A stretch of 64,000 nt of DNA from assembly GCA_016930695.1 (NCBI GenBank), contig JAFGGD010000049.1, positions 62,001 to 126,000 of the forward strand, given 5' to 3'. Under the pieces are notes generated by a model that saw nothing but the letters and a program-made list of their open reading frames with translations, had not been told where the DNA came from and searched no databases. Below are positions 1 to 64,000 of this stretch, piece after piece (positions within the stretch are counted from its first letter, which is position 1; every line of letters starts with the position of its first letter). The position numbers and the translations under genes were made by a program. The stretch is from Candidatus Eisenbacteria bacterium (GTDB taxonomy: Bacteria > Orphanbacterota > Orphanbacteria > Orphanbacterales > Orphanbacteraceae).

Positions 1-125
1 GACGCCGCCTCCCGCTCCAGGCTCTTCCGGAAAATCCCGCGTTCCTTCCAGAAACGGAGAATCGCTTCTTCCCGCTCCGGGACCGACCGGGCGTTCTTCT
101 CGGTGGTGCTTTTTGTTTCGCTCAT
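1..125 (-). CDS. ileS: Isoleucyl-tRNA synthetase, N-terminal fragment (cut by window edge)
   Basis: Only the first 41 codons lie in the window, read leftward from the ATG at 125-123. The visible peptide begins MSETKSTTEKNARSVPEREE and continues with ILRFWKERGIFRKSLERE. This is the standard opening of class Ia isoleucyl-tRNA synthetases (proline-x-REE-x-x-LxFWxxxxIFxKSLE). The enzyme charges tRNA-Ile in the cytoplasm. The position just downstream of divIVA, with yggT and yggS before it, is a common order in bacteria and supports the call. HIGH and KMSKS motifs lie outside the window. Confidence 0.82.
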   Translation of the reverse strand, partial: MSETKSTTEKNARSVPEREEAILRFWKERGIFRKSLEREAA

Positions 126-186
126 GACTCGATCGACAGGCCGGTCCCCACGCGTTCCGGTTCGCGGAGCGGCGGGGTCGGCGCGG

Positions 187-849
187 TTAGCGTTCTTCGT
201 CGACGGGTTCGGGGGCGTAGGACGCGGGTGATTCCCCGGGGACCGATTCCCGATCCGGGATCCGCTCCCCGTCCACCTCCCCCACCGCGCCCCGAACCGT
301 TTCAACCGCCTCCGATTCGATCCGCTCCCCCTCCGCTTCGATCTCGTCGAAGAGAGCGCGCTGGATCTCGTCGAGACGGCGCAGGTCTTCGTCCCCTTCG
401 TACTCGACGCGCTTCAGGTCGAGCATCTTGAGCTGCGTCTCCACGAGCAGCCGGAACCGGGCCAGGAAATCGCGGCGCTGTTTCGCCAGATCGGTGAGGT
501 CGTTGCGGACCCCCTCGAGGATCCCCCGAGCGGACTGGATCGTGCGCTGGGCGCGCAGGTCCGCCTGCTTCATCCGCAGCTCCACCTCCTGATCCGTGTT
601 CGCTTTGGTCTCCCGTGCCACCTTCTCGGCGGTGACCAGGGCGTTGCGGAGCGCTTCCTCGATGCGCCGGTAGTTCTCGAGCTGCACCTCAAGGGTGTTC
701 ATGCGGTCCCGGAGGTCCCGGTTCTCCTGAACCAGCCGCTCCACCTGTTCCGCCACCATCTCGAGAAAACCGCCGACCTCCTGCTCGTCCAAGCCGCGGA
801 GCGCCTTGCGGAAGGTCTGTTTTCGGATGTCGAGGGGAGAGATCTTCAT
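187..849 (-). CDS. divIVA: DivIVA-domain cell-division/polar-growth protein
   Basis: A 220-residue protein beginning MKISPLDIRKQTFRKALRG, the typical DivIVA N-terminal membrane- and curvature-sensing segment. A long helical region follows, rich in Glu, Arg and Gln with coiled-coil spacing (residues about 20-170), and then an acidic low-complexity tail. DivIVA-type proteins self-assemble at negatively curved membrane and recruit division or cell-wall factors. The reading frame opens earlier at 870. I chose the ATG at 849 because an AGGAGGG ribosome site lies 8 bases before it and because family members start with MKISPLDI. It lies downstream of yggT and upstream of ileS in one minus-strand operon. 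Confidence 0.88.
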   Translation of the reverse strand: MKISPLDIRKQTFRKALRGLDEQEVGGFLEMVAEQVERLVQENRDLRDRMNTLEVQLENYRRIEEALRNALVTAEKVARETKANTDQEVELRMKQADLRAQRTIQSARGILEGVRNDLTDLAKQRRDFLARFRLLVETQLKMLDLKRVEYEGDEDLRRLDEIQRALFDEIEAEGERIESEAVETVRGAVGEVDGERIPDRESVPGESPASYAPEPVDEER

Positions 850-967
850 GGGCGAAGCCCTCCTGCCCATATGGAGTTCAAATGATCGCTCAGAATAGAC
901 GATCCCCCGCTTCCTTCCAAGGAAAATCGGGGTTCGGCGGCGGGATCGATCCCCGGCCGAATATACC

Positions 968-1567
968 CTATCCGCGGATGAAGATCATCCAGATCCCCTG
1001 CTTGACGAACTGGAGCAGGAAAAAGAGGAGGATCGGCGAGAGGTCGAAACCGCCGATGGGCGGCAGAACGGAGCGGAAAAGGGCGAGGGCGGGCTCGGTG
1101 ATCTCGTAGACGAAGCGTGTGAAACGGCCGGCGCCGAGATAGCCGACGCGAATCCAGGAGAAGAGGATCCGGATCACCAGGATGATGACGTAGAGCGAGA
1201 CGAAACCGTAGAGGAGAAACCCGATCGCCGCCATCGGGCGCCCCGCGCCGAGACTGACCATGAATCCGCCGATGCCGCGGATCGCCACGTCGTCGAAGAC
1301 GTTTCCCGCGAAGTAGCCGATCAGGATGACCGCGAAGATCGCCAGGATCGCCGGTACCGCCGCGTGGGTTCCCGGAGGCATCAGGGAGTAGATCGGCGAC
1401 ACCAGGAAGTCGGTGATTCTGCCGATACGATAGAGGACGGAACCCGTGCCGTAACGGAACCGGGCCGGCGGCACGAAGATCCGGAAGAGAATCAGGAGGA
1501 TGAGCGCCAGCGTTCCGTAGAGCAGGAACATGTGAAAGAGACTGGAAATGGTGTTCAGCAGAAGCAT
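968..1567 (-). CDS. YggT family integral membrane protein
   Basis: A 199-residue hydrophobic protein with about four membrane segments: residues about 10-30, 65-95, 105-145 and near the C terminus. It carries the duplicated YGGT pattern: LLYGTLALILLILFRIFVPP in the first half, and VIRILFSWIRVG plus a later FVYEITEPALALFR in the second. Family members sit next to yggS, divIVA or proC and are linked to division and osmotic stress, but their molecular role is not settled. The ATG at 1567 is preceded by GGAGG spaced 5-6 bases. It is longer than single-repeat YggT proteins and matches the two-repeat form. The 118-base gap to divIVA holds no gene that I can see. Confidence 0.85.
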   Translation of the reverse strand: MLLLNTISSLFHMFLLYGTLALILLILFRIFVPPARFRYGTGSVLYRIGRITDFLVSPIYSLMPPGTHAAVPAILAIFAVILIGYFAGNVFDDVAIRGIGGFMVSLGAGRPMAAIGFLLYGFVSLYVIILVIRILFSWIRVGYLGAGRFTRFVYEITEPALALFRSVLPPIGGFDLSPILLFFLLQFVKQGIWMIFIRG

Positions 1568-1603
1568 CGGATCCTCCGTTCCTCCGCGCCCCCGGGCGCC
1601 GGA

Positions 1604-2299
1604 TCAGGCGGGCGGCCGCGGGCCGAAAATCGCCGTTCCCACCCGGACCAGGGTCGTCCCCTCCTCCACGGCGATCTCGAAATCATCGGACATGCCCATG
1701 GAGAGGATCTCCATCCGGGCCCCCGGGACGGGCCGGTCGCGGAGATCCTCGAAGAGGCCGCGCATCCGCCGGAAGGCGTCCCGGATCGCTCCCTCGTCTC
1801 CGGTGAGCGGTCCGATCGTCATCAGACCTTCCAGGAGAAGGCCGGGGAGAGGGGCGACACCCGCCGCGAGATCCCGCAATACCGCCGGCGTCACCCCCGC
1901 CTTGCTCGCTTCGCCGGAAATATTCACTTCCAAAAGAATCGGCGTGCGCCGCCCGATCGCCTCGGAGCGGCGGGAGACCGCCTCCGCGAGACGAAGCGAA
2001 TCGATCGACTGGATCCGGTCGAACAATTCCACAGCCTTCCCCGCCTTGTTCCTCTGCAACCTCCCGACGAGGTGCCTCTCCGGACCGGTGATCAGCGCGG
2101 GCCACTTCGCCTCCGCCTCCTGCACCCGGTTTTCACCGATCGCCCGCACGCCGGCGCGGATCGCCTCGTTGACCGATTCCGCCGGGATCCGCTTGGAGAC
2201 CGCGAGGAGGAGGATCCCCTCCGGGTCTCGGCCCGCCCGGGTGGCGGCCGCGGCGATTCTTTCACGGACGAGGCGCAGATTTTCGGCGATCGCGGGCAT
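1604..2299 (-). CDS. yggS: YggS family pyridoxal-phosphate homeostasis protein
   Basis: A 231-residue protein with the YggS fold (alanine-racemase-like N-terminal TIM barrel). The PLP lysine lies in LLAVSKRIPAES. It is followed by the diagnostic GENRVQEAEAKW, HLVGRLQRNKAGKAVELFD, IQSIDS and a C-terminal LSMGMSDDFEIAVEEGTTLVRVG segment that holds the phosphate. These cytoplasmic proteins bind PLP without racemase activity and balance B6 vitamers. The frame is open to 2416, but GGAGGAAACCG directly before the ATG at 2299 decides the start and gives the family's usual length. First gene of the yggS-yggT-divIVA-ileS operon. Confidence 0.92.
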   Translation of the reverse strand: MPAIAENLRLVRERIAAAATRAGRDPEGILLLAVSKRIPAESVNEAIRAGVRAIGENRVQEAEAKWPALITGPERHLVGRLQRNKAGKAVELFDRIQSIDSLRLAEAVSRRSEAIGRRTPILLEVNISGEASKAGVTPAVLRDLAAGVAPLPGLLLEGLMTIGPLTGDEGAIRDAFRRMRGLFEDLRDRPVPGARMEILSMGMSDDFEIAVEEGTTLVRVGTAIFGPRPPA

Positions 2300-2587
2300 C
2301 GGTTTCCTCCGGTCCGGCAGCGTAACACCTTGCCGGAACAGCCGCAACGGAAATGGGATGGAGGCGGGGCGCGGCCGGCCGGGGGGGGTTTTCGTTTCTC
2401 CCGACGACGGGTACAATGAGGTACGGCGAGAGCGTCGGACGGCGCCGGGAGCCTCCTACCGCGTTCGAGAGATCCGGATCACGGAACGCCGGAAGGGGCT
2501 TCGCGCCGCGCGCCGCGCGGAAATTCGAAGGACGGAGAAACCGAAGACCGACTCCGGTGTGCAAGAACCGGAGGCGGAGAGCGAACG

Positions 2588-3847
2588 ATGACGGCACCCC
2601 ATCCCGGAAGATTCGAGACGCCACTCGCCTATCAGGTTCACCCGTTCCTGGACCCGAACCTGCACCGGCGGAGACCCGAACTCGTTCGGCTATGGCTCTC
2701 GACCTATCGCTCCATCCGGGACGACCCGGCCGAGTACGAGAGGATGATTCGCGCCTACTCCCTCCCCGCCGAGGACGGCGATGATGATCCCCGCGCGGTG
2801 ATCGAACGCTACTGTCACGACGCCGACGACTACCTGGACGACCTACTTCGCCTCGTGCCGGAGGAAAACGCGATCCCCCTCCGTCCTTTGCCGGAAACGC
2901 GCGACACCAACGACATGCTCGGCCTGTTGGAGAACAGTTTTCGGGCCGGGAACAGGCGTCGCCGCTACGAGGCGGTCCGGAAGCTGGTGCTCGCCAAACT
3001 GCTCTTCGACGTGGACCACTGCCGCACCGTTCGGGACGGCATGCGCCATAAAAAGAAATTCGAGTCGATCCTACGGGAGAAACTCTGGTCTCATCTCGCC
3101 GAGGAAGGGGAGGTGGAGATCTGCTGCGGCTTCGACGACGGTTCGGGCGGGAAAGGTCTTTTCCGCACCGGCATCGCCGCCGGCGGAGACGCGCCGGTGT
3201 GGCGCTTTCCGGTCCGCCGCCTGGCGCCGCGGAACGGCGACCCGACGATCGACATCTACCACTACCGTTGCCGGTTCAAGCGGGAGGCGATCCCCTCGGC
3301 GAGCCTCCTCGCCGACGAGGGGACGCTCACCCTCTCCGAAAAACCGCGCTGGCCCCGACTCGGCCGCCGGAGCGGATCGATCGTGAGCAAGATGATCCGG
3401 CGCGGCATCGCCGATCCGAGCATGGTGCCCGATCTGCTCGGCGCCATGTTCATCGTCGGCGACCGGCGGCAGGCCTATGCGCTGGAGCGGCGGATGATCC
3501 GCGTCTCCGGCGGGCCTCTCCGTTGGCGGGATCGCGTGGACACGCTCCGGGGAGAGCGGGATCGGTCCCGTCTCAATCCCCAGTCTTCCTCCGCCTTCCG
3601 TGTGCTGAAGCAGATCATGGGCGTGCTCACCGAGGACCCGATCGAGGAAACCCCCTACCTCTTCTCCGTGGAGATCCAGATCTATCCGATCGAGGAGTAT
3701 CTCCGCACCCTGCAGGACGGTCACTTCGCCAGCCACAACGCCTACAAGAAAAGGCAGTTTCTGAACGATCTGCTGCCGGTCCTCTTCCCCCCCGATGCGT
3801 TCGAGGGGGAAACGGCGGCGCTCGCCGCCGCGGCGTCCTGGGACTGA
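2588..3847 (+). CDS. Divergent RelA/SpoT-like nucleotidyltransferase-fold protein
   Basis: A 419-residue cytoplasmic protein without signal peptide or membrane segment. The C-terminal third resembles the (p)ppGpp synthetase fold. KMIRRGIAD is followed by MVPDLLGAMFIVGDRRQ near residue 281, which looks like the D-I-x-G-x-R-x-x-V metal-binding strand. A serine-rich FRVLKQ segment comes next, and then FSVEIQIYPIEEYLR near residue 360, which resembles the VEIQIRT motif carrying the catalytic glutamate, followed by SHNAYKK like the family's H-x-x-YK. The usual Arg after the DxxG is Met here, so activity is uncertain. The N-terminal 250 residues are not recognised; they hold an acidic DADDYLDDLLRLV stretch. 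A GGAGAG ribosome site precedes the ATG. It stands alone, divergent from yggS. The assignment is motif-based and tentative. Confidence 0.5.
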   Translation: MTAPHPGRFETPLAYQVHPFLDPNLHRRRPELVRLWLSTYRSIRDDPAEYERMIRAYSLPAEDGDDDPRAVIERYCHDADDYLDDLLRLVPEENAIPLRPLPETRDTNDMLGLLENSFRAGNRRRRYEAVRKLVLAKLLFDVDHCRTVRDGMRHKKKFESILREKLWSHLAEEGEVEICCGFDDGSGGKGLFRTGIAAGGDAPVWRFPVRRLAPRNGDPTIDIYHYRCRFKREAIPSASLLADEGTLTLSEKPRWPRLGRRSGSIVSKMIRRGIADPSMVPDLLGAMFIVGDRRQAYALERRMIRVSGGPLRWRDRVDTLRGERDRSRLNPQSSSAFRVLKQIMGVLTEDPIEETPYLFSVEIQIYPIEEYLRTLQDGHFASHNAYKKRQFLNDLLPVLFPPDAFEGETAALAAAASWD

Positions 3848-3869
3848 TCGCTACGACTCAAAAGGTAAA

Positions 3870-3907
3870 CAAATAAAGAAATACGCGCGCGGGGGGATCG
3901 CCGCGCG
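3870..3907 (-). terminator. Intrinsic terminator-like hairpin for the glutamine synthetase gene
   Basis: The stem is CGCGCGG (3886-3892) with CCGCGCG (3901-3907). On the minus strand it is followed by a T-rich stretch (3870-3883). It lies between the convergent ends of the RelA/SpoT-like gene and the glutamine synthetase gene. Confidence 0.45.
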
Positions 3908-3946
3908 AGGGCGACCCGCTCCGTGCACGCGCTTGTTCGTCCCGCT

Positions 3947-5383
3947 CTAGGGGCGAAGCGTAGCGAGAACCTGGTCGATCATGCGGGGCGGGAAGACGCC
4001 GCCCGCCTCGAAGATCCCGCGAAGCGACTCCAGCGCGGCGGCCACTTCGAGGAAGTTACGGGGGACCGGCGTCCGTCCATCCTCCCCCTCCCCGTCGGCG
4101 TTGTCCACGGAGGTGCGGGCGAGCACCCCCTCCAGATCCTCCGCGTCCCGGCCGTAACGCATCGCCTGGGCGATCCCCGCGAGGATCAAGTAGGGCTGGG
4201 CGGACCCGTCCGGGAGCCGGAACTCCACGGTGGGGATCCCCACCTGCCGGTCGTCCTCGGCGGAAGCGACGATGGGGAGGCGGACAAGCGCCCTTCGGTT
4301 GAACTCCCCCCAAAAGACGGTGTTGGGCGCCTCTTTCCCCTGGGTGAGCCGCACGAAGGATCCGAGGCACCGGTTGCCGAAAGCCATCAGCGCGCCCCCC
4401 GCCTCGACCAGACCTGCGATCAACCACTTGGCGGGCTCCCGCAGCTCGCCCGTTTCGTCCCGCCCGGCGAAGACCTCGCCGCCCCGCATGGGGCAACAGT
4501 GGAAGTGGAAACCGCTCCCGGCGTGTCCCTTCCTTACGATCGGATCGAAGCTGCAGATCATGCCGCTCCGCCGCGCCAGGTTGCGGAGGACCCATTGGGT
4601 GAGCACCGTGTTCTCCGCCGCCTCCGGGAGCGGGGCTAGACCGAGTTCGATCTCGTGCTGCTCCCAGATCCGATCGTTCTCCTCCTTCGCGGGGATGTAT
4701 CCCACCTCGCTGTGGCCGTATTTAATCGGCACGCCGATCTCGCCTAGGAGGCCGATGGCGCGCCGGCGCAGGTCCTCGCCGAAGACGAAAGGCGCTGTGG
4801 CGTGGTATCCCCAGTCCGGCGCGCCGTACGCGTCCAATTCGGATGGTTCTTTACCCAAAAAATATTCCACTTCGCCCAGCGCGTGCAGCTCGATGCCGAT
4901 CTCTTCGCGCAGTCGCCGGTCCGCCCTGCGCAGGATCGTGTCCGGCGATTCGGGGAGAGGACCGCCGTCCCGTCCGGCGTGCCCGCAGAGGACGGTCAGC
5001 GTCGGCAGGGGCGAGAAGGGGTCGAGAAATGCGCGGTGTAGGCGCGGGCGGAGAACGATGTCCGACGCGCCGGCGCGGATGCCGCTCCCGGCGAAGAGGC
5101 TCGATCCGTCGGCGCGCTCCCCGCCGAGAAGCACGTCTTCCAGATGGGAGAGACTCCGGGGGGCGAAGTCGAGCGTCTTGAGCCAACCGTCTCCGCCGGC
5201 GTGCATCAGGCTCACCAGGCGGATCCCCCGATCGCGGACCAACTCGACCAGGTCCGAAGCCCGCCACGACTCCGGCGGTTTACCGATCAGTCGCCGGAGG
5301 GATCCGGCAGGATGACCCCGCTCCCCCACCTGCGGGCGGAGATTCGTGGAGGCGGGGTCGCCCGGGCATTCGGTCCAGCTCAT
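3947..5383 (-). CDS. Glutamine synthetase family protein (GSI-like)
   Basis: A 478-residue protein with an N-terminal beta-grasp region (about 45-150) and the glutamine synthetase catalytic domain (about 150-460). Visible landmarks are GIELHALGEVEYFL (start of the catalytic domain), GHSEVG, RKGHAGSGFHFHC (counterpart of the ATP/glutamate-binding NGMHxH loop) and TVEFRLPDGSAQPYLILAGI (counterpart of the VEVRxPDxxANPYL strand). The family ligates ammonia to glutamate with ATP, or uses related amines. The C terminus lacks the NLYDLPPEE adenylylation segment of classical GlnA, so it is either unregulated by adenylylation or a gamma-glutamyl ligase with another amine substrate. Monocistronic and divergent from the barrel gene. 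Confidence 0.82.
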   Translation of the reverse strand: MSWTECPGDPASTNLRPQVGERGHPAGSLRRLIGKPPESWRASDLVELVRDRGIRLVSLMHAGGDGWLKTLDFAPRSLSHLEDVLLGGERADGSSLFAGSGIRAGASDIVLRPRLHRAFLDPFSPLPTLTVLCGHAGRDGGPLPESPDTILRRADRRLREEIGIELHALGEVEYFLGKEPSELDAYGAPDWGYHATAPFVFGEDLRRRAIGLLGEIGVPIKYGHSEVGYIPAKEENDRIWEQHEIELGLAPLPEAAENTVLTQWVLRNLARRSGMICSFDPIVRKGHAGSGFHFHCCPMRGGEVFAGRDETGELREPAKWLIAGLVEAGGALMAFGNRCLGSFVRLTQGKEAPNTVFWGEFNRRALVRLPIVASAEDDRQVGIPTVEFRLPDGSAQPYLILAGIAQAMRYGRDAEDLEGVLARTSVDNADGEGEDGRTPVPRNFLEVAAALESLRGIFEAGGVFPPRMIDQVLATLRP

Positions 5384-5541
5384 CGTCGCTCCTCCGGCCC
5401 GGCGCGCCCGCGGGCCGCGCCGGCTGCGGGGATCGTGTCCCCGGCGGCTTGATCGCGGGGCGAAGGGACCGCCCCGGCGGGGGGTAAAAAGGAGGGGACG
5501 CGCCCCTCCTCCGGACCGGCGTCGGAAACGCCGACCGAAAA

Positions 5542-5571
5542 ATCATACACTCTTTTCCCCCACGATGGCAA
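5542..5571 (-). promoter_or_regulatory. Putative sigma-70-type promoter for glutamine synthetase
   Basis: On the minus strand TTGCCA (5571-5566) is followed after 18 bases by TATGAT (5547-5542), about 160 bases upstream of the glutamine synthetase start. The rest of the 5384-5739 gap between the two divergent genes shows no convincing coding sequence. A TACAAT near 5673 might serve the rightward gene, but I see no good -35 box for it. Confidence 0.4.
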
Positions 5572-5739
5572 CGGCCGGGAAGGGGGCACGGAATCACCGG
5601 GGCGCCGGGAAGGCGGATATCCGTTTCGAGACGACTCCCCTTTTCCCTTCTCTACCAACGGTTCCAATCGCTACAATCCCGTTGATTGAAGACCGAACCC
5701 TCTCTCCCGAGCCGCAGGCGGCGGGCGGAAGGATGTTCC

Positions 5740-7926
5740 ATGTCCCCCCTCGTTCGCGCGAAGAGCAGACTCTCCGGCGGCGGCTTTCTTTTCCCCTCTC
5801 TGTCCCTCCGCATCCCGGTTCTCCTCATTCTGCCGGTGCTTCTCTTCCCGGTCTCTTCGGCCGTCGCCGGCGAAACCGCTGATAAGGAGGAAGCTGTCGC
5901 CCTCTTCGAACGTTCCGTTTCCAAGGCGGGCGCCCTCTGTCGCGGCATTCTTATGGATATCAAGCACACAAGCGATGCCTATCCGCCCGAATCGCTCAGC
6001 CCCTCCTCCCGTGAAACGGCGCGCGCGGAACTCGCCCGGACGACGAGTCTGGTGCGACTCTTTCGGGCCGTTCGGGAAGAGGCGGAAGGGTTGGAGAGGG
6101 CGGCGATGGACCTCCTCGAGAGAGACGAGGATGGGGGCGCTGAGGAGGAGCGGGCGAGAATGCGTGAGGCATCCGAGCGCCTCCGCGCTTACGGTCGATA
6201 CGTGAACCGTTTCTGGGAAGAGGCGACGGACCGCTACGGCGAACCGCCCGCGCCGGAGATCCCCACTCCCGGGACGCGGCCCGCCGCGGAGCAGGGGGCC
6301 GGGCGCCCGGTCCGCATCACCGGGGAGATCCGAACCGGTCTGGGCAAGTCCTCCTACGATCGCCCGAACGCGACGCCCGACCCGGAGAAGGCGTCGGGCA
6401 CCCTCTTCGAGGGGTTCGTCCGAGCGAACGGTGTTCTCCCGAACGGGACGGAGCTGCTCGCCGAGATGGGCCGGGAGTCCCGTGTCGTTCGCAGGGAGAT
6501 CACCCTCAGCCGGGTCGCCCTCGCCGCACGACACCGTTTTCCCGCCGGTTGGAACGTGGAAGGGGGCGTGTCGAGGCGCGGCTACGACGACGACGAGGTG
6601 GAAGAAGCGGGCTACGGAGAAACGAGGCTCCACGCGGCGATCGGCTATGACGGTCCCGGACCTCGTTTTCGCGCGGGCGCGGAGAGGCGTGGCCGTTCCC
6701 ATTCCGGCGTCGATCCGGATACGAGGGACTTCCGCGTCACCACTCTCCGCGCGGAGGGAGACGTGGGCGTGGGCGCCGGGCGTCTCCTCGCCTCACTCGC
6801 CCGGATCGGACACGACGTCGAAGCGGACGAGGGGGATTTTACCATTCTCCACCCCACACTCACCTGGCGGACGTCGGAGAGGGACGGAGGGGCCGAGGCG
6901 CACGCCTCTTGGGAGCGCTTCCGCTACGCCGATGATGAATCCGCCGATCAAGACCGATTGCGCGGACACCTCCGTTTTCCCCGGCGGGGTCCACGCTCCC
7001 GGGGGTACGTGGGACCGGAGGCGTCGGTGATCACCTACCCGAACGCGGACGAGGCGGGGTACGGAGACTACGGGATCGCCGGCCGCTCCGACGGGACCGC
7101 CGGCGCGCTCGGCGAGGGGACGCGTCGCAACAGTGCCTGGCGCTTGTTCTACCGGCGACACCGGTGGGAGGATGCCTTCGATTTCGTCGCCTTCTCCTGG
7201 AGCGACCGGCGCACGCCGGTCCGGCGCGGCTGGGTGCGGGAATTCGGTTTTACCGCGAAGGGGTACGTCGAACAGGCGGACTACGACACCGTCGGCGACA
7301 CCGGCGCGAACCCTTCGCCGGAAGATGTGTATACCTCGCTCGGCGACGTGGTGAACGCCTTTCAGACCACCCGGGAGCCGCACAGGGCGGACCTCCACCT
7401 CTTCCTCGGACGCCGCCTCCGACCCTCCCCCCTTCTCATTCGCTCACTGGAGATCGGCGGATCGATCGGACACTCCCTCTTCTTGGATAGCGAGCGCCAC
7501 CGCCTCCAAGAGAAGGCGGACGACCTGGTCGCCGAGCTACCGGACAGCCTCTCGGAAGTCACCCCTCTCGGCGAGACGGACTTTCTCTTCCGGAACACGG
7601 TGAATCAGGTCCGATGGGGGGTCCGCGCATCGGCGGAAATCGTCCCCGCGCCGCGGGCGTCGGGACGCGCCGCGGTCCGCTTCGATCAGGGACTCTATTA
7701 CAACGGCGATCCGATCCAAACGACCCGCTCCCTCGACGTAAGGATCGACGGTGCCTACGCACTCCGGCCCGATCTTGCGCTGGAGCTTCGCCTCGAACTG
7801 CATCGAACCCGCGTCGGTGACGCCGGCTCGCCCCAGGATTTCAACCGTTCCGAGTTCGCGCTCCGCTGCCGCTATCGTTTCTCGGGCGCGATCCCCCTCG
7901 CGGGGGCGGGAGGGGAATACCAATGA
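5740..7926 (+). CDS. Secreted protein with helical N-terminus and predicted outer-membrane beta-barrel
   Basis: A 728-residue protein. The N-terminal hydrophobic stretch (IPVLLILPVLLFPVSSAVAG, residues about 25-44) is a signal peptide. Residues about 45-185 are helical and charged. From about 200 to the end the sequence alternates polar and hydrophobic residues in many short amphipathic strands with aromatic girdles (for example RITGEIRTGLGKSSYD, LELRLELHRTRVG and the terminal FALRCRYRFSGAIPLAG), as expected for an outer-membrane barrel. I do not recognise the family. The ATG at 5740 is chosen over 5686 because GGAAGG precedes it and it gives a compact signal peptide. Its TGA overlaps the ATG of the RHS gene by four bases (ATGA), so the two are probably co-translated and may work together, for example in export or anchoring of the RHS protein. 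Confidence 0.6.
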   Translation: MSPLVRAKSRLSGGGFLFPSLSLRIPVLLILPVLLFPVSSAVAGETADKEEAVALFERSVSKAGALCRGILMDIKHTSDAYPPESLSPSSRETARAELARTTSLVRLFRAVREEAEGLERAAMDLLERDEDGGAEEERARMREASERLRAYGRYVNRFWEEATDRYGEPPAPEIPTPGTRPAAEQGAGRPVRITGEIRTGLGKSSYDRPNATPDPEKASGTLFEGFVRANGVLPNGTELLAEMGRESRVVRREITLSRVALAARHRFPAGWNVEGGVSRRGYDDDEVEEAGYGETRLHAAIGYDGPGPRFRAGAERRGRSHSGVDPDTRDFRVTTLRAEGDVGVGAGRLLASLARIGHDVEADEGDFTILHPTLTWRTSERDGGAEAHASWERFRYADDESADQDRLRGHLRFPRRGPRSRGYVGPEASVITYPNADEAGYGDYGIAGRSDGTAGALGEGTRRNSAWRLFYRRHRWEDAFDFVAFSWSDRRTPVRRGWVREFGFTAKGYVEQADYDTVGDTGANPSPEDVYTSLGDVVNAFQTTREPHRADLHLFLGRRLRPSPLLIRSLEIGGSIGHSLFLDSERHRLQEKADDLVAELPDSLSEVTPLGETDFLFRNTVNQVRWGVRASAEIVPAPRASGRAAVRFDQGLYYNGDPIQTTRSLDVRIDGAYALRPDLALELRLELHRTRVGDAGSPQDFNRSEFALRCRYRFSGAIPLAGAGGEYQ

Positions 7927-10900
7927 GATATCGTTCGTTTTGTAATAAAGTTTTAATCGCTCTCCTGGCATCGCTTTGGATCGGGTCCCCCTTCCCCTTC
8001 GCGGCGCCGCCCGTCGCCGGAGAAGGATCACCGGCCGAGTCGGCCCCGCCCGGTCTCGCCCGGACCGATCTCATTCTGCCGGCGGGGGCGATCGACCTCG
8101 CGCTCCGGCGGGAACCAGCGACGGGCGACCGCACGCCGGGGCTTCTCGGATCGCGCTGGCGGCTCGAATGGGACGACGACGGCGCGGGTCCCTTGGCGGC
8201 CGGCGGCGACCGCGTGTCGTTCCGGGAGGAGCGGGACGCCGAGGGGCGGCTCGCCCGCGTGATCGACCGGAACGGGAACGAGACGCGGATCACCCGCGAC
8301 GGGGAAGGACGAATCGTCCGCGTCGACGGTCCGCGCGGCGCGCACCTACTCTTCCGAACCGAGCGCGACGGGCTCCTCCGGGAGGTGCGAAGCTCGGCGG
8401 GGGACGCGGTCCTCTACCGCTACCGGGACGGCGAACTGGCCGAGGTGCGCGTGAACGGCGGCCCGCCGGTCCGTTACGCCTACGACCAAGCGGGGCGGAT
8501 CGCTTCTGTGGACGATCCGGCGGAGGGGAAGACCGAATTCGGCTACGACGGAAAAGGACGGCTCACCCTTCGCCGCTTCGCCGGCGGCGCGACGGAGAAG
8601 ATCGAGTACGACGACGAGACCGGCGCCCGACGCGTCATCGACCCGACGGGGGGGATCACGGGGATCGCCCCGCTCCCCGGCGGCGGCGTGGAACGGACCG
8701 GTCCCCTCGGCGGACGGACGATTCTCCGAACCGACCCGTCCGGGCGGCCGACGGAGACCGTCGGGCCGGACGGCGAAACGACGCGCTTCGCGTGGGACGA
8801 TCGGGAACGGCTCGTCGCGATGGACGCCTGCTGCGGCGGTTCGGTCCGCTTCGCCTACGAGGGAGACGGGACGCGGCCCGCGTCGGTTCTCTTCGGCGAC
8901 GGCTCCCGCACTCTCTTCGACTACGACGAGCGGGGCAACCTCGTCTTCCTCCGGGAAGGCGCCGACACCCTCCTCGCCCTCTCCTATTATACGGACGGCC
9001 TCCTCCGATCCCGCTCCGGCCGCGGCCTGCCGGAGGAGCGTTACGCCTACCGGGAGGACGGCCTCCTCCTCTCCATCACCGACGCGCTCGACGAAACGAT
9101 CCTGTACGACTACGACGAGAGGGGAAACGTGATCCGCGCCGAAGGCCCGGGCGGCGCGACGACCGCCTGGACCTACGACGAGGCGCGGCGGCTCCTCGCG
9201 GAGACCGATCCCTCCGGAGCGACGACACGATACGCCTACGACGACGCCGGGCGGATCGCGCGGATCGAGGAGCCGGGGGGCGGAACGATCCGCTACCGGT
9301 ACGACGCGCGGAGCCGTCTGATCGAGGAGACGGACGCCGGCGGCGGAACGACCCGCTACGCCTACGACGCCGCGGGGCGCCTCGTCGAGATCACCGGTCC
9401 CGCGGGCGGAACGGTCCGTTACGCCTACGACGCCGCCGGTAACTTGATCCGTGAAACGAACCCGCTCGGCGCCGTCCACCGGGCGGCGTACGACGCGGCG
9501 GGACGGGTGACGGAAGAGACCGGTCCGACGGGGGGCGCGGTCCGGACCGAGTACGACGAAGCGGGCGCCCCCGTTCGGATCATCGGTCCCGGCGACACGG
9601 AGAGAACCTTCGCTTACGACGAATCGGGGCGGCGGGTCGCGGCGACCGGACCGGGCGGGCGTACGGTCCGAACCGGGTACGACGAGCAAGGCCGGGTGGC
9701 GCGGATCGCCTACCCGGAGGGACTCGTGGTCCGCGCCGAATACGACCGGGAGGGACGGATCGCCCGTATCGCCGACAATCGGGGGAACGATGCGGGCTTC
9801 GCCTACGACGCCCTCGGCCGTTTGGTCCGCGAGAAGAGCGCCGCCGGCCTCGTGGTCGACACGGAGTACGGCCCCCTCGGCCATCCGGTCGTCGTGCGTG
9901 ACAACCTGGGCGGACTGCTCCACCGCGGGTTCGATCCGCGCGGTCTCCTCATCGAAGCGGCAGACGCGCGAGGCGCGACGGTCCGGTACCGCCGGGACGA
10001 GGCGGGCCGCGTGGTCGAGAGGACGGACCCGCTCGGCGCGGTCACCCGGATCGCCTATGGGGCGCTCGGCGCGCCGGAGAAAATCGTCGCCCCGGACGGC
10101 GCCGAGGCGCGGTACCGGCGCGGCGCCGCCGGCCGCCTCGTCGAGACACGCCTCCCCGGCGGAGAAACGGTTCGGATCGAAAGGGACGCGGCGGGGAACG
10201 CCGTCCGGATATCGACCCCCTTCGGCGGGACGGAACTGTTCACCTATGATCCTTCGGGGCGGCTGACCGCCGCGGTGGACGGGGCGGGACATCGAACGGT
10301 CTGGTCCTACGACGCCGCCGGACGGGTTCTCCGGCGCGACGCGGGCGACCGGTCGGTCCGTTTCGCATACGACGACGCCGGCGACCTCGTCTCCGCCGAC
10401 GACGGCGCCCGCCCGGTGGAGTACGCCTACGACGATAAGGGGCGCCTCGCGCGGATCGACTTCCCCGCCGCCGGGCGGAGCCTCGCCCGGCGCTACGACG
10501 ACGCGGGCCGCGTGATCCGTTCCGTCGACGCCGCCGGGGAAACCTTCGTTCATCGCTACGACGAGCACGGGCGGCTCGCCTCGATCGGCGTCCCCGGCGG
10601 AGGGGCGGTACGTTTCTCTTACGACGTCAAGGACCGGGTGACGGAGCTCTCCTGGCCGAACGGAGTGACCGCCTCCCGCGATTACGATCCGATCGGCCGG
10701 CTCGCCTCGATCTCCTACGCCGGACCGGACGGATCCATCCTCGCCTCACGGCGGATCGAGTACGACGACGCCGGCAATCCGGCGCGTGTCGTCGACGGGG
10801 ACGGCTCGGTCCGATCCTACGCCTACGACGAGGCGGGCCGCCTGATCGAGGAGGCCGCCCCGACACGAACGATCCGCTACGCCTACGGCCGGGATGGGAA

Positions 10901-13900
10901 CCGGAAAGCCCGCGAAACCGAAGAGGGGGAGGTCCGGTACCGGTACGACGGCGCCGGCCGGCTCGTCCGCGCCGGGGAGGTCTCCTACCGGTGGGACGGC
11001 GCGGGGCGCCTCGCCGGGAAGAGCGGACCGGAGGGGACGACGCGCTACGGATGGGACGCGGAGGGCCGCCTCGTCTCGGTCATCCTGCCGGACGGCGGCG
11101 AGGTGCGCCACGCCTACGGTCCGGAGGGGACGCGCGTCTCCACCGAAGGACCGGGCGGCTCGTTCCGCTTCCTCTCCGACGGCCCGAACCGGGTCGCCGT
11201 ATTGGACGCGGAGGGAGAGCTGATCGCGCGCGTCGTCCACGCCCCCGGCGTCGACCGTCCCCTCCTCTGGGTTCGGGGGGACGAGCGCATCCACATCCAC
11301 GCCGACGGTCTCGGCACGCCGATCCTCGCCACCGACGACGACGGCGCGGTCGTCGCCGCCTGGACGCTCGACGCCTTCGGCCGCCCGATCGAGCGCTCCG
11401 GCGACGCCGACCTCCCCCTTCTCTTCACCGGACGCCCCTACGACGACGCCACCGGCCTCTACGACTTCCGCGCCCGCTGGTACGATCCGAATATCGGCCG
11501 CTTCCTCTCCCCCGATCCCGCCTTCGACCCGGAATCGCCGCCGGAACGCCTGAACCCCTACGTCTACGCGCGCAACGCCCCGACCCGCTGGACCGATCCC
11601 TTCGGCACGATGGAGATCCCCCGCGGATTCACAGGCGAAGAGGGGCGCCGCCTCTGGCGCCTCCGCATGATGCGGGACTACGAGCTGCGCGGTGATTTCA
11701 GCCTCGACGACGTGAACTGGAACGTGGAGAGGGACATGTGGATGCAGCGGGGCCGCGCGCCGGGTGAGGGCTTCCGAATCCTCGAGTCGGAGTACCAACA
11801 GAACCTGGAAAGCGCGACCGCCTGGAACCGGGGGGGGCGGCAGGCGATGGTGAATGAATGGCGGCAGGGGCTGGCGGAGCAGGATCCGAACTGGTCGCGG
11901 TACTACCGCTCCGGCGGCGACGCGGGCCGTTCGCGAATCCCCGTCGACGCGGCGGAGACTCCGGCCGGGGGACCGACGATTCGATCCAACGCGGGGGGGC
12001 GAACGATACAAACCGGCGACGGGGCGCGCCTCGGCCGGGGAGGGCCGACGATCCGAACCGGCGCGGCGAACCAAACGATCCAGACGGGCGACGGACCGCG
12101 CATGGGCGAAGGAAGCCCGACCGGCGCGCATCGGCCCGGAACGGCGGAACAGCAATTCTCCCGCCAGCCGACCACCGCCGATCCGCGGCTTCGCCCGCGC
12201 CCGGGCGGCCGGGGTCCGACGCGCCCCTCCCCCTCCGCCGTCGGCGAGGGAGTCCTCTCCGCGTCGCGCGTGACCGGCGGCGTCGCGACCGGCGTCGGGC
12301 TGATGTCCATGCAGCTCAACTACAACGCATGCCGGGACGCGGGAGGGAGCCGCGCCGACTGTCTCAAACCGGTGATCCTCGGCCTGGGAATAGCCATCTC
12401 CATCGGCGCGATCGGCGCGATGGCGCTTCCCGTGATCGCGGGGGGCGCCCTCCCCGCCGTGGCCGCCGCCCTCGCCGCCATCGGCCTTTACGGCTCCGTG
12501 GACGCCCTGCTCGAAGCGGGGGACGATTGGGCCCATGTCTACGAACGGGTGGCGGCGGGCGCGCAGCAACGCCAGGCCCGGGACATCCTCGCCCTCGACG
12601 AGAGTCTGCTCGCCGCGTTGCAGGCGGAACTGGAGCATTACTGGGACACCGCCTCCCTCGCCACCGTGGCGTGCGAGAGGGCGCAAACCGCGTCGAAGAA
12701 CGCGGAGGAAGCGGTCGCGAGGATGCGAACCGACGCCGCCTCGGTGGGAGGCATCGCCGCGGTCATCGCAGAACGCGCGCCGGATTGCGCCTCCAACGCG
12801 GAGGTTTCCGGCGACATGACGGATCTCCTCGCCCGGGTCGGGCGGATGGAGGAGACGGTGAACCGTTCCCTCGACGGCGCGGAGGCGATCGCCGAGGAAT
12901 GCTCCGGTCCTGAGGACGCGGGCCGGATCGAGGAGCTGTACCAGATCGCGACCCGCCTGGCGGCGCAGATGAAGGAGGATGCGGAAGCGGCGCGCGCGCG
13001 GAGCGGGGAAGTCACGATGCCGACGGAGGGGGCGGGCGCGGTGGTTCAGGCCCTGGCCATGATGGAGCGGGTGAACGATCGATTGATGAACGATCTCGGG
13101 ATCGCCGGTGACGGGGCCGCCGCTTTCCTCACCGAGAGCGAGAAGGCGCGGGCCTTCCGGGAAAGCGCCGACGCCATGGCGGCGGAGATCCGGCGCCGGA
13201 CGGGAATCCTCCAGGACGCCCTCGACGCCGGCGTGGGACAAACCGGCGACGAGGCGAAGCGAAGACGTTTCCGGAGTGAACTCTCGAGGATCCGGACCGG
13301 TCTCCGGACGCAGATCGACATCGAGCGCTGCGATCCTTCGAAGCTCGACCCGGAGGGGCCGGTGAACGCGAAGCTGGACGCGGAGAACCTGGTCTCGGAT
13401 CTCCGGCCCGTGATGGAAGAGGCTCGCGCGGCGGCGGGGAACTGCGCCGCCCTATCGGATCGGATCGATCTCATGCAACGAATCGACGGGGCGACGGCGC
13501 TCGCCCTCTACCGGGTCGGCGCCGACGAGTATCTGCTCGAGCGGGCGCGGGAGTGCGACGGCGCGGAAGAGACCGAAGGCGGTTCCGAGACCGGCGGCCT
13601 GGACGAGGCGATCGCCGACGTGGACGACGATCCCCTCATCGACTTCCTCGCCGCCCTCGATCTCTTCCGGACCGCCGCCGGCGAGGAGGAACGACTCCAC
13701 GAGGAGTACGGCGTCGCCGCCGGCGCCTTCGAGCAGGAACTCCGCGTATCGGGCGCCGCCGCCTGCGAGGAGCGGAACCTGGGCTACTTCCTGGCCGAGT
13801 CGGAAAGAATCCTCGGCGAGCACCGGCGGGCGACGGCGGACCTGGCCGACGCCTACGCCTTCCTGGCGGGGGTGCTGGACCGTCTCGACCCGGCGGAAGC

Positions 13901-14534
13901 GGCGGCGGCGGACGCGACCTACGCCGGGGCGCTCGCCCGGGCGGGCGAAATGGAGGGGCGGCAAACCGAGATGCTCGCCTCGCTCCGGGACGACTACGGC
14001 TGCGACGAGGAAAACGTGAGACGGCGTGGGGAGGAATCCGCCGAGCCGGGCGCGGACCGGGACGACGTGAACGCCGGGACGGCGGGGGGCGCGCCGGACG
14101 CGGTGGAGATCTGCGGCGACCTCTGGGACAATGACGGCGACGGGAAGATCGACGAGTGCGACGCCGGCTGCTGCGAGGGGCGGGCGACGATTCTGGTCTC
14201 CGATTGCGGCTCCGAGCCGGACGATATCTTTCTGGTGAGGCTCAGCACCGGAGAGTCGGGGGTGACCCCCCGCGGCGCCGAGACCTCCTTCAACATCGAC
14301 CTCGATCCCGGTTCCTACTCCGTCACCCTTCACGTGCTGAGCGCGCCGGACGACGTCGGCACCTACTGCCTCACGATCCTCTTCGACGGCGTGACCATCC
14401 TGGACGTGGCGGGCGGTCCTCCGGAAGGGACCGTGGAGACCTGGGGCTTCACGATTCCCGAACCGGGCGCCGCGCTCGGCCTGCGGGTGACGCCGATCGT
14501 CGACAAAGCGCCGCCCGGAGCGATGCGGGAGTAG
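7923..14534 (+). CDS. Giant secreted RHS/YD-repeat protein
   Basis: A 2,203-residue protein with a signal peptide (residues 1-32, hydrophobic core LIALLASLWIGSPFPFAA). Residues about 90-1150 are dozens of YD repeats of about 20-21 residues (for example TRYAYDAAGRLVEITGPAGG). The RHS-associated core follows at about 1177-1225 (GLYDFRARWYDPNIGRFLSP, then NPYVYARNAPTRWTDPFG). In RHS proteins the repeats form a hollow shell around a C-terminal cargo. The roughly 980 residues after the core are unusual. They comprise a Gly-Pro-rich section with two 25-residue repeats, a hydrophobic Gly/Ala segment (about 1480-1530), long helical charged regions, and near 2065 an EICGDLWDNDGDGKIDECD segment like calcium- or metal-binding MopE/EF-hand-type loops. 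No VgrG, PAAR or TcB partner is nearby. It is coupled to the upstream barrel gene. No known toxin domain is recognised. Confidence 0.85.
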   Translation: MRYRSFCNKVLIALLASLWIGSPFPFAAPPVAGEGSPAESAPPGLARTDLILPAGAIDLALRREPATGDRTPGLLGSRWRLEWDDDGAGPLAAGGDRVSFREERDAEGRLARVIDRNGNETRITRDGEGRIVRVDGPRGAHLLFRTERDGLLREVRSSAGDAVLYRYRDGELAEVRVNGGPPVRYAYDQAGRIASVDDPAEGKTEFGYDGKGRLTLRRFAGGATEKIEYDDETGARRVIDPTGGITGIAPLPGGGVERTGPLGGRTILRTDPSGRPTETVGPDGETTRFAWDDRERLVAMDACCGGSVRFAYEGDGTRPASVLFGDGSRTLFDYDERGNLVFLREGADTLLALSYYTDGLLRSRSGRGLPEERYAYREDGLLLSITDALDETILYDYDERGNVIRAEGPGGATTAWTYDEARRLLAETDPSGATTRYAYDDAGRIARIEEPGGGTIRYRYDARSRLIEETDAGGGTTRYAYDAAGRLVEITGPAGGTVRYAYDAAGNLIRETNPLGAVHRAAYDAAGRVTEETGPTGGAVRTEYDEAGAPVRIIGPGDTERTFAYDESGRRVAATGPGGRTVRTGYDEQGRVARIAYPEGLVVRAEYDREGRIARIADNRGNDAGFAYDALGRLVREKSAAGLVVDTEYGPLGHPVVVRDNLGGLLHRGFDPRGLLIEAADARGATVRYRRDEAGRVVERTDPLGAVTRIAYGALGAPEKIVAPDGAEARYRRGAAGRLVETRLPGGETVRIERDAAGNAVRISTPFGGTELFTYDPSGRLTAAVDGAGHRTVWSYDAAGRVLRRDAGDRSVRFAYDDAGDLVSADDGARPVEYAYDDKGRLARIDFPAAGRSLARRYDDAGRVIRSVDAAGETFVHRYDEHGRLASIGVPGGGAVRFSYDVKDRVTELSWPNGVTASRDYDPIGRLASISYAGPDGSILASRRIEYDDAGNPARVVDGDGSVRSYAYDEAGRLIEEAAPTRTIRYAYGRDGNRKARETEEGEVRYRYDGAGRLVRAGEVSYRWDGAGRLAGKSGPEGTTRYGWDAEGRLVSVILPDGGEVRHAYGPEGTRVSTEGPGGSFRFLSDGPNRVAVLDAEGELIARVVHAPGVDRPLLWVRGDERIHIHADGLGTPILATDDDGAVVAAWTLDAFGRPIERSGDADLPLLFTGRPYDDATGLYDFRARWYDPNIGRFLSPDPAFDPESPPERLNPYVYARNAPTRWTDPFGTMEIPRGFTGEEGRRLWRLRMMRDYELRGDFSLDDVNWNVERDMWMQRGRAPGEGFRILESEYQQNLESATAWNRGGRQAMVNEWRQGLAEQDPNWSRYYRSGGDAGRSRIPVDAAETPAGGPTIRSNAGGRTIQTGDGARLGRGGPTIRTGAANQTIQTGDGPRMGEGSPTGAHRPGTAEQQFSRQPTTADPRLRPRPGGRGPTRPSPSAVGEGVLSASRVTGGVATGVGLMSMQLNYNACRDAGGSRADCLKPVILGLGIAISIGAIGAMALPVIAGGALPAVAAALAAIGLYGSVDALLEAGDDWAHVYERVAAGAQQRQARDILALDESLLAALQAELEHYWDTASLATVACERAQTASKNAEEAVARMRTDAASVGGIAAVIAERAPDCASNAEVSGDMTDLLARVGRMEETVNRSLDGAEAIAEECSGPEDAGRIEELYQIATRLAAQMKEDAEAARARSGEVTMPTEGAGAVVQALAMMERVNDRLMNDLGIAGDGAAAFLTESEKARAFRESADAMAAEIRRRTGILQDALDAGVGQTGDEAKRRRFRSELSRIRTGLRTQIDIERCDPSKLDPEGPVNAKLDAENLVSDLRPVMEEARAAAGNCAALSDRIDLMQRIDGATALALYRVGADEYLLERARECDGAEETEGGSETGGLDEAIADVDDDPLIDFLAALDLFRTAAGEEERLHEEYGVAAGAFEQELRVSGAAACEERNLGYFLAESERILGEHRRATADLADAYAFLAGVLDRLDPAEAAAADATYAGALARAGEMEGRQTEMLASLRDDYGCDEENVRRRGEESAEPGADRDDVNAGTAGGAPDAVEICGDLWDNDGDGKIDECDAGCCEGRATILVSDCGSEPDDIFLVRLSTGESGVTPRGAETSFNIDLDPGSYSVTLHVLSAPDDVGTYCLTILFDGVTILDVAGGPPEGTVETWGFTIPEPGAALGLRVTPIVDKAPPGAMRE
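8190..11400 (+). repeat. YD-repeat coding array inside the RHS gene
   Basis: Tandem degenerate units of about 60-63 bases encode G-x(3-9)-YxYDxxGR-L/I-type repeats. The most regular stretch is 9200-9480, where TACGCCTACGACG-type words recur. The regularity and GC richness also create long open frames on the other strand that are not genes. Confidence 0.85.
11955..12120 (+). repeat. Two tandem 25-residue repeats downstream of the RHS core
   Basis: The protein reads GGPTIRSNAGGRTIQTGDG then GGPTIRTGAANQTIQTGDG, separated by ARLGR and followed by PRMGEG. The two units share GGPTIR-x-x-A-x-x-x-TIQTGDG. They form a Gly/Thr-rich linker between the core and the helical C-terminal part. Confidence 0.7.
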
Positions 14535-14563
14535 GCCGGGGGAACGCGACCGGAAAAATTCCC

Positions 14564-17500
14564 CTACCTGACCAACACCATCTTACGGGTCGCCTGAAAG
14601 CCCTCCGCGCGCATGCGGGCGAAGTAGATCCCCGATCCGACCGGCCGTCCCGTATCGTCGACGCCGCGCCACACTCTTTCGAAGTCGCCCGCGTCGAACG
14701 GTCCGTCCGCGAGAACGGCGACTCTGCGCCCACTCACGTCGTAGACGACGAGGCTCACCCGTCCCGCCTTCGGGACCGCGAATCGGATCGCGGTCTCCGG
14801 GTTGAAGGGATTGGGACGGTTCGTTTCGAGACGGAAGGCGGCGGGCGGCTCCTCCGCCGGTCCGTCCACCGCCGTCTGGGAGGCGCATCCCACCGGACGG
14901 GCGCCCACGAGTCCGCAATACGGATTCTGATCGGGAGCGCAGGAGGATGCCGCGTCGATCAGGAAAGGATCGGCGCCTTTCTTCACACCGCAAAAATAAG
15001 GATCGCCGGAGAAGTTGCCGTCCGTCCCCTCCATTCCGGAGAGGCAACCGACGTAGTCCCCTCCCTCGTTGCCGTACACGTCGCAGCAGTCGAGAGTCGG
15101 CCCGCCCGTTCCGGAGCAGTACACCGCCGCGCCCCCGTCGTTGAAGGCGAGGATGACGTTCGTCAGCACCGGCTCGCTGGAGTAGGAAAAGATGCCGGCG
15201 CCGGAAGATGTCGCCTCGTTCTCCGTGAACGTGCAGCTCCGGATCGAAGGCTCCGACTCGTGCAGGTGAACCCCGCCTCCCGAGACCGCATCGTTCCAGA
15301 CGATCTCGCAGCTGTCCATGAGGGAGGAGGAGCGCACGAAGGAGACCCCGCCGCCGGAGAGCGCATCGTTCACGTCGAACACGCAATCCCGAATCAGAGG
15401 GTCGCACTCGTAGACGCGGAGCCCCCCGCCCCCCCCGGACGCCACGTTCCAGCTGAAGATACAGCTCCGGATGGTCATGTCCGATCCGCTGCAATACATG
15501 CCGGCGCCGTTCACATGGTATCCCCCGAAGAGGGTCAGCCCCGAAACGACGGTGGAGGAGTCGAGCCCGACGCAGTAGAGCACCCGGCCGAGGGAGTCCG
15601 CGTCGATGATCACGTCCTCCGGATCACCGGTCGCCCCGCGCAACACCACCCCCGACGGCATCACCAGATCGTGTTCGTGATAGGTGTCCGCCGCCACCTC
15701 CACCGTGTCCCCGGCCAGAGTGGAATCGAGACCCGCCGCGATGGTGGGCGCGTCGCCCGGCACGGCCCAGATCCGCGGCGCCCGGTACACGGTCACGACG
15801 ACCAGCGCGGAATCGACCCCTCCTTGGCAGTCGGTCACCCGATAGGTGAGCGAATCGAGGCCGGCGAAACCGGGTGAGGGAGTGTAGGTGAGCGTGGTGT
15901 CCCCCGGGTCGATCTTCACGTCTCCGGCGGTGAGGGCGTCGGAGAGCTCGGCGATTCGCAGAGGATCGAGATCGCCGTCGGTGTCGTTCGTGAGCACGTG
16001 GAGGGTGATCGGCGTGACCGCGTTCGTTTCGGCCGCGTCCTGCGCCGCCGAGGGGGCGGCGTTCCCCGTGGTGCTGTCCCGCGCCACCAGGGAGAAGAAG
16101 TCCGCCGCCTCCACCGGCTCGAGGAAGAGGCCGCCCGAGGTCTGCAGGCCGGAGAAGCAATCGAACTCGTTCCGAACGGGGAACCCGGCGCTCACGGACA
16201 CGACGGAGAAGGAGTCCCCTTCCGTCGGCTCGAAACCGCCGGTGAGGGTCACGTAGACCGCCCCGTCGAAAACGGCGCCGCCTTCGACCAAGAGCCGATC
16301 GTAGGCCGCTCCCGGCGCGGTCCCTCCGATCTCGATCTCCAGCTCGCTCGTGGCGGACTGCAGAAAATCGCCGAAGAACGTGAGGACCCCCGCCGAGCAG
16401 CCGGGACGGATCACGCCGTTCCCGTAGAAGTCGCCGCCGTCGCTGTCGAAGAGCCCGCTCCCTTCGAGGACGGCGTTTTCCTTGAGATCAAAAACGCCGT
16501 CGTTGACCACCACCGCCGCCGTGTCGAGGCCGACGAAACCGTAGTTGTCGAACCGGGCGCCGGCACGCACCTCCAGCGTGCCGGAGAGATCCCAATCGCC
16601 GAGGGTCCCGTTGGAGACGTTTCCTTCGGTGGTGAAGGTCCCCGCCTCCGCCACGGTCACCGTGCCGGTGTTCAGAAAAGACCCGGAGACGCGCGTCCCC
16701 CCGCCGGCCTTCACACCCGACGTGTCCGCCACGGCCAGGGTCGCGCCGCTGTCCACGGTCACCGTACCGTGGTTCACCACCTCCCCCTGCATGTTGAGGG
16801 TCCCGTCCGCCACCACGATCGCCCCGTCCCCCGGGTCGTCGAAGAGGTTGTGGAAATCGGCGGCGAGGTTGGCGATCGCCCTCGCCCCCTTCGACGGATC
16901 CTCCTTGCGGAAGGTCCCGTAGTTGCGGAGCAATCCGTCTCCGCTGACGGCGCCATCCCCCTCCAGAAGGATCAGCCCGCCCGCCCCGTTCTCCAGCACC
17001 GTCGTCGCGCCGAGAATCCCGAGGCTCGAGGACTCCAGCAGGCGGACGTAGTTCGTGTTGTCGAAGAATACGCCGCGGAACGCGCCGTCCCCCGGATCGA
17101 GGAGCATCTGGGCGTTGGTGTTCACCAGGACGGAGCCGGCGTTGGCGAACTCGTTCTCGATGGAGAGGACCCCCTCATCGACCACGATCGCCCCGTCGCC
17201 CGGATCGTCGTGCATGTTGTCGAAAAGGGCGGTGATGCGGCTCATCGCGCGGCTCTTCAAGACCGGATCGCGCTTTTCCACGCGGCCGTAGTTGACGAAG
17301 GTGCCCGTTCCGGTGATGTCTCCTCCCTCGAGAACGACCAGGCTCCCCAATTCGTTCACGAACGAAGTACCGGCGCCGTCGATCTGCAGCTCCGCCCCCT
17401 CCTCGATGACGATCACGCCGTCGTCGCCGTTGGCGTAGCTCCCGGCGCGAAACGCCCCGTCGCCGGGATCGAAGAGCGCCATCGCCGAGGTGTGCACCAC

Positions 17501-19741
17501 CAGGGAACCGGCGTTGGTGAATTCGCCCTCGATGACCAGCACCCCCCCTTCGACCACGATCGCCCCGTCGCCCGGATCGTCACGGCGGTTGTCGAAATCG
17601 ACGGCGATGGCGCCGAAGCCCCTCGACTTCTCCGGATCGCTCTTGCGGACCGTGCCGCCGTTCACGAAGAAACCGTCGCCGATCAGAGAGCCGTCGGAAA
17701 GAATCACCGTTCCTCCGGACTCGTTCACGAAAGTGCCCCCGGCGGCGACTTCGAAGAAAGCCCCGTCGCTCACGAAGATCTCGCCGGAGTTCTCCCCTCC
17801 CTCGAGCACCGTCAAGGTATCGCTCCCGAGGGTGAGCGTCGGGCTATAGGAAAAGGAGGAGTCGATGGTCAGTTCGAGCACGACGGCGCTCTCGTTCAGG
17901 AGAACGACGTAGTTCGACAGATCCCCCGGAAGATAGGCGTGGTCCGACGCCGTCGGCACGCGGTTCGGATCCCAATTCGCCGTGTCGCTCCAGGAACTAC
18001 CGTCCCCCATTCCCGTCCAGACGACGACGGGCCGGCAACCCACGGGACGGGCCCCGATCACTCCGTAGGCGCTTCCGGTGCCGCAGGTGTCGAGGGCGCA
18101 GGGGGAGATCCCTTGCAGCGAGAGGGAATCCAAAGGGTTCTCGACGCCGCCGCAGAAGAGGGGATCGGCCGAGAAGTTCCCGCTCACGCTGTCCGACGAG
18201 GCGATGCAGCCGGTCCAGTCCCCGCCGTCGTTGCCGTACACGTCCGTGCAGGAGAGGATCGGGAAGCCCGATCCCAAGCAGGCGAATGCCTCCCCCGTTC
18301 GGTTATAGGCGATGATGGTGAGAGCGATGGAAGGAGAGGTGTCGGCGGTGAGCACGCCCGCTCCCGTGGGCGCGTCGTTCCAAACGATCGTGCAGTTGGT
18401 GAGGAAGGGACTTCCGTTTTCGATCAGAATCCCGCCGCCGTAGGTTTCCCCCGTGTTTCCCGCCAGCGTGCAGCCGGTGAGCCCCCCCGAGGCGGCGTAG
18501 CAGTAGACGCCCCCGCCTTGGTCCGCCGTGTTCCCGGCGAAGACGCAGTCCACCGCGTTCGGGCGCGAGGAGAGCCCGAAGTAGGCGCCGCCCCCCGTTT
18601 CCAATCCGCCGAGAAGGACCGTGTTCTCCGCGATGGTGCAGTCCGAGAGGTAGGCGCCGCCGCCGGACAGGTAGACCCCTCCGCCCCCCCAGTACGCGCT
18701 GTTGCCGGTGATGACGCAATGGACGACCGAGGCGCTGTCTCCTTGCAGGTTGACGCCGCCCCCCCCCGAGCCGGCGTAGTTCTCTTGGATACGGCAGGAG
18801 ATGATCCGCGGGTCGGCGTTCCACGATTTCAACCCGCCCCCCTCGCCGTCCGCCGCGTTCCCCGAGATCACGCAGTTCTCGATCGTCATCGCGCCGGTGG
18901 AGCGGCAGAGCATGCCTCCCCCCTGCTCGTCCAGCCCGGTCCCGACGGCGTGTCCGCCGGTGAGCGTCAGGTCGGCGAGTCGTGTGGCGGAGTTCACGCT
19001 GATGGCGTAGAAGACCCGGCCGAGGGAATCGGCGTCGACGACCACGTCCGTCGGATCACCGGTGGCGCCCGTGACGATCACGCCGGACTTCAGGGTGACG
19101 TCGTGCTCATAGTAGGTCCCCGCCGCGACGACCACCGTGTCCCCCACCGCCGCGGAGTCGATCCCCGCCTGGATGGTCGGCGCGTTGGACGGCACGTTCC
19201 ACGCCGTCGGCCAGCCCGCGCATCCGCCCGGAGGCGGGGAGGCGTTCACGCCGCCGTGCCCGGAAGGCCGCGTGGTGACGCACCACCGATCCACGTCGGT
19301 GTCGCAGTCGTACAGGCTGTCTCCATGGGTCGTGTGGGGGAGGACACGCAGATTCCCCCCTCCTCCGCTGTAGAAATATTCGAAATCCATCACCGCGACC
19401 CGCCCATTCCCGTCCGGGTAGAGACAGGAAGGCCAGGCGATCGCGCACCCCTCGACCTCGACGTCACCGATAAGGAGACCGCTGTTCGTCGGAGTGAAGG
19501 AGATGGGAATGGCATCGAAAGCACGGTCGAAACGGAACGCGACACCCGACACGCCGCCGCCCGAACCGAATCCCGTCAGATAAACGGTCCCGCTGAAAAT
19601 CGTGTTCGTCCCCGGTTCGATATAGTTGGAGTCATTCTCGAACTCGATGAAGATCCGGGCGTCCGGATTATCGCCGGCGACGGCCGGAACCGTGGAGACG
19701 AGAAGGAAAAGGAGAACGAAGAGAGGAGAGAGGGATCGCAC
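14564..19741 (-). CDS. Very large secreted beta-helix protein with FlgD-like C-terminal domain
   Basis: A 1,725-residue protein with a signal peptide (LFVLLFLLVSTVPAVAG). Architecture: an N-terminal beta-sandwich-like region (25-170); a right-handed beta-helix of the pectate-lyase/DUF1565 type (about 175-575, starting NAPTIQAGIDSAAVGDTVVV, with GNxAxxGGGxYxxxS-type coils); a Gly/Val-rich helical-solenoid region with three repeats of about 123 residues (about 600-1130); a cadherin-like Ig domain (about 1245-1330, TPITLHVLTNDTDGDLDPLR); a second beta-helix (about 1335-1620); and a FlgD-like tail (NRPNPFNPETAIRF to the terminal KMVLVR). Such proteins are surface adhesins or polysaccharide-binding proteins, and no catalytic motif is evident. 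It is convergent with the RHS gene (29 bases between stops). The FlgD-like tail is shared with five other proteins here and probably directs export or anchoring. Confidence 0.82.
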   Translation of the reverse strand: MRSLSPLFVLLFLLVSTVPAVAGDNPDARIFIEFENDSNYIEPGTNTIFSGTVYLTGFGSGGGVSGVAFRFDRAFDAIPISFTPTNSGLLIGDVEVEGCAIAWPSCLYPDGNGRVAVMDFEYFYSGGGGNLRVLPHTTHGDSLYDCDTDVDRWCVTTRPSGHGGVNASPPPGGCAGWPTAWNVPSNAPTIQAGIDSAAVGDTVVVAAGTYYEHDVTLKSGVIVTGATGDPTDVVVDADSLGRVFYAISVNSATRLADLTLTGGHAVGTGLDEQGGGMLCRSTGAMTIENCVISGNAADGEGGGLKSWNADPRIISCRIQENYAGSGGGGVNLQGDSASVVHCVITGNSAYWGGGGVYLSGGGAYLSDCTIAENTVLLGGLETGGGAYFGLSSRPNAVDCVFAGNTADQGGGVYCYAASGGLTGCTLAGNTGETYGGGILIENGSPFLTNCTIVWNDAPTGAGVLTADTSPSIALTIIAYNRTGEAFACLGSGFPILSCTDVYGNDGGDWTGCIASSDSVSGNFSADPLFCGGVENPLDSLSLQGISPCALDTCGTGSAYGVIGARPVGCRPVVVWTGMGDGSSWSDTANWDPNRVPTASDHAYLPGDLSNYVVLLNESAVVLELTIDSSFSYSPTLTLGSDTLTVLEGGENSGEIFVSDGAFFEVAAGGTFVNESGGTVILSDGSLIGDGFFVNGGTVRKSDPEKSRGFGAIAVDFDNRRDDPGDGAIVVEGGVLVIEGEFTNAGSLVVHTSAMALFDPGDGAFRAGSYANGDDGVIVIEEGAELQIDGAGTSFVNELGSLVVLEGGDITGTGTFVNYGRVEKRDPVLKSRAMSRITALFDNMHDDPGDGAIVVDEGVLSIENEFANAGSVLVNTNAQMLLDPGDGAFRGVFFDNTNYVRLLESSSLGILGATTVLENGAGGLILLEGDGAVSGDGLLRNYGTFRKEDPSKGARAIANLAADFHNLFDDPGDGAIVVADGTLNMQGEVVNHGTVTVDSGATLAVADTSGVKAGGGTRVSGSFLNTGTVTVAEAGTFTTEGNVSNGTLGDWDLSGTLEVRAGARFDNYGFVGLDTAAVVVNDGVFDLKENAVLEGSGLFDSDGGDFYGNGVIRPGCSAGVLTFFGDFLQSATSELEIEIGGTAPGAAYDRLLVEGGAVFDGAVYVTLTGGFEPTEGDSFSVVSVSAGFPVRNEFDCFSGLQTSGGLFLEPVEAADFFSLVARDSTTGNAAPSAAQDAAETNAVTPITLHVLTNDTDGDLDPLRIAELSDALTAGDVKIDPGDTTLTYTPSPGFAGLDSLTYRVTDCQGGVDSALVVVTVYRAPRIWAVPGDAPTIAAGLDSTLAGDTVEVAADTYHEHDLVMPSGVVLRGATGDPEDVIIDADSLGRVLYCVGLDSSTVVSGLTLFGGYHVNGAGMYCSGSDMTIRSCIFSWNVASGGGGGLRVYECDPLIRDCVFDVNDALSGGGVSFVRSSSLMDSCEIVWNDAVSGGGVHLHESEPSIRSCTFTENEATSSGAGIFSYSSEPVLTNVILAFNDGGAAVYCSGTGGPTLDCCDVYGNEGGDYVGCLSGMEGTDGNFSGDPYFCGVKKGADPFLIDAASSCAPDQNPYCGLVGARPVGCASQTAVDGPAEEPPAAFRLETNRPNPFNPETAIRFAVPKAGRVSLVVYDVSGRRVAVLADGPFDAGDFERVWRGVDDTGRPVGSGIYFARMRAEGFQATRKMVLVR
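16780..17900 (-). repeat. Three tandem repeats of about 370 bp in the beta-helix gene
   Basis: On the plus strand the word gccccgtc-xcccgg-tcgtc recurs at 16821, 17190 and 17562, a period of 369-372 bases. Each unit encodes about 123 residues containing a D-DPGDGAIVV core, an FxNAGS/VNHGT segment and an NYGxxxKxDPxK segment. Divergence between copies shows that the duplication is old. Confidence 0.7.
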
Positions 19742-19918
19742 GGGGGCACCTCCTCGAAACAGGTAAGGACGGCAATGAGATGGAATAGCGTAACCCGCGT
19801 AGGGATTTTAACATACGAATTCAAGAGAAGTCAATGAGCGCGGAGAAGAGGAGAAGCCGGCACGACGTCCGCCTCTCGAAATTGATCGCCGGGGCGCTTC
19901 GCGTACGCGGGGAGAGAC

Positions 19919-20626
19919 CTATCGTTCCCCCGCCGTCATCGGCTCCTCGCGGACGGTGAGGAGGGCGTTTTCACCTCCGAAGCCGTCCGGTTCGCGGCGT
20001 CGGGCGGCGGGATCGCCGCGCCAGTCGTCGCCGTCCACCACGAACTGATAGGCGTACTCGCCGGGCATGAGGTGGATCGTCGTCTCCCAGATTCCGTCGC
20101 CGTCCGGGTCGCTCATCGGATGGGCGGCGGCGTTCCAGTCGTTGAAGCTCCCCGCCACCGAGACGGCGTTGGCGTGCCCTCCCTCGTGCCTGTAACGGAA
20201 AGTGACCGCCGTGCCGGACGGTTCCACGGCCGCGCCCCCGCCCGGTTCGCCGGCGAAGAGAGGCGCGTCCCCCGTGACGATCAGCACCGAGTTTTGTCCG
20301 CCATAGCCGTCGTCGACGAACTTGGGCGCCGCCAAGTCGGTGATCCACCGGTTCCCGTCCACGACGTACTTGTAAGGGTGCTCCCCGGGGGCGATCTCCA
20401 ACTGAACCTCGTACACGCCGTCCCCTTCCGGATCGAACAGCGGGTTCGCCGTGGTGCTCCAGTCGTTGAAGGAGCCGGCGACGGTCACCGAGCGGGCGTC
20501 CTCGGGCGGGCGGAAACGGAAGGTGACCTTGGTCGCGCCGACGGTGGAGAAGAGGCCCGCGGCGAGAAGGGCGACGGTGGTGACGATGGAAAGACGGAGT
20601 CGCGCGGTGCGAAGAGCGGCGGCCAC
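19919..20626 (-). CDS. Secreted protein with two CBM48/AMPK-type glycogen-binding domains
   Basis: A 235-residue protein starting at the GTG at 20626, which follows GGGAGGTACGCC. The N-terminal hydrophobic segment (LSIVTTVALLAAGLFSTVGA) is a signal peptide. Two homologous domains follow, at about 35-115 and about 140-225. Each has VTVAGSFNDW (or VSVAGSFNDW), a DxDGxWE/VYE strand, PGExxYKYVVDGxxW and a final DGxGGxNxxLxV. This is the CBM48/isoamylase-N family that binds alpha-glucans such as starch or glycogen. No enzyme domain is attached. It sits divergent from the GH97 gene, so it is probably an envelope alpha-glucan-binding helper. Confident family call, inferred role. Confidence 0.82.
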   Translation of the reverse strand: MAAALRTARLRLSIVTTVALLAAGLFSTVGATKVTFRFRPPEDARSVTVAGSFNDWSTTANPLFDPEGDGVYEVQLEIAPGEHPYKYVVDGNRWITDLAAPKFVDDGYGGQNSVLIVTGDAPLFAGEPGGGAAVEPSGTAVTFRYRHEGGHANAVSVAGSFNDWNAAAHPMSDPDGDGIWETTIHLMPGEYAYQFVVDGDDWRGDPAARRREPDGFGGENALLTVREEPMTAGER

Positions 20627-20776
20627 GGCGTACCTCCCGGCGTGGGGGTCGGACCATTCCGACCGGGGTGAGCATACGGCGCGTCCGCGCCGGGGGTCAA
20701 GCCGCGGCGATCGTTGTCAAGGGGGGCGCGCCCTGTGCTACGATCGGTCGCGTACTCAAACGGGGAGGGTATGCCG

Positions 20777-22861
20777 ATGACGATCCGCGCCGCCGCCGCG
20801 CCACGCGCGCGCGGTTTTCTCCTTTCGCTCGCTCTTGCGATTCTCGTCGCCGCAGGCGGGGCGTCGGCCCTCGGGGAACCGCCCGCGGCGTCCTCGCCCG
20901 ACGGCCGCATCCGCTTCACCCTCGAGCTCGACGAGGGGGGGCGCCTCTTCTACCGCGTGCTCTTCGACGAACGCGTGGTGATCGACCGCTCCCGTCTCGG
21001 TTTCGTCCTGCGGGACGCGCCGCCGATGAACGAGGGCTTCCACGTGGAGAACGCCGCCGAGCGCTCCGGCGAGGAAGCCTGGGAGCAACCGTGGGGAGAA
21101 TGCCGATCGATCCGCGCCGCCTTTCATGAACTGGAGGTGGAACTGATGGAGAGCGCCCCGCCGGGACGCCGCATGATCCTCACCGTCCGGGTCTTCAACG
21201 ACGGCCTCGGCTTCCGTTTCACCTGGCCGGCGCAACCGGGGCTCGGCCGCTTCGCCCTGCTCGACGAAGGGACGGAATTCGTCTTCCCCGGCGACCCCGC
21301 CGCTTGGTGGATCCCCGCCTACGCGGGGAACCGCTACGAATACCTCTATAAAAGAACCCGGTTGAGCGGCCTCGCCGCCGATCCCCTTCTCCGCGCGGTT
21401 CACACGCCCCTCACGCTGGAAACGGAGGACGGCCTCCTCGTCGCCCTCCACGAAGCGAACCTGACCGACTACGCGGCGATGACCCTCGATCCGGAGCCCG
21501 GCTCGGTCCTCGCCTGCGACCTCGTCCCCTGGTCCGACGGCGACCGGGTGAAGGCGGAGACCCCCTTCCGCTCCCCCTGGCGCACCATCCAGATCGCCGA
21601 GAGCCCGGCGGATCTGGCGGAGTCCTCTCTCATTTTGTGTCTCAATGAACCGTGCCGTATCGAGGATGTCTCCTGGATCGAGCCGATGAAATACGTGGGG
21701 ATCTGGTGGTCCCTTCACATCGGAAAGGAAACCTGGACGACCGGTCCGAATCACGGGGGGACCACGGCGAACACGAAGCGCTACATCGACTTCGCCGCCG
21801 CCAACGGCTTCGGCGGCGTGCTCGTGGAAGGATGGAACACCGGCTGGGATCAGGGATGGCTCGAGACGGGCGCCTTCGATTTCACGACTCCCACGCCGGA
21901 TTACGACCTGGAGGAACTCGCCCGTTACGCCCGCGAAAAGGGGGTCACCCTGATCGGCCATCTGGAGAACGGCGGCGACGTGGCCGGTTTCGAGCGGCGG
22001 ATGGAGGCGGCCTTCGCGCAGTGCGAGAGGCTGGGCATACGGGCGGTGAAAACCGGGTACGTGAGCCAGGGGCAGGGGATCCGGCGCTACGACGGGGCGG
22101 GGCGGGAGATCGCCAAGGAGTGGCAGCACGGCCAGTACATGGTGCGACAATATCGGAAGGCGGTGGAGGCGGCGGCGAAGCACCGGATCATGGTGTGCGC
22201 CCACGAGCCGATCAAGGACACCGGCATCCGCCGCACCTGGCCGAACATGATGACGCGCGAGGGGGCGCGCGGCCAGGAGTACAACGCCTGGAGCAGCGGT
22301 AATCCGCCGGAACACACGGCGATCCTCCCCTTCACGCGGCTTCTCTCGGCCCCCATGGACTTCACGCCGGGAATCATGGACGTGCTGATCGAGCCGTACA
22401 AGCCGGACAACCGGGTGCACACCACGGTGGCGAAGCAACTCGCCCTCTACGTGACGATTTACAGCCCGATGCAGATGGCCGCCGACCTTCCGGAGAACTA
22501 CGAGGGAAATCCCGCCTTCGGATTCATCCGGGAGGTGCCGGTCGACTGGGAGGAAACCCGCTTCTTGAACGGCGCGATCGGAGACTACGTCACCGTCGCC
22601 CGCAAAGAGCGCGGCGGCGACGACTGGTACCTCGGGAGCCTCACCGACGAGGACCCGCGTGTGCTCCTCGTCCCCTTGGGCTTCCTCGACCCGGGCGCGG
22701 CCTACACGGCCTACGTCTACGCCGACGCCCCCGGCGCCGACTACCGCGGCAATCCCGAGGCGCTCTCCATCACTCGGGAGAAAGTGAACGCCGAGACGGT
22801 GATGCGGATCGACCTCGCCCCCGGCGGCGGCCAGGCGATTCGATTCCATAAGAACCGTTGA
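20777..22861 (+). CDS. Glycoside hydrolase family 97 (alpha-glucosidase type)
   Basis: A 694-residue protein with signal peptide (GFLLSLALAILVAAGGASALG). The GH97 plan is visible: an N-terminal beta-super-sandwich (SSPDGRIRFTLELDEGGRLFYRVLFD to about 290), a catalytic barrel starting EPMKYVGIWWSLHIGKETW, and a C-terminal beta domain (about 600-694). In the barrel, GVLVEGWNTGWDQGW, AVKTGYV, CAHEPIKDTGIRRTWPN (Glu near 474) and REGARGQEYNAW (Glu near 495 and 501) match the glutamates of the inverting alpha-glucosidase branch (SusB-like) rather than the Asp-nucleophile branch. It would release glucose from alpha-glucan ends in the periplasm. The start at 20777 is preferred over 20771 because GGGAGG is better spaced. 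No GH13 amylase is in the window. Confidence 0.9.
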   Translation: MTIRAAAAPRARGFLLSLALAILVAAGGASALGEPPAASSPDGRIRFTLELDEGGRLFYRVLFDERVVIDRSRLGFVLRDAPPMNEGFHVENAAERSGEEAWEQPWGECRSIRAAFHELEVELMESAPPGRRMILTVRVFNDGLGFRFTWPAQPGLGRFALLDEGTEFVFPGDPAAWWIPAYAGNRYEYLYKRTRLSGLAADPLLRAVHTPLTLETEDGLLVALHEANLTDYAAMTLDPEPGSVLACDLVPWSDGDRVKAETPFRSPWRTIQIAESPADLAESSLILCLNEPCRIEDVSWIEPMKYVGIWWSLHIGKETWTTGPNHGGTTANTKRYIDFAAANGFGGVLVEGWNTGWDQGWLETGAFDFTTPTPDYDLEELARYAREKGVTLIGHLENGGDVAGFERRMEAAFAQCERLGIRAVKTGYVSQGQGIRRYDGAGREIAKEWQHGQYMVRQYRKAVEAAAKHRIMVCAHEPIKDTGIRRTWPNMMTREGARGQEYNAWSSGNPPEHTAILPFTRLLSAPMDFTPGIMDVLIEPYKPDNRVHTTVAKQLALYVTIYSPMQMAADLPENYEGNPAFGFIREVPVDWEETRFLNGAIGDYVTVARKERGGDDWYLGSLTDEDPRVLLVPLGFLDPGAAYTAYVYADAPGADYRGNPEALSITREKVNAETVMRIDLAPGGGQAIRFHKNR

Positions 22862-22934
22862 CGGATTGAAATGAATCATGAAACCGGGGCTTAATGAGGG
22901 TAGGTGACTGTCCCTGATCCAATCCGCGTCGAGA

Positions 22935-22966
22935 CAAAAGAAAAGGGGCGGGAGTGATCCCGCCCC
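22935..22966 (-). terminator. Rho-independent terminator of the secreted alpha-glucan-binding-like gene
   Basis: A perfect stem GGGGCGGGA (22945-22953) with TCCCGCCCC (22958-22966) and a 4-base loop. On the minus strand it is followed by TTTTCTTTTG. It may also slow transcription coming from the GH97 gene on the other strand. Confidence 0.75.
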
Positions 22967-22995
22967 TTCCCGTATGCGAATGTTCGGATCGCCGA

Positions 22996-24060
22996 CTACC
23001 GGAAGAGCGTCTTGACGCTGCCCCAGGTAGCGTTCTCGGTGGCGGTCACGTCGTCCAAGACCACCTTGATCCGGCCGGACTCGTGGAGATAGAACCCCAC
23101 CCAGCCCTCTTGGGTCACTTCGAAAGACCAGGTGCCGGAGTTGCTGCCGTAGCCGTTCACGCCCGCCTGGAGATCCCAGCCGCCGTTGGCCGCGCACTTG
23201 TACTCGTGCGTTCCGAGCATGCCCGAGTCGAAGTAGACCTGCACCCGGAGGACGCCGCCGCCGATGTCGGCCATCTGCGTCGCGACGTTGGAGGGATCCC
23301 AACCCTGCCAATCACCGACCGCCGCCCAGGTGTGGCCGGCGGCGAGGAGACTGCCGTCGTAAGCCGCGTTCGACTCCGGCGACCAACCCACCATCGGGTT
23401 GGTGTCCAGGAAGAATTCAACCACGTCACTGGTGACGAAGCTGATCGGGATGTTGGAATCGCCCGGATACTGGGGACTCCAGCTGCCGCTCACGCCGACC
23501 ACCTGGTAACCGGAGCCGCCGCCCGCGGTGAAGTCGGCGGTCGCGGTGAGGGTCACGCTATAGATGCCGTCCATCTCCGGATCGGCCATGTCGGTCAGGG
23601 CGTCGCCGTTGCTCCAGTCGCCGCCGCCGAGTTCGCTCTCACAATCGCCGACGAGGTTCGGAACCTCGGGAGGAGCGACGCCGGAGGTGAAGGAGAACTC
23701 ATCGGACTCGCAGACGCTGCCGTCGCTGCTCGTGGAAACCACGTACCAGCGGACCAGGTCGCCGCCCACCGCGGTCAGCCACGCTTGGTACCAGTCGTTG
23801 TTGCTGTTGTACTGATAGAAGGTCCCCGGCTCGGTCACCGCCGTCCCCGAATTTTTGGGATCGGTGTTGTCGGTGGTGTAGATGAAGTCCATCGACGTGA
23901 GGGTCCCCATTCCGTCCGGATCGCCCGGCCAGACCTGCGCTTCCACGAAGTTGGTGTTGGGATCGCTGTAGCCGTTTCCGCACCAACAATCCGCGAAAGC
24001 ACTCGCCGCGAACGCCATCGCGATCAGAAGACCGCCGGTGATCAGATAACCTCTGCGCAT
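22996..24060 (-). CDS. Secreted protein with X25/SusE-like carbohydrate-binding modules and WG-K short C-terminal motif
   Basis: A 354-residue protein. The ATG at 24060 follows GGAGGTGCATTC. The signal peptide is YLITGGLLIAMAFAASAFA. The mature N-terminal region (about 25-130) is a beta domain rich in Asn and Tyr. Two modules follow (about 145-230 and about 235-330) with the pattern of starch-binding X25/SusE-type domains: GDWSNGDALTDMADPEMDG and VGDWQGWDPSNVATQM, then HEYKCAANGGWD. No catalytic motif is seen. The protein ends VTATENATWGSVKTLFR, a short terminal motif shared with the proteins ending at 26430 and 27124. Placed next to GH97 and the CBM48 protein, it is probably an alpha-glucan-binding surface protein. 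The function is inferred from module similarity only. Confidence 0.62.
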   Translation of the reverse strand: MRRGYLITGGLLIAMAFAASAFADCWCGNGYSDPNTNFVEAQVWPGDPDGMGTLTSMDFIYTTDNTDPKNSGTAVTEPGTFYQYNSNNDWYQAWLTAVGGDLVRWYVVSTSSDGSVCESDEFSFTSGVAPPEVPNLVGDCESELGGGDWSNGDALTDMADPEMDGIYSVTLTATADFTAGGGSGYQVVGVSGSWSPQYPGDSNIPISFVTSDVVEFFLDTNPMVGWSPESNAAYDGSLLAAGHTWAAVGDWQGWDPSNVATQMADIGGGVLRVQVYFDSGMLGTHEYKCAANGGWDLQAGVNGYGSNSGTWSFEVTQEGWVGFYLHESGRIKVVLDDVTATENATWGSVKTLFR

Positions 24061-24159
24061 GAATGCACCTCCATCGGCTGCGCGGCATGGATGCTCTCGG
24101 CGCGGCCCGTTGAGTGACACGGCTGGGGGGGGGAATTCGATCCGAAAAGTTACTCTATA

Positions 24160-24188
24160 TCATATAACAGACAGGGGGTTGCGGCAAC
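24160..24188 (-). promoter_or_regulatory. Putative promoter for the gene starting at 24060
   Basis: On the minus strand TTGCCG (24188-24183), a 17-base spacer and TATGAT (24165-24160), about 100 bases before the start codon. The surrounding AT-rich stretch contrasts with the GC-rich genes. Confidence 0.4.
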
Positions 24189-24256
24189 ACGTTTGTTGAG
24201 AGCCCGATGAGGGGAAAGGGAAATCCTCGAGGGAGCGAGCCCTGAATATCCGGTAA

Positions 24257-24409
24257 AACACGAAAAAAAAAGGCGGCGACCAACGCCAAAACCGCGAAGC
24301 CCCGTTCAACACCAGCGCGTCCGCCGGGGTCGTTGTGACTTACTATTACACCTGCCCGGTCGGGATTGAAGATTCCTCCTGGGGATCGATCAAGAAGCTC
24401 TTTAATTAG
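24257..24409 (+). pseudogene. Orphan 3' remnant of a secreted protein gene carrying the WG-K tail
   Basis: The plus-strand frame is open only from 24257 (after a TAA) to the TAG at 24407-24409. Its last part reads VVVTYYYTCPVGIEDSS and then WGSIKKLFN, matching the short terminal motif of the three neighbouring secreted proteins, with Asn in place of the final Arg. No start codon or ribosome site precedes it, and the body of the gene is missing. A strong intrinsic terminator follows 22 bases after the stop, as for a real gene end. I read it as the relic of a deleted or rearranged gene. Confidence 0.55.
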
Positions 24410-24431
24410 GGCATCCCACTTCTTATGATTC

Positions 24432-24465
24432 GGCGGCTTGGGCAAAACCCAAGCCGCCTTTTTTT
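24432..24465 (+). terminator. Strong rho-independent terminator behind the orphan gene tail
   Basis: A perfect 11-bp stem GGCGGCTTGGG (24432-24442) with CCCAAGCCGCC (24448-24458) and a CAAAA loop, followed by seven T residues on the plus strand. The T-run shows that the direction is rightward. There is no intact rightward gene before it, only the remnant. Confidence 0.85.
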
Positions 24466-24559
24466 GACCGAGTGATCTCCGGTCTCCGTCTTCCCCGCGG
24501 GTTCGTCTTCCGCCGATTCCGGCCGATCGAAGACGAAGCGCCGCCCGTATCGGAACCCG

Positions 24560-26356
24560 TCACTTCACCAGCGTCATCTTTCTCGTCTCGCGGCGCTCCC
24601 CCGCTTCGAGGCGGTAGAAGTAGGCCCCCGAGCTCACCGGCCGGCCCGAATCGTCGAGGCCGTTCCACTGCAGTGTGTTGGTACCGGAGTTTCCGATCCC
24701 GCGGAACCCGGCCACCCTTCGCCCGGCGACGTCGAAAATCACGATCTCGTAGGGACCGCCCGAGGGAAGATCGAATCGGATTTCCGTCAAGGCGTTGAAT
24801 GGATTCGGGACGTTCGAGATCGGGAGGAACCGGCGCACACCGGCGGCCTCGGCCTCCTCGACACCCGTGTCGATTCCCGCGTCCCAGTAGATGTCGTCCA
24901 ATGCGAATTCGCAGGCCGTCCCGTTCTCCTCGAGGATGACGAAGGAGTAGCTCAGCATGCGGAGGTCCATGTAGAGCCCCCGGATGTCGTCGACCGGAAT
25001 CGCGGCCTGCCCCCACTCGCCGTCGCGGACCAGACCGTAGGTCGTCTGATAGGCCGGAAAGGTCACATAGGACTGGTTGCCCCAAGTATCGATGATCCCG
25101 ATCTTGAATGTGACGCCCGCCGGAATCTTGATCATGAACTTGATATGTCCGTCGCCGAAGCCGAACAGGTTCAGAGGTTGAATCGACATGATGCCGGCGC
25201 CGAACCAACCGAGACCGGTCGTCTGCCAGGAGATGCCGTTGGGACCCTCATAAGGAGGAATGGATCCGTCGGTCAGCGTACCCTCCCACACGTAGATCTC
25301 GGAGGAGACGCCCGCCTCCAGACCTCCGTTGGTCGGGGTTTCGTCGGTGAAGATCCCGAAGGCGCCGCTCTCCGCGTCGGGAGGGCCGAGATGGACCTCG
25401 CCTTGGCCGTTCCATTCATAGACCCGTATGTAGTCGACGACCATCTCCGCCGGGAAGGGCATCGAAACCGGCGCGCCGCTCCCGGGATCGCCGAGATTGT
25501 ACGCGTCGGTGAACGCCCCGCCGACGGCGAGGTTCGCGATCAGGTAGAAGGGGCTCCGGAACTCATCGGATTCTTCGTCGATCGAGAAGGGCGAATCGTA
25601 CAGGTCGTACTCGACGGAGTCATCGATGACGGTGAACCGCAGGCTGTTCTCGTCCCAATACAAACGGTACGTCAGGAAGCGCTCCACGAGAGGGGGCGCG
25701 TAGCTGAAGTAGGGGCGGCAGTATTCGTCATCGGGATCCCAGGAAAGACTGGCCGCGCCCGAGGGATTCCCCGGATTGACGGCGGCGTCGGAATAGAAGA
25801 TGGCGTTGGCGCCCGCCGACTCGTTGACCGTGGAGTTGTCCAGCCCGTTCCCGCCGTTGTGCGTGTCGTGCAGATCCCGGTAGACCTGCTTCCCCCCCAT
25901 CTCCATCATGTCGATCTCGCCGTTGCGGGGCCAAGCGTAGTTGGCGGTTCCCAAGAGCCACACCGCCGGCCAACCACCGAGGTCGAGGTCCGGTATCTTG
26001 ACCCGCGCCTCGATCATGCCGTAGCGGACGCTCACGAACGATTTGCTGATGACCTTCCCGGATGTGTAGTGGAGGGGATTCCCCCACTGATCGACGATCC
26101 CGGGGCCGCTCTCTTCCTTGGCCGTGATGCGGAGGGCCGTGTTCCCCGGCTCTCCCGAAACCGCCGCGATCTCGACGTTCTCTTCCTTGTAGTACTCCAG
26201 TTCGCCGTTTCCCCAGCCCCAGTATCCGTTGCCGGTGATCTTGAGCCAGTCGTCCAGATCGTCGAAATCCTCTTCCCAGATCAGCGCGCCGATTTGGGCG
26301 TGGGCGGCGTTGACGGATACGATCATCGCCGCGACGAAGAGGATGAGCTTTTTCAT
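24560..26356 (-). CDS. Secreted GH16 beta-glucanase (laminarinase type) with FlgD-like tail
   Basis: A 598-residue protein with signal peptide (MKKLILFVAAMIVSVNAAHA). The GH16 domain spans about 22-325: DEDFDDLDDW-like opening, NGELEYYKEENVEI, YTSGKVISK, GMIEARVKIPD, WPAVWLLGT and the catalytic GEIDMMEMGG near residue 143 (E-x-D-x-x-E form with beta-bulge). A beta-sandwich module follows (about 330-500) and then a FlgD-like tail (SNVPNPFNALTEIRFDLP to RKMTLVK). GH16 enzymes of this type hydrolyse internal beta-1,3 or mixed-linkage glucan bonds with retention. GGGGAGGTATC precedes the ATG. It is the third gene of a leftward group (27124, 26430, 24560) led by the twin operators at 27963-28008. 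Confidence 0.9.
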   Translation of the reverse strand: MKKLILFVAAMIVSVNAAHAQIGALIWEEDFDDLDDWLKITGNGYWGWGNGELEYYKEENVEIAAVSGEPGNTALRITAKEESGPGIVDQWGNPLHYTSGKVISKSFVSVRYGMIEARVKIPDLDLGGWPAVWLLGTANYAWPRNGEIDMMEMGGKQVYRDLHDTHNGGNGLDNSTVNESAGANAIFYSDAAVNPGNPSGAASLSWDPDDEYCRPYFSYAPPLVERFLTYRLYWDENSLRFTVIDDSVEYDLYDSPFSIDEESDEFRSPFYLIANLAVGGAFTDAYNLGDPGSGAPVSMPFPAEMVVDYIRVYEWNGQGEVHLGPPDAESGAFGIFTDETPTNGGLEAGVSSEIYVWEGTLTDGSIPPYEGPNGISWQTTGLGWFGAGIMSIQPLNLFGFGDGHIKFMIKIPAGVTFKIGIIDTWGNQSYVTFPAYQTTYGLVRDGEWGQAAIPVDDIRGLYMDLRMLSYSFVILEENGTACEFALDDIYWDAGIDTGVEEAEAAGVRRFLPISNVPNPFNALTEIRFDLPSGGPYEIVIFDVAGRRVAGFRGIGNSGTNTLQWNGLDDSGRPVSSGAYFYRLEAGERRETRKMTLVK

Positions 26357-26373
26357 GATACCTCCCCGGTACG

Positions 26374-26409
26374 AAAAAGGGCCGCCCTCTTACGGAAGAA
26401 GGCGGCCCC
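26374..26409 (-). terminator. Intergenic terminator-like hairpin between the 26430 and 24560 genes
   Basis: The stem is GGGCCGCC (26379-26386) with GGCGGCCC (26401-26408), followed on the minus strand by TTTTT. It lies only about 18 bases before the GH16 start codon, so it probably attenuates read-through or protects the upstream message end. Confidence 0.7.
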
Positions 26410-26429
26410 GTGAATGAATGGACGCCGCA

Positions 26430-27047
26430 CTAGCGGTACATGGACTTGATGCCGCCCCAACTGGTCGCCTCGACGGCGGTCGTGCCCTGATCGAGGCTGA
26501 CGTTGTCCACGTGCGCACGGCAATTGGAGCCGACCGTCGCGCCGGTCACGGCCTCGAACTGAATGGTGAGGAAGTCCGTGCCCGCCGGCGCCTCGAAGGA
26601 ACCGTTGAAGTTCGTCCAAGCGCCCCACGGCCAGTAGGGACCCATCAGGCCGGTGCCGCCGATGACGCCGATCCCTTCCTGCTCCGCGAAGATCTGAACG
26701 AAGAGCACGCCGCCCAAATCCGCCTGATCCAGCTTCAGATCGAAGGAGTAGTACACCGTCCCCGGACCGGCGGTGCCGACGGCGGTCGACTGCTTCAGAA
26801 CGAGAGCCAGCGCCTGGGCTTGGTTGTCCAGGAAAGTGTTGTAGTCGCCGGGCGCCGAGGGCCCGTTATCGCCGGACTGCACGGTCGCGTTGGAACTGGG
26901 GCTCACTCCGAAAACCTGCCAACCGGTGAGGTCGCCCGTTTCAAAACCGGGATTCACCAGGATATTCGCCGCGGAAGAGATGCCGGGGATCGCGAACGCC
27001 AGGAACGCGACCGCCAATCCGGTCAAGATCATCTTGCGAGAGTTCAT
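26430..27047 (-). CDS. Small secreted carbohydrate-binding-like protein with WG-K short C-terminal motif
   Basis: A 205-residue protein. The signal peptide is MILTGLAVAFLAFAIPGISSA, and the ATG at 27047 follows AAGGAAATC. The mature part is one jelly-roll-like domain beginning NILVNPGFETGDLTGWQVFG, the usual opening of CBM4/9/22-type and related extracellular binding domains, and it ends with RAHVDNVSLD, the usual last strand. A 16-residue tail, TAVEATSWGGIKSMYR, closes the protein directly after the domain. Probably a beta-glucan-binding secreted protein co-expressed with the GH16 behind it. The sugar specificity cannot be read from sequence. Confidence 0.65.
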   Translation of the reverse strand: MNSRKMILTGLAVAFLAFAIPGISSAANILVNPGFETGDLTGWQVFGVSPSSNATVQSGDNGPSAPGDYNTFLDNQAQALALVLKQSTAVGTAGPGTVYYSFDLKLDQADLGGVLFVQIFAEQEGIGVIGGTGLMGPYWPWGAWTNFNGSFEAPAGTDFLTIQFEAVTGATVGSNCRAHVDNVSLDQGTTAVEATSWGGIKSMYR

Positions 27048-27060
27048 GATTTCCTTTCTA

Positions 27061-27089
27061 TGGAAAGGGCCCGGTGAGTCCCGGGCCCT
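27061..27089 (-). terminator. Intergenic hairpin between the 27124 and 26430 genes
   Basis: A perfect stem AGGGCCCGG (27066-27074) with CCGGGCCCT (27081-27089), followed on the minus strand by a short T-rich stretch (TTTCC). It lies just before the next gene's ribosome site, like the hairpin at 26374. Confidence 0.5.
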
Positions 27090-27123
27090 CTCCGTGATGA
27101 AGGAGGTTCCTCCTTCGGGAGAA

Positions 27124-27822
27124 CTACCGGAACAGGGACTTCACGCCGCCCCAGCTCTCGTTCTCGACCGCGGTGGATCCGTCGGGGGCGAAATTCACGT
27201 TGTCGTAAAAGACGCCGCATCCCTCATAATTCGTGGCCGTCGTCGAGAAACCGATCTGCAGAATCTGGTTGTCCAGGCCCGCAATGTCGATGCTGAGCAG
27301 ATAGCCCGTCCAGGTGACCGGTGTGGTCGTCATGTCCGCCGTGATGAAATTGGTCATCGCCCAACCGGCGTTGGGGTCCAAAGTCTTGATGAAGGCGAGC
27401 GCCGTGGAGCTACCCTCCAGGTTGCCGATCTTGGCATCGAAGGTGAAGTTCCAAACGCCGGAGGCGCCGGCGGGAACGGTCCACTCCTGGTAGAGGTTCG
27501 TCTCGACCCAGTTGCCGTTGCCGTGTTCACCGTTGGCGTAGTCGCTGTAGACCACGATCTGCTGGGCGCCCTGGGCCGGGCCGCCCTCACCGGTGACGAT
27601 GTCCTGCCAGTTGCCCACGTTGTTGACGGCGGAATAGGGACCGTACCCGCCGATGTAGCCGCCACCCGGATCGAAGACGTTTCCGTAGTTCAGCCAGCCA
27701 TCGCCGGAGAGCGAACCGTCGACCGGAGGCAGGCTCTCGAAGTCCTGGCTGTACGTAGTCTGCGCGAGAGAAATCGCCGGGATCAGCAGAGCCGACAGAA
27801 GCACGATAGCAAAGGTCTTCAT
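27124..27822 (-). CDS. Secreted beta-sandwich protein with WG-K tail, paralog of the 47480 protein
   Basis: A 232-residue protein starting at the ATG at 27822 (AGGAAGGAG upstream); the frame is open to 27987 but that part covers the promoter. Signal peptide FAIVLLSALLIPAISLAQ. The mature domain (TTYSQDFESLPPVDGSL to IFYDNVNFAP-like GVFYDNVNFAP) is homologous along its whole length to the protein at 47480-48454. Shared blocks are DGWLxYGNVFDP, YGPxxAxN, IVTGEGGPxQxAQQ, NxxxEWTVPAG/EYTIEAG, FDAKxGNxxGSSTAxAFIKT and MTNFIT/LTNFIT. It ends TAVENESWGGVKSLFR. The paralog instead has a FlgD-like tail. Its last strand resembles carbohydrate-binding jelly rolls, and no enzymatic motif is seen. First gene behind the twin operators. 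Confidence 0.68.
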   Translation of the reverse strand: MKTFAIVLLSALLIPAISLAQTTYSQDFESLPPVDGSLSGDGWLNYGNVFDPGGGYIGGYGPYSAVNNVGNWQDIVTGEGGPAQGAQQIVVYSDYANGEHGNGNWVETNLYQEWTVPAGASGVWNFTFDAKIGNLEGSSTALAFIKTLDPNAGWAMTNFITADMTTTPVTWTGYLLSIDIAGLDNQILQIGFSTTATNYEGCGVFYDNVNFAPDGSTAVENESWGGVKSLFR

Positions 27823-27953
27823 TCTTTCCACTCCTTCCTGAGAATCGTTTCTCTGACTCCTCGTTCTATCTCCAGCCATCGAGAGATGGTGTTTCTTCGG
27901 AGTTCTCCCCTCGCCCTCGAAGGCGGTATCCTCTGGTGTTATCCAACGGGTGT

Positions 27954-27983
27954 AGTATAGACTATGTTCGGTCTCCGAATCAA
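27954..27983 (-). promoter_or_regulatory. Promoter fused to operator O1 (leftward)
   Basis: A 21-bp imperfect palindrome at 27963-27983 reads on the plus strand TATGTTCGG-TCT-CCGAATCAA. On the minus strand the same bases supply a -35-like TTGATT (27983-27978), and exactly three bases after the palindrome comes the -10 box TATACT (27959-27954). The arrangement palindrome-GTS-TATNNT recurs at 38099, 46901 and 47207. It drives the 27124 gene and probably the two after it. Occupancy by a repressor would block RNA polymerase. Confidence 0.72.
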
Positions 27984-27987
27984 GCAT

Positions 27988-28008
27988 TTTGTTCGGTTAC
28001 CGAACCAA
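27988..28008. promoter_or_regulatory. Operator O2
   Basis: A 21-bp palindrome TTTGTTCGG-TTA-CCGAACCAA, with one mismatch between the arms. Its centre is 25 bases from the centre of O1, so the two sites may bind dimers cooperatively. It is not attached to a recognisable -10 box of its own. It lies in the 490-base gap between the leftward 27124 group and the rightward 28313 operon. Confidence 0.68.
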
Positions 28009-28204
28009 GATTTTTAACTTCCATCATTGCAATCGATTATGAGAGGAAAAAAGAGCGCGATCCCCTCCTGGAACCGCCACGGAACCCGGGGAATCCTTAC
28101 GCAGACCGCGACGAAGAGAACCTTACCGACGTCCGGAGGCGCCCCTCCGGCGGAGGCGTGGGATCCGACCGGTGAGTCCCGATGGGTGCGGGGTTCCTTG
28201 CTTG

Positions 28205-28253
28205 TTGACAGAATCTCGTCTCTCATTCATACTTTGATCGGAGTCCGAACAAA
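28205..28253 (+). promoter_or_regulatory. Promoter with operator O3 for the lipoprotein-ROK-GH16-transporter operon
   Basis: A near-ideal promoter: TTGACA (28205-28210), a 17-base spacer, CATACT (28228-28233). A 21-bp palindrome TTTGATCGG-AGT-CCGAACAAA (28233-28253) starts on the last base of the -10 box and covers the expected start point. This is the classic place for a repressor. The operon encodes a ROK regulator, so autoregulation is likely. The untranslated leader to the ATG at 28313 is about 70 bases. Confidence 0.75.
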
Positions 28254-28312
28254 GCAAGAGGATCGGCCGGATCCTCTACCAATGTATCCCGAATCGATCG
28301 CGGAGGCGTGAA

Positions 28313-29680
28313 ATGAAGCCGAAAAACCGGAACTGGGCGGTCGGAGCGCTCCTTTTCGTGGTCCTCGCTCTCGCGGGTTGCGCCGAGAGGGACACGACGG
28401 GACTCCCGTTCGCCGCGGCGAGCACCGATCCCGTTGTCTTCGACGACGACTTCGGCGACGCCGTCGACTTCCAAGCGTTCCTCGGATCCAAGACCGACGC
28501 CGTCGACATCGACACGGAGAATCCGCGATCGGGGACGGCTTCCTTGAAAGTGACCGTTCCCGGCCCGGGGGCGGTGGACGGGACCTACGCCGGCGGGGCG
28601 TTCACCACCTTCAACGTCCGCGATCTCAGAGGCTACAACGCCCTCACCTTCTACGCCAAGGCGAGCATGGACGCCGCCCTCGACGTGGCGGGTCTCGGAA
28701 ACGACAACACCGGGACCTCCCTCTACACGGCGGAGAGGCACGCCATCCCGCTGACCACCGAGTGGCAGTGGGTCATCATCCCCATCCCGCTCCCCGAAAG
28801 GCTGGCCCTGGAAGGGGGACTCTTCTTCTTCGCGGAAGGATACGAGCAGGGGACGGGCTACACGATCTGGTTCGACGAGGTGTTGTTCGACAGCCTCGAT
28901 TTCATCTCCGATCCGCGTCCTGCGCTGGCCACCGATACCTTGCAGGTCTTCGTCGGAGCGAAGGCCGACCCGGACAGCACGCGTGTCACCTTCGACGTGA
29001 ACGGGGAAGACGTGACGGTGACCCACATGCCGGCGTACTTCGACTACCTCTCCTCCAACGAAGCGGTGGCGACCGTCTCGGACGGAGTGATCTCCATCGT
29101 CGGCGGCGGGAGCGCTCTGATCACCGCGAAGCTGGATACGATCGACGCGGCCGGATCGATCGCCGTCACCGCCCTCGCGCCGCCGCCGACGCCGGCGCCC
29201 ACCCCCACCGTGCCGGCCGTCGACGTGACCTCCCTCTTCAGCGAGGCCTACCTGGACATCACCGTCGACATGTGGAACACCTTCTGGGCGTGGTCCACCG
29301 CGCAGGTGGAGGACTTCACCATCCAGGGGGACAGCGTCAAGCTCTACACGGAACTCAACTTCGTAGGGATCGATTTCTCGACGGTGACCGTGGACGCCTC
29401 CGACATGACCCACCTCCATCTGGATGTGTGGGCGCCGGAGGGGACCGACTTCAAGGTGAAAATCATCGCGCGGAACGCCGCGGGCCAGTACGCCGGCGAA
29501 GCGGAGCTCGCCTTCGACGGGACCACCACGCCCGTCTTCACGCCGGGTGTCTGGTCTTCCCTCGAGATTCCGTTGGACGATTTCTCGCTCGCCGTGCCGC
29601 GGGACCATCTGGCCTTTCTCGTCCTGAGTTCGACCGACGCGAGGACCGTATTCGTGGACAACATCTACTTCCACAAGTAG
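28313..29680 (+). CDS. Surface lipoprotein with two carbohydrate-binding-like domains and an Ig-like domain
   Basis: A 455-residue protein with a lipoprotein signal (ALLFVVLALAGC; Cys near residue 23). The first beta-sandwich (about 35-200) runs from VVFDDDFGDAVDFQAF to WFDEVLFDSLDF. The next region is a bacterial Ig/BIG2-like domain (about 205-290, YFDYLSSNEAVATVSDGVIS then GGSALITAKL). A Pro-Thr linker follows, and then a second beta-sandwich (about 305-455) ending TVFVDNIYFHK. The two outer domains resemble sugar-binding jelly rolls. No enzyme motif is seen. It heads the operon with the ROK regulator, a GH16 lipoprotein and a sugar symporter, and probably captures beta-glucan at the outer membrane, a role filled by SusD/E/F-like proteins elsewhere. 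The role is inferred. Confidence 0.68.
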   Translation: MKPKNRNWAVGALLFVVLALAGCAERDTTGLPFAAASTDPVVFDDDFGDAVDFQAFLGSKTDAVDIDTENPRSGTASLKVTVPGPGAVDGTYAGGAFTTFNVRDLRGYNALTFYAKASMDAALDVAGLGNDNTGTSLYTAERHAIPLTTEWQWVIIPIPLPERLALEGGLFFFAEGYEQGTGYTIWFDEVLFDSLDFISDPRPALATDTLQVFVGAKADPDSTRVTFDVNGEDVTVTHMPAYFDYLSSNEAVATVSDGVISIVGGGSALITAKLDTIDAAGSIAVTALAPPPTPAPTPTVPAVDVTSLFSEAYLDITVDMWNTFWAWSTAQVEDFTIQGDSVKLYTELNFVGIDFSTVTVDASDMTHLHLDVWAPEGTDFKVKIIARNAAGQYAGEAELAFDGTTTPVFTPGVWSSLEIPLDDFSLAVPRDHLAFLVLSSTDARTVFVDNIYFHK

Positions 29681-29714
29681 GCTGGGCGGAAGGCGCGGCG
29701 TAGGAGACCAACGA

Positions 29715-30986
29715 TTGAACAGCGAAGATCGATTGCGCAAGGGGATCAGGCGGACCGAACCGGATCGCCCCCGGCCTCTCGCCGACGCGGTGCTCCGTCT
29801 CATCTGGCGGGAACAACGGATCTCGCGGGCCGAGATCGCCCGGAGGGCGGCCCTCTCCCGGTCCACGGCGTCGGAGATCGTCGGTGAGATCCTCCCCACC
29901 GGGCTCGTCGCCGAGGGGGGAGTCGGGGAGTCCCGCGGGGGACGACGGCCGATCGTTCTCGAGTTCCAGGACGAGTCGTGCGTCATCATCGGCGTCGAGA
30001 TGGGCGCGAATCACGTGGCGGCGGCGCTCACCGACCTCCGGGGGAACGTGCTCGCCTGGGAGTCGCGGGACCACCCGGTCCGCACCGATCCCGCGGGGAG
30101 CCGCGCGCTGATCGCCGATCTCGTCGCCGCCTGCCTCGCGTCGGAGCCGCACGGGGGAAAGCCGCTCGTCGGGATCGGCGTCGCCGTTCCGAGCCCCATC
30201 GATCCGTCCCGGCCGGACGCCCTGTCGAAGGTCGTTCTTCCCGACTGGGACGGACGGCTCGGTCTCGAGGAACTCCAGGAGCGTTACGGCGTCCCCCTGC
30301 TGGTCGACAACGACGCCAACCTGGGCGCCCTCGCCGAGCACTGGTGGGGCGCGGGCCGCGGCGTCGACGATTTCGCCTACATCAAGGTGGCGACGGGGAT
30401 CGGATCGGGGCACGTGATCGGCGGGGAGATCTACCGGGGCGCCACCGGCGTCGCCGGCGAGATCGGCCACCTCGCCATCGACCCGCACGGAGAACGATGC
30501 ATCTGCGGGCTCCGGGGTTGCCTCGCCACCCTGGTCGGCGGACCGGCGCTCGTCGCCCGGGCGGCGGCGCTTCGTCCCGAATACCCGGAGAGCCCGCTCT
30601 CTTCGAACAGACCGACGGTCCGCGGAATCGAGGACGGCGCCCTCGCGGGCGATCCTCTCGCCCTCCGGATCGTGCGCGAGGCGGCGGAGCATCTGGGCAT
30701 CGCCGTGGCGGGCCTCATCAACGTCATGAATCCTTCCCTCGTGGTCATCGCGGGCGATCTCGCCCGCGTGGGCGAACCCCTCCTCGAACCACTCCGGGAG
30801 ATGATCAAAACGCGAACCCTGATCAGCTCCGTCGCCGCCGCCGAGATCCGGGCGAGCGAACTGGGACCGCGGTCGGTCGCCGTCGGCGCCGCCACCCTCG
30901 TGCTCAAGACCGCCCTTTCCGATTCGCGGCTCTTCCCGGCGATCGCGGTCGAAACCGAAAAGACGGCGGAGGACGCGGCCCGATGA
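29715..30986 (+). CDS. ROK family transcriptional regulator (XylR/NagC type)
   Basis: A 423-residue protein with a TTG start at 29715, preceded by GGAG. The N-terminal winged helix-turn-helix (about 20-80) has ISRAEIARRAALSRSTASEI. The ROK sugar-kinase-like part (about 90-400) shows IGVEMGANHV, LLVDNDANLGALAEHWWGAG and the zinc-type CICGLRGCLATL near residue 261. ROK repressors release DNA when they bind a sugar or sugar phosphate. Bacillus XylR, of the same family, binds TTTGTT-spacer-AACAAA palindromes, which resembles the 21-bp sites in this locus. It is the only transcription regulator visible in the beta-glucan locus and is therefore the best candidate reader of these operators. The TGA overlaps the next ATG (ATGA). 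Confidence 0.9.
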   Translation: MNSEDRLRKGIRRTEPDRPRPLADAVLRLIWREQRISRAEIARRAALSRSTASEIVGEILPTGLVAEGGVGESRGGRRPIVLEFQDESCVIIGVEMGANHVAAALTDLRGNVLAWESRDHPVRTDPAGSRALIADLVAACLASEPHGGKPLVGIGVAVPSPIDPSRPDALSKVVLPDWDGRLGLEELQERYGVPLLVDNDANLGALAEHWWGAGRGVDDFAYIKVATGIGSGHVIGGEIYRGATGVAGEIGHLAIDPHGERCICGLRGCLATLVGGPALVARAAALRPEYPESPLSSNRPTVRGIEDGALAGDPLALRIVREAAEHLGIAVAGLINVMNPSLVVIAGDLARVGEPLLEPLREMIKTRTLISSVAAAEIRASELGPRSVAVGAATLVLKTALSDSRLFPAIAVETEKTAEDAAR

Positions 30987-31792
30987 GCGCCCGTCTCCGC
31001 GCGGCCTGCGTCCTGCTCGCGGGGATCCTCTGTTTCGGAGGGCGTTGCGGGACGGACCCGACGGAGGTGTCTCTCGTCTTTCAGGACGAGTTCGACGGCG
31101 CCGCCGGCCGGTCGCCGGACCCGGCCAAGTGGACCTACGACATCGGCACGGACTGGGGGAACGCCCAGCTCGAGTACGACACGAACCGTTCCGAGAACGT
31201 CTCGCTCGACGGGGAGGGCCGTCTCGCGATCATCGCCCGGGAGGAGGAGTACCGGGGGCGGGCCTACACGTCGGCGCGCATCAAGACCCAGGGGCTCTTC
31301 CAGAAAACGCGGGGGCGTTTCGAGGCGCGCATCAAGCTCCCCGTCGGACAGGGGCTCTGGCCCGCCTTCTGGCTCCTCGGCGCGAACATCGGAACGGTCG
31401 GCTGGCCGGAGTGCGGGGAGATCGACATCATGGAGTACCGTGGGCAGGAACGGCGCGTCGTCCACGGCAGTCTCCACGGCCCCGGCTACTCCGGAGGCTC
31501 GGCCCGCTCCGCCTCCTATGAACTGTCCGAGGGATCTTTCGACGAGGACTTCCACGTCTTCGCGGTCGATTGGGACGAGGACGGCATCACCTGGTCCGTC
31601 GACGGCGACGACTATCAGACCATCCGGCCGGGGGATCTTCCCGCCGGGACGCGCTGGGTCTTCAACGACCCCTTCTTCATCATCCTGAACGTCGCCGTGG
31701 GAGGCAACTATGTCGGTCCGCCGAACGCATCGACCGTCTTCCCGCAGACCATGCTCGTCGACTGGGTCCGCGTCTACGGGTCCGATTCCTGA
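30983..31792 (+). CDS. GH16 beta-glucanase lipoprotein
   Basis: A 269-residue protein whose ATG overlaps the ROK stop. The N terminus (RAACVLLAGILCFGGRCG) is a lipoprotein-type signal, with Cys near 22 as the probable anchor. The rest is a single GH16 domain: VFQDEFDGAAG, WGNAQLEYDTNRSENVSL, YTSARIKTQG, GRFEARIKLPVGQGLWPAFW, the catalytic GEIDIMEYRG near residue 144 (E-x-D-x-x-E) and a closing MLVDWVRVY. The length is typical for a catalytic domain without accessory modules. It likely cuts beta-1,3-glucan close to the cell, feeding the symporter encoded next. It lacks both the FlgD tail and the WG-K tail, consistent with lipid anchoring. Confidence 0.92.
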   Translation: MSARLRAACVLLAGILCFGGRCGTDPTEVSLVFQDEFDGAAGRSPDPAKWTYDIGTDWGNAQLEYDTNRSENVSLDGEGRLAIIAREEEYRGRAYTSARIKTQGLFQKTRGRFEARIKLPVGQGLWPAFWLLGANIGTVGWPECGEIDIMEYRGQERRVVHGSLHGPGYSGGSARSASYELSEGSFDEDFHVFAVDWDEDGITWSVDGDDYQTIRPGDLPAGTRWVFNDPFFIILNVAVGGNYVGPPNASTVFPQTMLVDWVRVYGSDS

Positions 31793-31855
31793 TCCCGCCC
31801 CCGACGGCGCCGCCGCGCGGATCGCGAGATCCGGACGGCCGATCGAGGTGATCCC

Positions 31856-33337
31856 ATGAGCCCTCCCTCCCACGTCCCGACCGCTCCCGAAGACCGCATT
31901 CCGTTCCCCCATAAGCTGACCTACGCCGCCGGCGCCTTCGTGAACAACCTGCTGGCCGCGGCGAGCGGCGGCATGATGATCGTCCTGAACCTGGGGCTCG
32001 GCATGAACCCGGTGCTGGTGGGCCTGCTCGGCGCGCTGCCGCGCTTCACCGACGCCCTGACCGATCCACTCATGGGATTCATCTCCGACAACACCCGGAG
32101 CCGCTGGGGCCGTCGCCGCCCCTATATCTTCGGCGGCGCCATCGCCGCGGGCCTGCTCTTCGCCCTTCTCTGGCAGCTCCCGGAGGGGCGGAGCGAGACC
32201 TTCTACTTCGTCTGGTTCCTCGCCGGCTCGATCCTCTTCTACATGGGGTACACGGTGTTCGCCACCCCCTGGGTCGCCCTCGGATACGAGCTGACCCCCG
32301 ACTACCACGAGCGGACCCGGCTGATGGGAACGCAGAACTTCATCGCCCAGCTCGCCTACGTGGTCTCCCCCTGGTTCCTCTGGATCATGAACTCGGGGAC
32401 GTTCTTCCGCAACGCCGCGGGCGAACCGGACCAGGTGGCCGGGGCGGCGGGGCTGGCGGTCGTGATCGCCGTGGTGGCGATCGGCCTGGGAATCCTGCCG
32501 GGGATCTTCCTGCGCGAGCGCATGCGGGCCCTCGCCGAGGCGGAGTCCGGAACCGGGCGGAGTCTCAAGCAGAACCTGGCCGAGTTCTTCCATGGCTTCG
32601 GCGTCACCCTGGCCAACCGTTCGTTCCTCAAGCTCTGCGCCGCCACCTTCCTGATCTTCAACGGGTTCATTCTCATCTCGTCCTTCGCCTTCTACGTGAT
32701 CATCTATTACGTCTGCACCGGCGACCAGACCGAGGGGGCCAAGTACGCCGGATGGGCCGGCTCGGTGGGGGCGGTCTCCACCTTCGCCGTGGTGGCCTTC
32801 ATCACCTGGCTCGGCACGCGGATCGGCAAGCGGCGCGCCTTCTTCGTCTCCACCGGCGTGTCCATCGTCGGCTACGGGCTGAAGTGGATCTGCTACAACC
32901 CGAACCATCCCTGGCTGGTGATCGTGCCGGCGCCGCTCATGGCCTTCGGCCTCGGCGGACTCTTCACGCTGATGCCCTCGATGGTCGCCGACGTGGTGGA
33001 CACGGACGAGCTGAAGACCCATCAGCGCCGCGAGGGGATGTTCGGGTCCATCTTCTGGTGGACCGTGAAGCTGGGCCTCTCCGCGGCGCTGGCCGGGGGC
33101 GGCTACCTGCTGAACGCGACCGGGTTCGACGTGGCCTACGAGGGGGCGCAGGCGGCGCGGACCATCATTCTCCTGCGCCTCTTCGACGCGGGCATCCCCA
33201 TGGTGACATCGGCGATCGCCATCTGGGTGGTGACGACATTCCCGATCACCGAGGAGAAGGCCTACGAGGTGCGCATGGAACTGGAGCGCCGGCGGGGCCG
33301 GGTCGCGCCGGCCGGGGAACCGGACGCCGCCGAATAG
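31856..33337 (+). CDS. GPH-family (MelB-like) sugar:cation symporter
   Basis: A 493-residue inner-membrane protein with about 12 hydrophobic segments. Family marks are KLTYAAGAFVNNLL in helix 1, PRFTDALTDPLMGFISDNTR (the GPH D-x-x-x-DP-x-x-G signature), RSRWGRRRPYI, GYELTPDYHERTRLMGTQNF, and in the second half MVADVVDTDELKTHQRREGM. The family imports oligosaccharides or glycosides with H+ or Na+. GAGGTGATCCC precedes the ATG. As the last gene of the operon controlled from O3, it probably takes up laminari-oligosaccharides or gentiobiose-type products. Substrate inferred from context. Confidence 0.9.
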   Translation: MSPPSHVPTAPEDRIPFPHKLTYAAGAFVNNLLAAASGGMMIVLNLGLGMNPVLVGLLGALPRFTDALTDPLMGFISDNTRSRWGRRRPYIFGGAIAAGLLFALLWQLPEGRSETFYFVWFLAGSILFYMGYTVFATPWVALGYELTPDYHERTRLMGTQNFIAQLAYVVSPWFLWIMNSGTFFRNAAGEPDQVAGAAGLAVVIAVVAIGLGILPGIFLRERMRALAEAESGTGRSLKQNLAEFFHGFGVTLANRSFLKLCAATFLIFNGFILISSFAFYVIIYYVCTGDQTEGAKYAGWAGSVGAVSTFAVVAFITWLGTRIGKRRAFFVSTGVSIVGYGLKWICYNPNHPWLVIVPAPLMAFGLGGLFTLMPSMVADVVDTDELKTHQRREGMFGSIFWWTVKLGLSAALAGGGYLLNATGFDVAYEGAQAARTIILLRLFDAGIPMVTSAIAIWVVTTFPITEEKAYEVRMELERRRGRVAPAGEPDAAE

Positions 33338-33367
33338 GAGCGCCGGCGCCCTCTCGGGCGAGGAAAA

Positions 33368-33403
33368 GCCGGGACCGGTTTCGACCGGCCCCGGCTTCTT
33401 TTA
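33368..33403. terminator. Bidirectional terminator between convergent operons
   Basis: The stem is GCCGGGACCGG (33368-33378) with CCGGCCCCGGC (33385-33395), with one mismatch. It is followed on the plus strand by TTCTTTT and on the minus strand by CTTTTCC. It separates the symporter gene from the barrel-fusion glycosidase gene. Confidence 0.7.
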
Positions 33404-33420
33404 CGCCGCGAATGTTCGCG

Positions 33421-36400
33421 TCAAATGGAGAGGTGCACGTAGGTCCGGATCTCCCACTCGCTCCCGTCGTCCGCGTCGATGGTCGGATCGCACTCCCCTT
33501 CCGCGTCCAGGCCGGGGCAGTAGCGGTTGGAATGCACGTTCAAGGAGCGCCACGTTCCCCGAATCCCGACACGGGTATTGGGAAGGTCGAACCATGCCGG
33601 CGCGCCGAGGTTGTAGGACAGATCGCCCATGAGCTGGAGCGGATAGGTCAGGTTGAAGTCGTGGTGGTAGTCATAGGGACCGAAGTCGTCGATCCGGACG
33701 TACGCGACGTACGCCAACGGTCCGTGATCGAGACGGGCGCCGATCCCGTAACGGTGAATGACGCGGTTCAGCGTCGAATCCTCGCCGTCCGGATCCCAGC
33801 CGTTCGGCTCCGCCGTGCCTGCGTAGATCCCGACGGCCAATCGGGTGCGCGGCGAGATCTTGGAGATGATCCCTAGCTGGGTCTCCCAGAGCTCCTGAGC
33901 CGGCGGCGCGCCGGCGTGCGCGTACTGCGTGACGCCGTCCTCGGCGATGTAGATGGTCGCGTCGCGGGTGGTCTTCATGTCGCGGTAGACGATCCCGAGA
34001 CTCGCGGCGAACCGCGCGTCCTCCCGGACGACGTTGTCCCACGCCCACGCCCATGTGGCGGGGGTCGGATCGTAGGCGATCATCAGCTCGGCGCCGAACA
34101 TCTCCCGGTTCCCCAGCACCGCGAAGGGATCGTCCCGCACGTTGCGCGGCCGGCCCGGGGCGGGAACGTCCCCCGGTATCGGTCCCACGATCGGTTTCTG
34201 GACGAGGATGTTCGGCCCGATCTGGAAGTTCCCCATGTTCACCGCGAGACCGGTCAGGAAGTTCGACTGGTTCCCCGAACCGGAATCCTTCAAGCCCCAA
34301 CCGGTGAAGGTGATCGTCTCCGTCGGCCCCGCGTCGGCGACGACCCCCATGTAGGCGCTCTGCGCGTACCAGTGCCACCGCCCCCTCTCCAGGGTGAGCT
34401 TCACCTTGCCGCCGTAGGTGTCCGAGTCGACCACCTCGTCGCGCAGAACCCGGTAGCCCGTCGCCGTCTCCTCGGCGATCTGGAACTGCTCCCCCACCTT
34501 GGTGTTCCCCGACCAGAGCCCGCCCGCCTCGACGCCGAAGGGGCCGAGACTCGTCGCGAACTGGAGCGAGAGCTTCCGCGTCTCCGGCAGGGGGACGGCG
34601 ATGGAGGAGGTGGCGGACTCGTTCTTCGCGATGTCCTCGTGGTAGACCACCGTCGCGTCCAGGGGACCGACGTTGCGCCGGTACTTGACGAGGACCGCCG
34701 GGTTGGCGCCCCACCAGAGCTGGGGACCGTAGGCGACCTTCAGCCCCTCGAGGCTCCCCTTGGCGGCGAGCTCGAAACCGACCGGCGCCATGCCGTTATA
34801 GGTGTCGATGTTTTTCCCGTAATAGGCGTTCCGGTAGAGGCCGAAGAAGTCCCCCTCGAACTGCCAGTGCAGGTGCCCGGTCCGGTAGAAGCCGTCCAGG
34901 AGGAAGTGGCGGTCGTCCCAGCTCATCGACGCCTGGTACACCTTGACCCTCTCCAGGGAGCCCACATCCAGTTCCCCGTCCTCCGACGCGACCGTCCGGG
35001 AGCGCCCGCGGTTCTCGTAGAAGATCTCGTCGATCGGATTGTCCGGCACGTTTCCGAGGATGTTGACCGAGAACATGCCGGTCACGTTCTCCGCGGGACG
35101 GGCCTCGAACTCCGCGTAGAAGGACTGCAGCTGGTCGAATCCGCGGAAGGCGGGGTAGCTCGTCCCGGGGGTCGCGGAACTCGGCGGCGTGCTCGTCCGC
35201 TCGCCGCCGGTGTTGTAGGTCTCGAACTCCGCGCGGAAGCCGGAGAGGTGGACCCACTCGCGCTTCTCGGCGAGGAGGGCCGCCCCGTCTCCGCGCGCCT
35301 CCAGCGCCGCCGCCGCCGGGTGGATGCCGCCGAAGTGGGCCCGGATCTTCCCGAGGTCGGTGCCGGGGTCATAGGGATCGAGCGCGAAGGCGCGCCGCAA
35401 CGCGTAGTAGGCCGCCCGCGGATAGACTTCGTAGAGGCCCCGGTGGTCGGACGGGCCCTTGGCCGTGATCCCCCACCACTCCTCGTTCATGTTGTTCTCG
35501 CCTTCCACGTAGTCCTCGACGTACCCGCCGTTCGGCCAGGACGCGTGGGTGTCGTGAATGTCGAGACGGTCCTCCTGACCGTACTTCCACCAGCCGTCGC
35601 TCCACTGGAAGATGAAACCGCCGATCGCGTTCCCCGCGCGCCCCTTCCCCGAGGATTGCTCGTAGATCTCCTCCCACTGGCCGATGAGATAGCGCGCCTG
35701 CATCTCCTGGTCCTCGCGCATCTCCTTCGCGTTGTAGGCGTCGGCGCCGAACTCGGTGTACATCACCGGGATGTTCATCTTCTTCTTGACCACGTCGAAG
35801 AGGTCGCGCGACGAGATTCCCCGGTAGACGTTGGTGCCGAAGACGTCCAGGTTTTCGCATTCCTCGGCGATGATGTCGATGTATTGCACGTCGCCGTTCG
35901 CCATCGCCACGGGACGGTGCGGATCGAGACGCTTGATCTCGTCCACGATCTCCCCCATGAGCGAATAGAGGTAGCGCGCGCGCGCGGCGTCCCTCTCCCC
36001 CGCGGGAAGCGCCTCGATCTCGAAGGAACTCCAGGAGAGCCCGTAGTTGTTCTCGTTTCCGAGGAGCCACATCAGCACGCCGGGAACGCCGCGGAACTCC
36101 TCCACCAGCGCGCGGATGTCCGCCTTCACGGCGGCGCGGAGACGCGCGTCCGAATAGTCCACCATCGGAATCCAGACGCCGTCCAGGGTGTAGCCGTACC
36201 GCGCCACCAGGGGATTGACGACGGTGTAGATGCCGTAGCGCTCGTAGATGAAGCGCACCCAGCGGGGCGGAATCCCGGCGTACTGGCGGATCGCGTTCAC
36301 CCCCATCTCCCGGAGAAGGGGCATCTCCCGGGCGAGGGCCGCCTCGATCACGTCGTCCGGCTGATTCCAGAGACTGTAATTGTAATTCTCGCCGATCGGC

Positions 36401-36606
36401 ATGTACCCCCAGTTCATGCCGAAGACCATCATCTCCTCGCCCTCCACCAGGAGCCGTTGCCCCTCGTAGTCGGACACCACGCGAACCGAGGTCCCGCCCG
36501 ACGGGTCGGCGGCGAAGGCGGGAGAGGCGGGGCCTAAAAAGAGAAACAACATCAGGGCGGCCGCCAGCGGGAACGCGGCGACCCGGATTCTACGATTCCT
36601 GTTCAC
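33421..36606 (-). CDS. Clan GH-A glycosidase fused to a predicted outer-membrane beta-barrel
   Basis: A 1,061-residue protein with a GTG start at 36606 behind GAGGAGGT; the open frame to 36759 would invade the GH1 gene. Signal peptide AAFPLAAALMLFLFLGPASPAFA. Residues about 35-410 form a TIM-barrel glycosidase of the GH2-C/GH158-like sort: FGMNWGYMPIG, GVNAIRQYAGIPPRWVRFIY, the acid/base Glu in WLLGNEN (near 183) and the nucleophile Glu in YTEFGADAY (near 284), then FIFQWSDGWWK. Residues about 430-1061 change to alternating amphipathic strands with aromatic edges and Gly-Asp turns (for example VYQASMSWDDRHFLLDGFYR), as in outer-membrane barrels, ending EIRTYVHLSI. An enzyme carried by its own barrel is unusual. 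Twenty bases downstream of the GH1 gene in one operon. Confidence 0.72.
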   Translation of the reverse strand: MNRNRRIRVAAFPLAAALMLFLFLGPASPAFAADPSGGTSVRVVSDYEGQRLLVEGEEMMVFGMNWGYMPIGENYNYSLWNQPDDVIEAALAREMPLLREMGVNAIRQYAGIPPRWVRFIYERYGIYTVVNPLVARYGYTLDGVWIPMVDYSDARLRAAVKADIRALVEEFRGVPGVLMWLLGNENNYGLSWSSFEIEALPAGERDAARARYLYSLMGEIVDEIKRLDPHRPVAMANGDVQYIDIIAEECENLDVFGTNVYRGISSRDLFDVVKKKMNIPVMYTEFGADAYNAKEMREDQEMQARYLIGQWEEIYEQSSGKGRAGNAIGGFIFQWSDGWWKYGQEDRLDIHDTHASWPNGGYVEDYVEGENNMNEEWWGITAKGPSDHRGLYEVYPRAAYYALRRAFALDPYDPGTDLGKIRAHFGGIHPAAAALEARGDGAALLAEKREWVHLSGFRAEFETYNTGGERTSTPPSSATPGTSYPAFRGFDQLQSFYAEFEARPAENVTGMFSVNILGNVPDNPIDEIFYENRGRSRTVASEDGELDVGSLERVKVYQASMSWDDRHFLLDGFYRTGHLHWQFEGDFFGLYRNAYYGKNIDTYNGMAPVGFELAAKGSLEGLKVAYGPQLWWGANPAVLVKYRRNVGPLDATVVYHEDIAKNESATSSIAVPLPETRKLSLQFATSLGPFGVEAGGLWSGNTKVGEQFQIAEETATGYRVLRDEVVDSDTYGGKVKLTLERGRWHWYAQSAYMGVVADAGPTETITFTGWGLKDSGSGNQSNFLTGLAVNMGNFQIGPNILVQKPIVGPIPGDVPAPGRPRNVRDDPFAVLGNREMFGAELMIAYDPTPATWAWAWDNVVREDARFAASLGIVYRDMKTTRDATIYIAEDGVTQYAHAGAPPAQELWETQLGIISKISPRTRLAVGIYAGTAEPNGWDPDGEDSTLNRVIHRYGIGARLDHGPLAYVAYVRIDDFGPYDYHHDFNLTYPLQLMGDLSYNLGAPAWFDLPNTRVGIRGTWRSLNVHSNRYCPGLDAEGECDPTIDADDGSEWEIRTYVHLSI

Positions 36607-36626
36607 GGGTACCTCCTCAGGGATGA

Positions 36627-37991
36627 TCAGTCGCGACCGTCGACCGCGTTCGCGGCCGCCACGTCCCGATACCACCGGGCGCTCTCTTTCGCCGTTCTCT
36701 CGCCCGTACGGAAATCGACATGAAAGAGGCCGAAGCGTTTCGTGTAGCCGTGGCCCCACTCGAAATTATCCATGAGCGTCCAGGCGAAATATCCCCGCAG
36801 GGGGACGCCCGCCTCGATCGCCCGGTGCGCCTCCGCCAGGTGGCGCCTCATGTAATCGACGCGCCGCTCGTCCCGGATCCATCCCTCCCCGTCCGGTTCG
36901 TCCGGGAGGGCCGTTCCGTTCTCGGTGATATAGACCGCCGGCGGCCCGTATTCGCGGTGCACGCGGAGGAGGATGTCGTGGAGACCCCGGGGAAAGACCT
37001 CCCACCCCATCAGGTCGAGTTCCTCCTCCGGCGCGCCGGCGAATCCGACCGGCCGGCCGTTCTCGTCGGCCCGCAGCATGGTTCGACTGTAGTAATTGAC
37101 GCCCAGAAAATCGAGGGGACTATGGATCTCCTCGAGATCCCCCTCCCGGAGAAAGGGGAGTCCGCCGGGGGGCAGGTGGCCGCGGGCGACGCGGTCGGCG
37201 ATCGCGTCCTCCGGGTAGCGCCCCCGGAAGAGGGGATCGAGATACCAACGATTGAAGAATCCGTCGAACCAGCGCGCCGCGTCCCGGTCCCTTTCGCTCT
37301 CCGTCTCGGGCCAGGCGGGCGAGAGATTGAGAACGATGCCGACCTCCGTCTCCGGAACGATCCGCCGGATCGCGGCGGCCGCCCGCCCGTGGGAGAGGAG
37401 CAGATGATGGGCGGTCCGGAGCGCCTCCTCCGGATTCCGCCGGCCCGGCGCGTGCGCTCCTTCCTCGTAGCCGAGCGTGGCGACGCACCACGGTTCGTTG
37501 TGGGTGGTCCAGTGGCGGACCCTATCGCCGAGCCGTTCGGCGACGGCGGCGGCGTAATCGACGAACGCCCCCACGGTGCTCCGCTCCGGCCAGCCCCCCC
37601 GATCCTGCAGGGCCCGGGGAAGATCCCAATGGTTCAGCGTGAGGAAGGGGACGATTCCCTCTTCAAGTAATCCGTCGACCAGCGCTTCGTAGAAATCGAG
37701 ACCGGCGGGGTTCGGCGTTCCCCCTCCGTCGGGAAAGACGCGGGGCCAGGAGACGGAGAAGCGGTAGGCGCCGATGCCGAGCCGCTTCATCAGCTCCAGA
37801 TCCTCCCGCCAACGCCGGTAGTGATCGCACGCAGTCCCGGGGTTCGATCCGTCCTCGATGTTTCCGGGGACGGACGCGAAAACGTCCCAGATCGACTCCC
37901 CCCGACCACCGGCGCTCGGCGAGCCCTCGATCTGCTGGGCCGACGTGGCGACCCCCCAGAGAAACCCCTCGGGGAAGGAACGGCGGCTCAT
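36627..37991 (-). CDS. GH1 beta-glucosidase
   Basis: A 454-residue protein of typical GH1 length with no signal peptide, so cytoplasmic. Landmarks: FPEGFLWGVATSAQQIEGSP, YRFSVSWPRVFPDG, LNHWDLP, the acid/base Glu in HNEPWCVATLGYEEGAHAPG (near 165), GVNYYSRTM, the nucleophile Glu in YITENGTALPD (near 355) and DNFEWGHGYTKRFGLFHVD. It releases glucose from beta-linked oligosaccharides such as laminaribiose or gentiobiose. No clear ribosome site precedes the ATG. It is first in the leftward operon with the barrel fusion, and its upstream region holds operator O4. Confidence 0.95.
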   Translation of the reverse strand: MSRRSFPEGFLWGVATSAQQIEGSPSAGGRGESIWDVFASVPGNIEDGSNPGTACDHYRRWREDLELMKRLGIGAYRFSVSWPRVFPDGGGTPNPAGLDFYEALVDGLLEEGIVPFLTLNHWDLPRALQDRGGWPERSTVGAFVDYAAAVAERLGDRVRHWTTHNEPWCVATLGYEEGAHAPGRRNPEEALRTAHHLLLSHGRAAAAIRRIVPETEVGIVLNLSPAWPETESERDRDAARWFDGFFNRWYLDPLFRGRYPEDAIADRVARGHLPPGGLPFLREGDLEEIHSPLDFLGVNYYSRTMLRADENGRPVGFAGAPEEELDLMGWEVFPRGLHDILLRVHREYGPPAVYITENGTALPDEPDGEGWIRDERRVDYMRRHLAEAHRAIEAGVPLRGYFAWTLMDNFEWGHGYTKRFGLFHVDFRTGERTAKESARWYRDVAAANAVDGRD

Positions 37992-38098
37992 GACCGGACC
38001 GCCGCCGGTCGCTCCGGATGACCCGCCGGGCCGTGACCGCGGTCCCGGAACATATCCGAACCTCCGGTGCTTAAAAGTACTCCTCCGTCAAAAAACTC

Positions 38099-38128
38099 TT
38101 TGTTCGGTTCCCGAACATAGTGTATCAT
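38099..38128 (+). promoter_or_regulatory. Operator O4 fused to a rightward promoter
   Basis: The palindrome TTTGTTCGG-TTC-CCGAACATA (38099-38119) contains a -35-like TTGTTC. GTG follows, then TATCAT (38123-38128) as -10 box, with spacer 17. The same phase occurs at 27954, 46901 and 47207. Rightward it serves the GH17-phosphorylase pair. Because the operator is symmetric and lies 108 bases before the GH1 start, it may also control the leftward operon, although I see no good leftward -10 box. Confidence 0.72.
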
Positions 38129-38611
38129 AGAGGCAGTTCTGTCAAGGGATCATTGAAACCCCTTTCGGGTCGGACCGACATTCGAAGGTCCGAACCCTCG
38201 ATTCGACCGAAGAGCCCCGCCGGAGCGGTCGCGGAACCCCCGGCGATCATTCGGAAGCACTTAATCCGATTCAGGATAGGCCGTCTTCGCGGTAGAGGGC
38301 GGTCTTCCGATCGGCTCGGGCGGCCATCGTGGGCCGCTTCCCCGGCGAGAGTCGGAAAGAAGTAAACATCAGACGGGATGGGGGAAGCGGAGAAAAAGCA
38401 CGCGCCATGGCCCGAGACGGAATAACGGGCTACCGCCGCTCGATCGGCTCGGGAATCCGCCTACGTGTTTTTGGAGACACATGCGGTCCCGGCTTCCCGG
38501 TCGGACGGGAAAGCAGTGTGGCGCCGCCGCGGACAGGTCGCACCGATTCCCGGTTTTGAAACCTCCGAGGAACGGAACGCCCTCCGCGGGAAGACCGGAA
38601 GGAAAGACATC
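38129..38611 (+). other. Long leader region without a convincing gene
   Basis: About 480 bases between the O4 promoter and the GH17 start. Short open frames exist but none has a ribosome site plus protein-like composition. A GTTTTTGGAGAC word at 38466-38477 also occurs in the repeats at 55528 and 57702. Confidence 0.35.
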
Positions 38612-39676
38612 TTGAGATCAAGCATCCTCCTCTCCCTGCTATTCTCCTTTCTTTCCGTCGCCGCCTGGACGCCCGGGATCCGGGCGGAAGCGGGCGCGGC
38701 CGAAACACGGCCCACTGAGCCCGTGCGGGAGGAGCCCTTCGTCGTGAGACCTTTCGTCGCCGAGCGGGGAGATCTCTTGCTCGGAAAAGCCGTCTGCTAC
38801 GGCCCCCACCGTGACGGGCAGCGTCCCGGAGGGGCGGCCCCCTCCCGCGAGCAGATCAGGGAGGATCTTGGCATCCTCGCCCGTCACTGGCGGATGATCC
38901 GGCTCTACGGATCGGCGCCTCCGGCGGAGACCGTGCTCGAACTCATTCGAGAGGAAGGGCTCGACCTGGAGGTGATGCTCGGGATCTGGGTCGCCCCCGA
39001 GGAGAGGCTGGACGAGAAGGGTGTCCTCCTCGAGAGGGATCCCGCCGCGGCCGGGGCGAACCGCCGGGGAATGGAATCGGGGATCCGTCTCGCCGCCGCC
39101 TACCCGGAGATCGTCACTTCCCTCTGCGTCGGGAACGAGACCCAGGTCTTCTGGTCCTCCCATCGATCGCCCGCGGAGATCCTGATCCGTTACATCCGTG
39201 AGGCGCGGGCGCGGGCGGAAGTCCCCGTCACCACCGCGGACGACTACAACTACTGGAACAAGCCGGAAAGCAGAGCCATGGCGGAGGAGATCGACTTCAT
39301 CAACTGTTACGCCCATCCGCTCTGGAACGGCGTGCTCCTCGAGGACGCCGTCGACTGGCTGCGCGGGATCCTCGAGGAGATCCGGGCGGCCCACCCGGAC
39401 CGGGAGATCCTTCTCGGCGAGACGGGATGGGCGACGGCGAAGCACGACGAGGGGGAGCAGGCCCGGCTCATCAAAGGGAAGACGGGCGAGCGAGAGCAGA
39501 AGGTCTTCATCCGAAATCTCACCGCGTGGTCGGAGAAAGAGGGGATTCCCTTCTTCCTCTTCGAGGCGTTCGACGAGAACTGGAAAGGCGGCGAGTATCC
39601 GGAGGAAGTGGAGAAGCACTGGGGCGTGTACCGGGCCGATCGGACTCCGAAGAAGGCGGTGGCCGATGAATCCTGA
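38612..39676 (+). CDS. GH17 beta-1,3-glucanase-like secreted enzyme
   Basis: A 354-residue protein if started at the TTG at 38612, which follows GGAAGGAAAG and gives a normal signal peptide (LRSSILLSLLFSFLSVAAW); the frame is open from 38465. The GH17 barrel is recognised by LLGKAVCYGPHRDGQRPGG, the WRMIRLYGSAP strand, the acid/base Glu in SLCVGNETQVFWSS (near 173), DFINCYAHPLW and the nucleophile Glu in ILLGETGWATAK (near 268). Bacterial GH17 enzymes hydrolyse or transfer beta-1,3-glucan chains. The 3' end overlaps the phosphorylase start by 11 bases, so the two are co-translated. The start is inferred. Confidence 0.85.
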   Translation: MRSSILLSLLFSFLSVAAWTPGIRAEAGAAETRPTEPVREEPFVVRPFVAERGDLLLGKAVCYGPHRDGQRPGGAAPSREQIREDLGILARHWRMIRLYGSAPPAETVLELIREEGLDLEVMLGIWVAPEERLDEKGVLLERDPAAAGANRRGMESGIRLAAAYPEIVTSLCVGNETQVFWSSHRSPAEILIRYIREARARAEVPVTTADDYNYWNKPESRAMAEEIDFINCYAHPLWNGVLLEDAVDWLRGILEEIRAAHPDREILLGETGWATAKHDEGEQARLIKGKTGEREQKVFIRNLTAWSEKEGIPFFLFEAFDENWKGGEYPEEVEKHWGVYRADRTPKKAVADES

Positions 39677-42600
39677 ACCCCTCCATCGCCCGAAGGGTCC
39701 CTGGTACCGCCACCTCGCCGAAACGGCGGCGGGAAAAGCGCGGGACGCCGCCGCCCCCCTCTCCCCCGAGACTCCCTCCGGCTGTTTCGTGGAGCGGGAG
39801 GGAGAACTCTACTACCGGATCGGCGCATTCCATCGGATGCCCCCCTTTCTCATGACCCTCGCGAGCGACACCGATCTTTGGATGTTCGTCACCTCCGGGG
39901 GAGGACTCACGGCGGGTCGGGTGGATCCCGAGGGGAGCGTCTTTCCCTACGAGACCGTCGACAAGCTCCACGACTCCGCCCATCACACCGGGCCGATCAC
40001 GATCATCCGCCTGTTTCGGGAAGAGAAGGCTCCGCTCACGTGGCGGCCGTTCGACGAGCGAACGCCGGACGAGTTCCCGGTTCACCGGAACCTGTACAAG
40101 AACTTCGTCGGGAACAAGCTCCTCTTCGAGGAGATCCAGCCCGGGATCGGTCTGGTCTTCCGGTATCGGTGGGCGGCGTGCGACGCGTTCGGATGGATCC
40201 GCACGGCGACGATCGAGAACATCGGATCCGCGGCGATCCGCGTCGAGCTGCTCGACGGTCTCAGGAACATCCTTCCCTACGGCGCTCATCACACGATGTT
40301 TCAACATTCCAGCGTTCTCGTGGACGCATACAAAAAATCCGAGTTGGACCCCCGGTCGGGTCTCGCAATCTACTCCCTCACCGCGGGAATCGTCGACCGC
40401 CCGGAGGCGGCGGAGGTGCTCCGGGCGAACACGGTCTGGCGCCGCGGGCTCGAGGATTTCCGCGCCCATCTCTCGGAGGAAGCGTTCACCGCGTTCCGCC
40501 GCGGCGAGACCCTTCCGGAGGAGACCGTTCGGAACGGTCACCGCGGGAACTACATCCTGACCGGGTTCCTCGAACTGGAGCCGGGGGCGTCCGAAACGTG
40601 GCATCTAGCCGTGGACGCCGGCCGGAGCCACGCGCGGATCGTCGAAATCCGGAACCGGATCCTCCGTGAAAACGGTCTCGGCGGGAAGATCGAGGAGGAG
40701 ATCGGGAAGGCCGAGGAAAACCTGTGCCGCAACGTGGGGAGCGCCGACGGAATTCAGCTCACCGGGCGCGCCGAAACGACGGCCCACCACTTCGCGAACG
40801 TCCTCTTCAACAACATGCGGGGGGGCGTGTTCACGAGGAATCACGAGATACCGGTGGACGACCTCGCCGATTTCTTCCGCACCCGGAACCGCGAGGCCGC
40901 CGGCCGGAGCGCCGCCTTCCTCCGCTCTCTCCCCGAGGGAATCACCTTTTCCGATCTTCTCCGCGAAGCGGAGAAGACGGGGGATCCGGACGTGGAGAGG
41001 CTCTGCCACGAATACCTCCCTCTCCATTTCGGGCGGCGGCACGGCGACCCGAGCCGGCCGTGGAACCAGTTTTCGATCCGGGTCCGGAACCGGGACGGCG
41101 ACCGTTCCCTCCGTTACGAGGGGAACTGGCGGGACATCTTCCAGAACTGGGAAGCCCTCTGCGCCTCCTTCCCCGAGTTTCTCCCCGGGGTCATCGCGAA
41201 GTTCGTGAACGCCTCGACTGTGGACGGGTTCAATCCGTACCGGATCACACGGGAAGGCATCGACTGGGAAACGGCGGACCCGGACGATCCGTGGGCCCAC
41301 ATCGGATACTGGGGGGATCACCAGATCATTTATCTCCTCAAGTTTCTCGAGGCGGCGACGCGCTACTCGCCCGGCACCCTCGAATCGCTCCTGGAGCGGG
41401 ACATCTTCAGCTACGCGGACGTCCCCTACCGTATCCGTCCGTACGAGGAGATCCTCCACGATCCACGGGCGACCATCGATTACGACGCGGCGCTCGCGTC
41501 CCGCATCGAGAAGCGGGTCCGATCGCGCGGAGCGGACGGCAGGCTCCTGACAGGCCCGGACGGCGCCGTCCATCACGTCAACCTCTTCGAGAAGCTGCTC
41601 GTCCCGCTCCTCTCGAAGCTCTCCAACTTCGTACCCGACGGGGGCGTCTGGATGAACACCCAGCGTCCGGAGTGGAACGACGCGAACAACGCCCTCGTCG
41701 GCGACGGACTCTCGGTCGTCACGACCGCCTATCTCCGCCGCTACGTCGCGTTCCTCGAGGGGATCCTCGCCGGGGTGTCGGCGGAAACCGTGACGGTATC
41801 GACGGAGGTGGCCGGTTGGTTCCGCCAGATCCGCGGAGTGCTCGTGCGGGAGAACCGGCTCCTCGACGGAAAGGGCATCTTCGACGGCGACCGGAAGAGG
41901 ATCATGGACGGCCTCGGAAACGCCTTTTCCGAGTATCGGCGCGATGTCTACGAAAACGGCTTTTCCGGGAAGAGGTATCTCTCCGTTTCGGAAACGATCA
42001 ACCTACTCCGGACGGCCCGATACTTCCTGGACCGGGCGATGCGGGCGAACCGCCGGGAGGACGGTCTCTATCACTCCTACAACCTCCTTGACCTCTCAAC
42101 GGACGGAAGAGAAGCGGGTATCCGGCATCTGCCGGTGATGCTCGAAGGACAGGTGGCCGCGCTCAGCTCGGGCTTGCCCGATCCGACCGAGGGGATCGAG
42201 ATTCTCGAGAACCTCTTCCGGAGCTCCCTCTACCGGCCGGATCAGAAGAGCTTCCTCCTCTATCCCGAAAGGAAACTGCCCGGATTTCTCGAGAAGAACC
42301 GGGTTCCCGAAGGAGCGGTCCGATCGATCCCGCTCCTGCGGGATCTCCTCGATCGAGGGGACGGGACGATTGTCGCGCGGGACGAGGACGGCGTGGTCCG
42401 TTTCCACGGCGATTTCCGGAACGCGGAAGACGTCGGGAAGGCGGTGGACTCGCTCGCGGAAGGGGAGGGCGCGGCGGCGGAGGTCGCGCGCGACAGGGAC
42501 AGGATCGTGGAGCTGTTCGAGGACGTTTTCCTCCATCACTCCTACACGGGCCGCTCGGGGACGATGTACGCCTACGAGGGACTGGGCTGCATCTACTGGC

Positions 42601-43211
42601 ACATGGTCGCGAAACTCCTCCTCGCCGTGCAGGAGACGTATTTCCGGGCGGAGCGCGAATCGTCACCCGAACCGGTCCGGGATGCCCTCGCGACACTGTA
42701 CTATCGCGTCCGACGCGGTCTCGGATTCGAGAAATCGGTCGTCGAGTACGGCGCCTTTCCCACCGATCCCTATTCCCACACACCGCCCGGGGGAGGGGCG
42801 AAGCAGCCGGGGATGACCGGCCAGGTGAAGGAGGAGATCCTCACCCGGCTCGGCGAGCTGGGCGTGCGCGTCGAGGAGGGGACGGTCCGATTCGATCCCG
42901 TTCTGCTCCGTCCGGACGAGTTTCTCGAGCGGCCCGCCGCCTTCGAATACTTCGACGTTCAAGGGAATCGGGGAACGATCGATCTCGCCGAAGGCTCCCT
43001 GGCGTTCACCTTCTGCAGCGTTCCCGTAGTGTACGAGAGGGTCGAGGGCGAGGGGTCGGTCCGGGTTCTCTTCGACGATGGCTCCTCCGAGAAGTTCGCG
43101 GGAAACAGAATGGATCGGGAATCGAGCCGGGCCTTCCTCGGCCGCCGGGGGACGATCCGCGAGGTTCGAGTCCGCGTCCCCGGCTCCCGCTTGTACCGCG
43201 GCCGATCGTAG
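39666..43211 (+). CDS. GH94-superfamily glucan phosphorylase, probably GH149/GH161-like beta-1,3-glucan phosphorylase
   Basis: A 1,181-residue cytoplasmic protein without signal peptide. The N-terminal beta-sandwich (to about 330) carries YYRIGAFHRMPPFLMTLASD, GRVDPEGSVFPYETVDKLHD, GFVFRYRW-like GLVFRYRWAACDAFGWIRTA and LDGLRNILPYG. A helical barrel follows, with NNMRGGVFTRNHEIPVDDLA, IRVRNRDGDRSLRYEGNWRD, NPYRITREGIDWETADPDD, HIGYWGDHQIIYLLKFLEA and YEGLGCIYWHMVAKLLLAVQ. The Asp in the IDWE/DPDDPW region or in YWGDHQ is a candidate general acid. The length (about 1,100-1,200) and the layout fit the large beta-1,3-glucan phosphorylases of GH149/GH161 better than 800-residue GH94 cellobiose phosphorylases. 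It would turn imported beta-1,3-oligoglucans plus phosphate into glucose-1-phosphate. Superfamily likely, exact family tentative. Confidence 0.62.
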   Translation: MNPEPLHRPKGPWYRHLAETAAGKARDAAAPLSPETPSGCFVEREGELYYRIGAFHRMPPFLMTLASDTDLWMFVTSGGGLTAGRVDPEGSVFPYETVDKLHDSAHHTGPITIIRLFREEKAPLTWRPFDERTPDEFPVHRNLYKNFVGNKLLFEEIQPGIGLVFRYRWAACDAFGWIRTATIENIGSAAIRVELLDGLRNILPYGAHHTMFQHSSVLVDAYKKSELDPRSGLAIYSLTAGIVDRPEAAEVLRANTVWRRGLEDFRAHLSEEAFTAFRRGETLPEETVRNGHRGNYILTGFLELEPGASETWHLAVDAGRSHARIVEIRNRILRENGLGGKIEEEIGKAEENLCRNVGSADGIQLTGRAETTAHHFANVLFNNMRGGVFTRNHEIPVDDLADFFRTRNREAAGRSAAFLRSLPEGITFSDLLREAEKTGDPDVERLCHEYLPLHFGRRHGDPSRPWNQFSIRVRNRDGDRSLRYEGNWRDIFQNWEALCASFPEFLPGVIAKFVNASTVDGFNPYRITREGIDWETADPDDPWAHIGYWGDHQIIYLLKFLEAATRYSPGTLESLLERDIFSYADVPYRIRPYEEILHDPRATIDYDAALASRIEKRVRSRGADGRLLTGPDGAVHHVNLFEKLLVPLLSKLSNFVPDGGVWMNTQRPEWNDANNALVGDGLSVVTTAYLRRYVAFLEGILAGVSAETVTVSTEVAGWFRQIRGVLVRENRLLDGKGIFDGDRKRIMDGLGNAFSEYRRDVYENGFSGKRYLSVSETINLLRTARYFLDRAMRANRREDGLYHSYNLLDLSTDGREAGIRHLPVMLEGQVAALSSGLPDPTEGIEILENLFRSSLYRPDQKSFLLYPERKLPGFLEKNRVPEGAVRSIPLLRDLLDRGDGTIVARDEDGVVRFHGDFRNAEDVGKAVDSLAEGEGAAAEVARDRDRIVELFEDVFLHHSYTGRSGTMYAYEGLGCIYWHMVAKLLLAVQETYFRAERESSPEPVRDALATLYYRVRRGLGFEKSVVEYGAFPTDPYSHTPPGGGAKQPGMTGQVKEEILTRLGELGVRVEEGTVRFDPVLLRPDEFLERPAAFEYFDVQGNRGTIDLAEGSLAFTFCSVPVVYERVEGEGSVRVLFDDGSSEKFAGNRMDRESSRAFLGRRGTIREVRVRVPGSRLYRGRS

Positions 43212-43229
43212 GTCCGTACCGTCCCGGCG

Positions 43230-44837
43230 CTATCTCACCAATACCATCCGACCGGTCTCCACCACGTCGTCCGTCCGGAGTCTGTACAGATAGACGCCGG
43301 ACGCGGCGTTCTTCCCCTCCGAATCCCGGCCGTCCCACGTCGCTTCATGCGTCCCGGCGGGGAAAACACCGCTCACGAGACGGATCACGCGCCGGCCGGC
43401 GGTATCGAAGACATCGATCTCGGCGAAACCGCTTCTTTCCATCACGAAACGAATCGCCGTGCTCGGGTTGAAGGGATTCGGCCGCGCCGGGAAGAGCCGG
43501 GCCGCGGGAAGACGGGGCGGAGAAACCGCAGGTTCCTCGACCACGCCGGTGATCACGCCGGCGGGAACGAAGGTAAAGGCATCAAGGACCACTTCCTGAT
43601 CCGTTCCGGGCGGTCCCTCGTACTGCCAGAAGTTGATGTGCACGCGGGGCTGCTCGGGGCGCGGGATGTGGGGACCCTCGTAGATCCAGGAGTGGATCAG
43701 GTTGGGCGGCGTTTCATCCGACGGACCGCCCCGCCAGCTCCGGCACTCGACCCGGTCCGGGAGCCAGCGGAAGGCGAAGCTCGCGAGTTCCCCGGCGCCC
43801 CAAGTGGCGTCGAAGCGGCTGAGGTTTCCCGGCCAGTCGTAGGGCTGCGCCACGAATTGGGCGACGTCGTTCGAGGGATTTCCCCACCGGCTGATCTCCA
43901 CGTCGACCTCGTTGTAGGGGTTCCACCAGAGGTAGGCGGGATCCCAGCACGGCCCGTACTGCCAGAGAAACATACCGAGCACGGCGCGTTCGTCGAGCGT
44001 GTCGATCGAGCCGGCGGTGGTGAAGATGTAGTCGCCGTATCCGAGGGTGTCCTCGAGGGCGACCTCGGTGCTGGTCCAGGATCCGCCGTCGTTTCGGATG
44101 GTCAGATGGAGACGGCCGTTCCCGTCCGTCCAGACGGAACTCGAATCATCGGAGAAAACGCTCGGTCCCGGCCCGTAGTATCCCGGACCCTTGACACGCC
44201 AAACATATCCGCTGAAGTCGACGGTCCGGCCGCCGGGGAAATGGTCCCATTGGATGTCGTCGATCGACGGGGGGCCGATCTCGTCGAAGGTCGCCTGATC
44301 GAAATAGACGTCCGGCGCCGGATCGGCGGGGCTCTGGAGGACGCCGAGGAGGAGGCGGGCTTCGACGGTGCCGGACGGGGCGGGCCCGCTGGTGACGGCG
44401 AAATACCGCACCTCGCCGGCCGTGGCCGACGAGTCGATGGGAGCGTAGGATTCGTAGTCGATCAGCGAGCCGCCCGCATCGCGCCACTCGACGTTCACGA
44501 GCGCCGTGGAGAGGCCGCGGAGCGGATGGCCGGCTTCGTGCCAGACCCGCACCGACACGTTCCACCGGTCGCCGGGGGCCGAGTCCATCGCCTGCCAATA
44601 CCCGGAGACGTCCCACCCGCCCAGGTCCGGTCCGGTCACGCGGGCCGCCGCGAAGCCGTGGGTCGCGTTCGGCGAGGAGCCGACCACGCCGAACTGATTC
44701 CATCCCCCGAAAACGGCTCCCCCCGAACCGCCGATTTCGAAACTGGGATTGGAGAAGATGCACTGGCCGAAGGCGGGTTCCCACGAACCGAGAAAGAGAA
44801 GCGGCAAGAAGAAGAGAGACGCGCGATATCCGGACAT
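43230..44837 (-). CDS. Secreted two-domain protein with GH16-like fold (E-x-D-x-E type) and FlgD-like tail
   Basis: A 535-residue protein (ATG at 44837). Signal peptide ASLFFLPLLFLGSWEPAFG. The first domain (about 22-205) opens CIFSNPSFEIGGSGGAVFGG and closes PDVYFDQATFDEI, a CBM4/9-type jelly roll. The second (about 210-445) resembles GH16: DFSGYVWRVKGPGYYGPGP, LHLTIRNDGGSWTSTEV, YGDYIFTTAGSIDTLD and YNEVDVEISRWG near residue 308, where E-V-D-V-E matches the GH16 motif without beta-bulge. A FlgD-like tail follows (PARPNPFNPSTAIRFVM to GRMVLVR). If active it would cut a beta-linked glucan or galactan. It is convergent with the phosphorylase gene (18 bases apart) and downstream of the 44924 gene, so probably under the O5 promoter. 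Confidence 0.7.
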   Translation of the reverse strand: MSGYRASLFFLPLLFLGSWEPAFGQCIFSNPSFEIGGSGGAVFGGWNQFGVVGSSPNATHGFAAARVTGPDLGGWDVSGYWQAMDSAPGDRWNVSVRVWHEAGHPLRGLSTALVNVEWRDAGGSLIDYESYAPIDSSATAGEVRYFAVTSGPAPSGTVEARLLLGVLQSPADPAPDVYFDQATFDEIGPPSIDDIQWDHFPGGRTVDFSGYVWRVKGPGYYGPGPSVFSDDSSSVWTDGNGRLHLTIRNDGGSWTSTEVALEDTLGYGDYIFTTAGSIDTLDERAVLGMFLWQYGPCWDPAYLWWNPYNEVDVEISRWGNPSNDVAQFVAQPYDWPGNLSRFDATWGAGELASFAFRWLPDRVECRSWRGGPSDETPPNLIHSWIYEGPHIPRPEQPRVHINFWQYEGPPGTDQEVVLDAFTFVPAGVITGVVEEPAVSPPRLPAARLFPARPNPFNPSTAIRFVMERSGFAEIDVFDTAGRRVIRLVSGVFPAGTHEATWDGRDSEGKNAASGVYLYRLRTDDVVETGRMVLVR

Positions 44838-44923
44838 GGAGACCACTTTCTCCGCCGTTTGCGCCGACACCGAGGCGAAATCCTTACACTTCTATTCTAC
44901 CGGAGAACCAACGATCGGCCAAG

Positions 44924-46819
44924 TTAACGGAGCAGCAAGAGCCTCCGGGTCTCCGAGTACCCTCCGGCAAGGAGCCGGCAGAAGTACACCCCTGATGCGA
45001 CGTCTCGACCGTCGTCGCCGCGGCCGTTCCAAACGACCTCGTGACGACCGGCGGAAAGGTTTCCCGCGGAAACGAGGGTCCGTACCTTCCGTCCCGCCAC
45101 GTCGTAGACCGCCAGATCGACCGCGGACGGCCGGGCCAGATCGTAGGCGATGGTCGTCGACGGGTTGAAGGGATTGGGAGTATTGGGGTGCAGCGCGAAC
45201 GCCCGCGGCGGCGAAGGAGCCGCGACCGCGGTCGGCGCCCGGAACTCGATGTAGTTGAGGTTGAATCCCTCGACCGTGGGAATGAACCGCATGACCTGCA
45301 CGCCCGGTTCGAGCGTCGCCGTCGTGGAGACGGTCGTCCACGTCTGCCAACCGCCCGTGACCGGCACGGTGACGGCGCCCGTCTTGTCGACGCCGTCGAA
45401 CTCGATGCGGAATTCGCCTCCGGCGGAATAGGACGCCACGCGGACATCGATCTCGTATTCGCCCGCGCCCGGAACGTCGACGGTGTACTCCAGCCATTCT
45501 CCTTCCCGGAGCCATCCCACGTTGTACCCGCCGCCCGCGTCGGAGCATGATTGGACGTCGACGTCCTCCGAGGTGCGATAGGCGCTCCCCTGGTTCCCCG
45601 CGTCCAGGTCGTGGTAGGCGACCGCCTCTCCCCCGTCATCGTAGTCCTCCGCCTCGATCCGCGTGGGGAGCGCGAAAGGAACGCCGAGGTAAGGAGCCTG
45701 GCCGCACCCGGCGCCGACGGTCACGTCGGCGGCGTCGATGCTGTAGGCGCCCTCGTCATCGATCGCCCTGGCGCTGATCGTGTAACACCCGCTCGGGACG
45801 GAAGGCCAGAGCAGGGTGTAGGGAGCGGTCGTGTCTTCGCCCAGATAGGTCAGATCCTCGTAGAACTCCACCTTCGCGACGGCGCCGTCCGTGTCGGAGG
45901 CGGCCGCCTCGATCGTGATATCCCCCGCCGGCGGGTTGTCCCCCTCGGTGGGGTAGGTGACGGCGACGGTGGGAGCGAGGTTCCCCGTTTCCTGGTACAC
46001 GCGGACGTAGTCGATGAGGTACTGCTGGGGGAGATCCGCCGTAACGCAGCTCGTGCTCGTGCAACCGGTCATGTTGCCGCCGACCGCGGCGTTCATGATG
46101 ATGTAGAAATCCTGATCGAAGGGCGCGTTTGGATCACCGGGGGCGCCGTCGGAATACCACTGGGAGCTCGTCTTCGTCGAAAAGAGCGCGTCGTCCACGT
46201 ACCAGCGGATCTCGTCCGGCTCCCACTCGACGGCGTAGACGTGGAACTCGTCGGCGAAGTTGATCCCCCCGGGCGAATAGGATCCGCTCGAATAGGTGTT
46301 GTCCGGATAGCTCCCGCCGAAGTGAATCGTTCCGCCGATCGAGGTCGTGGCGTTCACGGACTCCATGATGTCGATCTCGCCGCTCGCCGCCCATCCGCCG
46401 TAGGCGTCGTCCTGCGGCATCATCCAGAACGCGGGCCACATGCCGCCTCCCGTGGGGATCTTGGCCCTCATCTCGATCCTCCCGTAGAGGAAGGAGCGTT
46501 TGTCCCGTGTGTGGACCTTGCCCGAGGTGAAGTATCGGCCGCCGTAGTACTGATCGCGCGCCGTGAGGATCAGGTTCCCGCCGGAAACCTCGACGTTCTC
46601 CGCCCGGTAATACTGAAGCTCGTTGTTTCCCCAACCGCACAGGTCGGGACATCCGTCGCCGATGTCGATGGTCCAGTCGGCGGTATTCAAAGAGGTACCG
46701 TCGAACTCGTCCGACCAGACGAGAGAGAAAGCCGCAGCGGCGGGAGTCGCGAAGCTCATCCCCGCGATGATCGCGAGCACGAGCCCTCCAACGAGTGAGA
46801 AGGTTTTCTGGCAATCCAT
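44924..46819 (-). CDS. Multidomain secreted GH16 with Ig-like, CBM6 and FlgD-like domains
   Basis: A 631-residue protein starting at the ATG at 46819; the frame is open to 46978 but that part overlaps the promoter. Signal peptide LVGGLVLAIIAGMSFATPAAAA. GH16 domain about 30-285: LVWSDEFDGTSLNTADWTID, WGNNELQYYRAENVEV, GRIEMRAKIPTGGGMWPAFW, catalytic GEIDIMES near 146 and YLIDYVRVYQE. Then a bacterial Ig-like domain (about 290-385), a CBM6 (about 395-540, RIEAEDYDDGGEAVAYHDLD to NLNYIEF) and a FlgD-like tail (NTPNPFNPSTTIAYDLA to RRLLLLR). CBM6 modules often bind beta-1,3-glucan. It lies directly behind the O5 promoter, and the 87-base gap to the next gene downstream holds no terminator that I can see. 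Confidence 0.92.
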   Translation of the reverse strand: MDCQKTFSLVGGLVLAIIAGMSFATPAAAAFSLVWSDEFDGTSLNTADWTIDIGDGCPDLCGWGNNELQYYRAENVEVSGGNLILTARDQYYGGRYFTSGKVHTRDKRSFLYGRIEMRAKIPTGGGMWPAFWMMPQDDAYGGWAASGEIDIMESVNATTSIGGTIHFGGSYPDNTYSSGSYSPGGINFADEFHVYAVEWEPDEIRWYVDDALFSTKTSSQWYSDGAPGDPNAPFDQDFYIIMNAAVGGNMTGCTSTSCVTADLPQQYLIDYVRVYQETGNLAPTVAVTYPTEGDNPPAGDITIEAAASDTDGAVAKVEFYEDLTYLGEDTTAPYTLLWPSVPSGCYTISARAIDDEGAYSIDAADVTVGAGCGQAPYLGVPFALPTRIEAEDYDDGGEAVAYHDLDAGNQGSAYRTSEDVDVQSCSDAGGGYNVGWLREGEWLEYTVDVPGAGEYEIDVRVASYSAGGEFRIEFDGVDKTGAVTVPVTGGWQTWTTVSTTATLEPGVQVMRFIPTVEGFNLNYIEFRAPTAVAAPSPPRAFALHPNTPNPFNPSTTIAYDLARPSAVDLAVYDVAGRKVRTLVSAGNLSAGRHEVVWNGRGDDGRDVASGVYFCRLLAGGYSETRRLLLLR

Positions 46820-46900
46820 CTGGTTCTGCTCCCGGCTGTGGGGCGTGAACGACAAAAGTGGAAACAGGGCCGAATCATACGACTGTTTTTTTGTATTTGT

Positions 46901-46930
46901 ATTATACACTTTGTACGTCGTCCGTACAAA
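46901..46930 (-). promoter_or_regulatory. Promoter fused to variant operator O5 (leftward)
   Basis: The palindrome reads, on the minus strand, TTTGTACGG-ACG-ACGTACAAA (46930-46910), with perfect outer arms TTTGTACG/CGTACAAA. It contains a -35-like TTGTAC. GTG follows, then the consensus TATAAT (46906-46901), with spacer 17. The geometry equals O1, O4 and O6, but the half-site has A instead of T at position 6, so a second regulator or a weaker site is possible. It drives the GH16-CBM6 gene. Confidence 0.7.
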
Positions 46931-47206
46931 GAAAATAATTGGATACCCGCCACGGCGAAAGCCGCGAACTTTTTGCAATCCAATTTGTTAATCTAATATC
47001 GCTCCTAGTCCGGGGAATCGCGAAGTCGAGATTGTCGGCACACTCCCCTCCCTTTGGAACCGCGCGTTCCGGGTCGTGAACCGGCCGGTTCGGCACCGGC
47101 ATCGGAAGCGCGACACATCCCCCTCTCCGTCAGAAAGAGAGGGTCCCGCCGACGGATTAGCGTACAACCTACTAATTAACAATATGTTACAAGATGGAAA
47201 AATATG

Positions 47207-47236
47207 TTTGTTCGGAAAGCGAACATAGTGTATACT
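47207..47236 (+). promoter_or_regulatory. Promoter fused to operator O6 (rightward)
   Basis: The palindrome TTTGTTCGG-AAA-GCGAACATA (47207-47227) contains -35-like TTGTTC. GTG follows, then TATACT (47231-47236), spacer 17. It drives the 47480 gene after a 240-base leader. Between O5 and O6 (46931-47206) the AT-rich stretch shows no gene. Confidence 0.72.
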
Positions 47237-47479
47237 CGTTGTGGGTCGTCAGAAAATACACCATATGGGAGCCCGGGAATCCATTCCGGGGCGCCGAATC
47301 GAGACTCCGTATAGACGGAGAGTTCGACGACCGGAGATACACGAGGCGATACGGAAGGGAAATGTCCTTTCTCCGGATCGATTCCGCGAGAACGATCCGG
47401 GGGAGACGGTCTTCTACGAAAAGAGCCTGTCGAGAATCGTCGGCGGAAAACGAATCGGATTCTGAAACGGGAGGTGAAC

Positions 47480-48454
47480 ATGATGCTGGCTCGAGCGACC
47501 GCATTCCTTACGGTCATGATGCTGTGCTGTATGGTTTCCACCGCCGGCGCCGCGGTGACGTCCTACGGCCAGAGCTTCGAGGGTTTGATCCAGACGGATC
47601 CCGACGCGCTGGGCGATGACGGCTGGCTGGTCTATGGAAATGTGTTCGATCCGGACACGTCCTACCTCTACGGATACGGCCCCTTCGCGGCGCCCAACCA
47701 CAACGCCGCGTTCTGCCAGATCGTGACCGGAGAGGGCGGCCCCAGCCAGGAAGCCCAGCAACTCGTCGTGTTCAGTGATTACGAGAACACCGATCACGCC
47801 GGCGGCAACCTCGTCGAGTCGAACGTCTACCGGGAGTACACGATCGAAGCCGGCGACGTGGGCACCTGCTGGTTCTTCGAGTTCGACGCCAAGCTGGGCA
47901 ACATCACGGGAAGCTCGACCGCGGCGGCGTTCATCAAGACGCTCGACCCCGGTTCCGGATACGCCCTGACCAACTTCATCACCGTGGACATGACGTCCAT
48001 TCCCGTCGAGTGGCAGCGCTACGGCCTCCGCATCGGGATCGACGCGAGTCTCGCCGGCCAGCTCCTGCAGTTCGGCTTCATGAACCTGGCCACGCTTTAC
48101 GAACCGTCGGGCATATTTTACGACAACATCGAGATCCGCGGCGAAACGGTCGACGTCCCGGAAGGCGCCACCGTCGCCCGATCGAGGATGAGCCAGAACT
48201 GCCCGAATCCGTTCAATCCGACGACCCGCATCGATTTTGCTATTACGAGGGCGGGCGCCGTCGAGATCGCCGTTTTCGACATCTCGGGCCGGCGGGTCGC
48301 CACGCTGCACGACGGAGAACTCGGCGCCGGTGAGCATTCCGTGACTTGGGATGGGACGACCGATCGGGGCGAATCCGCTTCCAGCGGATTGTACCTGTAC
48401 GTTCTGGAGACCCCGACCGATCGATTGACCCGACGGATGATGCTGGTGAAGTAG
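47480..48454 (+). CDS. Secreted beta-sandwich protein with FlgD-like tail, paralog of the 27124 protein
   Basis: A 324-residue protein. GGGAGG precedes a GTG at 47474 and ATGs at 47480 and 47483; spacing favours 47480 or 47483. The signal peptide is ATAFLTVMMLCCMVSTAGA. Residues about 25-235 are homologous to the whole mature 27124 protein (DGWLVYGNVFDPDTSYLYGY, QIVTGEGGPSQEAQQLVVFS, FDAKLGNITGSSTAAAFIKT, LTNFITVDMTSIP, GIFYDNIEIRG). It then carries a FlgD-like domain (SQNCPNPFNPTTRIDFAITR to RRMMLVK) where the paralog has the short WG-K tail. Probably a secreted glucan-binding protein. A terminator follows. Confidence 0.72.
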   Translation: MMLARATAFLTVMMLCCMVSTAGAAVTSYGQSFEGLIQTDPDALGDDGWLVYGNVFDPDTSYLYGYGPFAAPNHNAAFCQIVTGEGGPSQEAQQLVVFSDYENTDHAGGNLVESNVYREYTIEAGDVGTCWFFEFDAKLGNITGSSTAAAFIKTLDPGSGYALTNFITVDMTSIPVEWQRYGLRIGIDASLAGQLLQFGFMNLATLYEPSGIFYDNIEIRGETVDVPEGATVARSRMSQNCPNPFNPTTRIDFAITRAGAVEIAVFDISGRRVATLHDGELGAGEHSVTWDGTTDRGESASSGLYLYVLETPTDRLTRRMMLVK

Positions 48455-48479
48455 GAGATCGAGAGATACAGAGAGTCCC

Positions 48480-50270
48480 GTGCCGCATCTATGCGAAATC
48501 TGTTTCCCTTCCCGTGGTCCCGGGCGTCCAAGACGCCCGGGACGTTCTTTTCGATCCCATCGCTCGGCGGCCCCGATCCATCGCCTGACGACGGTTCTGT
48601 TGGGCGCGGCCGTGATGGGGACCTTCGCGGGCGCGAAGGAATCCGGCCCCGCACCGGCCGCGACGAGCGAGATCCTCCTCACCTCCGAAGGAGGGGACAA
48701 GATCAGCCCCATGGAGAACGCGGCCTTTAGGAAGGGCGACGCTTCCGGCACCGTGATCACCGTCTACCCGGACAGCACCAAACAGACCATCTACGGGATC
48801 GGCACCTCCTTCACGGAATCCTCCGCGTTCGTTCTGGCGCATCTGGAGCCGGAGAGCCGGCGGGAGGTGATGCGGAGGATCTTCGGAGAGTCGGGCGCCG
48901 ATTTCACTCTGACCCGGACCCACATCGGGTCATGCGATTTCACGGTGGAGGGCGAGTACTCCTACGCCGCGGAACCGGACGATCGAGATCTGTCGGCTTT
49001 CACCATCGCCCCGGACCTCGCCGGATTCGACCGGGCGGACTATCCAGGTGTCAAGGATTCCCGCTACGACCTCCTCCCCATGATCCGGGAGGCTCTCGCG
49101 ATCAAGCGGGAACAGAGGGACGGCGAGCTGCGGATCATCGCCTCCGCCTGGACGGCGCCCCCGTGGATGAAGGACATCGAGACCTGGACCATCCCGGGGT
49201 CCCCGGAAAACGACTGGCAGGGGACCGGGGGTTCGCTGAAGCCTCGGTACGTTTCGACCTATGCCGATTATCTCCTGAAGTACCTCGCCGCCTACGAGAG
49301 AGAAGGGGTGGACATCTGGGCGATCACGCCGGTGAACGAACCCCACGGCAACGGCGGACACTGGGAGAGCATGAATTTCTCGCCGGAATCGCAGAGCGAC
49401 TTCATCCGACACCACCTGGGACCCCGCCTCCGGGAAAGCCGGCACGCCGGCGTGAAGCTGCTCGTCTACGATCAGAATCGGGACGGTTTGGTGCGGTGGG
49501 CGGAAGCGATTTTCGGCGATCCGCGTTCCGCCGGGTACGTGTTCGGCGTGGCCGTGCACTGGTATTCGAGCACATTCCGGGTATACGAAGACGCCTTGGA
49601 ACGAGTGCACACCGGGCACCCGGACCGGGTCATTCTCCATACGGAGGGGTGCATCGACAACCTGGGCACCGACGCCCCCGGCGGGATCGGCGATCCGGCC
49701 GGGTACAAGGAATCGGGCTGGTTCGGCAACGACGCGTTTTGGTGGAACGCCGGCGCGACGGACTGGGCGTACACGGCGAGCTGGGCCGGACCGGGCGCGG
49801 CGGATCATCCCGCCTACACGCCGGTCCATCGTTACGCGCGGGACATCATCGTCTGCCTCGATCACTGGGTCGCCGGCTGGGTGGACTGGAACATCGTCCT
49901 GGACCGGGAAGGCGGTCCCAACCACGCGGGCAATTTCTGCGGCGCTCCGATCATGATCGACACGGAAACCGGGGAGATCTACTACACGCCCGTCTATTAC
50001 GTGCTGGCGCAGTTCGGCCGGACCATCCGTCCCGGGGACAAAGCGGTTTGGACGAAGCGCGAGACGGACGGCCTGGACCCGGACGCCCTGCGCGCCTGCG
50101 CCACCGTGAACGGCGACGGCCTTCTCAGCGTGCAGGTGCTGAACACCACGAAGGATGCGATTCCCTACCACCTGCAAATCGCCGGCCGGTACGCGGCGAT
50201 CACCATCCCCGCCAACTCGGTCCAGACCGTGCGGGTTCCTCTGGAGGCTCCCACTCCAAGAATGGACTGA
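48480..50270 (+). CDS. GH30 beta-glucanase/glucosylceramidase-type enzyme (secreted)
   Basis: The open frame from the GTG at 48480 gives 596 residues; a hydrophobic signal-like segment (RLTTVLLGAAVMGTFAGA) lies at about 36-53, so the true start is probably later than 48480 and certainly not firm. The GH30 domain runs from about 80 to the end: YGIGTSFTESSAFVLAHLEP, DFTLTRTHIGSCDF, IIASAWTAPPWMKD, the acid/base Glu in AITPVNEPHGNGG (near 283), WYSSTFRV, the nucleophile Glu in ILHTEGCIDN (near 386) and NIVLDREGGPNHAGNFCGAP, with a C-terminal beta-sandwich (QVLNTTKDAIPYHLQIAG). GH30 members cut beta-1,6-glucan or glucosyl bonds. This would debranch laminarin, fitting the locus. Confidence 0.88.
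   Translation: MPHLCEICFPSRGPGRPRRPGRSFRSHRSAAPIHRLTTVLLGAAVMGTFAGAKESGPAPAATSEILLTSEGGDKISPMENAAFRKGDASGTVITVYPDSTKQTIYGIGTSFTESSAFVLAHLEPESRREVMRRIFGESGADFTLTRTHIGSCDFTVEGEYSYAAEPDDRDLSAFTIAPDLAGFDRADYPGVKDSRYDLLPMIREALAIKREQRDGELRIIASAWTAPPWMKDIETWTIPGSPENDWQGTGGSLKPRYVSTYADYLLKYLAAYEREGVDIWAITPVNEPHGNGGHWESMNFSPESQSDFIRHHLGPRLRESRHAGVKLLVYDQNRDGLVRWAEAIFGDPRSAGYVFGVAVHWYSSTFRVYEDALERVHTGHPDRVILHTEGCIDNLGTDAPGGIGDPAGYKESGWFGNDAFWWNAGATDWAYTASWAGPGAADHPAYTPVHRYARDIIVCLDHWVAGWVDWNIVLDREGGPNHAGNFCGAPIMIDTETGEIYYTPVYYVLAQFGRTIRPGDKAVWTKRETDGLDPDALRACATVNGDGLLSVQVLNTTKDAIPYHLQIAGRYAAITIPANSVQTVRVPLEAPTPRMD
48518..48551 (+). terminator. Rho-independent terminator behind the 47480 gene
   Basis: A perfect 11-bp stem TCCCGGGCGTC (48518-48528) with GACGCCCGGGA (48532-48542) and a 3-base loop, followed by CGTTCTTTTCG. 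It lies inside the extreme 5' end of the open frame assigned to the GH30, so either the GH30 starts further downstream or the hairpin attenuates it. Confidence 0.7.
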
Positions 50271-50289
50271 AAAGAAAGATATGACCGTG

Positions 50290-50319
50290 TTGCTTACAAT
50301 TCCATCCAACAGCTATAGT
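50290..50319 (+). promoter_or_regulatory. Putative promoter for the HExxH lipoprotein gene
   Basis: TTGCTT (50290-50295), 18-base spacer, TATAGT (50314-50319), about 115 bases before the ATG at 50436. No copy of the 21-bp operator is present here, which marks the right edge of the putative regulon. Confidence 0.42.
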
Positions 50320-50435
50320 ATGAGGTATCTATACAGGGGCCGGTTCGAGACGAATGTATGCCGGCTCCCTTTGCGAAGATTGAAGGTACCCCCCCGTGAA
50401 ACGGCTGCCGGCATCCACTCTCCAAGGGAGACATC

Positions 50436-52628
50436 ATGAAGCTCCTTCGCGTACTCGCTCTGCTCCCGATCCTGCTTCTCTTCTCCTGCGACCTCTTCAG
50501 TCCGGAAAAAGATGACGATCCCGCGGAGGTGAGCGACGACCTTCTGGGGAGCAAGACCATCGGGGTGGCGGGGGGCGAACTCGACCTGGACAGCATCCGG
50601 GTCATCGTGCCGGCCGGCGCCTTCCGCGAAGAGAACACGATCCGTGTCTCCGTCGAGGACGAGGAGGAGGACTTCGGCGAGTACGGGATCTCCTCCATGT
50701 ATCGGATCGACGGTCTGCCCGGCACCATCGACGAACCGATCCGGCTCCGGCTGAAATACCGCGGCCCCATCGAGGGGGACACGCTCATCGCCGTCGGACG
50801 GATCCTGAACGCCACCACCGAAGACAGCGTGCACGCGTCCTTCCATACCGACCAGGCTGCCGACTCGTCGGGCTATCTGCTTTACGAGCTTCCCGCCGAT
50901 GCCGCCGGGAAGGCGATCGGCAAGGAAGAGGCCCAATCCGCCGGCGAGACGTTCTTTTTCATCATTCTCGGCGGCTACATGGAGGAGCCTTCGGCGAATG
51001 GGCATTTCATTCTGAGCTATCCTCTCGCCTACAGCGCCCAGGGCGCGAAGATGGGCGAGCATTTCGAAGAGGCCTACGATTCCTGCGCGGCGATGGGATA
51101 CGATCTGACCGGAAGGGACTGGGCCGCCGACCCCCCGACCGTTCTGGCCAAACCCTCCTCCCGGTTCAACGGCGCCTATTTCTACAGGATCTCGAAGGTG
51201 AAGAACGATCCTCTCGTGACCGACCAGGAGCTGCGGAAATACATCCCGGTCGGGAGTTTCCAGATCGATCTCGGCATCCTGAACGACGATCCGAAAATGC
51301 GGGCCGTCTGCGGGCACGAGTTCTTCCATCTGGTCCAGAATCTGTACGAGTTTTCTTCTCCCAATATCGAGATCGAACAGAAGTGGCTCAAGGAAGCGGC
51401 TTCCGTATGGATCATGGAGAAATTCTCGAATCTGCCGAACTACGTTCCTCACAGCATCAACGGAAGAGAGATGTACCCGTTCGACGGATGGCAATACGCG
51501 GGCAGGAGCCACGCGCGGACCGGATACGGTCTCTCGGTCATCCTGAAAGGCGTCGTCGAGGCGTACGGCCAGCAGGCGATCCGCAGCATCTTCGAAGAGA
51601 TCCAGGCGGGTGTCTTGCCTTCGCAGGCGGTCGATCCGGTCGATGCGGTCCTCTCGGTCCTGAACGAACCGGTCCCGCAGTTCTGGCACGGCGTGTTGGG
51701 CGCCTACGTGCTGGGTCACTATTACGATAATCAGGTGAATTTCCGATTCCTTGATGAATGGACGAATTTCACGACCTTCACCGTCGATCCGTCGAACAAC
51801 GTGATCCCCGCGACGCTGGAGTACCACGACCTTTCGGGAAGACTGTTCAAGATCCTCCCGGGGGATCTGAGCACGCTGTCGACCGCCCCCCTCTCCTTCA
51901 CCGTCGATGATCCGGCGAATTGCGGGATCCTGGTCTGCAAATACAAGCAGGGGACGGAGATCACCATGGTCGGCGAGGCGTTCCCCGGAGGGAGCGGGCA
52001 GGTGGCGCTGGCCGACGCCAAGCCGCTCTTCGACGCCGGATATGATCTGGTGGTCCTGGTATCCAACAGCACGCACGACGCCGCCTCCAACTACCAGGGC
52101 AAGAACGACGTGGAACTTCTGATCGAGTTGACCGGCTCCGACGTTCTGAACGGCAGCATGGAATTCTACCTCGATACCGCCCGGTTCCAGAGAAGCGACC
52201 AGACCGGTCCCACCACCGCGAACCTGGAAGAGGCCCTCCATTTCAACGGCGCAGTCGGGAGTTTCAGCAACGGCCTTTTTTCCGGGAATTACTCCTACGA
52301 GAGCCTGGGACGGACGTTCTCCGGAAACGTGCGGATCACCTACATCGACAACCCGGCCAGCATCAACGTCCACCTGTCCAACACGATGTCCTATGAAAGC
52401 AGCTGGGGATTCGGCACGGTCACCATCCAGTACACCGTCGATTATAGCGGCCTTTCCTACGACGGAATCGATCCGACCTCGGGCCGGTACGCCTATTCCA
52501 CGAGCGGGAGTTCCACCTGCGGGGCGAGCGTGACCTGGCGAGAGACCAACGCACTGTACACGCAGAATCTGATTTCGTACGACTGCGGCGCCAACGCGTA
52601 CCTCAAGGTCTACGTCGATTCGCGCTAG
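50436..52628 (+). CDS. Lipoprotein with HExxH zinc-metalloprotease-like motif
   Basis: A 730-residue protein with lipoprotein signal (VLALLPILLLFSC, Cys near 18). Residues about 40-130 look like a ZU5-type beta domain (GGELDLDSIRVIVPAGAFRE). The central region (about 180-460) contains VCGHEFFHLVQNLYE near residue 293, a zinc-binding HExxH, followed 23 residues later by WLKEAASVWIME, whose Glu could be the third ligand (gluzincin-like spacing). The C-terminal part (about 480-730) is beta-rich and without known motif. Such proteins are usually extracellular proteases or inactive relatives. It lies behind the GH30 but has its own promoter, so a role in glucan use is not implied. Confidence 0.62.
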   Translation: MKLLRVLALLPILLLFSCDLFSPEKDDDPAEVSDDLLGSKTIGVAGGELDLDSIRVIVPAGAFREENTIRVSVEDEEEDFGEYGISSMYRIDGLPGTIDEPIRLRLKYRGPIEGDTLIAVGRILNATTEDSVHASFHTDQAADSSGYLLYELPADAAGKAIGKEEAQSAGETFFFIILGGYMEEPSANGHFILSYPLAYSAQGAKMGEHFEEAYDSCAAMGYDLTGRDWAADPPTVLAKPSSRFNGAYFYRISKVKNDPLVTDQELRKYIPVGSFQIDLGILNDDPKMRAVCGHEFFHLVQNLYEFSSPNIEIEQKWLKEAASVWIMEKFSNLPNYVPHSINGREMYPFDGWQYAGRSHARTGYGLSVILKGVVEAYGQQAIRSIFEEIQAGVLPSQAVDPVDAVLSVLNEPVPQFWHGVLGAYVLGHYYDNQVNFRFLDEWTNFTTFTVDPSNNVIPATLEYHDLSGRLFKILPGDLSTLSTAPLSFTVDDPANCGILVCKYKQGTEITMVGEAFPGGSGQVALADAKPLFDAGYDLVVLVSNSTHDAASNYQGKNDVELLIELTGSDVLNGSMEFYLDTARFQRSDQTGPTTANLEEALHFNGAVGSFSNGLFSGNYSYESLGRTFSGNVRITYIDNPASINVHLSNTMSYESSWGFGTVTIQYTVDYSGLSYDGIDPTSGRYAYSTSGSSTCGASVTWRETNALYTQNLISYDCGANAYLKVYVDSR

Positions 52629-52931
52629 CTGGCGGATGGAGGATGGGAATGATATCGTATGATTTCTTTCGTAATCTTCGCATAGAGTAAAGGAGAGGGG
52701 ATCTGGTACTCGATCGAGTCTAGTGGAGGTTGACTAAACCTTTACGAAATAATGTGAAGAGTCACCATGTGGCGGAAAGAATCTACCCCGAAGCTGAAAA
52801 AGTCATCGAGATTTAAGAAGAGCGGGTGACGGAGCCTATGAGGAAGACCGTATTGATGGTCTTCCTTGTTAGAGTTACACTGCAGCGGGTGAAGTAGTCG
52901 GCTCGCAGTCTGGGAGAGAAGGGATGTGGGG
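52629..52931 (+). other. Intergenic stretch before the restriction-modification island
   Basis: About 300 bases of lower GC than the left neighbour. A 9-bp stem GGAAGACC-type hairpin with a GTATTGAT loop lies at about 52842-52866. TTGACT near 52729 could be a -35 box, but no -10 box of good quality is at the right distance. No gene is seen. The base composition changes here from GC-rich to mixed, marking the left edge of the island. Confidence 0.35.
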
Positions 52932-54059
52932 ATGATGTGTATCACTGCGAAGGAAAGGCTCGAAACTCGGAGATCAGTAAAATTGCCTAGGGCTCTCGAC
53001 TTCTTTGCTGGAGCTGGTCTTGCGACCGAAGGATTGCGTTTATCCTTCGACGTCGTATGGGCTAACGATATTTGTCCCAAAAAGGCAAGAGTCTACTTAG
53101 CAAACCACCCTCGCGAAGGATTCGAGCTAAGTCCCATTGAGAAGGTGCGAGGCTCTAATCTGCCGGAAGCTGATCTTTCTTGGGCAAGCTTTCCATGCCA
53201 GGATTTGTCCTTGGCGGGGAAGCTGGGGGGGATCGATAAAGCGCGCAGCGGCCTTGTTTGGCACTGGCTACGTGTGATGGATGAGATGCAGCGCCGTCCC
53301 CCCATGGTTGTAGCTGAAAATGTAATCGGTCTCCTTTCCGCAGCTAAAGGAGAGCACTACAGGCTTCTGCATCAGGCGTTAGAGAAGCGTGGCTACCGGG
53401 TAGGTCCGATTGTGCTTGACGCTGTCCATTGGGTTCCCCAATCCCGCCCCAGGGTTTTCGTAATAGGTATTAAACACGGTCCCGACTTAACGGGTCTCAC
53501 GGCACCAGTACCCGGGTGGCTGCATCCGGCATCCGTCCGTCGGGCTTGCTCGGGTCTCAACGACTTGCTCTGGTGGCGGATGCCAATGCCCAGGCCTAGA
53601 CAAAGCAATCTTGCGGAGATACTAGATCCCGAGGCTAAGCCTCACGAAGAAGACATCTCCGACCGAAACCTCGAGTTAATCCCACACGAGCACTGGCAGA
53701 AGATGAAGATGGCTATTAAAGCTGGGACTCGTGTGTTCGCGGGCTACAAAAGGACGAGGACCAGGGGGCAGACCCTAGAACTTAGATTCGATGGGATTGC
53801 TGGATGTCTTCGAACACCTGGTGGGGGAAGCAGCCGCCAATTGGTTGTAGTATGGAACAATGGTAAGCCGCATACGCGATTGCTGACTGTCACCGAGACT
53901 GCACGTCTGATGGGTGCAAGGAAGTCCTACAAGGTGCCCGGATCGTATAATGACGGTTACAAGGCCATGGGTGACGGAGTTGCGGTGCCTTCAGTAAGAT
54001 TCTTGAGCAAGCACTTATTGTCATCTTTAGCTACACTTGTCGATACGGAGGAGGCGTGA
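52932..54059 (+). CDS. DNA (cytosine-5) methyltransferase of a type II restriction-modification system
   Basis: A 375-residue protein with the ordered C5-methyltransferase motifs: I DFFAGAGLATEGL (near 24), IV SFPCQDLSLAG with catalytic Cys (near 86), VI VVAENVIG (near 128), VIII QSRPRVFVIG (near 170), a target-recognition region (about 190-300) and IX-X RLLTVTETARLMG plus MGDGVAVPSV. It methylates cytosine in a short site and protects host DNA from the partner nuclease. Codon use is visibly less GC-biased than in neighbours. The stop overlaps the next gene's GTG (GTGA). Starts at 52932 or 52935. Confidence 0.93.
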   Translation: MMCITAKERLETRRSVKLPRALDFFAGAGLATEGLRLSFDVVWANDICPKKARVYLANHPREGFELSPIEKVRGSNLPEADLSWASFPCQDLSLAGKLGGIDKARSGLVWHWLRVMDEMQRRPPMVVAENVIGLLSAAKGEHYRLLHQALEKRGYRVGPIVLDAVHWVPQSRPRVFVIGIKHGPDLTGLTAPVPGWLHPASVRRACSGLNDLLWWRMPMPRPRQSNLAEILDPEAKPHEEDISDRNLELIPHEHWQKMKMAIKAGTRVFAGYKRTRTRGQTLELRFDGIAGCLRTPGGGSSRQLVVVWNNGKPHTRLLTVTETARLMGARKSYKVPGSYNDGYKAMGDGVAVPSVRFLSKHLLSSLATLVDTEEA

Positions 54060-54985
54060 ACTCACTTTATAATCTCCTCAGCTCTTTCGCTCGTAGCCAT
54101 GGGATTAAAGGAAAGAGTCCTCTATGTGTTGTTCTTGTAGTAACTCGCCATGCGCAGATCCAGGGGTTACCCCTTGAACCTGAGCTGATGCTCACGAAGA
54201 GAGGGGGGCAGGTTCGTGGATTAGGCAAAGCCGCGGTTCAGAAGATCCTGGCCGAGCATGAGATCTTCCGTACTCTTGCGGAGGAAGGTGGCCGAACAAG
54301 TCGCGGAAGCATCGGCAATATGAAGGAGTATGTAGAGTTTCTGAACGGACTCGCTCGTTCGGGAGAGGTTGATCTTGAGTCAGTGGAGAATTTCTGGATC
54401 GACCGTGTAAAGAATTTTTTCGCCTCAAAGCCATTTTCTCTCCGTTTGGATTTCTCTAAGTCAATCCGCTCTGTGGTTCGCGACCTTTTACTGCAAGCTG
54501 AACGTCGGCAGAAAGAAGGATCGGGAACAATGGTTCTCGGGACAGTTCTCCAGCATCTCGTAGGCGCGAAACTCGATCTCGTATTAGAGACCGAGATCGA
54601 ACACCGGGGGGCATCAGTCAAGGATGAGGGCGCAGGGTATGACGCCGACTTTCTTATCGAGGATGCGGCAATTCATGTAACGACATCTCCAGCAGAAGCT
54701 CTGCTGCGAAAATGCAAAAAGAACCTGGATGGCGGATTAAGGCCGATAATTATCACGATTGAAAAGGGAGTAACTGCGGCGGAGATGTTCGCCGACCAAC
54801 GCGGCGTAGCTGATCGGGTTGATGTGTTTGACGGTGAGCAGTTCCTAGCCGGAAACCTCTATGAGCTGGGGGGGTTTGGCAGAGACGGAAGAAGAACTAC
54901 TGCGAAAAATCTAATCGCTAGATATAACAAGATCGTCTCCGAATGTGAAACAGATCCAGGTCTCCGCATCGAAATCTCCACATGA
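54056..54985 (+). CDS. DUF4928-like type II restriction endonuclease
   Basis: A 309-residue protein, GTG start overlapping the methyltransferase stop. Recognisable family blocks are LTKRGGQVRGLGKAAVQKIL, LAEEGGRTSRGSIGNMKEYV and DFSKSIRSVVRDLLLQAERR, known from DUF4928 proteins that neighbour Dcm-type methyltransferases. The later YDADFLIEDAAIHVTTSP could be the core of a PD-(D/E)xK-like nuclease, but the catalytic residues are not certain. The position between methyltransferase and vsr supports the restriction role. AT-richer than the chromosome around it. Confidence 0.75.
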   Translation: MNSLYNLLSSFARSHGIKGKSPLCVVLVVTRHAQIQGLPLEPELMLTKRGGQVRGLGKAAVQKILAEHEIFRTLAEEGGRTSRGSIGNMKEYVEFLNGLARSGEVDLESVENFWIDRVKNFFASKPFSLRLDFSKSIRSVVRDLLLQAERRQKEGSGTMVLGTVLQHLVGAKLDLVLETEIEHRGASVKDEGAGYDADFLIEDAAIHVTTSPAEALLRKCKKNLDGGLRPIIITIEKGVTAAEMFADQRGVADRVDVFDGEQFLAGNLYELGGFGRDGRRTTAKNLIARYNKIVSECETDPGLRIEIST

Positions 54986-55398
54986 CAGATACTTTAGAGC
55001 CAGAAAAGCGCAGTTGGGTAATGTCACGTGTCCGTTCCAAGGACACTTCACCGGAAATAACCGTACGCTCGCTTGTGCATCGCCTTGGTTTCCGGTTCAG
55101 ATTACATCGCCGAGATCTTCCAGGTACACCCGACTTGGTGTTCCCTTCCCGACATATGGTCATCTTCGTGCATGGTTGCTTTTGGCATGGTCACCGATGC
55201 AGGAGGGGAAACCGGATTCCGAAGACCAATCGGTCGTATTGGATCGACAAGATCAACCGGAACAAGGCTCGTGACAGACTGCAGCGAGGGCGCCTTCGTC
55301 GTCTGGGCTGGCGAGTTATGGTTGTCTGGGAGTGCCAGCTTTCGGATCTAGACCGTCTTGAACGAAGAATCATCGGCTTTCTCAATAGTGACTCCTAA
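54982..55398 (+). CDS. vsr: Very short patch repair endonuclease Vsr
   Basis: A 138-residue protein, ATG overlapping the preceding TGA. It has the full Vsr pattern: RSWVMSRVRSKDTSPEITVR, LGFRFRLHRRDLPGTPDLVF with catalytic Asp, FVHGCFWHGHRC with the two His, the RIPKTNRSYWIDKINRNKARD segment and a closing VVWECQL. It nicks at T:G mismatches formed when 5-methylcytosine deaminates within the methyltransferase's site, and so repairs damage caused by its neighbour. Third gene of the transferred restriction-modification operon. Confidence 0.95.
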   Translation: MTDTLEPEKRSWVMSRVRSKDTSPEITVRSLVHRLGFRFRLHRRDLPGTPDLVFPSRHMVIFVHGCFWHGHRCRRGNRIPKTNRSYWIDKINRNKARDRLQRGRLRRLGWRVMVVWECQLSDLDRLERRIIGFLNSDS

Positions 55399-55512
55399 GA
55401 ACCACTCTGAACCTGCTAAACGTCATGTGTCCGTACCCACTACAGGTCTCACCAGGATAACCAAGGGATCATGAGCTCTCAGCGGTAGAGGTTTGATTTT
55501 TCCATTGAAAAT

Positions 55513-55539
55513 CCCGTACCCGCCCAAGTTTTTGGAGAC
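55513..55539 (+). repeat. Dispersed 27-bp repeat, copy 1
   Basis: CCCGTACCCGCCCAAG followed by TTTTTGGAGAC. It matches copy 2 at 57687-57713 at 25 of 27 positions, and the similarity extends loosely into an AATCCGCG word after each copy. The two copies flank the lipoprotein gene 55990-57627 in direct orientation. Confidence 0.6.
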
Positions 55540-55561
55540 GGTTAATCCGCGGATTTCTCAG

Positions 55562-55680
55562 ATTCCGGGGACACAATCCGTAATTCGTTACCCCCATCGC
55601 GCCGGTGGACAACTCTTCCGGACTGAACCAAAACGGAATTCCGTATCGTGTCCCCGGAATGCGCGTGTCCCCGGAATGCG
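55562..55680. repeat. REP-like inverted repeat with GTGTCCCCGGAAT arms
   Basis: The left arm ATTCCGGGGACAC-AATCCGTAATTC (55562-55586) is inverted at 55636-55660 (GAATTCCGTATCG-TGTCCCCGGAAT), with 3 mismatches over 25 bases. A second GTGTCCCCGGAATGCG unit follows at 55665-55680. Such GGGGACA-type palindromes are typical of elements mobilised by REP-associated Y1 transposases. No transposase gene is in the window. The remaining gap 55399-55989 holds no gene that I can support. Confidence 0.6.
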
Positions 55681-55989
55681 CCCCGGTTTCCCCCCGCCTG
55701 AGAGCCACGGCGAAAGCATGCTTCCCGGCGGGAAGTGGGCAAACGCCGTGGCCTGCTCGAATGGGTGACGAATGCTCCCTCCCGTAGTCCGCGCCGGATA
55801 TGGACAGTCCCGATATTCCGGTGCTATCTTTCTAGTGTTCTGATTGATGATGATCCCACGAACCACGTCTTCGAACGGTACCTTCCGCACTTCCTCGATT
55901 CAGAACGACGATTGCTTCTAAGCTCTGGCGGTCATCCGGGATACCCGGAAAAGCCTTTGGTCTGACGACGCGGAGAAAGAAGGTCGACT

Positions 55990-57627
55990 ATGCGCCCCGC
56001 CAAATGGAGACGTCTCGTATCCGTTCTCTGTTCCTTCCTCCTCGTGGCCCATACGCCGCTGGCGTTCGTGGGGTGCGGATCGGGTGGAGAAGACACGTCG
56101 GGCGTGACGGACACCGGGCCGCCGTCCCTCTCCGCCGCCGCCGCCGAGCCGCTCGGCTTCCTCACCGTTTCCCACGGATCGATCCGGGCGGGATCCACGG
56201 TCGCGGTCGAATTCCGAGGTGCCGGCGATTACTTGATTCACGTGGAAACGTCCGACACCGACAAGGGAAGCGCGAAGGTCGTGGTCCCCCCGTTTATCGA
56301 TATGGCGACGGGGCTCCCCTCGTCGGGGAAGGTTACGGTTGCGATCGGCGACTATGAAACCGACGACTCGCTGACGATTCTCCCTCTCCCCACCCTCGAT
56401 GGCGTCGACGGGGGCGAGGTGCTGCTCGAACTGCTCCATGTGGCGGTGGCGGAATACGAGGACGCGGAGGAGAATCTCGAGGATCTCTACGACGAAGCGG
56501 GCGGCGCCGTGAACGTCGACACCTCCCTCGCCTTCATCGGTGAACAGATCGCTGTTCTCGAAAGGATGATCGAGCAGATCGAGGAGGAAGGCGCGCTCGA
56601 TATCGAACTGGAGTCCGGCGTGACAATGCTCACGGCGGACCAGTTATCGATCGTGGATCGTCTGATCGCCGCCTCGCTTCGCGGCATCGCGGAGGAACTG
56701 GAGATTCCGAACTGGTCCTCCACCCGCTCTTTCTCCTTCCAACGGACAGTATCGAGCGATGAACCTCTGGTGGATGTCCAGGTGGTGGTGGATGAAATCA
56801 AGGACCGGGGGGTCGAGGGAGGAAGGGCGTACCTCGGCATGTTCATACTGACCTGCACGATCGCCGGCTTCCTCGTCGGCGGTCCGGTGGGAGGCGTGAT
56901 CGGCGCCTCCCTCGGATTGTATGCGGCCTGGACCGGCGCTGCGCTCGATCTGGGCGCCTCCGCCTTGACGAACGAAAACAGCGAAGCCCTCCTCACGGAC
57001 GAGGAAGGGGACTTCACGATCACGAGAGACGTGATCGACCAGGTGATCCGTGTCGGGAGCCAGTTCGCTTCGGGGCTCTCCGGGCTGGCCGGCAGACTGG
57101 GGAACGTCATCTCCAACTGGCTGACCTACCGGGATACCGCGGAAGCGCTGGACAACGTGATGAACGGGGAAAACGGAGACGGGGACAACGGGGATGGCGA
57201 CGGGAACGGGGACGAATACGGCACCTACATTCACGTCGCTTATTACGTGAACACCGACGGCACGGAAGGGATGGATCCGGGCGACGCGCAGATCTTCCTC
57301 ACCGGGAATCCCGTCTTGCCGACCATCAACTGGACGATTCCGGAGGACGTGCTCGCTGTCGGCGTTCTCGTGCAACCGGCCGATGCATGGTACGCCATCA
57401 CCTGCACCAACATCGGCACGCCGGAGCACCCGGTGTACGACCCGATTACCTCACCGCTGCTCTACGGCGATTACACCGTGCCCAATACGGAAGTCTGGGA
57501 AGCCTTCGGAGTCGTCACCGAACCGACACGCCAGCTGTTGATCGAAATGAGCGTCCCCTATGAGGTGTGGATCGCCACGATCGAAGGTAAGTACGCCAAA
57601 CTCCTCTTTCAGATCCGTCGGAAGTGA
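55990..57627 (+). CDS. Lipoprotein of unknown function with hydrophobic hairpin
   Basis: A 545-residue protein with a signal peptide ending in a lipobox-like AFVGCG (Cys near 29). Residues about 50-120 (LGFLTVSHGSIRAGSTVAVE and following) look like an IPT/Ig-like domain. Residues about 140-260 are helical and acidic. Residues about 280-330 form a hydrophobic Gly-rich hairpin (MFILTCTIAGFLVGGPVGGV then GASLGLYAAWTGAALDLG) that could insert into membrane. A Gly-Asn-Asp linker (about 395-412) leads to a C-terminal beta domain (about 415-545). No recognisable family. A GAAGG ribosome site precedes the ATG. Flanked by repeats, so it may belong to the same variable segment as the restriction-modification genes, though its GC content is like the chromosome. 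Confidence 0.55.
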   Translation: MRPAKWRRLVSVLCSFLLVAHTPLAFVGCGSGGEDTSGVTDTGPPSLSAAAAEPLGFLTVSHGSIRAGSTVAVEFRGAGDYLIHVETSDTDKGSAKVVVPPFIDMATGLPSSGKVTVAIGDYETDDSLTILPLPTLDGVDGGEVLLELLHVAVAEYEDAEENLEDLYDEAGGAVNVDTSLAFIGEQIAVLERMIEQIEEEGALDIELESGVTMLTADQLSIVDRLIAASLRGIAEELEIPNWSSTRSFSFQRTVSSDEPLVDVQVVVDEIKDRGVEGGRAYLGMFILTCTIAGFLVGGPVGGVIGASLGLYAAWTGAALDLGASALTNENSEALLTDEEGDFTITRDVIDQVIRVGSQFASGLSGLAGRLGNVISNWLTYRDTAEALDNVMNGENGDGDNGDGDGNGDEYGTYIHVAYYVNTDGTEGMDPGDAQIFLTGNPVLPTINWTIPEDVLAVGVLVQPADAWYAITCTNIGTPEHPVYDPITSPLLYGDYTVPNTEVWEAFGVVTEPTRQLLIEMSVPYEVWIATIEGKYAKLLFQIRRK

Positions 57628-57686
57628 TGTGCCCATTCCCTGCTCCGGGAACGGCGATCGAGGCGGCGATCAAGCTCCTCGAGATG

Positions 57687-57713
57687 CCCGTATCCGCTCA
57701 AGTTTTTGGAGAC
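57687..57713 (+). repeat. Dispersed 27-bp repeat, copy 2
   Basis: CCCGTATCCGCTCAAG followed by TTTTTGGAGAC. It is directly followed by a partial duplication (ATTTTGGAGAC, 57714-57724) and GGGGAATCCGCG. See copy 1 at 55513. Confidence 0.6.
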
Positions 57714-57770
57714 ATTTTGGAGACGGGGAATCCGCGAATCCCTAACGCCTTGCGGCGCAAGTAGTTAGGA

Positions 57771-58127
57771 GGTGGAGGCGGCGGGAATCGAACCCGCGTC
57801 CGAAAGCGGTTCCACGGAGGAGTCTACGTGCGTAGTGCGGTCTTTTGTCGTCATCCTCGCGAAGCTCCGGCCGGCAGGATCCTCGCAGGACCGAGCCCTA
57901 AGTTCTCGCCTCTTCCCTCGGGCCAAGGGTCGAGGCCAGCCCGTGATTAACGACGCCCGCTTCTCCCCCCACGGGCAGGGGAAGGGCGAACGGACCACCT
58001 GTTATTTAGGCGGCCAAAGCCAAGTTATCGTTGGCAGTTGTGTTTTCCCGCCGGTATTTACGAGGTCGGCGAGATCCTCGGCACGCGGCCCCCGCTTACT
58101 GCGCCCCCGTCGAATCCATTCGCCCCC
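57771..58127 (-). ncRNA. ssrA: Transfer-messenger RNA (tmRNA)
   Basis: The 5' end on the minus strand is GGGGGCG then AATGGATTCGACGGGG, the standard tmRNA opening. The 3' end has a T-arm GCGGG-TTCGATT-CCCGC and acceptor strand CGCCTCC (57780-57774), which pairs with the 5' GGGGGCG with one G-U. The tag frame at 58035-58006 encodes ANDNLALAA followed by TAA, an LAA-type proteolysis tag. With SmpB it frees stalled ribosomes. After the discriminator A the genome reads CCT, so the terminal A of CCA must be added enzymatically. Length about 357 bases, one-piece type. Confidence 0.95.
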
Positions 58128-58233
58128 TTACCGGAAGTGTCGATTCGCCGGCTGCCGAGCGGCCGTCCCTTACAATATCGCCCGAAAAGCCCCTCCCGGC
58201 AAGGGTTTTGCCGCGCCGGCGCCCGATTTTCCG

Positions 58234-58262
58234 TTGACACTCCTCCGCCGGGGATGTTAGTT
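58234..58262 (+). promoter_or_regulatory. Promoter of tRNA-Lys
   Basis: TTGACA (58234-58239), 17-base spacer, TTAGTT (58257-58262), 35 bases before the tRNA 5' end. Confidence 0.6.
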
Positions 58263-58297
58263 TGCCTAGTCGAGGCCGACGCCGATTTTTTTTGTTC

Positions 58298-58373
58298 GGG
58301 CCGTTAGCTCAATTGGCAGAGCACCTGACTCTTAATCAGTAGGTTGAAGGTTCGATTCCTTCACGGCCCACCA
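58298..58373 (+). tRNA. tRNA-Lys (anticodon CTT)
   Basis: A 76-base cloverleaf: acceptor GGGCCGT pairs with ACGGCCC; D-arm GCTC-AATTGGCA-GAGC; anticodon stem CTGA-type with loop CTCTTAA (anticodon CTT, reads AAG); T-arm TTCGATT loop; genomically encoded CCA at 58371-58373. Confidence 0.95.
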
Positions 58374-58377
58374 AAAC

Positions 58378-58412
58378 AACGCCCCCGCCGGGAGTCCGGT
58401 AGGGGCGTTCTT
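58378..58412 (+). terminator. Hairpin behind tRNA-Lys
   Basis: The stem is AACGCCCC (58378-58385) with GGGGCGTT (58402-58409); an inner CCGG/CCGG pairing may extend it. It is followed by CTT, only weakly T-rich. On the other strand it precedes TGTTTTGG and lies just after the end of the glycosyltransferase gene, so it may serve that gene too. Confidence 0.5.
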
Positions 58413-58429
58413 GCAATGAGTTGCACCAC

Positions 58430-60217
58430 TCAGCGGTCTCCGCCGCCTCCCGTGAGGCGCGCCGCTTCCTTCCGAAGGGAATCCGCCTCCGCCCCCCTCC
58501 CCTGTGCGAGACGCACCTCCGCCAGATGGCCGAGCGTTTCCGCCCGGCTCCCCTCCTCTCCGCGCCCGAAGAGGGGGATCGCCTCCTCGAACGCTTCCGC
58601 CGCTTCCTCCATCTCCCCCTTCCGGAAAAGCGCCCAACCGAGGCTGTCCAGATAGAAGCGCCGCCTCCCCGGCTCGAGGCCGATCGCCCCCCGGATCAGA
58701 TTCACCGCCCGGTCCAGGCGGATTCCCCTCTCCGCGTAGAGATAGCCGAGGGCGTTCCGCGTGAGGGGCACCCCCTCGTTCCGCCGGAAGGACTCCTCGA
58801 AGGCGGCGGTCGCCTCCTCCACGCGTCCCATGCGATACAGCGCGTCCCCCCGCAGGTAGTGCAGGTGCCAGGAGCGGTCGGCGCGCACCCCCAAGAAGCC
58901 GCTCATCGAGAGAAGCAGACCGGCACCGATCAGCGCGGCGCCGATCGCGGCCCCCCGCCGATGGGCGCGCAGGTCGCCGGCGAAACGGAAGAGACCGGCC
59001 GCGGCGGCGGCGGCGAGCACCGGCAGGAGGGGAAGACGGAAGCGCCCCACCACGAAGAAGAAGAGCGGCGGGAGGAGGACGGCGAGGGCGTAGAGGAGCA
59101 GGAGCCTTCCGCGACGCGTCCTCCGGAGCGTCCCGAATCCGGCGAGGCCGAGGGCGAAGAGGATTCCGAAGCCGAAGGGGAGAATACGTAGGGGGAGGCT
59201 CGTCTCGGCGACGGCGGCGGGATCGATGTTATCACTGATCTCGGCGTCGTTCACGAGATAGTAGGCGCGCCGAAGGGTGAGGGCGAGCGCGCCCCCCGGA
59301 TCGGCGGCGATCCATCGAAGCCCCTCTCCCAGCCAATAGCGCGAAACCCGGGAGGGCCGGAGAGGCCCGCCCGCCTCCCTCTCGGCTATGGCGCGCGCCG
59401 CCCGCTCCGCCTCTCCCGGCTCGTTGGGGAGTTGCTGCGCGAGAGCGCTTCTGCCGTCGGCGCCGGCGTGGTTGCCGAGGTAGAAGTTGACCCCGCCGTT
59501 GGAACTCACGAGGACGAAATCGCCCCCCACCGCGTTATGGATCGTCGCCGGAAGAATCCCGACGATCACTCCCGCGGCGAGCGCCGCCGCCGAGCGCCGC
59601 GCCCGCCTGTAGCGCACCAGAAGAAGAAGCGGGAAGAGGAGGATCGTCGGGCGGGCGAGGGCGGAGAGGCCGATCAGAAGTCCCGCGGCGCCGTAGAGGA
59701 GCGCGCCGCCGCGCTCCTCGGCGCGGGCGAGGAGGAGGAGCGCCCCGAGATTGAGCAGAAGCACCACCGACGCCGGGAGGAGTTCCCCCCCGTAGAAAAC
59801 CGCCGGCGCGTACAGGGCGACGAAGATCCCCGCCGCGACCGCCCTCCCCCGGCCGAGGGCCGGGCGGACGAGGAGCGCCGTCATCGGCGCGGCGAGCGAC
59901 GAAAGGATGAGGAACGCCATGCGCGCACCCCCCGCCCCCTCGGCGCCGAAAAGCCGGGCCATCGCCGCCAGCAGCCAGATGATGAGGGGCGGTTTGTAGT
60001 AGACCGCCTCCCCTCCCGCGCCGGCGAGGATCGCCCGCGCCCCCTCCCAGAAGAGGCGGGCGTCCACCTGCGGATGATCGAAGAGGATGTCGCCGCGGAG
60101 CGAGAGGCCGTAGGCGACGCGCGCGGCGAGGGCGACGAGAAGGAGCGCCCCCGCGTCGATCCACGCGCCGCCCCCTCCTGTGCGACGGACCCCTCTCTCT
60201 CGTCGTGCGCTCATCAT
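58430..60217 (-). CDS. Membrane glycosyltransferase (GT39/ArnT-like fold) with C-terminal TPRs
   Basis: A 595-residue protein. Residues about 20-445 hold 10-12 hydrophobic segments. After the first there is an extracytoplasmic loop with DILFDHPQVDARLFWEGARA, where D-x-x-x-Y/D-x-x-A resembles the acidic motif of GT-C enzymes, and then GEAVYYKPPLIIWLLAAMAR, the KPPL word common in PMT/ArnT-type transferases. A second loop is about 245-325. Residues about 455-595 are TPR-like helices (YLRGDALYRMGRVEEATAAF, LGWALFRKGEMEEAAEAFEE, AETLGHLAEVRLAQGRGAEA). It likely moves a sugar from a lipid carrier to protein or lipid in the periplasm. Donor and acceptor are unknown. Confidence 0.72.
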   Translation of the reverse strand: MMSARRERGVRRTGGGGAWIDAGALLLVALAARVAYGLSLRGDILFDHPQVDARLFWEGARAILAGAGGEAVYYKPPLIIWLLAAMARLFGAEGAGGARMAFLILSSLAAPMTALLVRPALGRGRAVAAGIFVALYAPAVFYGGELLPASVVLLLNLGALLLLARAEERGGALLYGAAGLLIGLSALARPTILLFPLLLLVRYRRARRSAAALAAGVIVGILPATIHNAVGGDFVLVSSNGGVNFYLGNHAGADGRSALAQQLPNEPGEAERAARAIAEREAGGPLRPSRVSRYWLGEGLRWIAADPGGALALTLRRAYYLVNDAEISDNIDPAAVAETSLPLRILPFGFGILFALGLAGFGTLRRTRRGRLLLLYALAVLLPPLFFFVVGRFRLPLLPVLAAAAAAGLFRFAGDLRAHRRGAAIGAALIGAGLLLSMSGFLGVRADRSWHLHYLRGDALYRMGRVEEATAAFEESFRRNEGVPLTRNALGYLYAERGIRLDRAVNLIRGAIGLEPGRRRFYLDSLGWALFRKGEMEEAAEAFEEAIPLFGRGEEGSRAETLGHLAEVRLAQGRGAEADSLRKEAARLTGGGGDR

Positions 60218-60313
60218 GATCCGTCCAGGCTAACAGCGCCGGGACGCGCGGGCAAGAGGCGCGGCGCGACGCCCCGCCTCCCGATTTCCACGCGGCCCGC
60301 CCCCCACCGCGTG

Positions 60314-60342
60314 TTGACACCCCCCCATGCGCCCCGTAAAGT
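60314..60342 (+). promoter_or_regulatory. Promoter of the nucleoside transporter operon
   Basis: TTGACA (60314-60319), 17-base spacer, TAAAGT (60337-60342). The start codon at 60366 follows closely, with GAGGAGGAAA as ribosome site. Confidence 0.65.
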
Positions 60343-60365
60343 TACGCCCATCGAGGAGGAAATCC

Positions 60366-61634
60366 ATGGAACGATTCATCAGCATCCTCGGCATCGCCGT
60401 CATTCTCGGCATCGCCTGGTTGCTCTCCAATAACCGCCGCCGCATCAACGGCAGGCTGATCGTCACCGGCCTCGCCCTTCAATGGATCTTCGCGCTCCTC
60501 ATCCTTCGCACCGCCCCGGGGAAGGTGGTCTTCCAGGCGGCCCGCGCCGGCGTCGCCAAACTCCTCAGCTTCACCGATCACGGCGCTTCCTTCCTCTTCG
60601 GCAATCTCTATCGCGGCGACGCGGGCGTGGTGGAGGGGATCGGCGGCGGCGGCCCCTACGGCCTCACGGATCTGAGCAGCGGCGCGCCGGTCGCCATAGG
60701 CCCGATCTTCGCCTTTCACGTCCTCACCACCATCATCTTCTTCGCCTCCCTCATGTCCGTGCTCTACCACCTCGGGTTGATGCAACGGATCGTGCGCGCC
60801 TTCGCCTGGGTGATGCGGAAGACGCTCCGCACCAGCGGCGCCGAAACCCTCTCGGCGGCGGCGAACATCTTCGTCGGGCAGACCGAGGCGCCTCTCGTGA
60901 TCCGCCCCTACGTGGCGAAGATGACGCGTTCGGAGCTGATGGCGGTCATGACCGGCGGGTTCGCCACCGTCGCCGGCGGCGTGCTCGCCGCCTACGTCCG
61001 TTTCGGAATCGACGCGGGGCACCTCCTCGCGGCGAGCGTGATGAGCGCCCCCGCCGCGCTGGTGATCGCCAAGATCATCTTCCCCGAAACGGAAGTTTCC
61101 GCCACGGCCGGCGGCGTCCCCCTCGCGCTGGAGAAGAAAACCGCCAACGTGATCGACGCGGCGGCGGCGGGCGCCGCGGACGGCCTCAAGCTGGCGCTCA
61201 ACGTGGGGGCGATGCTCCTCGCCTTCATCGCCCTGGTGGCGATGATGGATTTCTTTCTCGGCTACCTGCACACGAGCCTCCGCCAGGTCTTCGGATACAT
61301 CTTCGCCCCCCTCGCCTGGTGCATGGGTGTTCCGAAAAAAGACATCCTCGTCGTCGGGAACCTGCTGGGCACAAAAATCGCCATCAATGAATTCATCGGC
61401 TACCTCGACCTGGCGGCGGCGAAGGCGACCCTCTCGCCGCGCTCCACGGTGATCGCCACCTACGCGCTCTGCGGTTTCGCCAACCTCAGTTCGATCGCGA
61501 TTCAGATCGGGGGGATCAGCGGGATCGCGCCGGAGCGGCGGGGAGACCTGGCGCGGCTCGGCCTACGGGCGATGATCGCCGGCGCGCTCGCCTCTTGGAT
61601 GACCGCATGCATCGCCGGGACGTTGATCGGATGA
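60366..61634 (+). CDS. Concentrative nucleoside transporter (CNT/NupC family)
   Basis: A 422-residue inner-membrane protein of the usual CNT length; the ATG at 60366 is chosen by its GGAGG site (the frame is open from 60327). Family blocks: GIAWLLSNNRRRINGRLIVT and GLALQWIFALLILRTAPGK at the N terminus; GPIFAFHVLTTIIFFASLMS; AANIFVGQTEAPLVIRPYVA (the QTEAP signature that binds nucleoside); MTRSELMAVMTGGFATVAGG; MSAPAALVIAKIIFPETE; GTKIAINEFIGYLDL; and YALCGFANLSSIAIQIGG. It imports nucleosides with Na+ or H+. The TGA overlaps the next gene's ATG (ATGA). Confidence 0.95.
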   Translation: MERFISILGIAVILGIAWLLSNNRRRINGRLIVTGLALQWIFALLILRTAPGKVVFQAARAGVAKLLSFTDHGASFLFGNLYRGDAGVVEGIGGGGPYGLTDLSSGAPVAIGPIFAFHVLTTIIFFASLMSVLYHLGLMQRIVRAFAWVMRKTLRTSGAETLSAAANIFVGQTEAPLVIRPYVAKMTRSELMAVMTGGFATVAGGVLAAYVRFGIDAGHLLAASVMSAPAALVIAKIIFPETEVSATAGGVPLALEKKTANVIDAAAAGAADGLKLALNVGAMLLAFIALVAMMDFFLGYLHTSLRQVFGYIFAPLAWCMGVPKKDILVVGNLLGTKIAINEFIGYLDLAAAKATLSPRSTVIATYALCGFANLSSIAIQIGGISGIAPERRGDLARLGLRAMIAGALASWMTACIAGTLIG

Positions 61635-62359
61635 GAAGCGCGGCGACCTTCGCGCGACGCGCTCTTCCCGCCGCGGCGGCGCTCGCCCTCCTCTTCTCCT
61701 TGGGGAAGGGCGCGGCGACGGCCGATGGGAGCCGGCCGGTCACCTTCGTCGTCGAGCCCGAGGTGGCGGACCTCGGTTTCGTCGAAGGAGACACCACCCT
61801 CCCCTTCCTCTTCTTGCTGAGGAACGAAGGGGGGCGCACGATCACGATCGAAGAGGTTTCCACCACCTGCGGCTGCACCGTCGCCTTCCTTCCGGACAGC
61901 ACCATCCCGCCCGGCGGCGCGGTCCCTCTGTCGGGCACATTCGAGACGCGCAAGATGGAGGGGAAAACGCGCAAGGCGATCTTCGTCCGGAGCGACGACG
62001 AGACGCGGCCCCAGGCGGTCCTTTTCCTGCAGATCTGGATTCAGCGCCGGCTCTCCTGGTCCCCCCGAAAGCTGAACTTCCCCAACGTCCTTTCCGGCGA
62101 GAGCAAGGAGATGATCGTACTGATTCGGGGCGCGACCGGCCTCCCCTTCGCCGTCACCGGCGTGGACGTGCCGGAGGGATTTTCCTGGGCGATCGAAACG
62201 GGCGAACGCCCGGAGGACCGCCTTCTCCACGTCACCCTTCTCCCCCGCGAGACGGCCGGACGGTTCCGCGAGGAACTGACGATCCGCACCAACGTGGAGG
62301 GGAGGGAAACGATCGCCGTCCCGATCATCGGGAACGTGACCGGCCGGCGGGCGCCTTAG
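61631..62359 (+). CDS. Secreted DUF1573-type protein
   Basis: A 242-residue protein with signal peptide (ALPAAAALALLFSLGKGAATA). Residues about 38-135 are a DUF1573 Ig-like domain: VADLGFVEGDTTLPFLFLLR, TITIEEVSTTCGCTVAFLPD, IPPGGAVPLSGTFETRKMEG and RKAIFVRSDD, including the conserved TTCGCT cysteines. A second, more divergent Ig-like domain (about 145-235) follows. DUF1573 proteins are common in FCB-type bacteria and their role is unknown. The start codon overlaps the transporter stop, so the two are co-translated, but a shared function is not evident. Confidence 0.85.
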   Translation: MRSAATFARRALPAAAALALLFSLGKGAATADGSRPVTFVVEPEVADLGFVEGDTTLPFLFLLRNEGGRTITIEEVSTTCGCTVAFLPDSTIPPGGAVPLSGTFETRKMEGKTRKAIFVRSDDETRPQAVLFLQIWIQRRLSWSPRKLNFPNVLSGESKEMIVLIRGATGLPFAVTGVDVPEGFSWAIETGERPEDRLLHVTLLPRETAGRFREELTIRTNVEGRETIAVPIIGNVTGRRAP

Positions 62360-62387
62360 ACGCCCGCGCGGTGGAGAAGAAGAACCT

Positions 62388-62411
62388 CGCGCAAGAGCGC
62401 GGATTTTTTTT
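62388..62411 (+). terminator. Rho-independent terminator of the transporter operon
   Basis: The stem is CGCGC (62388-62392) with GCGCG (62397-62401) and an AAGA loop, followed by GA and eight T residues on the plus strand. Confidence 0.75.
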
Positions 62412-62420
62412 CCTCGGCCC

Positions 62421-64000
62421 CTAACGGATCAACACCATCTTGCCGCTCGCCGCGCGGCCCGCCGCTTCGAAGCGCCAGAGGTAGACGCCCGAGGGGGAAG
62501 TTCGTCCGAAACGGTCCCGGCCGTCCCAACGACAGGCGCCTTCGCCCGCGGGGATCGCCTCGTCGAGAGGGACCGCCACGAGACGCCCGCGCACGTCGTA
62601 GACGCTCACCCGCGCGCGGCCCGCCTCCGGGGCCCGGTAGCGGATCGCCGAACCGACCCGGTAAGGGGTCGGCGGCGCGAAGAAGAGCGCTTCCTCCCTC
62701 TCTTCCGGAAGAGGCCGGCCCTCCACGCCGGTCGACGTCATGGAATAGACCGCGTACTCGTTCCACTCCACGTCGCCGTTCGATTGGACCGCGCCGGGGG
62801 CCTGCCCGGAGAGGGCGCCGCCGTCGGCGTTTCCGTAGAGCGCCGCGGCGATCCGCACCGTCTCCGCCCCGCCGAGAAGCGAGCGGAGAAGAGTCCCCTC
62901 GAGAACCGCGCCGGAGGCGGACTCGCCGGAAAAGACGTTCTCTCCCGAATCGAACCAGCCGTGCCAGCCGTTGGTGCTCTCCCGGGCGAGGAAGTATTCC
63001 TTGCCGTGCACCGTTCCCCCCTTCGCCCAGGGTGCGGCGACGGCGGCGCTCTCGGCGGCGATGAGGAGGAAACGGTCGAGGCCGGAGGCGCCCGTCGCGG
63101 CGACGTAGAGCCGCTCCGCGTCGTGGGCGACCCAGAGGCTGGTCCCTCCCGCCTCGGCGAGGAACGTCGCCCCCGCGTCGACCGCGCCGTCCATCACGAA
63201 TCCGGAGGGGCCTCCCCCGGAGACGGACACGTGCCAGTCCGCGCCGTTGTTGTTGTCCCAGCCGCCGGCGCCGTCGTTGAAAACGAAGTCCACGCTCGTC
63301 GCCGCGGAGGGGATCGAATAGGTATAGGTCCAAAGCGTATCGCCGGGAAGGAGGGTCATCGCCGGATCGGGGGAGAGCACCTCCTGCCAGCAGCTGTGGC
63401 CGATGTGGATGTAAACCGGGTCGGTGTCGTCGGCGAGCGCGCCGGGGCGAGCGTCGTAGATGATTTGGAGCGTTTCGCCGGCGACCGGCTCCTCCGGCGA
63501 CCAGGTCGCGACGTCGCCTCCGCCGCTCCCGGAACCGCTCCCCACCCAGACGTGCTGGATCGGCGAGCGTTTCACGAGGCCGAGAGAATCCGTCGCCTCG
63601 ACATAGTAATCGACGAGCTGCTCCGAGAGGCCGGTCACCTCCACATAGTATTCGTCCGCGATGTAATTCGGCAGGACGCTGAAGTCGATCTCAGGATTAT
63701 TGTAGGGATCGCCGAGGGGCATCACGCGACGGTTCATGAAGAGGCCGGTCCAGGCGCCCACGCCGGCGCCCCCCGCGTAGGTCTCGTTGACGTCGGTGGC
63801 GGGGTCGTTCACGCCGTCGCCGTCGATCCGGTAGCGGAGAACGACCGAGTCGATCCCGCTCACGTCGTGGACGAACGTCCACACATGAAAGTCCCGGTCC
63901 ATGGCGAGCCCCTGCCCGCCCGGATATCCCCAGAGCGAGCCTCCGCCGAAACCGCCCGGGTTCCAGGGAAGGCGCTGCGGGAGCCAGATCGTGGGCGGCA
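62421..64000 (-). CDS. Secreted protein with starch-binding-like module and FlgD-like tail (N-terminus outside window)
   Basis: The frame runs open to the right edge of the window, so at least 526 C-terminal residues are present; the ATG at 63902 is internal. The first visible part (PPTIWLPQRLPWNPGGFGGG, then MDRDFHVWTFVHDVSGIDSV and VDYYVEATDSLG) looks like the C-terminal region of a polysaccharide hydrolase, perhaps of the GH57 sort, but this is a guess. WSPEEPVAGETLQIIYDARP to GGWDNNNGADWHVSV resembles a CBM25-type starch-binding module. A further beta domain follows (about 62750-63200), then a FlgD-like tail ending GKMVLIR. It is convergent with the DUF1573 gene. Confidence 0.62.
   Translation of the reverse strand, partial: PPTIWLPQRLPWNPGGFGGGSLWGYPGGQGLAMDRDFHVWTFVHDVSGIDSVVLRYRIDGDGVNDPATDVNETYAGGAGVGAWTGLFMNRRVMPLGDPYNNPEIDFSVLPNYIADEYYVEVTGLSEQLVDYYVEATDSLGLVKRSPIQHVWVGSGSGSGGGDVATWSPEEPVAGETLQIIYDARPGALADDTDPVYIHIGHSCWQEVLSPDPAMTLLPGDTLWTYTYSIPSAATSVDFVFNDGAGGWDNNNGADWHVSVSGGGPSGFVMDGAVDAGATFLAEAGGTSLWVAHDAERLYVAATGASGLDRFLLIAAESAAVAAPWAKGGTVHGKEYFLARESTNGWHGWFDSGENVFSGESASGAVLEGTLLRSLLGGAETVRIAAALYGNADGGALSGQAPGAVQSNGDVEWNEYAVYSMTSTGVEGRPLPEEREEALFFAPPTPYRVGSAIRYRAPEAGRARVSVYDVRGRLVAVPLDEAIPAGEGACRWDGRDRFGRTSPSGVYLWRFEAAGRAASGKMVLIR

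Follow-up and report, generated by a model that had tools for sequence, protein, structure and literature searches.

A short C-terminal tag on diverse Sec-exported proteins of Eisenbacteria-like bacteria and Krumholzibacteriota, a candidate sorting signal

The known type-A C-terminal domains (CTDs) of the type IX secretion system (T9SS) are beta-sandwiches of about 70–100 aa; the shortest described are three-stranded sheets of 40–55 aa, including those of Prevotella intermedia, and for HBP35 22 aa suffice experimentally (PMC11969387, PMC10202324). Type-B (TIGR04131) and type-C CTDs show that the T9SS accepts sequence-unrelated signals with specialised shuttles (PMC12618676, PMC10202324). GlyGly-CTERM and MYXO-CTERM are short C-terminal signals of the many-to-one kind (PMC3237569, PMC11980579). 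Such sortase-type signals have three parts, two of which are a transmembrane helix and a basic cluster (PMC11980579).

The window, i.e. the whole stretch of 64,000 nucleotides that was analysed, encodes three Sec-exported proteins with the C-terminal consensus [TSV]-[AP]-[VT]-E-x-x-[ST]-W-G-x-[IV]-K-x-[LM]-[FY]-R (Table 1); a tag peptide of this type is TATEESSWGAVKSLFR. The tails quoted in the initial annotation were all found at the ends of the three genes. The X25/starch-binding-like domain of the first product (354 aa counted from the ATG at 24060) was matched by PF22058 with 53 bits. The initial annotation had described the three bodies as unrelated or distant. The products of the genes at 26430 and 27124 match at 41% over the last 63 residues, tail included, and PSI-BLAST aligns more of them. 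These two are distant relatives and the window thus holds two unrelated folds, not three; the claim of diversity rests on the genome-wide set. A fourth tail in the window had been overlooked; it ends a short ORF, in all probability what is left of another tagged gene.

Table 1. Coordinates of tagged genes, tags and related features in the window.
Feature	Position	Strand	Description
Beta-helix protein	14564-19741	-	FlgD-like tail; at least 11 tagged beta-helix bodies align up to the tail junction
Tagged gene	22996-24060	-	Secreted protein, X25/starch-binding-like domain; tail quoted as ATENATWGSVKTLFR
C-terminal tag and stop	22996-23046	-	TATENATWGSVKTLFR
Short ORF	24257-24409	+	50 aa; ends in GIEDSSWGSIKKLFN; profile match G000:C49:86350-86403
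GH16 enzyme	24560-26356	-	T9SS type-A tail, TIGR04183 34.1 bits; between two tagged genes
Tagged gene	26430-27047	-	Secreted protein, 205 aa, weak CBM_4_9-like body; tail AVEATSWGGIKSMYR
C-terminal tag and stop	26430-26480	-	TAVEATSWGGIKSMYR
Tagged gene	27124-27822	-	Secreted beta-sandwich protein, 232 aa; tail AVENESWGGVKSLFR
C-terminal tag and stop	27124-27174	-	TAVENESWGGVKSLFR
Paralogue of 27124	47480-48454	+	Ends in T9SS type-A/FlgD-like sorting domain, no tag

The frequency of the tag was determined at the DNA level with the pattern W-G-x-[IV]-K-x-x-[FY]-R-stop, using the reversed pattern as control. The 3.8-Mb genome of the organism itself contained 21 sites versus 0 for the reversed pattern, seven genomes of the same phylum contained 179 versus 0, and 80 Krumholzibacteriota genomes 607 versus 2. 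A profile search of the organism's own genome yielded 38 tails. The near-zero controls in all three sets rule out chance. Codon use in the tag varies freely (AAG and AAA for lysine, six codons for arginine, three stop codons), which shows that the constraint acts on the protein and rules out a DNA repeat. The tag was found throughout the phylum (7/7 genomes), in 76/80 Krumholzibacteriota genomes and in 22/64 of the Latescibacterota; it is thinner in Latescibacterota and related lineages than in the Eisenbacteria-like bacteria and Krumholzibacteriota. Genomes with a single tag were considered as a pointer to a core component, but at 20 low-copy loci the tag was found on varied small secreted proteins and not on parts of the T9SS; one case (L196) is likely a false positive.

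The initial annotation had proposed a search for many signal-bearing proteins of diverse body that end in the motif. When this was carried out, about 95% of the profile matches ended no more than 2 aa from the stop, and the terminal residue was arginine in 275 of 287 tails; tryptophan, lysine and arginine are the near-invariant residues of the tag. Internal copies, which would have spoken for a motif inside proteins rather than at their end, occurred only in tandem-duplicated NTF2-like lipoproteins, with one copy after each repeat. The 257 tagged proteins fell into 82 BLAST body clusters (the largest with 29 members) of differing Pfam folds, among them adhesive, carbohydrate-binding, cohesin, lectin and beta-helix types; the cohesin-fold family has its best matches among Clostridium cohesins. 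Six families of NCBI choice-of-anchor domains (A, E, F, J, W and X) were found on tagged bodies. Choice-of-anchor domains occur beside known sorting signals. Between orthologues in conserved synteny the tail was better kept than the body (82% versus 31% identity in one set). By a crude heuristic (not SignalP), an N-terminal hydrophobic segment was present in 227 of the 257 tagged proteins versus 470 of 899 untagged genes; judged from sequence, the tagged proteins thus appear to carry the Sec signal peptide of T9SS cargo. The reading of the shared short end as a recognition tag was strengthened by these diverse exported bodies and by the extreme C-terminal position.

In AlphaFold2 models the tail was predicted as a short separate helix past a linker, outside the confident beta-sandwich body (pLDDT 85–96); the first model (27124, from 7 sequences) was weak and at most consistent with this. 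The helical moment of the tail was 0.51, versus 0.36 in shuffled sequences. An aromatic residue ending the last barrel strand, as in the beta-signal read by BAM, was not found: the tail ends in arginine, on a helix outside the fold. No Pfam or NCBIfam model was found to cover the tail, no description of it was found in the literature, and the 25 families listed by NCBIfam for 110 tagged proteins included no known CTERM model; the initial annotation, too, had known of no described family with this exact end.

The tag takes the place of the T9SS type-A domain that ends sister proteins. The bodies of the 27124 protein and its paralogue are 51% identical over 228 aa, and the tail of the latter matches TIGR04183 with 27.6 bits (cut-off 23). 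That the three proteins bear no FlgD-like tail, as had been noted, holds for the tagged proteins, but the 27124 body does have this close FlgD-tailed relative. Overall, a type-A-tailed homologue exists for 35 of 264 tagged proteins, and 14 of these align to within 30 aa of both junctions. Both tails on one protein were not found among the 264; the one apparent carrier (L164.2) was a regex artefact.

The genomes encode SprA, PorU and PorV, as would be required for T9SS cargo. Within the phylum, SprA was found and PorU scored over the cut-off in 7/7 genomes, and in the organism's own genome the PorV gene directly follows PorU. SprA was also found in 47 of 49 named tag-bearing genomes, which makes these nearly a subset of the SprA genomes. 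The two genomes without a match to SprA or PorU (G035 with 8 tags, G046 with 3) are possibly incomplete or mixed MAGs. In Latescibacterota, SprA is present in 63/64 genomes and the tag is missing from 42/64. Since SprA occurs in tag-free genomes too, its co-occurrence with the tag is weak and does not discriminate; as a test, SprA covariation was uninformative because SprA is universal in the phyla tested. PorU against tag in Latescibacterota gave 20/15 versus 2/8 (Fisher p = 0.07, not phylogenetically corrected).

Recurrent partners beside tagged genes were searched by clustering of neighbours in the organism's own genome and two relatives, which yielded nothing beyond housekeeping synteny and proteins with type-A tails. 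PorV-like neighbours of tagged genes are confined to one lineage (L128/L133). Some 10 kb away from tagged genes, a second, PorU-like peptidase (C49:33685-37704 and its relatives) at first looked like a link. Its surroundings are a conserved block of unrelated genes, and it bears a type-A-like tail of its own; it is thus more likely cargo or a matter of synteny.

The tail is very probably a real C-terminal sorting tag. That the T9SS itself or a shuttle protein belonging to it reads the tag has about an even chance, and the tag with T9SS delivery to the surface, as the full account, stands marginally better than even. This reading is suggested by the exchange with the type-A domain on homologous bodies, the genes for SprA, PorU and PorV, the choice-of-anchor bodies and the separate helix, which tie the tag to the T9SS indirectly. 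After Sec export and removal of the signal peptide, the folded body would be followed by a flexible linker and then by a short helix of amphipathic character, S-W-G-x-[IV]-K-x-[LM]-[FY]-R-COOH. The helix and the free C terminus would then most likely be recognised by an outer-membrane component of the T9SS, perhaps in a groove; candidates are a shuttle that resembles PorV and sits at the SprA translocon, or a specialised relative. The protein would be delivered to the cell surface, with or without cleavage by PorU, and 16 residues would do the job of the roughly 80-residue Ig-like domain on the sister proteins. Counted against T9SS reading are the lack of motifs B and D and of the beta fold of known CTDs, the 13 of 257 tagged proteins that are lipoprotein-like (unusual for T9SS cargo), the lack of a recurring partner gene, the two tagged genomes without SprA or PorU, the presence of SprA in tag-free genomes, and the absence of Bacteroidota from 120 labelled matches. 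The Bacteroidota are the group in which the T9SS is best known.

Whether the tag sorts, anchors or does both, and which protein reads it, we infer from sequence, and other readings were weighed. The tag may be a docking peptide rather than an export signal, on proteins that take a different route to the surface or to the periplasmic face of the outer membrane; like dockerins or SLH domains, the helix would plug into a dedicated receptor (an outer-membrane, surface-layer or scaffold protein). A short, amphipathic helix in which W, K and R hardly vary would suit this, as would the swap with other anchors on choice-of-anchor bodies, the tag on lipoproteins that are already membrane-anchored, and the cohesin fold, a body type needing an anchor. 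Interchange at the same junction with a type-A domain, which is an export signal, speaks against it, as does the lack of a receptor gene near tagged genes, and we consider docking possible but rather unlikely. Improbable is a recognition site for a sortase-, rhombosortase- or myxosortase-like enzyme that cuts within the linker and adds a lipid or glycan independently of the T9SS. Short many-to-one tags at the extreme C terminus of choice-of-anchor bodies are known from GlyGly-CTERM and MYXO-CTERM, but those tripartite signals all include a transmembrane helix and a basic cluster, and a transmembrane-like stretch was found within the last 60 residues of 0/257 tagged proteins. PDZ-type proteases and chaperones read a fixed free C terminus, which the tag has, on proteins enriched for export signals; a periplasmic tag for retention or quality control is nonetheless very improbable, given the swap with a T9SS sorting domain and body types that suggest display on the surface or outside the cell. 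Ordinary homology or chance, the tail being the end of a single domain family, would fit the distant kinship of 26430 and 27124 and the cluster of 29, but is refuted by the 82 body clusters, the differing Pfam folds, the reversed controls and a tail outside the fold, and is hardly conceivable.

Probably, the tag belongs to a previously undescribed sorting pathway of the Eisenbacteria/Krumholzibacteriota branch, either a minimal T9SS signal with its own shuttle or a separate outer-membrane machine that shares its clients. With the tag, part of the surface or secreted proteome, mostly unannotated proteins, can be predicted by a one-line rule in several phyla known mostly from metagenomes. Should the T9SS be its reader, type IX export would need far less information than an Ig-like domain holds, and this information could come as a helix; the open question of which feature the T9SS recognises is directly touched by this. 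Otherwise there must be a separate sorting system of the outer membrane still to discover. In both cases, the tag would be a compact candidate for tests of surface display.

Compared with known systems, the tag resembles MYXO-CTERM, GlyGly-CTERM, PEP-CTERM and LPXTG in being short and C-terminal, in its dozens of copies per genome on many bodies and in the shared choice-of-anchor domains, but those signals have a transmembrane helix and basic cluster and the tag has no such helix. Cohesin-dockerin and SLH anchoring are comparable in idea, the attachment of diverse enzymes; the tag, a peptide of 16 aa, has no similarity to dockerins or SLH domains. Type-B and type-C CTDs are domains of 100–235 aa, type B often beside a porP/sprF gene, whereas tagged genes have no recurrent neighbour. 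Unlike a type-A CTD (70–100 aa, Ig-like, motifs B, D and E), the tag has about 16 aa, is predicted helical, and has neither motifs B and D nor an Ig fold; tagged proteins gave no match to TIGR04183, over whose cut-off the sister type-A tails score. Like the type-A CTD (TIGR04183/PF18962), it is C-terminal on varied Sec-exported bodies in genomes with SprA, PorU and PorV, relies on an invariant basic residue close to its terminus (motif E of the CTD), and sits at the same junction of homologous bodies.

The initial annotation had proposed that three exported proteins of the window share a short C-terminal tail, and these tails were found exactly where it had placed them; a degenerate fourth copy forms the end of an ORF of 50 aa on the opposite strand. 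The DNA was searched with the pattern W-G-x-[IV]-K-x-x-[FY]-R-stop, using the reversed pattern as control, which gave 21 matches in the 3.78-Mb genome of the window and 0 for the control. A tag profile (19 columns, built from 48 tails, E ≤ 1) matched 38 places in this genome and 28–86 in each of the six other genomes of the phylum. Strict matches occurred in 7/7 phylum genomes (9–38 each, 179 in total; controls 0) and in 76 of 80 Krumholzibacteriota (607 matches vs 2 in controls). In one of the seven, G002, the coordinates of SprA coincide with those in the MAG 'Candidatus Eisenbacteria bacterium OFTM309', which marks the lineage as Eisenbacteria-like. The tag was present in 22/64 Latescibacterota, at 1–4 per genome. 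At least 120 stretches matched in a scan of GTDB genomes; labels among the matches listed were Eisenbacteria, Krumholzibacteriia, Latescibacterota, Zixiibacteriota, Effluviviaceae, some Gemmatimonadetes and many 'bacterium'.

The position rule, derived from 287 profile-matched tails, is E at −13, S/T at −10, W at −9, G or S at −8, I/V at −6, K at −5, L/M at −3, F/Y at −2 and R at −1; a few of these tails carry 1–4 extra residues after the tag. Position −13 was E/D in 69/77 tails, counted only at loci where the search did not include it. Synonymous codons vary within the tag, and all three stops occur. An N-terminal hydrophobic segment (a crude measure) was found in 227/257 tagged proteins vs 470/899 untagged neighbours, and a lipobox in 13/257; none of these 257 proteins showed a transmembrane stretch at the C terminus. 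AlphaFold2, applied to a tagged protein on the basis of a 20-member family, predicted a body of pLDDT 85–96, a linker below 50 and a tail forming a short helix. For the last ten residues, the helical hydrophobic moment was 0.51 vs 0.36 in shuffles; the strand-angle moment was also raised.

The bodies upstream of the tag fall into 82 clusters (BLAST E 1e-3). Pfam matches of 110 representatives include beta-helix, X25, CHRD, lamin-tail, cohesin, ice-binding adhesive, FG-GAP, C-type lectin, cupredoxin, MAM, pectate lyase and CBM9. Choice-of-anchor families A, E, F, J, W and X are among the NCBIfam matches; these domains owe their name to the varying C-terminal sorting signals beside them. In three sets of syntenic orthologues the last 12 residues were 82, 57 and 60% identical, compared with 31, 28 and 44% for the bodies. 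Overall, the tail is very probably a sorting-type tag.

Some lipoproteins (L286 (G000:C44), L130, L133 and L050) seemingly consist of one or two NTF2-like repeats, assigned by eye and without match in a Pfam search, with a tag after each repeat. Internal tag copies vary between intact and degenerate, as though stop loss had fused genes. Tagged proteins of 180 aa form a tandem-array family (L177:8649-9194 and arrays in L216, L228 and L292) with a predicted cohesin fold, the best PDB matches being Clostridium cohesins (E about 1e-7). In the window, tagged and type-A-tailed proteins are interspersed in a glycan-use locus at 20771-36606.

Tagged genes, type-A paralogue and glycan-use genes of the window.
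Position	Strand	Feature	Locus
20771-22861		GH97	glycan-use locus
22996-24060	-	tagged protein	glycan-use locus
24257-24409		degenerate fourth tag copy	glycan-use locus
24560		GH16 enzyme	glycan-use locus
26430-27047	-	tagged protein	glycan-use locus
27124-27822	-	tagged protein	glycan-use locus
29790		ROK regulator	glycan-use locus
30983		GH16 enzyme	glycan-use locus
31856		MFS sugar transporter	glycan-use locus
33421		GH2-like	glycan-use locus
47480-48454	+	paralogue with type-A tail	

The tagged protein 27124-27822 and its paralogue 47480-48454 are 51% identical over 228 residues, as far as the junction. Past it, the former has the 10 residues SWGGVKSLFR and the latter an 86-residue FlgD-like domain that scores above the TIGR04183 cut-off for T9SS type-A signals. 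Across the loci as a whole, a homologue with a type-A tail exists for 35 of the 264 tagged proteins. In 14 of these cases the alignment comes within 30 aa of the junction in both proteins. No protein carries the two tails together. The type-A partners are just six, mostly beta-helix proteins, so the independent swaps number fewer than 35. The tagged proteins are the shorter ones, with a median of 226 aa compared with 727 aa.

The genome of the window encodes SprA (529 bits, cut-off 200) and PorU (544 bits, cut-off 420), with a PorV gene directly after PorU. Because a T9SS signal takes the place of the tag at one and the same junction and the machinery genes are present, T9SS is a candidate reader of the tag, with about an even chance of being the actual one; the main alternative is that the tag is a peptide that docks onto a separate receptor. 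SprA was found in 47/49 named tag-bearing genomes, 80/80 Krumholzibacteriota and 63/64 Latescibacterota. This co-occurrence places the tag within the range of T9SS without showing that T9SS reads it, because tag-free Latescibacterota also have SprA. No canonical PorU over the cut-off was found in eight sampled genomes of a tag-free Latescibacterota clade (G133-G154), and the PorU-tag association in this phylum was weak (p = 0.07). Neither SprA nor PorU was matched in G035 (QNAI01, labelled Verrucomicrobia; 8 tags) and G046 (JAGNNA, labelled Reyranella; 3 tags). Their labels suggest mixed or incomplete bins; if they are not, they are the best counter-example to the T9SS link.

SprA lies within a conserved housekeeping block (L209-L213; G000:C45:1-16000 and relatives); in 5/5 loci examined it adjoins a divergent lptF/lptG-like pair, and an M28 peptidase gene comes directly after it. 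This peptidase resembles glutaminyl cyclase. A second PorU-like C25 peptidase (G000:C49:33685-37704; 262 bits, below the PorU cut-off) has a type-A-like tail and is part of a conserved block; relatives from several genera have tagged genes on either side.

A search of open-licence papers, in which absence is no proof, returned nothing on the tag or on T9SS in these phyla. Recorded T9SS signals are the type A, B and C domains, about 70–235 aa long; the shortest natural ones (40–55 aa) are from Prevotella intermedia, 22 residues of HBP35 are enough for GFP, and the last motif must contain a basic residue (PMC10202324, PMC11969387, PMC12618676). Other C-terminal tags are tripartite and include a transmembrane helix (PMC11980579), unlike the tag of the 257 proteins described here. 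Three tagged proteins in tandem (L299:1117-3618) have EF-hand-like repeats in pairs (DNGDGxxSxCD), which recall dockerins. The residue following A-x-A in tagged proteins is most commonly Q (31), similar to the Q-rule of Bacteroidota. Several papers confine T9SS to Bacteroidota or to the Bacteroidetes-Chlorobi-Fibrobacteres group, whereas here SprA and PorU occur also in Krumholzibacteriota, Latescibacterota and the phylum of the window's genome, with SprA near-universal and PorU common.
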